25,553 nt of DNA, taken from a virus. Position numbers and translations under genes: made by a program. The DNA is taken from IMG/VR virus record IMGVR_UViG_3300038682_000006, positions 1 to 25,553 of that record; one strand, 5' to 3'. How positions within the stretch are numbered: position 1 is the stretch's first letter; each line of letters begins with the position of its first letter. The notes under the pieces are model-generated. The model saw only the letters and a list, made by a program, of their open reading frames with translations, was not told where the DNA came from and searched no databases. This document shows, in pieces, positions 1 to 25,553 of the stretch.

Positions 1-2
1 AA

Positions 3-80
3 CGGGAAACTGAAGAAGGAGAAGAAGAGGAAGGGGCGTCCAGTGAAGACTCCCAAGAATCCGGAAGTGAAGTATCGTAG
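3..80 (+). CDS. C-terminal tail of an upstream gene, probably portal protein (partial)
   Basis: An open frame enters from the left edge and stops with TAG at 78-80. Its 25 visible residues are strongly acidic and Ser-rich, with runs of Glu (for example ETEEGEEEEG). In Mu-like and SPP1-like head modules the portal gene normally lies directly before the minor head gene, so a portal C-terminus is the natural guess, but this is inference from gene order only. It overlaps the next gene by 38 bases in another frame. The other frame open to the left edge gives a Lys-rich peptide, judged less likely to be coding. Confidence 0.5.
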   Translation, partial: RETEEGEEEEGASSEDSQESGSEVS

Positions 81-777
81 ACAGCTTGATGTTTTAACTA
101 AGCGATTAAGAAAAGACGTAGCTACGCAGATTATTCCTCTTCTGCGTCAGCTACAACCCGAGTATGTGAATGATGCTTATGCTCGTACTTTGGAAGAAGC
201 TTTTAATCGTTTAAGAAGAGCTTATGTTGATATCAATGAGAATGCTCAGATAGTCGCTAACTCTTTTACTACGAACACTAACGATACTAATAAGCGACGC
301 TTCTATTCTGCGATTGAAGAAAGCGTGGGTGTCAACTTACAAAGCGTTATTCAGAATGAAAACCTTGAAGATATACTCGTAGCAACTACTCGTGAAAATG
401 TTAGTCTGATACGCTCTATACCTGAGGAATATTTTAAGAAGATAGAAACTATTGTATTTACTGGAACCACTCAGGGAAACACAGCAGGCTCTATGATTCA
501 ACAAATAATGAAGACAGGTCGCTCAACAACAAAGAGAGCTAAGTTAATAGCTAGGGATCAGACTTCAAAATTAAACTCGGCATTAAACCAGCAGCGTCAA
601 CAGAATCTAGGAGTAGAAGAGTATATATGGAGAACTGCTGGTGACGATAGAGTTAGGGAATCGCACCGTTCTAAGAATGGTAAAGTCTTTAGATGGGACG
701 ACCCTCCTAAAGATACTGGTCATCCAGGTCAGGACATTCAGTGTCGTTGCGTAGCTCAGCCCATTATTAAAGTTTAG
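43..777 (+). CDS. Phage minor head / head morphogenesis protein (Mu gpF, SPP1 gp7-like)
   Basis: This is a virion structural protein that sits with the portal and takes part in head assembly. The C-terminal third (about residues 190-240) has the family signature: a W-R-T-A-G-D-D-x-R-V-R-x-S-H block, then G-K-V-F-R-W-D-D-P-P, H-P-G-Q-D-I-Q-C-R-C and a final hydrophobic tail. The N-terminal 180 residues are predicted helical and basic. The chosen start is a GTG at 43, preceded at about 6 bases by the purine-rich AGGAAGGGG, inside the end of the upstream gene. The frame stays open to the window edge, so a longer N-terminus cannot be excluded. At 244 residues it is shorter than Mu gpF. Confidence 0.85.
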   Translation: MKTPKNPEVKYRRQLDVLTKRLRKDVATQIIPLLRQLQPEYVNDAYARTLEEAFNRLRRAYVDINENAQIVANSFTTNTNDTNKRRFYSAIEESVGVNLQSVIQNENLEDILVATTRENVSLIRSIPEEYFKKIETIVFTGTTQGNTAGSMIQQIMKTGRSTTKRAKLIARDQTSKLNSALNQQRQQNLGVEEYIWRTAGDDRVRESHRSKNGKVFRWDDPPKDTGHPGQDIQCRCVAQPIIKV

Positions 778-788
778 TTGTGATGAAA

Positions 789-819
789 GTTTGGTCTTTA
801 CCTTGTTTTTAGACTGAAC
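789..819 (+). promoter_or_regulatory. Possible stem-loop in the leader of the protease gene
   Basis: The 79-base gap between the minor head and protease genes is AT-rich. It holds arms 789-797 and 811-819 that can form 9 RNA base pairs (two are G-U wobbles) around a 13-base loop containing a T-run. Because the T-run is in the loop and not after the stem, it does not look like an intrinsic terminator. No convincing -35/-10 pair was found. A possible ribosome site AAGGAC precedes the ATG at 857. Confidence 0.25.
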
Positions 820-856
820 ATAAAATAATATTGAATTTAAACGTAAGGACTAGTAA

Positions 857-2002
857 ATGTTTCTAGCAGATAGACTGAAAATAACCACAGAACGTGAATA
901 CACTGACGAGGGCTTCCTTAAAGTTCCTGCTCGTATTTCCCGTACAGGTATTCAGGAATATTTAGCTATTGAGATGGGTCTCACTGATAGAGACCCTACC
1001 GATGTCGTCAGAGTATATCGCCCAGAAGAAGAGGTGTTTAACGACGAGTCCTTAGTATCTTTCGCTAATAAGCCTGTCACAAATAACCATCCCCCTGAGT
1101 TAGTTAGTCCGGATAATTCCAAACAGTTTAGTGTCGGAATGTCCGGACCAGATGTTACTCGGGATGGGATGTTCGCTAAAACAGTCCTACACGTTACCGA
1201 CGGTGAAGCCATTAAAAGCATAGAAAGCGGTAAGACAGAGCTTTCTAACGGCTACACCGCTGATATCGAGTGGGTCTCAGGAGTTACTCCGGATGGTGAG
1301 CAATACGACGCCATTCAGAGGAACATTAAGGGCAATCACATTGCTATCGTTGAACGTGGTCGCGCTGGACCTGCTTGCAGAGTGGCCGACAACTTACCCA
1401 TAACAGGAGATACAGTCGCTATGGCTAAAATCACCATTGATGGGGTTGACTTTGAGGTATCTGATCAAGCTGCTCAAGCGGTTGGTAAACTGCAAGCACG
1501 AGTTTCAGATGCTGAAGAAGAAACCCAAAAGAAGGCTGATGAGCTAGAAGCTAAAGAAGATGAAATGGAAGAAAAGGCTAAAGAGGCCAAGAAAACCGAA
1601 GATTCTTTGAAGGCTAAACTAGATGACGCTACATCTAAAATCCCAACTGCCGATACCCTTGACAAACTGGTAACTGATCGTACTGCTGTCGTAGACACAG
1701 TTCGTAAAGTAGCTCCAGAAGTTGAGTGGGAAGGTAAAGACGCTGACACTCTTCGTCGCGAAGTGGTTGCTGCTAAGTGCCCTAATGTTCAGTTGGATTC
1801 TGTTTCTGCGGATTACATTAACGCTCGTTTCGATATGTTAGTGGAATCTGTTGAAAATAATAGTCAACAACAACTTGACGATGCTATCAGCCAACAGGTT
1901 GAGAACAAAGACAAAGGCGTTGACAATCGTCCGGCTGACGTCATCGCCCGTGAAAAGATGATGGCCGATAGTCAAAATGCTTGGAAAGGAGGAGCTAAAT
2001 AA
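857..2002 (+). CDS. DUF2213-type prohead protease with C-terminal scaffold region
   Basis: This is likely the capsid maturation protease. Residues about 10-180 match the DUF2213 pattern: T-N-N-H-P (His78), a T-E-L-S-N-G-Y block (Ser130), and G-N-H-I-A-I-V-E-R-G-R-A-G (His161). His78, Ser130 and His161 are the candidate catalytic residues by analogy with the Ser-His prohead proteases; this is inference. From about residue 205 to 255 the chain becomes a charged Glu/Lys/Ala coiled coil, then a mixed helical C-terminus, as expected of an attached scaffolding domain. It lies just before the cement and major capsid genes. Its stop shares a base with the next gene's ATG. See the nested scaffold entry. 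Confidence 0.85.
   Translation: MFLADRLKITTEREYTDEGFLKVPARISRTGIQEYLAIEMGLTDRDPTDVVRVYRPEEEVFNDESLVSFANKPVTNNHPPELVSPDNSKQFSVGMSGPDVTRDGMFAKTVLHVTDGEAIKSIESGKTELSNGYTADIEWVSGVTPDGEQYDAIQRNIKGNHIAIVERGRAGPACRVADNLPITGDTVAMAKITIDGVDFEVSDQAAQAVGKLQARVSDAEEETQKKADELEAKEDEMEEKAKEAKKTEDSLKAKLDDATSKIPTADTLDKLVTDRTAVVDTVRKVAPEVEWEGKDADTLRREVVAAKCPNVQLDSVSADYINARFDMLVESVENNSQQQLDDAISQQVENKDKGVDNRPADVIAREKMMADSQNAWKGGAK
1421..2002 (+). CDS. Probable nested in-frame scaffolding protein
   Basis: An in-frame ATG at codon 189 of the protease gene opens a 193-residue product beginning MAKITIDGVDFEV, which reads like a natural N-terminus. It is preceded by AGGAG at 1405-1409, about 11 bases upstream, a slightly long but usable spacing. 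The product would hold the entire coiled coil and no protease residue. This is the arrangement known from lambda C/Nu3, where the scaffold is translated from an internal start in the protease gene. The presence of the start and ribosome site is observed; its use is inferred. The alternative is that scaffold is released by cleavage of the full-length protein. Confidence 0.5.
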   Translation: MAKITIDGVDFEVSDQAAQAVGKLQARVSDAEEETQKKADELEAKEDEMEEKAKEAKKTEDSLKAKLDDATSKIPTADTLDKLVTDRTAVVDTVRKVAPEVEWEGKDADTLRREVVAAKCPNVQLDSVSADYINARFDMLVESVENNSQQQLDDAISQQVENKDKGVDNRPADVIAREKMMADSQNAWKGGAK

Positions 2003-2481
2003 TGAGCGCTCAAACTTCATATGAAATCAAGCAACCTAAAGCCTATGCGGGTTTGGTCTACGCTCAAGCTCCGCACGATATTGTTTCACGTGACGTTGAA
2101 ACAGTAGCCGGAATTGGTTTTGGTGTTGTCGTTAGTCGTGGTACTGACAAAGAACGTCAAGTGGTAGCTGGAGGTACTGATTTCTTAGGTATCACCATTC
2201 GCTCCCTGGATAAAGAAGGTGCTGCGAACACCGGAGCTATTCAGTGGAATGAAAAAGAAGCCGCTGGCATCCTACGTGACGGTTACATCTGGGCGACTTG
2301 TCCTTCAGGTTGTAATCCAGGTGATCAAGTAAACTATGTCAATGCGACTGGTGTTCTTGATTCGGGCGCTGCTGTAGCTGGTGAGACTCAGCTAGACGGA
2401 GCTCAATGGGAGACTGTTGCCGCCGCTGGTGAGCTGGCAGTTATTCGTATCGACTCTTCAGCAACCACTGCTGGCGCATAA
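2002..2481 (+). CDS. Capsid decoration / structural cement protein
   Basis: This is a 159-residue small, Gly/Ala/Thr-rich, beta-predicted protein between protease and major capsid genes, the usual place for a head-stabilising protein. Recognisable features are the early Y-A-G-L-V-Y segment, G-V-V-V-S-R-G and a central G-I-T-I-R-S motif, followed by G-Y-I-W-A and G-D-Q-V-N-Y. This resembles the DUF2190/Gp24-like cement proteins that bind the outside of the capsid shell. There is no signal peptide or membrane segment. A GGAGG ribosome site lies at the end of the upstream gene. Family assignment is by general resemblance and position, so the exact family is less sure than the role. Confidence 0.7.
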   Translation: MSAQTSYEIKQPKAYAGLVYAQAPHDIVSRDVETVAGIGFGVVVSRGTDKERQVVAGGTDFLGITIRSLDKEGAANTGAIQWNEKEAAGILRDGYIWATCPSGCNPGDQVNYVNATGVLDSGAAVAGETQLDGAQWETVAAAGELAVIRIDSSATTAGA

Positions 2482-2495
2482 GGGAGAACTGAATA

Positions 2496-3539
2496 ATGAA
2501 AAAATTTACTCTTCGTGACGGTTCTACCCTTGCTTTTGACGGCATGATCGGTACTGTAACCGCTAAAGATGGCAAACAAGTTCAACTGGACGGTGCTGTC
2601 GTAACTGCTTTGAATAACGGTATTGTCGATGCTGACGGTGCGTTCTTCTTCCAGCGACAGTTGGAGCTTATCAAGGCTCGTAGTTATGATGTTCGTTATG
2701 CAGAACTGAAGGCTCGTATGCTGTTCCCTGTTTCCAATGAAGGTGGTCCAGGTATTACCTCTATCACTTATCGTACCTACGACCAATCAGGTGCGGCTAA
2801 AATTATCAACGCTTATGCTGATGATTTGCCTCGTGCTGACGTTGCAGGTAAGGAAACAACCATTCCGGTTCGTTCTGTAGGTATTTCATACGGGTATAAC
2901 CTAGATGAAATTCAAGCCTCTCAGTTGACTGGTGCTGCTCTTGATCAGCGTCGTGCTAATGCTGCTCGTCGTTCCAACGAACAAGTGGTCAACGATGTAT
3001 CGTTCTTTGGTGACGCTACTAGCGGTCTTCCAGGCTTGTTTAGCAACCCTAACATTCCTACAGGCGCGGTAGTCAATCCAGGTGCTGGTACAGAGTGGGT
3101 GAACAAAACTCCTGACGAAATTTTGTTTGACGTCAATGATTTGTTTGCTGACATTTTTGAAACCACTAAGATGGTTGAGCAGGGTAATACTTTGCTTCTT
3201 CCACCTAGTCAGTGGTCTTACATTATGTCCACCCCACGTTCTTCTAACAGCGATACAACCATTGCTCAGTATCTGGTGCAGAACAGCCCGTACCTGAACA
3301 GCATGGAAGATATCATTCCTGTTAATGAATGTGCTGCTGCGAACAACCCTTTGCTTGCTGCTGACGCTATGGTTGCTTATGACCGTAACCCAGACAAGCT
3401 TCAGCTTGAGATTCCTGTAGAATTGGAAATGCTTCCTGTTCAGCAGAAGAACCTTGAGTTTGTTGTTCCTGGACGTTCACGCTTGGGTGGTCTGAATATT
3501 TACTACCCTCTTTCACTAGCTATCGCAACGGGGATCTAA
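2496..3539 (+). CDS. Major capsid protein (DUF2184 type)
   Basis: This 347-residue protein forms the icosahedral shell. An N-terminal region of about 60 residues is followed by F-F-x-R-Q-L-E-x-I-K-A-R-S-Y-D-V, then a long segment with I-T-Y-R-T-Y-D, A-D-D-L-P-R-A-D-V, and V-N-D-V-S-F-F-G-D (about 165-173), which recur in DUF2184 coat proteins of HK97-like fold. The C-terminal P-V-E-L-E-M-L-P-V-Q-Q-K-N-L-E-F-V-V-P-G-R and the G-G-L-N-I-Y-Y-P-L-S ending are typical of the same family. Ribosome site GGGAG precedes the ATG. Translation of the next gene begins two bases after the stop, suggesting coupling. Confidence 0.88.
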   Translation: MKKFTLRDGSTLAFDGMIGTVTAKDGKQVQLDGAVVTALNNGIVDADGAFFFQRQLELIKARSYDVRYAELKARMLFPVSNEGGPGITSITYRTYDQSGAAKIINAYADDLPRADVAGKETTIPVRSVGISYGYNLDEIQASQLTGAALDQRRANAARRSNEQVVNDVSFFGDATSGLPGLFSNPNIPTGAVVNPGAGTEWVNKTPDEILFDVNDLFADIFETTKMVEQGNTLLLPPSQWSYIMSTPRSSNSDTTIAQYLVQNSPYLNSMEDIIPVNECAAANNPLLAADAMVAYDRNPDKLQLEIPVELEMLPVQQKNLEFVVPGRSRLGGLNIYYPLSLAIATGI

Positions 3540-3541
3540 TC

Positions 3542-3991
3542 ATGGCCGGGATTATGAACCACACTGCACGTCAATTTAATTTGAAGTGCATCACAAAAGG
3601 TGGGAGCCGTGTAGTAGTTCGCATTGCTCCTGGATTTAACGTAGTTGAAGATGCTCACTGGCAAGCTTTCGTATCTAAAGACGGTAAGAAAGTAGACCCT
3701 TATGTTGCTAGTCTTAAAAAGAAAGGCGACATTGAGTTTGGTTCTAAGATTGATGACATGGAGCTTGAAATGGCTCCTGACACTCAAGCTAAGTCCAAAT
3801 CTGAACCTATGGCTAAGCTGAAAGAAGAAGCTGATAAAGCTAAAGAAGAAGCTGAGGCTAATAAGGACATTGCTGAAAAAGCTAAAGCCGAGGCTGAAAA
3901 AGCTAAGGAAGAAGCTAAGGAAGCTAAAGCCAAAGCTGAAAAAGCCGAACTGGAACTTGCAGAACTTAAAAAGTCTACAGCTTCCAAATAA
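3542..3991 (+). CDS. Small head-module protein with C-terminal Ala/Lys/Glu coiled coil
   Basis: The first 80 or so residues form a compact domain (T-A-R-Q-F-N-L-K, V-V-V-R-I-A-P-G-F-N-V-V-E-D-A-H-W, D-P-Y-V-A-S-L-K-K-K-G-D-I) of a kind often found directly after phage major capsid genes. I know no assigned function. From about residue 88 to 145 there is a nearly pure Ala/Lys/Glu heptad repeat, a predicted long coiled coil. The repeat makes the DNA monotonous and yields a long Ser/Ala-rich shadow frame on the other strand. It ends the capsid block: the next feature is a terminator. A role as scaffold accessory or capsid-binding protein is possible but unproven. Confidence 0.7.
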   Translation: MAGIMNHTARQFNLKCITKGGSRVVVRIAPGFNVVEDAHWQAFVSKDGKKVDPYVASLKKKGDIEFGSKIDDMELEMAPDTQAKSKSEPMAKLKEEADKAKEEAEANKDIAEKAKAEAEKAKEEAKEAKAKAEKAELELAELKKSTASK

Positions 3992-3997
3992 TAAATT

Positions 3998-4024
3998 GCC
4001 TCGGTTTCGGCCGAGGCTCTTTTA
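3998..4024 (+). terminator. Intrinsic terminator after the capsid block
   Basis: A 7-bp GC-rich perfect stem (GCCTCGG 3998-4004, CCGAGGC 4011-4017) with loop TTTCGG is followed by TCTTTT. It lies six bases after the stop of the coiled-coil gene, as expected for a rho-independent terminator. It probably makes capsid transcripts more abundant than those of the connector genes downstream. Confidence 0.8.
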
Positions 4025-4058
4025 AATTGTGCATTTCTATGAGATGCACAATTTAAAA
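4020..4058 (+). repeat. 15-bp perfect inverted repeat upstream of the coiled-coil/membrane gene
   Basis: Arms TTTTAAATTGTGCAT (4020-4034) and ATGCACAATTTAAAA (4044-4058) are perfect complements around a 9-base spacer. The left arm overlaps the T-run of the preceding terminator, so only one structure can form at a time. The repeat ends just before the ribosome site GGGG and the ATG at 4072. It could be a protein-binding operator, an RNA hairpin setting transcript ends, or a boundary scar of an inserted gene. Confidence 0.7.
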
Positions 4059-4071
4059 GGGGATAATCCAA

Positions 4072-4503
4072 ATGAGTGAAAGGCCGGATTTAAGAGGTTT
4101 ATCTAATGTGAACGAATTGTCAGAGACAAGGTTATGGAAGACCTTAGATTCCATAAGCGATAGACTGACAAGTATCGAAAGACAACTCGGTGAAGTTGTT
4201 CGCTTAGAAGAACGTGTTAATAATCATGAACAAGCCCTTTCCCGTTACGGTAATAGGTTGGATACCCATGATAGAAGATTGCATGAGACAGAACTTTGGC
4301 AAGCGAGCTATGGTGATAAATCATCAGTAGAACGCTTAGTAACAAACGTTCAAGAAGAAGTAGGAAGTCTTAAGAAAAAGGTTGATCAGCTTGAATCTAG
4401 TAAAGATATTATCGCTGGTCAGAGAGACATAGGTAAAGAAGTATTGAAATGGTTAGCGGGTATATTGGGCGCAACTCTAGTATATATGCTTACTAAAGGA
4501 TAA
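4072..4503 (+). CDS. Coiled-coil protein with C-terminal membrane anchor (XhlA-like layout)
   Basis: The 143 residues comprise a charged N-terminus, long coiled-coil segments (about 20-65 and 85-115), and one C-terminal transmembrane helix (about 124-140, V-L-K-W-L-A-G-I-L-G-A-T-L-V-Y-M-L) followed by T-K-G. The plan of coiled coil plus C-terminal anchor resembles the XhlA family of phage lysis-associated membrane proteins, but that family is shorter and the resemblance may only be architectural. Its position between the capsid and connector genes, behind a terminator and inverted repeat, is unlike a lysis gene. Function unknown. Ribosome site GGGG precedes the ATG. Confidence 0.6.
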   Translation: MSERPDLRGLSNVNELSETRLWKTLDSISDRLTSIERQLGEVVRLEERVNNHEQALSRYGNRLDTHDRRLHETELWQASYGDKSSVERLVTNVQEEVGSLKKKVDQLESSKDIIAGQRDIGKEVLKWLAGILGATLVYMLTKG

Positions 4504-4508
4504 ATGAA

Positions 4509-4904
4509 ATGGCGACAGACGTAGCGACTTTTAGAATAAGATTCCCAGAATTCAGCGATGATACTGAATACCCTGATGCTCGTGTTCAGTTATTTCTAGA
4601 CGATGCTGCAAACTGTTACATGGGAACAGATGAAAATAGATGGTGCGGCAAATATGATTATGCTCAGGCATACTTAGCCGCTCACTTACTAACGGTAGGC
4701 ACTGGGGCTGAAGCAGGCGATAGTTCAGCCAAGGCCGGACCCATATCTTCTAAGACAGCAGGGGGTGTTTCTGTTAGCCGAGCCGTTGTTGCCAAAGACC
4801 GTTCAGATTTAGATGATTTTTATATGGGTACAACATATGGACAACAATTCTTAACTATAAGAAATACTTGTTTCGTAGGTGTTGTAGTGGCTAACTGCTT
4901 ATGA
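4509..4904 (+). CDS. Head-tail connector, DUF4054-type adaptor
   Basis: This 131-residue protein matches the DUF4054 pattern: F-R-x-R-F-P-E-F at residues 7-14, a Y-P-D-A-R-V-Q-L-F-L-D-D-A helix, an A-Q-A-Y-L-A-A-H-L-L-T helix, a small-residue linker, then S-V-S-R and Y-G-Q-Q-F-L. Such proteins form the ring below the portal that leads into the neck. Ribosome site AAAGGA lies at the end of the previous gene. The stop overlaps the next ATG (ATGA), which fits a co-translated connector operon. The final ten residues are unusually Cys/Val-rich. Confidence 0.8.
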   Translation: MATDVATFRIRFPEFSDDTEYPDARVQLFLDDAANCYMGTDENRWCGKYDYAQAYLAAHLLTVGTGAEAGDSSAKAGPISSKTAGGVSVSRAVVAKDRSDLDDFYMGTTYGQQFLTIRNTCFVGVVVANCL

Positions 4905-5353
4905 AGTCAAAAACCAAAGTCATAAAACCTGCTAAGAAGGCTACTAAAGAATTAGAAAAACTAGCCAAGTCTTTAGTCGGCCCTGATTTGGTTAAGGTAG
5001 GACTACCTAAAGGTTCCAACGATTATCCAGATGGAACATCAGTAATAATGGTAGGAGCTGTTCATGAATTTGGTAGCCCTGCTAGAAACATACCGCAAAG
5101 AAGTTTCTTAAGAGCTACTGTTGAATCAGGTCGTAGGAAATATAGACAGCTCTTCAAAAGGCTGTCTAAGAAGATTGTAGACGGGGAAATTTCTAAGAAA
5201 GAAGCGTTAGGTATAATAGGCTTGCAGGTTCAAAGTGATGTGCAAGGAAGAATAACAGATGGTATCGCTCCTGACCTTAAATCTAGAGAAGGTACTCCTT
5301 TAATAGATACTGGACATTTGCGCCAATCTATAATTTTTGAGGTTGAAGACTAA
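4901..5353 (+). CDS. HK97 gp10-like neck/tail-completion protein
   Basis: The family hallmark is at about residues 35-75: K-V-G-L-P-K-G, then V-G-A-V-H-E-F-G-S-P-A, I-P-Q-R-S-F-L-R-A-T. The C-terminal G-T-P-L-I-D-T-G-H-L-R-Q-S-I block is equally typical. These proteins act in neck or tail completion during head-tail joining. The basic N-terminus (K-S-K-T-K-V-I-K-P-A-K-K) is probably extended. Start ATG overlaps the stop of the DUF4054 gene, and its own stop shares a base with the next ATG. Confidence 0.85.
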   Translation: MKSKTKVIKPAKKATKELEKLAKSLVGPDLVKVGLPKGSNDYPDGTSVIMVGAVHEFGSPARNIPQRSFLRATVESGRRKYRQLFKRLSKKIVDGEISKKEALGIIGLQVQSDVQGRITDGIAPDLKSREGTPLIDTGHLRQSIIFEVED

Positions 5354-5706
5354 TGCCTATAAATGTTTCAGAAGCATTGTGTACAGACACTGCTGAAATA
5401 GTAACCGTTGAAAGAACAACAGGTGGCTATGTAGATGGTCTTTATGTCAAAAACCCTCCCACCACATTTAAAACTATTTGTAGCGTACAGCAGCCTTCAC
5501 CTGACGAACTTCAAAATTTACCAGAAGGTGAACGCGATAAAGACATCCGTAAATTTATTTCTAAAAAACCTTTGTTCACAACCAAAGACAGGGATGGAAC
5601 TATAGCTGACTCTGTCCTATACAAAGGGTTCAAATACAAACTTATATCTAGCGGTGACTGGAATGCTTATGGTCACACCACATCATTCGGAGCTCGTGAC
5701 CAATGA
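5353..5706 (+). CDS. Head-closure (neck) protein
   Basis: The 117 residues are predicted mostly beta. Notable parts are T-A-E-I-V-T-V-E-R-T-T-G-G-Y-V-D-G-L-Y, Q-P-S-P-D-E-L, P-E-G-E-R and the C-terminal D-S-V-L-Y-K-G-F-K-Y-K-L-I-S-S-G-D-W. These recur in phage head-closure/head-tail joining proteins, in which the P-E-G-x-R step and the final W-x-x-Y-G segment are common. Placement between a gp10-like protein and the tail terminator supports this. It overlaps both neighbours by a few bases. Family assignment is moderate. Confidence 0.7.
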   Translation: MPINVSEALCTDTAEIVTVERTTGGYVDGLYVKNPPTTFKTICSVQQPSPDELQNLPEGERDKDIRKFISKKPLFTTKDRDGTIADSVLYKGFKYKLISSGDWNAYGHTTSFGARDQ

Positions 5707-6239
5707 TTTTAGAAGAGACTATAAATAAGCTTATAAGAGACACTGTGGACTTGCTTTTGGCCTCTCCAGGTTATACCATTAAAGCTAAGCAAAAAGACGC
5801 ACCAAGGCCAACAGGCGACTATGGAGACGTCGATTTTGTCACCGATACCGGAGTAGGGTGGGAACAGTTTAAATATGAAAACAGACAGCAGGATTCAGAC
5901 TTAGATGGTACTTCTGAAGGTATGCGAGAAATAATGATGTCTGTTAGTTTCTATAGAGATAGCTCTATAGATAACGCCAGAAAGGTTCACCAAGGTTTAG
6001 TTCGTGAATCGGTGCAAAGTTTGTTCCGCGCAGGCGGAATAGGTCTTATTCGTAGGTCTGAAGTTAGGCAAATATCTGAAGCTTTAGAAAACGGATGGGA
6101 AGAACGTGCTCAGTTAGACGTCTTCCTAAGTGCTGTTGGTACAGATACTGATATCGTCAACTCCATACTTGCTGTGGATATGGCGGGTGAGTATCAGGCT
6201 CGCGGCTTAATTTATAACTTCAATATAGAGGTGCAATAA
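5703..6239 (+). CDS. Tail terminator / neck protein (LIC_12616-like)
   Basis: The 178 residues contain G-W-E-Q-F-K-Y-E-N, a beta-rich core with M-M-S-V-S-F-Y-R-D, D-N-A-R-K-V-H-Q-G-L and R-A-G-G-I-G-L-I-R, and the closing Y-N-F-N-I-E-V. This matches the LIC_12616 group of neck terminator proteins found immediately before the sheath in myoviruses, where they cap the tube and sheath end. Starts at an ATGA overlap with the head-closure gene. The sheath gene follows after one base. Confidence 0.7.
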   Translation: MILEETINKLIRDTVDLLLASPGYTIKAKQKDAPRPTGDYGDVDFVTDTGVGWEQFKYENRQQDSDLDGTSEGMREIMMSVSFYRDSSIDNARKVHQGLVRESVQSLFRAGGIGLIRRSEVRQISEALENGWEERAQLDVFLSAVGTDTDIVNSILAVDMAGEYQARGLIYNFNIEVQ

Positions 6240-6240
6240 C

Positions 6241-7719
6241 ATGACAATCCCAGTTTCTAGTGTGGTTAATGTCAGCATCGCAATCGGTGCTACATTTCCA
6301 GCGCGAGCAGGGTTCGGCACTCTTAACATCGTAACTAAGGAAACTGGTGTTATTGGGATTGCTGAGCGTATTCGTTCGTATCAAAACCTAGATGGAGTGA
6401 CGGCTGACTGGCCTGCTGATTCTGAAGTGGTTAAGGCCGCTACAGCTTATTTCAGCCAGCAACCTAAACCCACTTCTCTAAGAGTATCCACTCGTTATGA
6501 AGCTGATCAGTCAGCTCAATTACGAGGCGGTGCTGTAACTGATGCGACGGCCTTACTACTTGTTGCAGATGGTAGCTTTGCTATCAGTATTGACGGTGAT
6601 GCTCAAGACATCACGGGTCTTGACTTTACTGATACAGAAACAACCCTTGATGATATTGCGGCTTCTATCCAAGCTGCTCTTCAAGCGGTTGCTACTGGTG
6701 GCTATACCGCTGCTACTTGTGTTCATGACGGAACTCGTTTCTTTATTGAATCAGGTACTACAGGTGTGTCTTCAACCATTAGTTTCTTGACTCCGGTAAG
6801 TCCTGCTACTGGTACTGATATTTCATCATTGCTGCAAATGCAACAAGGTGAAGGTACTAAGGTAGACGGTATCGCAGCAGAAACAATCACAGCTTCTTTA
6901 AACGCTATTCAGAACATCAATCCGGATTGGTACGGCCTAATGTTCACTAAAGAAGTTCGTGACCTAGTGACAATCAATTCTGAAAATGCTGTTGAAGCGG
7001 CGGCAGACTGGTGTGAAGCAAGGGTTAAAACATTCGTCAATACTTCTAATGATTTGGACGTGCTTGACAGTGTTACTACCAATGACATCGCATCTATATT
7101 GAAAGCTAAGAACTTACGTCGAACCATGACCACTTATAGTTCTTTCCCCAATCAGTATCCTTCAGGTAGCATTGTAGGTAGAGCCTTCACTGTAAACTTT
7201 AATCAACCCGACAGCACCATTACGTTGAAGTTCAAACAGATGCCTGGAATTACCGTTGAGCAATTGACGCAAAGCCAGAAAGCTGTTCTAGATAGTAAGC
7301 GAGCCAATGCTCTGATTGAAGTAGGTTCTAGCGATATGTTTGCTGAATCCTTCATGGCAAATGGTACTTTCTTTGATGAAGTACATGGTGTTGACTGGTT
7401 GACAAACGCTATTGAAACTAACGTGTTTGGATATCTACTAACTCGTACCACCAAAGTTCCCTACACTAATAAAGGTGTAGCAGCTATTGAGCAACAGGTT
7501 ATTAACGCTCTTGATGAGGCGGTTCGTAACGGCTTAATCGCTCCAGGCGAAACTATTGATGGTGAGTTCTTACCTAACGGTTATAAGACAGTAGTTATTC
7601 CTGTTGAAGACATTAACCAATCTGACAAAGAAGCTCGTAACTATCCGGGACTCAGCTTTGTGGTATTGGGGGCGGGAGCTATTCATAGCGCCCAAATCAA
7701 CGGCATATTTGAGCGATAA
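6241..7719 (+). CDS. Contractile tail sheath protein (DUF3383 family)
   Basis: This 492-residue protein forms the contractile sheath. The N-terminus (V-S-S-V-V-N-V-S-I, then A-G-F-G-T-L-N-I-V-T) and the R-I-R-S-Y-x-N-L-D-G-V and A-A-T-A-Y-F-S-Q-Q-P-K-P motifs are DUF3383 signatures. The middle has a beta-rich insertion (about 95-205). The C-terminal domain shows T-V-N-F-N-Q-P-D-S-T-I-T-L-K-F-K-Q-M-P-G-I and a final I-H-S-A-x-I-N-G-I-F-E-R, the sheath handshake region in this family. It is followed 11 bases later by the tube gene, with AAGGAG at 7718-7723 as that gene's ribosome site. Confidence 0.9.
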   Translation: MTIPVSSVVNVSIAIGATFPARAGFGTLNIVTKETGVIGIAERIRSYQNLDGVTADWPADSEVVKAATAYFSQQPKPTSLRVSTRYEADQSAQLRGGAVTDATALLLVADGSFAISIDGDAQDITGLDFTDTETTLDDIAASIQAALQAVATGGYTAATCVHDGTRFFIESGTTGVSSTISFLTPVSPATGTDISSLLQMQQGEGTKVDGIAAETITASLNAIQNINPDWYGLMFTKEVRDLVTINSENAVEAAADWCEARVKTFVNTSNDLDVLDSVTTNDIASILKAKNLRRTMTTYSSFPNQYPSGSIVGRAFTVNFNQPDSTITLKFKQMPGITVEQLTQSQKAVLDSKRANALIEVGSSDMFAESFMANGTFFDEVHGVDWLTNAIETNVFGYLLTRTTKVPYTNKGVAAIEQQVINALDEAVRNGLIAPGETIDGEFLPNGYKTVVIPVEDINQSDKEARNYPGLSFVVLGAGAIHSAQINGIFER

Positions 7720-7730
7720 GGAGATAAACA

Positions 7731-8153
7731 ATGAAAGAGTATAGCTTTTTAGACACCTTACTGCTTGTGAATGGTGTTGAAATTGGGGGTTACGATGAGG
7801 GTGACGATACTATTAACTTAGATCGCCTAAACGATTCGGCAGCTCATAAGATCGGTACTGATGGGGAAATGACTGTTTCCATCAGTGCTGACCGTTCAGG
7901 TTCAGTAACATTCCGCTTGATGCAAACTTCAGATTCTAACTCATATTTGTCAGGTCTGATCAATGCTCAAGAGAACGGGGCGTTCGTACCTATTTTTGTA
8001 CAATTTAAAGATACCCGAGGTAATGATTTAGGTTCGGGTACTCAAGGATATATAACTCGCCCTGCTGGTATGACTCGCGGAACTAACGCTAACGGGCAAG
8101 AGTGGGTTATTGTTGTTGAGAGACTGGATTTGCTTCACTTAGGCGGAGCATAA
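7731..8153 (+). CDS. Tail tube protein (DUF3277-like)
   Basis: The 140 residues begin K-E-Y-S-F-L-D, continue with an acidic stretch (Y-D-E-G-D-D-T-I-N), then I-G-T-D-G-E-M-T-V-S-I-S-A-D-R-S-G-S-V-T-F-R-L-M-Q-T-S and end W-V-I-V-V-E-R-L-D. This pattern is typical of DUF3277 tube proteins paired with DUF3383 sheaths. The product stacks as hexamer rings inside the sheath. It has a strong ribosome site (AAGGAGATAAACA-ATG). A long structured RNA region follows it before the chaperone gene, perhaps to protect this abundantly needed message. Confidence 0.88.
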   Translation: MKEYSFLDTLLLVNGVEIGGYDEGDDTINLDRLNDSAAHKIGTDGEMTVSISADRSGSVTFRLMQTSDSNSYLSGLINAQENGAFVPIFVQFKDTRGNDLGSGTQGYITRPAGMTRGTNANGQEWVIVVERLDLLHLGGA

Positions 8154-8158
8154 AGAGT

Positions 8159-8234
8159 TCCTTGAGGAGGGTCACACTGTCTTTATGATCCCGGCCTAAT
8201 TTAGACAGCCTCCTCAAGGACACCTTGGCCGGAT
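8159..8234 (+). promoter_or_regulatory. Long hairpin with possible pseudoknot between tube and chaperone genes
   Basis: Arms TCCTTGAGGAGG (8159-8170) and CCTCCTCAAGGA (8209-8220) pair perfectly over 12 bp. The stem continues inward with CTGTCT (8177-8182) and AGACAG (8203-8208), leaving a six-base one-sided bulge. The loop carries CCGGCC (8191-8196), fully complementary to GGCCGG (8227-8232) six bases past the stem, so an H-type pseudoknot can be drawn. No T-run follows, so it does not look like an intrinsic terminator. A role in mRNA end protection, RNase processing or translational control is inferred. Confidence 0.7.
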
Positions 8235-8242
8235 TAACTTAT

Positions 8243-8263
8243 ATAAACTGGACCGGAGTTTAT
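8243..8263 (+). promoter_or_regulatory. Hairpin occluding the chaperone ribosome site
   Basis: ATAAACT (8243-8249) and AGTTTAT (8257-8263) are a perfect 7-bp inverted repeat with loop GGACCGG. The Shine-Dalgarno GGAG (8255-8258) lies partly in the loop and partly in the right arm, and the chaperone ATG begins two bases after the stem (8265). This would weaken chaperone translation relative to the tube. Confidence 0.6.
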
Positions 8264-8264
8264 T

Positions 8265-8702
8265 ATGGCTTGTAGAACAGAAACAAAACCTATTGGTGAA
8301 ATTGAATACAGCGTCACTCAGTGGCCTGCTGAAAAATCCATGCTTATGAAGTTCCGATTGGCTAAAGTCTTTGGGGCTACCATAACAAGCATCGTAGCAA
8401 ATCTACCTGATTCTAAGAAGAATACTGATCAAGATGATGCGAAAGCATTGTCGGAAGGGTTTTCAAAAATGTTTGAAAGCAACTCCCCTGAAGAAATCGT
8501 ATCTTTGATGAAACAATGCGTGGTAGGTGTAGCTAGAGATGGAACTCGTATTACTGACACATCGTTTAACGAACTGTTCAGTGGCGACGACCTAATCGAG
8601 GTATATAAAATTTTCATGTTCGTGTTACAGGTGAACTATGGAAATTTGCTCAAAGGCCAGTTGGCAGAACGCCTTCTGGCCAGAGCCAAGGTAAACTTAT
8701 AG
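8265..8702 (+). CDS. Tail assembly chaperone, short (G-type) product
   Basis: This 145-residue mainly helical protein lies between tube and tape measure, the constant position of tail assembly chaperones. It starts with a beta-like segment (I-G-E-I-E-Y-S-V-T-Q-W-P-A), then helices including S-L-M-K-Q-C-V, and ends V-N-Y-G-N-L-L-K-G-Q-L-A-E-R-L-L-A-R-A-K-V-N-L. The chaperone coats the tape measure during tail assembly; lambda gpG is the model. The last 20 codons overlap the second, -1 frame of the chaperone, and the frameshift signal lies at codons 127-128. Most ribosomes should make this short form. Confidence 0.85.
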   Translation: MACRTETKPIGEIEYSVTQWPAEKSMLMKFRLAKVFGATITSIVANLPDSKKNTDQDDAKALSEGFSKMFESNSPEEIVSLMKQCVVGVARDGTRITDTSFNELFSGDDLIEVYKIFMFVLQVNYGNLLKGQLAERLLARAKVNL

Positions 8703-8881
8703 ATGAAAAGAAGTTCCCCAATGTTAATTCTTTTCTACATAGGCCGATAATGTGCGAACCGCCTATGTGCTCGTTAAAAGAATTACAAGACGGAACTTAT
8801 TCTATAGAAGATTTACATATGATGAATGAGTTATTGGATTTAAAAATGTCAATGGCTCCAAAACCTAAAGGTAAAAAGTAA
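8265..8881 (+). CDS. Tail assembly chaperone, frameshifted long (GT-type) product
   Basis: After reading codons 1-128 in frame and slipping back one base at 8648, ribosomes would add 77 residues and stop at TAA 8879-8881, giving a 205-residue fusion. The added part begins A-Q-R-P-V-G-R-T-P-S and contains R-P-I-M-C-E-P-P-M-C-S-L-K-E-L-Q-D-G-T-Y-S-I and a helix E-D-L-H-M-M-N-E-L-L-D-L, ending K-P-K-G-K-K. It has no ATG with a convincing ribosome site, so it probably exists only as a fusion. Its stop overlaps the tape measure ATG (TAATG). The T domain is expected to recruit the tube to the tape measure. Confidence 0.78.
8642..8681 (+). promoter_or_regulatory. -1 programmed ribosomal frameshift signal
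   Basis: The heptamer A-AAT-TTG (8642-8648) fits the slippery pattern X-XXY-YYZ and is in register with the chaperone codons (Asn127-Leu128). After a six-base spacer comes a stem GGCCAG (8655-8660)/CTGGCC (8676-8681), with a TT/TT internal loop, a second stem GGC (8663-8665)/GCC (8671-8673) and an AGAAC loop. The -1 frame is open from 8609 to 8878, so slippage here yields a clean fusion. This is the same genetic layout as lambda G/GT. Confidence 0.82.
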
Positions 8882-10245
8882 TGGCTATAATCGATGAATT
8901 GCTAGTCGGCTTAGGGTTTAAATATGACCCTAAAGAGATGTCGCAATTTAAAGACGATGTAGCCAAATCTACAAAGCTTGTTAAAGATTTGGCTAGAGCT
9001 GCTGTGACTGGGGCGATAGCCATTACAGGTTTAACCGTAGCTTCCACCCGAGCCTCTGATGAACAGGGTAAATTGGCAGATGAAATAGGCGACACTGTAG
9101 AAAATGTCGACGCTTTGCAATTTGCTCTACAGAGGTCAGGAGGTACTGCTGATGGTATGACTTCTTCACTGAGACAACTTTCCATAAGAGCGGCTGAGGC
9201 TGCTCGGGGAGTTGGTTCAGGTGTTGAAGCCTTCGGCCTGTTAGGTATATCAGCAACAGATGTTCAAGGAAATCTAAAATCTTCCAGTGATTTAATCCTA
9301 GAAATATCACAACGCTTCCAAGGACTAAGTAAATCTCAGCAAATTGAATTAGCTGATAAACTTGGTATCCGTGACTCCATACGTCTACTGCAACAAGGTC
9401 CGAGCGCTATTAGAGAATTAACTGCTGAAGCTATGGCTTTAGGGGTTACTACTGAAGAAGACGCCGCGATAGCAGCCGAATTTCAAGATGGTCTAACAGA
9501 TCTATGGAGAATAACAAAACAAATAACTCGTTCCCTATCTAAAGAGTTAGCTCCTGTTATGAAGGATCTAATCACCGACTTTACAGATTGGTGGAAAGTA
9601 AATAGGGAAATCATAGAATTAAAACTACCTGAATGGATTGACAAATTTACAATGTCTGTCAAGCTTCTCACAATAGCCGTGGGAGGGTTTTTAGCATTCA
9701 GGTTAGCTGGTCACCTAATAACACTTATAAGTCTTCTAAAGGGTGTTACGGTAGCCACATTAGCAGCAAATGCAGCAGCCTTTTTATTACCCGCTTTAAT
9801 AGCCTCAGCAGCAGTAGCATTCGTAGCTCTGGCTGAAGACGCTAAGGTATTCTTTGAAGGCGGGGATTCCTTCCTTGGAGATATGATTAAAAGGTTCCCA
9901 GAGTGGGAAAATGCTATCACCAATGTTGCAGCCGCTTTAGCAGTGGTATGGGACTTAACTAAAATGATATTTGAAGGTTGGTCTGAACTGCTAGATTTAG
10001 ATGTGGGTCAATTCTTTAAAGACTTACCTGGATTTTTAGGTGATGTAACTGGTTTAGTTGAAGTGGGTGGCGGAGGTGTTATTCCAGAACTAGGTCAAAG
10101 TATTTCTAACACAGCTTCTACAGTTGTTGACAAGATTGACATAGTTGTTCAGGGAGGCGCAGACACTGCTGAAAATATAGCAAATGCTGTATTCAATGTG
10201 TTTCAGCAAACTTCACAAGATTTAAATAGCGCGGTGGATCAATAA
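8881..10245 (+). CDS. Tape measure protein
   Basis: This 454-residue, mostly helical protein sets tail length. The N-terminal 60 residues (L-V-G-L-G-F-K-Y-D-P-K-E-M-S-Q-F-K-D-D-V) and the D-E-I-G-D-T-V-E-N-V-D-A-L-Q-F-A-L-Q-R-S-G-G motif are typical of tape measures in this myovirus type. Hydrophobic helices at about 260-275, 285-312 and 345-360 could act at the host inner membrane on DNA entry. A Gly-rich hinge lies near 392-398. It is short for a tape measure: at about 0.15 nm per residue it implies a tail of roughly 65-70 nm. It overlaps the preceding frameshift product and the following gene by a base or two. Confidence 0.85.
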   Translation: MAIIDELLVGLGFKYDPKEMSQFKDDVAKSTKLVKDLARAAVTGAIAITGLTVASTRASDEQGKLADEIGDTVENVDALQFALQRSGGTADGMTSSLRQLSIRAAEAARGVGSGVEAFGLLGISATDVQGNLKSSSDLILEISQRFQGLSKSQQIELADKLGIRDSIRLLQQGPSAIRELTAEAMALGVTTEEDAAIAAEFQDGLTDLWRITKQITRSLSKELAPVMKDLITDFTDWWKVNREIIELKLPEWIDKFTMSVKLLTIAVGGFLAFRLAGHLITLISLLKGVTVATLAANAAAFLLPALIASAAVAFVALAEDAKVFFEGGDSFLGDMIKRFPEWENAITNVAAALAVVWDLTKMIFEGWSELLDLDVGQFFKDLPGFLGDVTGLVEVGGGGVIPELGQSISNTASTVVDKIDIVVQGGADTAENIANAVFNVFQQTSQDLNSAVDQ

Positions 10246-10859
10246 TGGCTTTTGAAAACTTATTTGTAAGAACTAAGAAATCCATAGGTGGTATAGAATT
10301 AGACGCTGTTCTTAGTGAAGGTCATAACAATACTGCTAGGATGACTAAAAACCCTATTGAGTTAGGAGCAGACATAACAGATCACGTTATAATAGAACCT
10401 AAAATTGTAAACGTAGTAGCTCAAGTCTCTGACACACCTTTAGGTCTAGCGGCATTTGGTCAAATTATAGATTTGGTCACTGGTTTATTTGGTTCTTCAA
10501 CGGCTGATAACTTGACAAGAAGTAATGCCGCCTATAACGCTATGATTCAAATTATGGAGTTAAGAGAACCTATAGATTTACAGACTAAGTTAGTTTTATA
10601 TGAAGATATGATATTGACTTCTTTAAATACTGTTCAGGATAAAGATTCTTCCAGGATAGTAGCTATGAATATGACATTTGAAGAAGCTCTTATAACTGAG
10701 TCTGAAATCGTACAGTTGGAACCTGCTCAATTGGAAGAAGGTTCAGCTAGGGAACAGGCTTCGTCTGCAGAACAAAAAGGTAGACAGGAACCAGTAACTC
10801 CTAATTCGTCTACAAGTTCTTCCGTATTGAAATCAGTAATAGATTGGGTAGGTGGATAA
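10245..10859 (+). CDS. Baseplate protein with Dit-like N-terminal domain
   Basis: The 204 residues show G-G-I-E-L-D-A-V-L-S-E-G-H-N-N near the N-terminus, followed by K-N-P-I-E-L-G-A-D-I-T-D-H-V-I-I-E-P, a pattern found in Dit-like N-terminal domains of phage baseplate proteins. The domain extends to about residue 155 (T-F-E-E-A-L-I-T). The C-terminal 45 residues are Glu/Gln/Ser-rich and probably disordered, ending S-V-I-D-W-V-G-G. It directly follows the tape measure, as distal tail proteins do. TAATG overlaps are seen at both ends. Confidence 0.72.
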   Translation: MAFENLFVRTKKSIGGIELDAVLSEGHNNTARMTKNPIELGADITDHVIIEPKIVNVVAQVSDTPLGLAAFGQIIDLVTGLFGSSTADNLTRSNAAYNAMIQIMELREPIDLQTKLVLYEDMILTSLNTVQDKDSSRIVAMNMTFEEALITESEIVQLEPAQLEEGSAREQASSAEQKGRQEPVTPNSSTSSSVLKSVIDWVGG

Positions 10860-11173
10860 TGATAGAGGTTCCTTTAAATTCTAACCCTGAGCAAATCTTT
10901 TCTATTACCTTGGAAGGTAATACTTATGATGCTAGGGTAAAACTAAGTTCTAGAACAGGTATATGGAGTCTGTCTTTATCTCAGTCAGGTGTAGATATTG
11001 TTTCAGGAGTCAATCTGTTAGGCGGAGTAGATATATTTTCCCAATACAATATTCCTATTTCTAACGCTTATGTTGTAAATTTAGATAATCCTAGACTTGA
11101 TCCAAATAAATCTAATTTGGGAACTTCTGCCAAATTATTCATACTGACAGATGAGGAGGTATCTGGTGGCTAG
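10859..11173 (+). CDS. Baseplate plug-like protein (Pam3 gp18 type)
   Basis: The ATG at 10859 overlaps the previous stop and is preferred over the upstream TTG at 10844. The 104-residue product begins M-I-E-V-P-L and contains Q-I-F-S-I-T-L-E-G-N-T-Y-D-A-R-V, W-S-L-S-L-S, and V-S-G-V-N-L-L-G-G-V-D-I-F. This matches small baseplate plug proteins such as that of cyanophage Pam3, which close the hub channel. The closing segment L-F-I-L-T-D-E-E-V fits the same family. Its last codons contain the AGGAGG used by the hub gene. Confidence 0.72.
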   Translation: MIEVPLNSNPEQIFSITLEGNTYDARVKLSSRTGIWSLSLSQSGVDIVSGVNLLGGVDIFSQYNIPISNAYVVNLDNPRLDPNKSNLGTSAKLFILTDEEVSGG

Positions 11174-12032
11174 ACAATATAAAAGAGTCTATGATTTGAC
11201 CATCATACCTACTGACGGTGAATCTAGAATAATAAGAGAGCTGAGGGTTAATTTCGAAATAACTAAAAGCGTTTTGAGTTTTCCAAACTTAGCTAAGATA
11301 GTCATATACAATCCTAATCAAGACACATTATCTTCACTTCAGAAAAAGTTCACCAAGCTGGTATTCAATGCAGGTTATGAAGGAAATAGCCGCTTACTGT
11401 TTAAAGGTGAAGTTAGGAATGTTTTTCAAACTAAGGTAGGAGTTGACCGCCTAATAACTATTTATGCAGGCGATGGTGAACGAGATTGGCAGAACGCAAC
11501 TTTCAACAAAACATTTACTGAAAATATTACTATCAGCAAAGCTATAGAAGAAGTCTTAGCTACATTTAAAGAAGTGACGGTAGGTGTTATTGACGGTATT
11601 CCAAACGTAGCTAACAAGCTTAGAGGGCAAACCTTATCAGGCACTTCTAAAGATATACTTGATAATTTTGCAGATGAGTATGGTTTTAATTGGAACATAC
11701 AAGACGGCGAGGTAATAATAACTCCTGTTGAATCTCCGTTACAAGGTAATGAAGCAGTGTTGGTAAATGCCGCTACAGGTATGATAGGGTCACCGACCGT
11801 AACTGAAATAGGCGCAGACGTAACTACTCTGTTGAATCCTAGATTGGTTCCCAATAGTGCTTTCAGAATAGAATCCATAAACGCTGATATACAGTTGGGC
11901 AATTTGTTTTTCAGAGATATAAAAAGAACTTCTGCTGAAGGTAACTATAAAGTTCAAGAAGTTACTTTTAGGGGTGATTCTAGAGAAGGAGATTGGCTAT
12001 CATCTGTGAAAGGGAGGATACTCAATGTCTGA
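11166..12032 (+). CDS. Baseplate hub protein
   Basis: GTG at 11166 is favoured as the start: AGGAGG at 11154-11159 lies six bases before it, whereas the ATG at 11151 would place that site inside the coding region. The product of 288 residues starts M-A-R-Q-Y-K-R-V-Y-D-L-T-I-I. It shows a beta-rich N-terminal domain (V-N-F-E-I-T-K-S, A-K-I-V-I-Y-N-P-N), L-L-F-K-G-E-V-R-N-V, an A-G-D-G-E-R-D-W motif (about 105-112) and T-L-S-G-T-S-K-D-I-L-D-N-F-A. Together these resemble gp27/gpD-like hub proteins that form the platform for the spike. It overlaps the spike gene by 8 bases. Confidence 0.78.
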   Translation: MARQYKRVYDLTIIPTDGESRIIRELRVNFEITKSVLSFPNLAKIVIYNPNQDTLSSLQKKFTKLVFNAGYEGNSRLLFKGEVRNVFQTKVGVDRLITIYAGDGERDWQNATFNKTFTENITISKAIEEVLATFKEVTVGVIDGIPNVANKLRGQTLSGTSKDILDNFADEYGFNWNIQDGEVIITPVESPLQGNEAVLVNAATGMIGSPTVTEIGADVTTLLNPRLVPNSAFRIESINADIQLGNLFFRDIKRTSAEGNYKVQEVTFRGDSREGDWLSSVKGRILNV

Positions 12033-12678
12033 TAAATCTAGCCAGTTAGCAACCTTGTCAGCAAATATAAAACAAGGTATAGAAAACAGACTTAAAGAAC
12101 TACATACTTCAATGCCTGGAATAATCCAGAGTTTTGATGCTGTTTCTCAAACAGCTTCAGTTCAACCTGCTGTCAAAAGAATATTTAAAACTACTGAAGA
12201 AGATGTCGAGATACTGACGCCTGTCGATTTACCAATATTGATTAACGTGCCTGTTCACTTCCCGAGGGGAGGTGGTTACTCTATGACATTCCCTGTTAAA
12301 AAGGGAGATGAATGTCTATTGGAATTTTGTGAACGGTCTATAGATAATTGGTATAGAACAGGTGAGGTTAAAGAACCGTTAGATAGACGCTTTCATTCTT
12401 TGTCAGATGCTACAGCGACTGTCGGTCTTTCATCAAAACCCAATGCAGTTCCAAACTATAGCACCACTAGCGTTCAAATTAAAAAGGACGATGGGAATGC
12501 TTCGTTTTCTATTAAGGATGATAACGGAATACGAATGGAGAACTCATCAGGATTTGTAGAACTACAGGCTGACGGAAAGTTCAATATTAACGGCGTCATA
12601 TTTGATACTCACTTCCATGATCAACCCAATGATTCAGGAGGTAATTCAGAACAACCTACAGGAGGACCTCAATCATGA
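12025..12678 (+). CDS. Baseplate central spike (gp138/gpV-like)
   Basis: The 217-residue product carries an N-terminal OB-like domain (P-G-I-I-Q-S-F-D-A-V-S-Q-T-A-S-V-Q-P, then V-P-V-H-F-P-R-G-G-G-Y-S-M-T-F-P-V-K-K-G-D-E-C-L-L-E-F) as in phi92 gp138. D-R-R-F-H-S-L-S-D-A follows. The C-terminal stalk holds I-N-G-V-I-F-D-T-H-F-H (His196-x-His198) and T-G-G-P. The H-x-H pair is the iron-binding tip motif of myovirus membrane-piercing spikes. The gene overlaps the hub by 8 bases (ATGTCTGA) and the gp25-like gene by an ATGA. Confidence 0.83.
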   Translation: MSDKSSQLATLSANIKQGIENRLKELHTSMPGIIQSFDAVSQTASVQPAVKRIFKTTEEDVEILTPVDLPILINVPVHFPRGGGYSMTFPVKKGDECLLEFCERSIDNWYRTGEVKEPLDRRFHSLSDATATVGLSSKPNAVPNYSTTSVQIKKDDGNASFSIKDDNGIRMENSSGFVELQADGKFNINGVIFDTHFHDQPNDSGGNSEQPTGGPQS

Positions 12679-13040
12679 TCGGTAGAGCGTTAGATTCAAA
12701 CAATGATCTTATCGTAGAAAACGGTCAATTAAAGCTTGTATCTGAAGGTGCTGAAACTGTTCAGCACGTTCGGACAAGATTGTTATTCTATATGGAAGAA
12801 TGGTTTTTAGATTTACAAGCTGGTACTCCTTATTTCCAAGAAATATTTACAAAGCCTGCGAACTTGGCTAACATAGAATCCATATTTAAATCTAGAATAC
12901 TAAACACGCCCGGAGTCGAAAGACTGACACAGTTCGCCATGGAATATGAAGGTAATTCCACAAGAAGACTAACTGTATCTTTCTCAGCAGAGACTATATA
13001 CGGCACATTAGATCAAGAAAAGGTGACTATCAATGGCTGA
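12675..13040 (+). CDS. Baseplate wedge protein, gp25-like
   Basis: At 121 residues the product is close to the usual length of gpW/gp25 family proteins. The core motif M-E-E-W-F-L-D-L-Q-A-G-T-P-Y-F-Q-E-I-F (about residues 40-58) contains the conserved E-W-x-L-D-x-x-x-G-x-P-Y. The C-terminal half is beta-rich, with L-T-V-S-F-S-A-E-T-I-Y-G. In contractile tails this protein joins sheath and wedge and helps start sheath assembly. It sits between spike and J-like genes, the standard order, and overlaps the J gene by 8 bases. Confidence 0.85.
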   Translation: MIGRALDSNNDLIVENGQLKLVSEGAETVQHVRTRLLFYMEEWFLDLQAGTPYFQEIFTKPANLANIESIFKSRILNTPGVERLTQFAMEYEGNSTRRLTVSFSAETIYGTLDQEKVTING

Positions 13041-14211
13041 CTTTGGCGTAACAGAAACAGGGTTTAAGCGTAAGCGTTTAGACCAATTATTAGAAGAACT
13101 CAATTCCGAAGTCCAAAGTATATTTGGTGAGAACTTTAATGTATCGCCTGAATCACCAGATGGTCAGATAAACGGAACTATATCAGAATCAAATGCTAAC
13201 CTATGGGAAATAGCAGAAGAATCATACAATGCTTTTAATCCTTCTGCTGTAACAGGTATTACTCAAGACAACCTTTATGAGTTGAACGGTATAACTCGTT
13301 TACCAGCCACAAGTTCCTCAGCAGTTTTAACTATTTCAGGAACTCAAAGTACAGTTATCCCTTTAGGTAGCCTGATATCTACTTCTGATACTAATGTTCA
13401 GTTTTCTACAGAATCAGAAGTAACTATACCTGTTAGTGGATCTATAACTGTCATAGCTTCAGCAGTAGTTACCGGACCTATTTCTGCACTAGTAGGAACA
13501 CTAACTGTTATAGATACTCCGATAACAGGATGGGACAGTGTTACCAATTTAGCCGACGCCTTGGTAGGTACTAATGAAGAATCTGATGTTGACTTTAGAG
13601 CTAGAAGGGAACAATCTGTAGCCCGTGATGCTCAGGCAATAATAGATGCTATTTTTGCTGAGGTTAGGTCTGTAGCTGGTGTTACTCAGACAACAGTATT
13701 GGAAAACGATACAAATACTGGTCCGGATGCAAACGGATTACCTGCTCACTCTGTGCATGTTATAGTAGTTGGCGGGGATGATCAGGACATAGGCGAAGCT
13801 ATATTTTTGAAGAAGACCTTAGGAGCAACTCCTTTTGGATCAACAACTGTGCAGGTTAATGATGACCAAAGTATACCTCACGATGTATCTTTTTCTAGAC
13901 CAACTGAGATTGCGATTTATGTGGAAGTAAATTTAACTACTTTCTCAGATTACCCTGTAGACGGAGATGATCAAATAAAACAAGCTATTATCGACTACGC
14001 TGAAGGCAATCTAATAACAGGTAGGGGTTTCTTTTTAGGGGACGATGTAATTCATTCTGAAATATACACCCCTATCAATACTATTCAGGGACATACTGTA
14101 GATAGTATGTTTATTAAGACTAGTTTTCCTGCTGACCAAACTGCTGATATTCCTATTGCTGTTGATGAAACATCTCAATTCGTAATTGCAAATATAACGG
14201 TGAATTCATAA
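13033..14211 (+). CDS. Baseplate J-like wedge protein
   Basis: This is a 392-residue member of the Mu gp47/P2 gpJ family. Signs are N-terminal F-G-V-T-E-T-G-F-K-R-K, the S-P-D-G-Q-I-N-G-T-I-S-E motif (about 42-53), L-Y-E-L-N-G-I-T-R near 80, and a beta-repeat region rich in Thr/Val/Ser. The region L-V-G-T-N-E-E-S-D-V-D-F-R-A-R-R (about 175-190) is the strongest family hallmark. A C-terminal wing ends P-I-A-V-D-E-T-S-Q-F-V-I-A-N-I-T-V. The protein forms the wedge arms linking hub and fibres. It overlaps its neighbours (TAATG to the next gene). Confidence 0.87.
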   Translation: MADFGVTETGFKRKRLDQLLEELNSEVQSIFGENFNVSPESPDGQINGTISESNANLWEIAEESYNAFNPSAVTGITQDNLYELNGITRLPATSSSAVLTISGTQSTVIPLGSLISTSDTNVQFSTESEVTIPVSGSITVIASAVVTGPISALVGTLTVIDTPITGWDSVTNLADALVGTNEESDVDFRARREQSVARDAQAIIDAIFAEVRSVAGVTQTTVLENDTNTGPDANGLPAHSVHVIVVGGDDQDIGEAIFLKKTLGATPFGSTTVQVNDDQSIPHDVSFSRPTEIAIYVEVNLTTFSDYPVDGDDQIKQAIIDYAEGNLITGRGFFLGDDVIHSEIYTPINTIQGHTVDSMFIKTSFPADQTADIPIAVDETSQFVIANITVNS

Positions 14212-14915
14212 TGGCTGAACTTATAAACCATAAAGATCTAGCCGAAAGCAGGCTTGCTACTCAATTTAGAGAAGCTACCAACTTAATAAACTATCTGAAA
14301 GCATTGCTTGTTGAAGCAGATAACTTAGAAGAAGTTTTTCAAGACCTATTGAACAAAAGGTGGATAGATACTGCTGAAGGCATTCAATTAGATATCATTG
14401 GAGCTATTGTTGGTCAACCTCGTATATTAGTTGATGCCGCTATTCTTTCATATTTTGGTTTTAGTCCTAATCCAGGATCTCAATCGTTTGGTAGTGTTAG
14501 CGACCCTAGTATAGGAGGTAGGTTTAGAAATAAAGAAGAGTCTACAACAGGTAATAGAAGATTAACAGATGATGAATATAGGGTTTATATACGAGCTAGA
14601 ATTGTTAAAAATTCTATAATACCCGCTCTACCTGAGCTACTTTCATTTTTGAAATTCCTATTTGAAGTTGAACAGATTGTAATTATAGACGGCGCTATGC
14701 ACTATACAGTTCAATTCGGTAGAATCTTAACAGCTAATGAAAAAGCCTTTTTATTGAATACAGATTTAGTTCCAAAGGTTGCGGCTGTAGGCGTTTCGTA
14801 TCAAGAATACGAAGCTGATTCTGCATTTGGTTTCGGTGGTATTCCCACCAGCAAGGGCTTCGGCTCAGTAAACGATCCATCTATTGGTGGGAAATTTTCA
14901 TCTATAATATCTTGA
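14211..14915 (+). CDS. Baseplate/tail protein, DUF2612 type (tail protein I position)
   Basis: The N-terminal helical domain (R-L-A-T-Q-F-R-E-A, L-L-N-K-R-W-I-D-T-A-E-G-I-Q-L-D-I-I-G) and the later L-T-D-D-E-Y-R-V-Y-I-R-A-R-I motif fit DUF2612. It occupies the place of P2 gpI, between J and the fibre, so it probably links wedge to fibre. A 24-residue glycine-rich module occurs twice: residues 82-105 and 206-229, both with pattern F-G-F, then F-G-S-V-x-D-P-S-I-G-G-x-F. The second copy forms most of the C-terminus, a possible fibre-attachment surface. Total length is 234 residues. A GAGG ribosome site for the fibre gene follows. Confidence 0.78.
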   Translation: MAELINHKDLAESRLATQFREATNLINYLKALLVEADNLEEVFQDLLNKRWIDTAEGIQLDIIGAIVGQPRILVDAAILSYFGFSPNPGSQSFGSVSDPSIGGRFRNKEESTTGNRRLTDDEYRVYIRARIVKNSIIPALPELLSFLKFLFEVEQIVIIDGAMHYTVQFGRILTANEKAFLLNTDLVPKVAAVGVSYQEYEADSAFGFGGIPTSKGFGSVNDPSIGGKFSSIIS

Positions 14916-14926
14916 GGATATAAGTA

Positions 14927-16270
14927 ATGACTACAAAACCTGATTTGACAAGGGTATGGGCTTCGGGAGCTCCTGGAGGTAATATTGAAGATCCTGATGT
15001 TACCGTTCCAGGTAAGTTCGCATCCGGATGGGAAGCAGAAATCCCACCTTTTGAAAACTTCAACTTTCTTCAACAACTATTCACTCAAGGTTTAGCACAC
15101 GCCAATGAATTCGGTATCATGCAATGGGATACAGATACCGAATATCCTTTAGGCGGTTGGGCTAGATCAACTGTTGATGATGAAGTTTATGTTTCTTTGG
15201 TAGCGACTAACCAAGGGGATGAACCTTCTGCTTCACCTACTGAGTGGCAATTACTTAGCGCTGCTTTTGCCTTAACTCCTTCTGAAAAAGTAGAGCTTAA
15301 ATCAGGTAGAAAAAATAGCCTGATTAATGGTAATTTTGATATATGGCAGTACGGTATAACCAGTGGGCTAGTAACCACTACTTCTGTAAACTATGTCGCT
15401 GACCGTTTTTATGTACAAGCAGCAGCAGGTAATATCGGGTTCCGTTACTTACAAGTGAACGCAGCCAATGAGTCTACCTTTGGAGCTCAAGTTATCGTAG
15501 ATAGTGGATTCGGCAATGGTACAGATTATATTTTTGAGCAGGCTTATGAAACTCAAAACATTCAACAGCATTTAGGTAAAAAGATAACAGTCTCTTTAAG
15601 TCATATCGAAGGTTCTTCTTTAAATGCAGACAATTTTAAAGTTCGTGTATTTGCCGGAACAGGTACAGAAAGCCGTAGAGGTCATTCGCCATTTTCAGGT
15701 GAAACCATACTAATAGATGAAGACCTAACAGTTTCTACTTCTTCTATTAAGGAAGAATTTACTTCTACTGTTGTAGTACCTACTAATACCACCCAACTAG
15801 CAGTTCAGGTGTACTACGATCATGCAGCGGTAAACTCATCAGACAGCAATGACCATTTTCAAGTGGATGACATTCAATTAGAAAATGGTGAATTCGCAAC
15901 TGAATTTGAGTATTTAGATACTAGTCTTGTTCTATCGCAGTGTAAACGATACGCCGTAGTTTACACTGCAGAAGAAGCTATAGGTACAGGATGGGCGAGG
16001 TCTTCAACCAATGGTACAATATATGTCCCGTTAGAAACTGAAATGCGTGTTCCCCCTGCGTCTACTATAGTTACTGCTGCTAATTTTATTGTTGCTAGAA
16101 CTACTTCGGGAGTCAATATGACTTCTGCTGTTCTTGAACCTACTCATACATATTTAAGCACTAAGATTGTAGCTATGCGGGTTAATGTGGTTGCTGGACT
16201 TTCGGCAGGAGATGGTATTGGCTGGAAAGTAGGGGTTTCAGGTTCATTTTTATTAGATGCGGAGTTATAA
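14927..16270 (+). CDS. Tail fibre protein
   Basis: The 447-residue product has an N-terminal attachment region (L-T-R-V-W-A-S-G-A-P, F-A-S-G-W, P-P-F-E-N-F-N) seen in many phage tail fibres, then W-D-T-D-T-E-Y-P-L-G-G-W-A and P-S-A-S-P-T-E-W. From about residue 130 a different domain begins with L-I-N-G-N-F-D-I-W-Q-Y-G, Y-V-A-D-R-F-Y and ends near 335 with the phrase F-Q-V-D-D-I-Q-L-E-N-G; this resembles carbohydrate-binding jelly-roll domains of receptor-binding proteins. The final 110 residues form a small beta-rich tip. It likely determines host recognition. No collagen-like repeat or intramolecular chaperone is obvious. Confidence 0.82.
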   Translation: MTTKPDLTRVWASGAPGGNIEDPDVTVPGKFASGWEAEIPPFENFNFLQQLFTQGLAHANEFGIMQWDTDTEYPLGGWARSTVDDEVYVSLVATNQGDEPSASPTEWQLLSAAFALTPSEKVELKSGRKNSLINGNFDIWQYGITSGLVTTTSVNYVADRFYVQAAAGNIGFRYLQVNAANESTFGAQVIVDSGFGNGTDYIFEQAYETQNIQQHLGKKITVSLSHIEGSSLNADNFKVRVFAGTGTESRRGHSPFSGETILIDEDLTVSTSSIKEEFTSTVVVPTNTTQLAVQVYYDHAAVNSSDSNDHFQVDDIQLENGEFATEFEYLDTSLVLSQCKRYAVVYTAEEAIGTGWARSSTNGTIYVPLETEMRVPPASTIVTAANFIVARTTSGVNMTSAVLEPTHTYLSTKIVAMRVNVVAGLSAGDGIGWKVGVSGSFLLDAEL

Positions 16271-16271
16271 T

Positions 16272-16634
16272 ATGAAAACTTATAGAACTTTAGAAGATGG
16301 AAGTTTGTATTGTGAAGGAACGACCATTCCAATAGGACATAGGTTATATGAATACGCTTTGGAATTGGAAGCAAATGGGGAAGCCGAAATATTGCCCTAT
16401 ACGGTTCCGGAACCGACCAAAGAAGAATTGAAGTTAGAAGGTGTTGAGTTCGAAGGTATTATGTGCTCGGCTACTTCTGAAGATATGTGGGGATTAGCTT
16501 CAACTAAAGAGTGGATTCGTGCAGGTCAAACCACCAACTTTGAATTCAAAAATGGTAATGTGTTGACACTTAGTAACGATAACATCGATGCGTTCGAAGC
16601 TGTCTGGGTTCCATTCCGAGCTAGTTTCTTTTAA
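16272..16634 (+). CDS. Small protein after the fibre, possible fibre assembly/accessory protein
   Basis: ATG at 16272 follows the fibre stop by one base and uses GGAG inside the fibre's last codons; the ATG at 16257 lies before that site and is rejected. The 120-residue product has a short N-terminal part (Y-R-T-L-E-D-G-S-L-Y), a middle P-E-P-T-K-E-E hinge, and a C-terminal domain with G-I-M-C-S-A-T-S-E-D-M-W-G-L and D-A-F-E-A-V-W-V-P-F-R-A-S-F-F. Similar C-terminal domains occur in proteins encoded just after phage fibres and annotated as fibre assembly or DUF4376-like. Function is inferred from position and this resemblance. Confidence 0.6.
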   Translation: MKTYRTLEDGSLYCEGTTIPIGHRLYEYALELEANGEAEILPYTVPEPTKEELKLEGVEFEGIMCSATSEDMWGLASTKEWIRAGQTTNFEFKNGNVLTLSNDNIDAFEAVWVPFRASFF

Positions 16635-16647
16635 TAGGAGGCGAGGT

Positions 16648-17094
16648 ATGTCTAGTTCTTTAGAGTATGTGTTGGCGTTGATAGTATCATTAGTTGTTTG
16701 GTTCTTATGGTCATTCAGAGGTAAGAGTTTTTCTGAAATTAAATCTTACTTTAAGAGTGACGATGGTTTAGGTGTGCTGAAGGGTATTGTGATCGCAGTC
16801 GTGTTTGCTATGGTGCTTGTGATTCTACCTGGATGCTCAGGTACTTACTTTAACGATGCTTCTGTTTACGCTGGTCTTGATTATACCAAGAACCAAAGCC
16901 CTCAATGTGAAGACTCTGGTCCAGATAGTCATACCACCAGTAATCTTGGATTGCGAGGTAACATCTACGAATCAGAAGATGGTAAGTTCCGTACGAATGC
17001 TAAGTACACTCATCACTCTTGTGCCTTTAGTCCTGACGATGCGAGTTACGACGCAGTCGGTATTGAAATGGAGTATAAGATATGGGATCGTTAA
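16648..17094 (+). CDS. Membrane/lipoprotein-like protein at the head of the lysis block
   Basis: ATG at 16648 is preceded by AGGAGG (16637-16642) and is chosen over the longer frame from 16588. The 148 residues have a hydrophobic helix at 5-22, a charged linker, a second hydrophobic helix at about 45-60 and then L-P-G-C (Cys63), which resembles a lipobox. The remainder is extracytoplasmic, Cys- and Ser-rich, with T-S-N-L-G-L-R-G-N-I, A-K-Y-T-H-H-S-C-A-F and a final Y-D-A-V-G-I-E-M-E-Y-K-I-W, suggestive of short beta strands. A GTG at codon 43 would start a conventional lipoprotein signal peptide. It overlaps the endolysin by 13 bases. Role unknown. Confidence 0.65.
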   Translation: MSSSLEYVLALIVSLVVWFLWSFRGKSFSEIKSYFKSDDGLGVLKGIVIAVVFAMVLVILPGCSGTYFNDASVYAGLDYTKNQSPQCEDSGPDSHTTSNLGLRGNIYESEDGKFRTNAKYTHHSCAFSPDDASYDAVGIEMEYKIWDR

Positions 17095-17621
17095 AAGAAA
17101 ACACCATTAACAAAATCATAGCTGTTGAAGGCGGTTATGCGGATGATCCTGATGACTCAGGCGGTGAAACCAAATTTGGTATCACTGAACAGGTAGCTCG
17201 TAAGAACGGTTATCACGGACCGATGGTAGATTTACCTCGTGAGCTTGCGTTTGACATCTATTCAGAACAATACTGGGATAGTCTATGTGGCGATCAACTG
17301 GTAGAGCTTTCTGAAGCTATTGCTGAAGAAGTCGTAGATACTGGTGTTAATATGGGTGTCGGTAGAGCTGCTGAGTTCCTTCAGCGTTCTTTGAATGTTT
17401 TGAATCGTGGTGGTGACTTGTATGGGGATATAGTTGTTGACCGTGATATCGGTCCGGCAACAATAAGCGCTCTAGCAAGCTATTTAGAACTGCGTGAAGA
17501 ACGGGCTATGTGTAAGGCGTTAAATTGCCTACAGGGTTCATTCTACATAGAGCTATGTGAGCGTCGTGAAAAAGACGAATCGTTCCTATATGGTTGGTTA
17601 AGAAACCGAGTGGGGATATAA
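17082..17621 (+). CDS. Endolysin, GH108 family N-acetylmuramidase
   Basis: This enzyme cleaves the glycan backbone of peptidoglycan at lysis. Residues 9-35 hold the GH108 signature: I-I-A-V-E-G-G-Y (Glu16 is the predicted catalytic acid), D-P-D-D-S-G-G-E-T-K-F-G-I-T. A D-L-P-R-E-L-A-F-D-I-Y-S-E-Q-Y-W block and D-T-G-V-N-M-G follow, then the peptidoglycan-binding C-terminal part with D-R-D-I-G-P-A-T. At 179 residues it is a usual length for the family. There is no signal peptide, so it should need the adjacent holin. It overlaps the previous gene by 13 bases and the holin ATG by one. Confidence 0.9.
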   Translation: MGSLKENTINKIIAVEGGYADDPDDSGGETKFGITEQVARKNGYHGPMVDLPRELAFDIYSEQYWDSLCGDQLVELSEAIAEEVVDTGVNMGVGRAAEFLQRSLNVLNRGGDLYGDIVVDRDIGPATISALASYLELREERAMCKALNCLQGSFYIELCERREKDESFLYGWLRNRVGI

Positions 17622-17815
17622 TGCACCAACTCCTGAATGACTATCGGGTGTTTCCAAGGATAGCTCTGTGCTGGCTCTTATGGGTCGGCACAGACGCCTA
17701 TCTTTGGGCTAAAGCAAATATTCAGGCAGATGACGCTCAATGGTTTGCGAACTTAACTGTCGGGGCTGTTATATTGGGTCTTTTCGCCTATATGAATACA
17801 GGTGCTAAAAGATGA
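17621..17815 (+). CDS. Holin-like small membrane protein
   Basis: ATG at 17621 overlaps the endolysin stop (TAATG) and is preferred to the internal ATG-like start at 17594. The 64 residues contain two hydrophobic helices, about 13-31 (I-A-L-C-W-L-L-W-V-G) and 44-59 (L-T-V-G-A-V-I-L-G-L-F-A-Y-M), separated by a polar turn, and a short basic tail (G-A-K-R). Phage holins with a P-R motif before the first helix look similar. Its place between endolysin and spanin genes strongly supports a holin role: forming inner-membrane lesions that release the endolysin. Confidence 0.75.
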   Translation: MHQLLNDYRVFPRIALCWLLWVGTDAYLWAKANIQADDAQWFANLTVGAVILGLFAYMNTGAKR

Positions 17816-18285
17816 TGAATTATATTAAAATCGCTATCGTGATAGCTGCTTTCCTTGCTGGATGGGCTGTTAATGGTTGGCGTATTGGTGAAAACATAGC
17901 TGAAGCAGAAGCTCAGCGAGCAAGAGATACCATAGAGATAGAAAGACTTAATACAGAAAAGGCTGACGCTATCTCTGCTCTACACGCTGCTAAAGCTGCT
18001 GCTCAAGTAGTTAAAACACGAACTATAACTAAAGAGGTCATAAAATATGTTCAAAGCGATGACGCTGGTAAGTGTGATCTTTCTGATGACTGGGTGCGGA
18101 TCCACAATGATTCAACGGGAGTGTCCTCAGATACCGAAACCACCGCCGGAACTGATGACACCTCCGGAAGAACTAAAACAGATGTAGACGCATTAGTAAC
18201 AGTCACTGACAACTATGCTATCTGCCGAGTTAACGCTGCTAGATTAGAAGCCTTGCAAAAATGGGCTGATAGCATAAGTGATTAA
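17812..18285 (+). CDS. Rz-like inner-membrane spanin subunit
   Basis: The gene starts at an ATGA overlap with the holin (a second ATG follows immediately at 17815). The 157-residue product has an N-terminal transmembrane helix (about 5-20) and then a periplasmic helical region (A-E-A-E-A-Q-R-A-R-D-T-I-E-I-E-R-L) as in Rz. A Ser/Thr/Asp-rich low-complexity stretch (about 98-125) corresponds exactly to the place where the Rz1-like frame lies, so it may be shaped by the overlapping gene. It ends C-R-V-N-A-A-R-L-E-A-L-Q-K-W. It would join the Rz1 lipoprotein to bridge and fuse inner and outer membranes in the final step of lysis. Confidence 0.8.
   Translation: MMNYIKIAIVIAAFLAGWAVNGWRIGENIAEAEAQRARDTIEIERLNTEKADAISALHAAKAAAQVVKTRTITKEVIKYVQSDDAGKCDLSDDWVRIHNDSTGVSSDTETTAGTDDTSGRTKTDVDALVTVTDNYAICRVNAARLEALQKWADSISD
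18047..18187 (+). CDS. Rz1-like outer-membrane spanin lipoprotein, embedded in Rz
   Basis: In the +1 frame inside the Rz gene an ATG at 18047, with GAGG at 18034-18037 nine bases upstream, opens 46 codons. The product has a short basic start (M-F-K-A-M), a hydrophobic stretch (T-L-V-S-V-I-F-L-M-T) and a lipobox L-M-T-G-C with Cys17. The mature 30 residues are Pro-rich (C-P-Q-I-P-K-P-P-P-E, T-P-P-E-E), as in lambda Rz1. It stops with TAG at 18185-18187, well before the Rz stop. Too short for ordinary gene callers, but its position, ribosome site, lipobox and Pro content agree. Confidence 0.87.
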   Translation: MFKAMTLVSVIFLMTGCGSTMIQRECPQIPKPPPELMTPPEELKQM

Positions 18286-19715
18286 GCTAAAGACCTTCTG
18301 TATTTCTTCAAAGCTGTTCTGAGGTCATGTTGCTCCCTTGCCCGTTCACCCAAACGGAGCATCATGGCCTCATCTGTAGTACGTTCAGCTATTAAGTGAT
18401 GTACTCTAACTCTATTACCTTTCACACCTTGTCTATAGATACGACGGAAGAATTGGTCGTATAACTCTAAGTCCCAAGTAAGGCTGAAAAAGCAAACATC
18501 ATTCCCGCATTCTTGCAGGTTTAGCCCGTGACCCATACTCGCAGGGTGTCCCAATAATATCGGCAGTTTACCAGCGTTCCAATCGGCTTCTATAGCCTTT
18601 GCTTGGCTTGGTGACACACCGCTCCCAATATACGGTACATCCTTCCCTAGAAGCTTTCTGAGAGCCTTTAAATCGTGCTTGTAATGGTAAGCAATAAGCA
18701 GCGGCTTACCGTTAAGCTCGTCTATTAAATCTCGCAAGGCTTCAATCTTAGCCTTGTGAACATAGATGGCTTTTCTTGTACGTTTGAAAGCCCTGATTTC
18801 ATCTTCGTCAAGACCTTCAGGCACATCTTCGTAGACATGACCGTTAGCTATCTGATGACATTTAGCACTTGCTTGAGCGGCTGCTTCTGCTGATACTTCC
18901 GAACCATCTAATTCTATAAAGAATTCCTTTTCCATCTTCTTATAGTGGGACATAGCTTTAGCAGGTAGCTCAACCCGTATATCGTTGAACAACAGCTCAG
19001 GCATATCCAGATAATCATCTGCGGACATTTCAAGAACCATTGGCGCAACCAACTCATGGATCTTTTCTGCTGAGAAATCTTTTATTTCCCAACTATATTT
19101 ATTCCAGTCGTTAGATTGGAAATACTTCTTACGGAACTCATAGTAGTTTCTACCGAGCGCCTTACCTTCGTCAAGGACATACATTTGCGACCATAGGTCA
19201 AGTAAGCTCTTTGGAGCTGGTGTTCCTGTCATTATATGACGACGTTTAAACAGGGGAAGCATATCGCAGACAAAACCAAATCGGGTAGAATCATGGGATT
19301 TGAATTTGGTACTTTCATCAATCCATAAACAGTTGAACGGGCATTTCTTACCCTCCTTTAAACCAGCCAGTAATTCGCCGTGAAGCCATTCAAGCCCTTC
19401 AGGATTTATAATATATAGGTCTTTCTGTTTACCCCATATAGAGGGTTTAGTGTCTTCATGAAGAATAGTGTGGTTAAGGTTCTTGAAGTTACCCCACTTA
19501 TCTATCTCTCCAGGCCAAACACTATAGACAACCCGTAAAGGTGCAATCATCAACACACCTTTAATCTGTTCAGCGTATTTCAATATCTTGATAGCGGCTA
19601 GGCTGGTTGACGTCTTACCAAGACCAGGATCTAGGAATAGTCCTGAACGAGGGTTAGACAGCAAGAATGAAATAGCTGTCCTTTGATAAGCGTGGGGCTT
19701 CCAAACTTTAGTCAT
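18282..19715 (-). CDS. SNF2-type superfamily 2 helicase
   Basis: The 477-residue product (start ATG at 19715, with GAGG upstream, overlapping the end of the dimer glycosylase gene) has Walker A D-P-G-L-G-K-T (29-35), a Walker B variant W-I-D-E-S (131-135), motif III T-G-T-P-A-P-K (163-169), and C-terminal G-H-G-L-N-L-Q and Q-F-F-R-R-I-Y-R-Q-G (421-430), the arginine-finger motif VI. It is a compact form lacking the large inserts of chromatin remodellers, typical of phage SNF2 proteins that act on DNA in replication, repair or recombination. The VRR-NUC gene two genes upstream is a common phage partner. The stop shares TTAA with the convergent Rz gene. An ATG at 19733 is an alternative start. 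Confidence 0.9.
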   Translation of the reverse strand: MTKVWKPHAYQRTAISFLLSNPRSGLFLDPGLGKTSTSLAAIKILKYAEQIKGVLMIAPLRVVYSVWPGEIDKWGNFKNLNHTILHEDTKPSIWGKQKDLYIINPEGLEWLHGELLAGLKEGKKCPFNCLWIDESTKFKSHDSTRFGFVCDMLPLFKRRHIMTGTPAPKSLLDLWSQMYVLDEGKALGRNYYEFRKKYFQSNDWNKYSWEIKDFSAEKIHELVAPMVLEMSADDYLDMPELLFNDIRVELPAKAMSHYKKMEKEFFIELDGSEVSAEAAAQASAKCHQIANGHVYEDVPEGLDEDEIRAFKRTRKAIYVHKAKIEALRDLIDELNGKPLLIAYHYKHDLKALRKLLGKDVPYIGSGVSPSQAKAIEADWNAGKLPILLGHPASMGHGLNLQECGNDVCFFSLTWDLELYDQFFRRIYRQGVKGNRVRVHHLIAERTTDEAMMLRLGERAREQHDLRTALKKYRRSLA

Positions 19716-20124
19716 ACATTTCCTCAAGAACATTATCTAACTTTGAACGCTTGCAGATTCTAACCATGTTAAGGTAGATTTCCTCAGGAGTAGGAGTATA
19801 GGATATATTCCAGTCACCACTGATAGAATATGAATTATGAACTACAGAACGCCATAACAGTTCGTCAAGATCATAACCTCTGGAATAGATTAATTCTTTG
19901 CGAATGCGCTCATAGCGTAAACGTAACCAGCCGATTTTATTGTAGAAGAATTTGACGTGACCTCTACCTAAGACATACAGGTTAGGGATATCAACGTCAT
20001 CTGGAGCTTTACCCTGTTCTTGCAGTTTTAGAACTGCTGTAAAGATACGAGGTAGTTCACGGTACTCAGCCATCAGATGCTTATCTGTGAGGTGAGATGG
20101 ATCAACTAAATTTATGCGTGTCAT
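19708..20124 (-). CDS. denV: Pyrimidine-dimer DNA glycosylase (T4 DenV/endonuclease V-like)
   Basis: The 138-residue product matches T4 DenV in length and in its opening: M-T-R-I-N-L, then H-L-M-A-E-Y-R-E-L-P-R (16-26). Thr2, which becomes the N-terminal nucleophile after Met removal, and Glu23, the catalytic acid, are both present, as are Arg22 and Arg26. G-R-G-H-V-K-F-F-Y-N-K and L-R-L-R-Y-E-R follow. The enzyme would cut cyclobutane pyrimidine dimers and the abasic product, starting UV repair. The C-terminal third differs from T4. Its ATG is the last part of a hairpin arm (see the hairpin entry). The stop lies within the helicase start. Confidence 0.87.
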   Translation of the reverse strand: MTRINLVDPSHLTDKHLMAEYRELPRIFTAVLKLQEQGKAPDDVDIPNLYVLGRGHVKFFYNKIGWLRLRYERIRKELIYSRGYDLDELLWRSVVHNSYSISGDWNISYTPTPEEIYLNMVRICKRSKLDNVLEEMYD

Positions 20125-20162
20125 ACTGAGTTCCTGTTTAACTGTTAGGTGAACTCAGTATG
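20122..20162 (-). promoter_or_regulatory. Hairpin that includes the start codon of the dimer glycosylase
   Basis: CATACTGAGTTC (20122-20133) and GAACTCAGTATG (20151-20162) are a perfect 12-bp inverted repeat with a 17-base spacer. Read on the minus strand, the 3' arm ends with the ATG start codon at 20124-20122, and the likely ribosome site (GGAA) lies at the loop-arm junction. Formation of the RNA hairpin would block initiation. No T-run follows, so it is not an obvious terminator of the upstream nuclease gene. Confidence 0.65.
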
Positions 20163-20168
20163 GCTTAG

Positions 20169-20513
20169 TTATTCGTCAAAAGCAAGGAAATTGTCTAGGT
20201 GGGATTCTGCTTGACCTTTGGCGTCGCATACATAGTATTCAAAGCCAAACGATTCAAGCATCTTACGAACAAGAACCTGAGCTGGTGAGGGCTTTTTACC
20301 TTCACGTTTAAACTCTATGAAGAATATCCGACCACCTTGGCAAATAATAGTTCTGTCAGGAAATCCCTTCTTATTAAGGAATATGAGTTTTAGAGCTTTG
20401 CAACCAAGTTTATCAGCATATTTACAAAAAGCCTTTTCAATGTCTACTTCTTTTACTTCGGCTCTTTTAGCTTTGCGCTTGGTAGCTCTTGATAAGAATT
20501 CATTAGTATCCAT
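20169..20513 (-). CDS. VRR-NUC domain nuclease
   Basis: This 114-residue protein has the compact VRR-NUC (PD-(D/E)XK) core: Glu26 in the first helix, G-F-P-D-R (50-54, Asp53), I-E-F-K-R (66-70, Glu67 and Lys69), then K-P-S-P-A-Q with Gln79. It is a stand-alone phage-type enzyme expected to cut branched or flapped DNA. SNF2 helicases and VRR-NUC nucleases frequently co-occur in phages and may act together. The N-terminus is strongly basic. Oddly, the ATG at 20513 lies five bases after a terminator's T-run and has no visible Shine-Dalgarno, and no other in-frame start is nearby. Confidence 0.85.
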   Translation of the reverse strand: MDTNEFLSRATKRKAKRAEVKEVDIEKAFCKYADKLGCKALKLIFLNKKGFPDRTIICQGGRIFFIEFKREGKKPSPAQVLVRKMLESFGFEYYVCDAKGQAESHLDNFLAFDE

Positions 20514-20518
20514 AACGC

Positions 20519-20545
20519 AAAAAGGCCGAGCGATGCTCAGCCTTT
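20519..20545 (-). terminator. Intrinsic terminator between the coiled-coil gene and VRR-NUC
   Basis: On the minus strand AAAGGCTGAGC (20545-20535) and GCTCGGCCTTT (20531-20521) form 11 base pairs (one T-G wobble) with an ATC loop, followed by further T residues (T-run 20523-20519). It lies 21 bases past the coiled-coil gene stop. It would reduce transcription into the nuclease, glycosylase and helicase genes. Seen from the other strand, it is weaker. Confidence 0.75.
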
Positions 20546-20566
20546 CCGGTGCTATGTGAGAGACCC

Positions 20567-20926
20567 TTACAGGTCGTCACCGGCTTCTTCAGTTTCAGAC
20601 TCAGCTTCAACTTCAGGATCTTTAGAAGCATCTGCAAACTTGCGGATAGTGCCAGCCAGTTCAGAAGCAACTTCCATAATGTTATCAGCCAGTTGCTCAA
20701 CTTCTTCAACCGTACCTTTTTTAAAGGTCGGTAGAACAGTAGCAGTGAGGTCGCGAAGATTACCTTTGATTTCACGAGCTTGCTTACGCGCTTCAGACTT
20801 AGCTGTGCGAGCTTGCTTACGCTCTTCTTTAGTAGCGTCAAGCTCTTCACGAAGTGCTTTTTGCTTCTCAGCCAATTCTTTTTTCTGAGCGTTGATTTTC
20901 TTCAACTCTTCCATTTTGTTTGACAT
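20567..20926 (-). CDS. Small acidic-tailed coiled-coil protein, unknown function
   Basis: The start chosen is ATG at 20926, with AGGTG six bases upstream; a GTG at 20935 lies within that ribosome site. The 119 residues form a highly charged helical coiled coil (about 1-60, Lys/Glu/Ala/Gln/Arg-rich), a short hydrophobic helix region (about 75-100, with L-A-D-N-I-M-E-V-A-S-E-L-A), and an acidic tail (E-V-E-A-E-S-E-T-E-E-A-G-D-D-L). It could be a DNA mimic, a polymerase accessory or an assembly factor; nothing decisive is seen. It follows the polymerase by about 95 bases, a gap that could hold its own promoter. A terminator follows it. Confidence 0.7.
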   Translation of the reverse strand: MSNKMEELKKINAQKKELAEKQKALREELDATKEERKQARTAKSEARKQAREIKGNLRDLTATVLPTFKKGTVEEVEQLADNIMEVASELAGTIRKFADASKDPEVEAESETEEAGDDL

Positions 20927-21020
20927 AGTGTTCACCTATTGTTTGATTAATGATCCCAGCCGTTTAGCTGTTGGAGTAAGTATGGGGCGAACCGTTTTAA
21001 AAGTAAACCCCAAATAAAGA

Positions 21021-22895
21021 TTATTTCCATCCCGTGTCTTTTAATATGCGTTTCGCCTCTCTAATATACCAAGGGAAATCCACGTCATCAGGAAACTTAT
21101 TTGGTAAATCCATAAGAGGAACACCGTTATCTGACTTTGGAACCTTGTTCCCATTAGTATTATAGTATATAGCGTCAAGCTCATACGCCCCGTAATACCA
21201 CCTAATAGCCTTACCAATAACCTCGCCGTCCTTTACAGCACCCCCATTCACGGTTCTAAGCGTTAAAAACTTGGTGATGTCACTACATGCTCGGATAGTT
21301 TCCTCAACGGGCTTACCAGTCTGTAGAAACGCTTTAGCGGCCTCAGTACAAATATCATTACTAGGGTTACTTCTAAGGCTGTAAAAGTGCTCACGCTGGT
21401 CAGAATAGGCTCCCTTACCTTTAGTGCTATTTTCTTTAATAGCTATATAGTTATTAACGTCACGACTATTAAGACTTATATAGTCGGCACCTTCCATCTC
21501 ATAATCGGTTTCAAATTCCCAATCACTAACGATAGATTGAGCGGTAGTTTCTTGCTCTTTAGTCATCTTAGTAACGATACCATCTGTATTCGCACTTACG
21601 ACAGAAATACCCGCTGCTTCCAAGCGTTCAATCAACATGAGTAAGCTGAGCTGACCTGTCACTGTTACTTGCATCATAAGATCAGGAGAATACAAGCAAG
21701 ACCATTTGGAACCAAACTTACCAAAGGAACCGTTGATGGTAATTTTAAGACTCTCATTAACTACTTTGTTTCCTTCACGCTTAGCTTTTAAACGTCGCTC
21801 AACAATAGAGTTATAGATGTCTAGGAACGGCTCACCGATATGTTTTGGAAATAGCCTGTTATTCAATATTATTCGCGGGTAATAACTAGCCACATCGTAA
21901 TCGCGCAATATACCGTCTTCATTGGTATGTCGTGTTGATTTTTCACAACTATGAAGACCGCCAGTGCCGACAGTGTATTTAGTATTACCAATAACGAATT
22001 GAAGTTTTTTCTTACTATCTGGAAATTCACCTTTGTTCTTACCTGACTTTTTACGGTCAGATTCAACTATTTCAAAGTTGAATTCTACATGACCACTATT
22101 GCCGACAACGAATGGGCGAGTGGTATATTGTCTAAATACGTCTTGAAGTATTTCACTTTCAAATACCAAGTTATCAGGAGCTTGGTAATAGTATTCAGTA
22201 CCGACAGCAACTTTAGGTCGCTTAGGAATGAATCCATATTTTTCTTCCATTTCCTTCTTAATAACTGCTTCGGCAATTTGAGCATCAGACTTAGAACGAA
22301 CGTCAACACCGTACTCATCACTCATATTGGAACGTAGATCTAATTCGGATTCCAATTGTTTAAACAGTAATTCAGTATCCTCATTATCTATCCCACAATA
22401 TTCTATCAACGCAGGTCTATCAGAATCAGCTATAGTAGCATCGTGATGAATAGGCAAGTCTTTAAGGCGAGGAGCGTGTATTCTACCGGCATAGATTTTA
22501 AGAGTTGCTTTCAGTGGTGCTACTTCTATCAAATCAATATGGTCTATTTTCAATGCTGCGAAACCACATTGTTTTCTAACTTGCCAAGGCTGTAACCCTT
22601 TGACACCTTTAGCTTTATCTTCATCTGAAGGAATTATCAGGTTGTTTATTTTCTTCAATGTCTCGTTATTGAAACCAGCACAAGCCGCCTCAATCATAAC
22701 AATATCGTACTTGTTGCCGTTGAAAGTTATGATTGTATATTTATTAAGAATATGTAGAACGTTCTTAATATTCAGCGGTGAGTCATTAAACTTTTCAAAG
22801 TAGATAACTTTACCATCTGTCACTCTCCTGAACATTATCAAGAGATAGTTGCGAAAACACTCTATATCGCATGTTACTAATTTATCGTATTTCAT
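21021..22895 (-). CDS. Family B DNA polymerase with 3'-5' exonuclease
   Basis: ATG at 22895 with GGAG upstream is favoured over a TTG four codons earlier. The 624-residue product shows the exonuclease motifs C-D-I-E (Asp10, Glu12), F-N-G-N-K-Y-D (Asn59, Asp64) and Y-C-G-I-D (Tyr166, Asp170). Polymerase motif A is D-Y-D-V-A-S-Y-Y-P (Asp334), motif B is K-I-T-I-N-G-S-F-G (384-392), and motif C is A-N-T-D-G (435-439), where the usual D-T-D-S is replaced by N-T-D-G. Asp438 is the expected catalytic residue. A spacer of about 160 residues lies between exonuclease and motif A, with G-T-G-G-L-H-S just before A. This is the replicative polymerase of the phage. It has the size of compact phage enzymes. 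Confidence 0.88.
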   Translation of the reverse strand: MKYDKLVTCDIECFRNYLLIMFRRVTDGKVIYFEKFNDSPLNIKNVLHILNKYTIITFNGNKYDIVMIEAACAGFNNETLKKINNLIIPSDEDKAKGVKGLQPWQVRKQCGFAALKIDHIDLIEVAPLKATLKIYAGRIHAPRLKDLPIHHDATIADSDRPALIEYCGIDNEDTELLFKQLESELDLRSNMSDEYGVDVRSKSDAQIAEAVIKKEMEEKYGFIPKRPKVAVGTEYYYQAPDNLVFESEILQDVFRQYTTRPFVVGNSGHVEFNFEIVESDRKKSGKNKGEFPDSKKKLQFVIGNTKYTVGTGGLHSCEKSTRHTNEDGILRDYDVASYYPRIILNNRLFPKHIGEPFLDIYNSIVERRLKAKREGNKVVNESLKITINGSFGKFGSKWSCLYSPDLMMQVTVTGQLSLLMLIERLEAAGISVVSANTDGIVTKMTKEQETTAQSIVSDWEFETDYEMEGADYISLNSRDVNNYIAIKENSTKGKGAYSDQREHFYSLRSNPSNDICTEAAKAFLQTGKPVEETIRACSDITKFLTLRTVNGGAVKDGEVIGKAIRWYYGAYELDAIYYNTNGNKVPKSDNGVPLMDLPNKFPDDVDFPWYIREAKRILKDTGWK

Positions 22896-22904
22896 ATTAA
22901 GCTC

Positions 22905-22931
22905 CAAAGAACAAAGGCGACCGAAGCCGCC
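22905..22931 (-). terminator. UUCG-capped intrinsic terminator between dCTP deaminase and polymerase
   Basis: On the minus strand GGCGGC (22931-22926), TTCG, GTCGCC (22921-22916) forms a six-base-pair stem (one G-U wobble) capped by the very stable C-UUCG-G tetraloop, then TTTGTTCTTT. It follows the deaminase stop at 22938 and precedes the polymerase ribosome site by a few bases. It probably attenuates read-through from the nucleotide genes into the polymerase. Confidence 0.75.
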
Positions 22932-22937
22932 TAACCA

Positions 22938-23483
22938 TTATCGCACACCCTTATTCTCAGTTACAGTATCTTGGTCATTGTATTGACCTTTGACAGCGTA
23001 GCTATGTTCTTCAGGAACAGGTTCACACTCCCAGAACACCATTTGCCCTATCTTCATTCCAGGTTTAATTAGAAGAATATGGTTCTGAGTTACGTTCTTA
23101 AGCTCAAGTGTCAACTTGGAATTATTCCACCCTGGATCACACCATCCTGCGAGCATGTGTTGTAAGCCAGAACGAGCCAATGAACTTTTCAACTTATACT
23201 CAGCCGCGACTGTGTTTGGTAAATTGAAAGTTTCATTACTACTAGCTAAAATAAACTGACCAGGATAAAGACGGAAGCCTTTTTCGTTAATACGATGACG
23301 ACGTAATTCCAAAGACTGCTTAGCCTGTAAGTCAACAACATATTGCTGGGACATAGGTTTCTCAATAAGAATATCGTCACCAATGGTAATATCAATACTA
23401 GCTCCGCTAATATGATCCATTGGAGCGGTAATAATACCAGCTTCAACAAGATTGATAAGTGAGTTGTAAGATAGCAATGACAT
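22938..23483 (-). CDS. dcd: dCTP deaminase
   Basis: The ATG at 23483, with GAGG five bases upstream, lies right after the previous stop and is chosen over longer in-frame starts. The 181 residues show I-S-G-A-S-I-D-I-T-I-G-D (25-36), P-G-Q-F-I-L-A (74-80), S-L-A-R-S-G (101-106), A-G-W-C-D-P-G-W (112-119) and L-T-L-E-L-K-N (124-130; Glu127 is the predicted catalytic base). A C-terminal Y-N-D-Q-D motif resembles the nucleotide-closing segment. The enzyme deaminates dCTP to dUTP, feeding dUMP to the thymidylate-synthase-like enzyme of this operon. Some family members are bifunctional and give dUMP directly; this cannot be told here. Confidence 0.87.
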   Translation of the reverse strand: MSLLSYNSLINLVEAGIITAPMDHISGASIDITIGDDILIEKPMSQQYVVDLQAKQSLELRRHRINEKGFRLYPGQFILASSNETFNLPNTVAAEYKLKSSLARSGLQHMLAGWCDPGWNNSKLTLELKNVTQNHILLIKPGMKIGQMVFWECEPVPEEHSYAVKGQYNDQDTVTENKGVR

Positions 23484-23484
23484 A

Positions 23485-23889
23485 TTAACCTCGGATGTAA
23501 TTTTTGTCAGGATCAACATAGTTTGCAGTCGGACCGCATTCAGCTTCGTCAATCATTTCACAAATCAGCTTTTGAGCCGCTTCATACTCGCCGGAACAAA
23601 TAAGAACAATAAGCTCACGATCATCCTTATGTTCGAACTGACTAGCAAACTTTTCAACCTGCTCTTCAATGGTTTCCAATCCTGGAGGCCAAACATCACG
23701 GTCTTCAGCCTTGGAAATATAATGGGCGATTTTACGCAAGTCCTGAAGACCGTTTTTATCACGCCAGCGGGAATACTTGGTGGCACAACCTAACAGATAA
23801 TGAAGGTTTGCATCGCACACAAAATCCCAATGCTGATAATTGCGCTTGTTGTAGTGGTCGCCACCAATTTGATATTCGTTTACGTCCAT
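23485..23889 (-). CDS. DUF3310 family protein
   Basis: The N-terminal 65 residues fit DUF3310 closely: I-G-G-D-H-Y (8-13), Y-Q-H-W-D-F (18-23), L-L-G-C-A-T-K-Y-x-x-R-W-R-D-K-N-G (32-47), D-L-R-K-I-A-H-Y-I (50-58). This family is very common in phage nucleotide-metabolism operons; a role linked to nucleotide handling is suspected but its chemistry is not established as far as I know. The last 70 residues are acidic and helical and less conserved. The start ATG overlaps the previous gene's stop (TAATG), with GGAGGAGC upstream. Confidence 0.82.
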   Translation of the reverse strand: MDVNEYQIGGDHYNKRNYQHWDFVCDANLHYLLGCATKYSRWRDKNGLQDLRKIAHYISKAEDRDVWPPGLETIEEQVEKFASQFEHKDDRELIVLICSGEYEAAQKLICEMIDEAECGPTANYVDPDKNYIRG

Positions 23890-24395
23890 TACAGCTCCTC
23901 CATTTCTTGAACCAATGCGTGAAATAATTCACCTGCTTTAGTAAAGTGATTAGAACAAACGACAGTGAAACTATCTTGAAAGAACTCACGCCATTTGCGA
24001 AAAGGTCTCTTGGCGTTTATGTTACCCATACGAACCTGATGAACACAGAACCACATTCCTTCTAGGGTGTCTGCCATTTTAAGAACCATTTGTTCTTCAG
24101 GAGCCAAGTCAAAATGAACGCCGTTTTGTTCCTCCCACCGACGTTCCATCTCATGCAATGTTTTCTTGAGCTCAGGGTTATCCCACTTAACAGGTGCGGG
24201 AATATCGCCAATATAATATTCCGCTGCATCGTGAGTTAGAGCTGCTAGAAGCAATGTTTTAGAACCTTCTGGATAAATGTGCTCAACAATAAGTGCAACG
24301 CCCCATTGATGTTCGGCTGTCTTTTGTTTGTCAATACCAACATGGTTGTGAAAACGAACCACGTCACCGCTATGAAGTATATTTCTTATATTCAT
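23889..24395 (-). CDS. HD-domain 5'-deoxynucleotidase (YfbR-like)
   Basis: The 168-residue HD-domain protein has A-E-H-Q-W-G-V (27-33, His29), T-H-D-A-A-E-Y-Y-I-G-D-I-P-A-P-V-K (54-70, His55-Asp56) and K-M-A-D-T-L-E (106-112, Asp109): the metal ligands H, HD and D are complete. The G-D-I-P-A-P-V-K segment is a YfbR signature. YfbR removes phosphate from deoxynucleoside monophosphates, and phage DatZ, an HD dATP hydrolase, is a close relative. At position 15 Phe replaces the Trp usual in the R-W-x segment. It may adjust nucleotide pools in favour of phage DNA synthesis. Overlaps of one base join it to both neighbours. Confidence 0.82.
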   Translation of the reverse strand: MNIRNILHSGDVVRFHNHVGIDKQKTAEHQWGVALIVEHIYPEGSKTLLLAALTHDAAEYYIGDIPAPVKWDNPELKKTLHEMERRWEEQNGVHFDLAPEEQMVLKMADTLEGMWFCVHQVRMGNINAKRPFRKWREFFQDSFTVVCSNHFTKAGELFHALVQEMEEL

Positions 24396-25414
24396 TATTT
24401 ACGAGCCTCCATACGGTTAGTAAGCCAGTCTTCACACGCCAGTTTCCAATCATCTGCTAAGATGGTGTGAGTATACTTCAAAGCCTGTTCTGGACCATGT
24501 TGCTTGTGGATCAGATAGATGCAAAGTACAGGCATGATTAACTGATTAAAATACTGCGATTGCCAGCAACGAAGTTCACCTAGTTCTTCAATACCGAATT
24601 GGTCATAAGCGTTAAAGAACTGAAGGATGTCATGTTCAAACGCTGGCATGTCATGCGGCAACATATAAACAGTATTATGAATAGCTTCATCATAAATAGA
24701 TGAATAACCGTCATAGTTATCTTTCAAGCGATCCCACACAGCACCGCCAGCATCTTCAGTATAAATATGGTAAGAATTGCTGACCTGAGTGTATTCGCCA
24801 AGCGGTAGTCCCAGATGAGCTGCGACGTATTCCTGAATCATACTAAACTGAACTACGTTTGCACCGTAAGCACCCCAGATCATATCGTTAGAACGATTGT
24901 AGACCGTCATACAGAGCTTGCCGTTACGGATGCGGAACACTAAGGACATATTGCAAGCCTTGTCCTTAGTGGTGTGAACAAGGTCATCCTCATCCCAAAT
25001 TTGGCAGACGGCTTGACGGCTATTTGGGTCGCGTTCTAATAGTTTTATAACTTCAGACAATTGATCTAAATGAGCGTTACAATTACCATTCCGTAGACGA
25101 TAACCGTATGGGGCATTGAATACCTGACCGTCGTCGCTATATTCAACCATACGCTTATTGAACTCAGTAAGGAATTTAACATCCTCACGACCAGCTAGAA
25201 TCCACATAGCTTCCATTAAGTGGAAGAATGGGTTAGCGTCACGAACCTTGCTAATTAACACACGTTCCCATGGATGGCTGTATGTTGTAGCCACTGGTGA
25301 AGGAACTTCAATCGTCATACCCGCTCGGCTGTCAATGTGTTCACCGCCATGTTTAATTAGATGGATACCCTGACCCAATGCTTCAATCGCGTTTCTTACA
25401 TTTAATACTTTCAT
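24395..25414 (-). CDS. Thymidylate synthase-family enzyme (dUMP methylase or hydroxymethylase)
   Basis: The 339-residue product is a divergent phage member of the thymidylate synthase fold. Visible parts are E-A-M-W-I-L-A-G (68-75; Glu68 matches the catalytic Glu), S-R-Q-A-V (132-136; phosphate-binding Arg), K-D-K-A-C-N-M-S-L (150-158; catalytic Cys154, in A-C-N and not the usual P-C-H), R-S-N-D (174-177), W-G-A-Y-G-A-N (180-186; Asn186 at the place that favours uracil over cytosine), and S-Y-H-I-Y (214-218). Folate-dependent methylation of dUMP to dTMP is the simplest role. Phage homologues of this group can instead make 5-hydroxymethyl-dUMP. It heads the visible nucleotide operon. Confidence 0.8.
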   Translation of the reverse strand: MKVLNVRNAIEALGQGIHLIKHGGEHIDSRAGMTIEVPSPVATTYSHPWERVLISKVRDANPFFHLMEAMWILAGREDVKFLTEFNKRMVEYSDDGQVFNAPYGYRLRNGNCNAHLDQLSEVIKLLERDPNSRQAVCQIWDEDDLVHTTKDKACNMSLVFRIRNGKLCMTVYNRSNDMIWGAYGANVVQFSMIQEYVAAHLGLPLGEYTQVSNSYHIYTEDAGGAVWDRLKDNYDGYSSIYDEAIHNTVYMLPHDMPAFEHDILQFFNAYDQFGIEELGELRCWQSQYFNQLIMPVLCIYLIHKQHGPEQALKYTHTILADDWKLACEDWLTNRMEARK

Positions 25415-25415
25415 T

Positions 25416-25553
25416 TTAATTACCTTTATATTTACGTTTTGAACGACCTGTTCCGTTTGTCACCCGCATGAATTTATCATACTCACAGAAACAATTTTGA
25501 AGGTTTTGGAAACATAAGAATTCAAGTATTTCTTCCGGTAACTCAAACTCCAA
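25416..25553 (-). CDS. C-terminal fragment of an unidentified gene (partial)
   Basis: An open frame runs off the right edge and ends with TAA at 25418-25416, one base before the thymidylate-synthase-like ATG. The 45 visible residues contain E-L-P-E-E-I-L-E-F-L, three Cys residues within a short span (C-F-Q-N-L-Q-N-C-F-C) and a basic tail (G-R-S-K-R-K-Y-K-G-N). Not recognised. Its tight spacing suggests it belongs to the same minus-strand operon. Confidence 0.65.
   Translation of the reverse strand: MEFELPEEILEFLCFQNLQNCFCEYDKFMRVTNGTGRSKRKYKGN

Follow-up and report, generated by a model that had tools for sequence, protein, structure and literature searches.

We analysed a viral stretch of 25,553 nucleotides (IMG/VR record IMGVR_UViG_3300038682_000006, positions 1 to 25,553; hereafter the window) in which a short gene lies between two gaps. 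Upstream, 111 bases (8154-8264) separate it from the stop of the tail tube gene; downstream, 178 bases without annotation (8703-8880) separate its own stop from the start of the tape measure gene. The question raised by this locus is whether the second gap belongs to the short gene, as an extension reached by a programmed -1 frameshift, and what the first gap contains. A first-pass annotation, made from the letters without database searches, had proposed the frameshift; it overlooked a covarying pseudoknot RNA immediately 5′ of the gene.

The chaperone gene and its neighbours

The short gene, G (8265-8702, plus strand), encodes a tail assembly chaperone of 145 residues in the zero frame (PF21822 Phage_TAC_15, 8e-20; phrog_1613, 5e-13). 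On the same strand it is preceded by the genes for the sheath protein of a contractile tail (6241-7719; DUF3383, 2e-90; phrog_205) and the tail tube protein (7731-8153; KPP10_Orf10, 4e-13; phrog_280), and followed by that for a tape measure protein of 454 residues (8881-10245; phrog_8125, 1e-54). With sheath, tube, chaperone and tape measure as neighbours the phage is contractile-tailed by homology, and the profile matches bear out the earlier placing of the frameshift site between tube and tape measure. The assignment of G by homology rests on profile matches and on its predicted structure: the AlphaFold model (pLDDT 83) is similar to tail assembly chaperones predicted for phages, that of Moogle included. 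A PDB fold search with this model gave no significant match, and among solved structures a sequence search found no useful relative of G and none of T, the product of the downstream frame.

Elsewhere in the window (18282-25414, minus strand) genes for a helicase, DNA polymerase, dCTP deaminase and thymidylate synthase face the structural module. A record of 46.7 kb, L001 (IMGVR_UViG_3300038566_000026), has a G identical to that of the window and is probably the same or a very close phage in a longer assembly. In L047 (NC_070840.1) the large gene after the chaperone (2159-4141), the expected tape measure, is annotated as an exonuclease, possibly a misannotation.

Evidence for a -1 frameshift in G

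Around the proposed slip site G reads ...TAT GGA AAT TTG CTC..., which places the heptamer AAATTTG (8642-8648, plus strand) in the X_XXY_YYZ register of the ORF 8265-8702, as A_AAT_TTG. The -1 frame is open from 8609 to 8878, and its stop (TAA, 8879-8881) has one A in common with the tape measure ATG at 8881 (TAATG). A shift at the heptamer would add 77 codons of this frame (T, 8648-8878, plus strand), and the computed length of the G and T fusion is 205 residues. Heptamer register, open frame, TAATG overlap, fusion length and the 178 unannotated bases all agree with what the first-pass annotation had described.

T from the window matches the PHROG 4364 profile significantly (phrog_4364, 2e-13) and the Pfam family DUF6889 (PF21829) partially (3e-4; 20.9 bits against a curated cut-off of 23.9). 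It is homologous in all 29 aligned relatives, every one of which matches phrog_4364 and 24 of which match DUF6889 (E up to 0.01). Its predicted structure is of low confidence (pTM 0.47). Both families are labelled as of unknown function and not as a frameshift-encoded T domain; the simplest reading of the sequence matches is that they would represent the frameshift-encoded C-terminal part of the chaperone. With this identity assigned to a 'domain of unknown function', many annotations in which the extension is missing or is made a separate gene would be corrected.

Database records leave the T stretch unannotated or give it as a short separate ORF, and the latter practice speaks for T being a gene of its own, with an internal start or re-initiation past the stop of G. 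We consider this very unlikely. The -1 frame of the window has no ATG, GTG or TTG before 8750, in keeping with the earlier claim that it lacks its own start, and 8750 already lies inside a conserved T motif. The starts annotated in the records vary in place between phages, and a separate gene leaves unexplained the fixed -1 overlap and the hairpin and synonymous constraint in G described below.

We rejected the frequency of the heptamer as evidence, since such sequences are common by chance: the plus strand of the window holds about 75, and codon shuffles place one in register within the overlap 13.6% of the time. For the 90-codon open frame the chance is p ~0.003. The case for frameshifting rests on conservation. 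A search with the G protein found 34 loci in viral contigs; with the -1 extension as query, relatives turned up in 146 phage records. From 22 of these records, together with 80 additional viral loci and 4 bacterial contigs, we obtained 93 distinct readable loci. In all 93 the T frame is open and overlaps the upstream ORF by at least 46 bases, its phase relative to that ORF being -1 each time and in no case +1 or zero; the upstream ORF is recognisably G in 90. Decay or mis-sequencing of a gene in the -1 frame, with an accidental overlap, could appeal to the 14% of shuffles with an in-register heptamer; this idea is refuted by conservation at 93/93 loci, together with a conserved protein sequence, and we assign it a negligible probability.

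Slip sites were assigned in 92 of the loci, L140 being left out as its partner is not G-like; in most we took the first canonical heptamer in the overlap, and in 18 the site was placed by hand via the conserved position of NY.N[LF]/DFF. A canonical X_XXY_YYZ heptamer, mainly AAATTT[GAT] or TTTTTT[CTAG], is present in 84, and the other eight (L025, L029, L031, L043, L045, L096, L113 and L128) retain TTTN (Z_ZZN) there, their P-site codon being imperfect. The first-pass annotation had named stop codons in the -1 frame or the lack of a slippery heptamer in relatives as grounds for dismissing the frameshift; we found no such stops, and the slip site recurs at the homologous position in the alignment of related phages that had been suggested as a check.

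As the first-pass annotation had noted, a two-part stem-loop (8655-8681, plus strand) follows the heptamer after a spacer of 6 nt (8649-8654). Its outer stem, GGCCAG/CTGGCC, has 6 bp (8655-8660/8676-8681) and is followed by a UU/UU internal loop and an inner stem, GGC/GCC, of 3 bp (8663-8665/8671-8673); the minimum free energy is -19.9 kcal/mol (z -3.6). Among 28 distinct sequences, five pairs show changes on both sides, as in the outer stem, where GGCCAG/CTGGCC becomes GGCCAA/TTGGCC in L025 and GGTCAG/CTGACC in L085. The covariation score of 0.165 was reached by 0 of 500 shuffles (mean 0.090), and slid versions of the hairpin scored at most 0.078. As judged from these aligned sequences, the hairpin is a covarying RNA element.

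Furthermore, in 24 relatives codon identity at conserved residues climbs exactly over the heptamer and the hairpin. The peak window is centred at 8661, a height reached in 0 of 5000 permutations, and for the Asn in the heptamer all 253 comparable pairs use AAT, compared with an expected 63%. Part of this constraint comes from dual coding, so that it speaks for the overlap as such in addition to the RNA signal. Neither the covariation of the hairpin nor the synonymous-site test depends on conservation of the T protein.

Slippage of RNA polymerase, rather than of the ribosome, might also give access to the second frame, and runs of at least six T at the site in many relatives could permit it there. 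The window has AAATTT only, with no run longer than three, and a hairpin at a fixed spacer of 6 nt suits ribosomes better; we give polymerase slippage even less credence than a separate T gene. Collectively, the sequence comparisons make it highly probable that this is a lambda-type G/GT frameshifting chaperone gene with two products. The lambda layout in a myovirus, with a heptamer unlike that of lambda, as first proposed, is supported by the homology of G, the 93/93 -1 overlaps and the contractile-tail neighbours.

In the mechanism we propose, most ribosomes would complete G (145 aa). A minority would pause at GGA AAT TTG, held by the hairpin six bases on, and both tRNAs would re-pair one base back (AAT to AAA, TTG to TTT), after which 77 codons of the -1 frame would yield GT (205 aa). 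By analogy with lambda, G may coat the tape measure protein while T recruits tube subunits. Frame, heptamer, hairpin, homology, covariation and the uniqueness of the leader RNA are read from the sequences themselves; the occurrence and rate of shifting and these roles of G and T are, like the regulatory effect of the leader discussed below, what we infer from them.

How efficient the shift might be is suggested by work in E. coli, where UUN heptamers shift best with a final pyrimidine, and A_AAU_UUG belongs to the purine-ending kind that shift less (PMC4066793). A_AAU_UUR does not count among the efficient motifs in E. coli (PMC4066793), a ranking that may not hold for the phage's own host. 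The caution over the final G in the first-pass annotation was apt, UUR shifting less than UUY, and we expect A_AAU_UUG to shift weakly in E. coli. The clade of the window combines A_AAU_UUR with a hairpin, whose z is about -2 to -5.5 in most of the A_AAU_UUN members, whereas Chaseviridae and other phages (L036-L057) mostly have U_UUU_UUC and no predicted downstream hairpin. As a raw difference, median hairpin z is -2.8 for A_AAU_UUN and 0.3 for U_UUU_UU (p 2e-11). On the tree, supported branches offer only four independent contrasts, of which one or two are concordant and none discordant, too few to establish a trade-off between heptamer strength and hairpin. These sequences nevertheless suggest that in the clade of the window a strong hairpin may compensate a weaker slip site.

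The heptamer of lambda is G_GGA_AAG. Frameshifting by -1 in G/GT is the classical case of this phage (PMC5009743), and the window resembles gpG/gpGT in its place between tube and tape measure and in having a short chaperone with a predicted -1 extended form. This form is expected as a small minority product, as in lambda (PMC5009743). Unlike lambda, the window has a contractile tail, the heptamer A_AAU_UUG, a strong covarying hairpin, a T domain that probably belongs to the DUF6889 family and a leader pseudoknot RNA. In 2025 a -1 frameshift (TAC-N/TAC-NC) late in the chaperone gene was reported in Pseudomonas phage Adele (Vandenendeviridae) and in Andersonviridae, with an extension often annotated as a separate hypothetical gene and an invariant slip motif GTTTTT (PMC12846349). 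Adele is related to the phage of the window, and its shift, like the one proposed here, lies close to the end of the chaperone gene; KPP10 has the same gene order as the window and an open -1 frame; unlike the Vandenendeviridae and Andersonviridae sites, that of the window lacks GTTTTT and has AAATTTG and a hairpin instead. Chaseviridae (phiEcoM-GJ1, PP101, Faunus and others) have homologous G and T with a -1 overlap, but differ in their usual U_UUU_UUC without predicted hairpin and in a usually short gap before G. The frameshift is thus a further case of the known G/GT kind, its mechanism being of the textbook and already published for the related Adele; it brings this mechanism to a set of contractile-tailed phages of which most are uncultured.

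A structured leader RNA before G

The 111 bases between the tube stop and the G start fold into a long hairpin, a leader RNA (8160-8219, plus strand) recognised by folding, covariation and a covariance-model match (8160-8267, 81 bits). The RNA spans about 100 nt and has two stacked helices; its apical loop is complementary to a strand lying downstream and, to a lesser degree, to the Shine-Dalgarno site. Helix P1 (8160-8170/8209-8219) and helix P2 (8177-8182/8203-8208, extendable) are separated by a one-sided bulge (8171-8176), and P2 is capped by the apical loop (8183-8202). CCGGCC in this loop (8191-8196) pairs with GGCCGG downstream (copy 1, 8227-8232, plus strand) to form a pseudoknot; GGACCGGAG (copy 2, 8250-8258, plus strand) contains the Shine-Dalgarno site of G and offers the loop a second, weaker partner. 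In relatives the sequences differ but the architecture recurs, with P1 usually of 10-13 bp, P2 of 6-11 bp, a bulge mostly of 5-6 nt on the 5′ side only and a loop usually with CCGGCC. Past the loop follow a short A/U-rich linker, copy 1, the Shine-Dalgarno region (copy 2) and the ATG. A further hairpin, P3, sequestering the Shine-Dalgarno site, was tried as a candidate and rejected as weak (mean z -0.8).

Since a plain MAFFT alignment misaligned the stems, we used a covariance model built from 4 sequences. In the resulting alignment 25 of 27 modelled pairs show two-sided changes, and the covariation score is 0.62, shuffles giving 0.23 and slid partners no more than 0.12; the alignment was fitted to P1 and P2, so that these two helices are favoured. 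The model made no use of the pseudoknot helix; in this helix 84% of cells are paired, and 4 of its 6 pairs have two-sided changes. When 29 leaders were parsed individually, 568 of 572 stem pairs were standard, 41 of them G-U, a descriptive figure as the parser maximises pairing. A structured cis-regulatory RNA is marked by compensatory covariation in non-coding sequence linked to a single gene; this is what we find here, and by these comparisons the leader is almost certainly a real structured RNA.

A scan of 28 whole records found a single plus-strand copy in 18, always at the chaperone gene, and one weak antisense shadow of the palindromic stem; in L024 and L091, missed at the whole-record threshold, the leader was found only weakly in a smaller search. 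It is absent from the Chaseviridae and other distant records tested, which retain the frameshift. Rfam gave no match in the window above the gathering cut-off and none that was meaningful at a relaxed threshold, a strict sequence pattern of the leader matched one viral contig, and the open-licence papers searched hold no report of this RNA. L138 (JALTLI010000139.1), a contig of 43.7 kb from an alphaproteobacterial MAG, has both frameshift site and leader and may be a prophage or a binned phage contig.

The loop matches its own copy 1 better than it does those from other phages (median 20.9 vs 13.6, p 2e-6); the same holds, to a lesser extent, for copy 2 (17.3 vs 13.2, p 0.002); these tests are exploratory, having been devised after the pattern was seen and treating related phages as independent. 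The loop and both copies have changed together in L116, L138, L025, L062 and L085. The predicted energy of the loop is usually greater with copy 1 than with copy 2, the reverse holding in L031, L062, L085, L107 and L138, and pairing with copy 2 is weak where the common core is the self-complementary CCGG.

Possible control of G by the leader

The most natural reading of this arrangement is translational control of G, because the leader abuts and partly complements the ribosome-binding site, and also because terminator-like hairpins occupy the same junction in another clade, as if expression must fall there. We hold it to be fairly probable that the leader controls translation of G. The C-rich loop would pair with copy 1 or with the ribosome-binding site in copy 2, the latter being the weaker partner in most members, and the balance of these pairings might set initiation on G and so lower chaperone output relative to the far more abundant tube protein encoded upstream.

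A transcription terminator, an RNA-processing signal or a site acting at the DNA level (a cruciform or packaging site) would account for the hairpin in another way, and intrinsic-terminator-like hairpins with U tracts do occur at this junction in L120, L125, L127 and L128. The window itself has neither a U tract nor a terminator match, the loop-strand pseudoknot and the 41/572 G-U pairs favour RNA over DNA, and the loop complementarity extends to the Shine-Dalgarno site; we regard these non-translational roles, taken together, as rather unlikely, with some probability left for RNA processing. Within translational control, a more specific proposal sees in the leader a hitherto undescribed RNA family acting as a two-partner pseudoknot switch, the ribosome-binding site being free when the loop holds the decoy strand and masked when the loop pairs with the site. 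This proposal is tentative, and somewhat less probable than the opposite. If it is true, one phage gene would carry two stacked RNA controls, of initiation and of reading frame, which set the stoichiometry of tube, G and GT.

In our judgement the leader counts for more than the frameshift, as a strongly covarying RNA that occurs once per genome, always ahead of the same virion-assembly gene, and has no Rfam match. If it regulates translation, the balancing of tail parts by phages becomes testable with simple reporters.

Two further arrangements were seen before the chaperone gene in relatives. L114, L115, L120, L125, L127 and L128 have, in place of the pseudoknot RNA, hairpins with U runs resembling intrinsic terminators at the junction of tube and chaperone genes. 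In the Shewanella phages L037 and L044, which the leader model does not match, the hairpins near the chaperone's ribosome-binding site are long and of a different kind.
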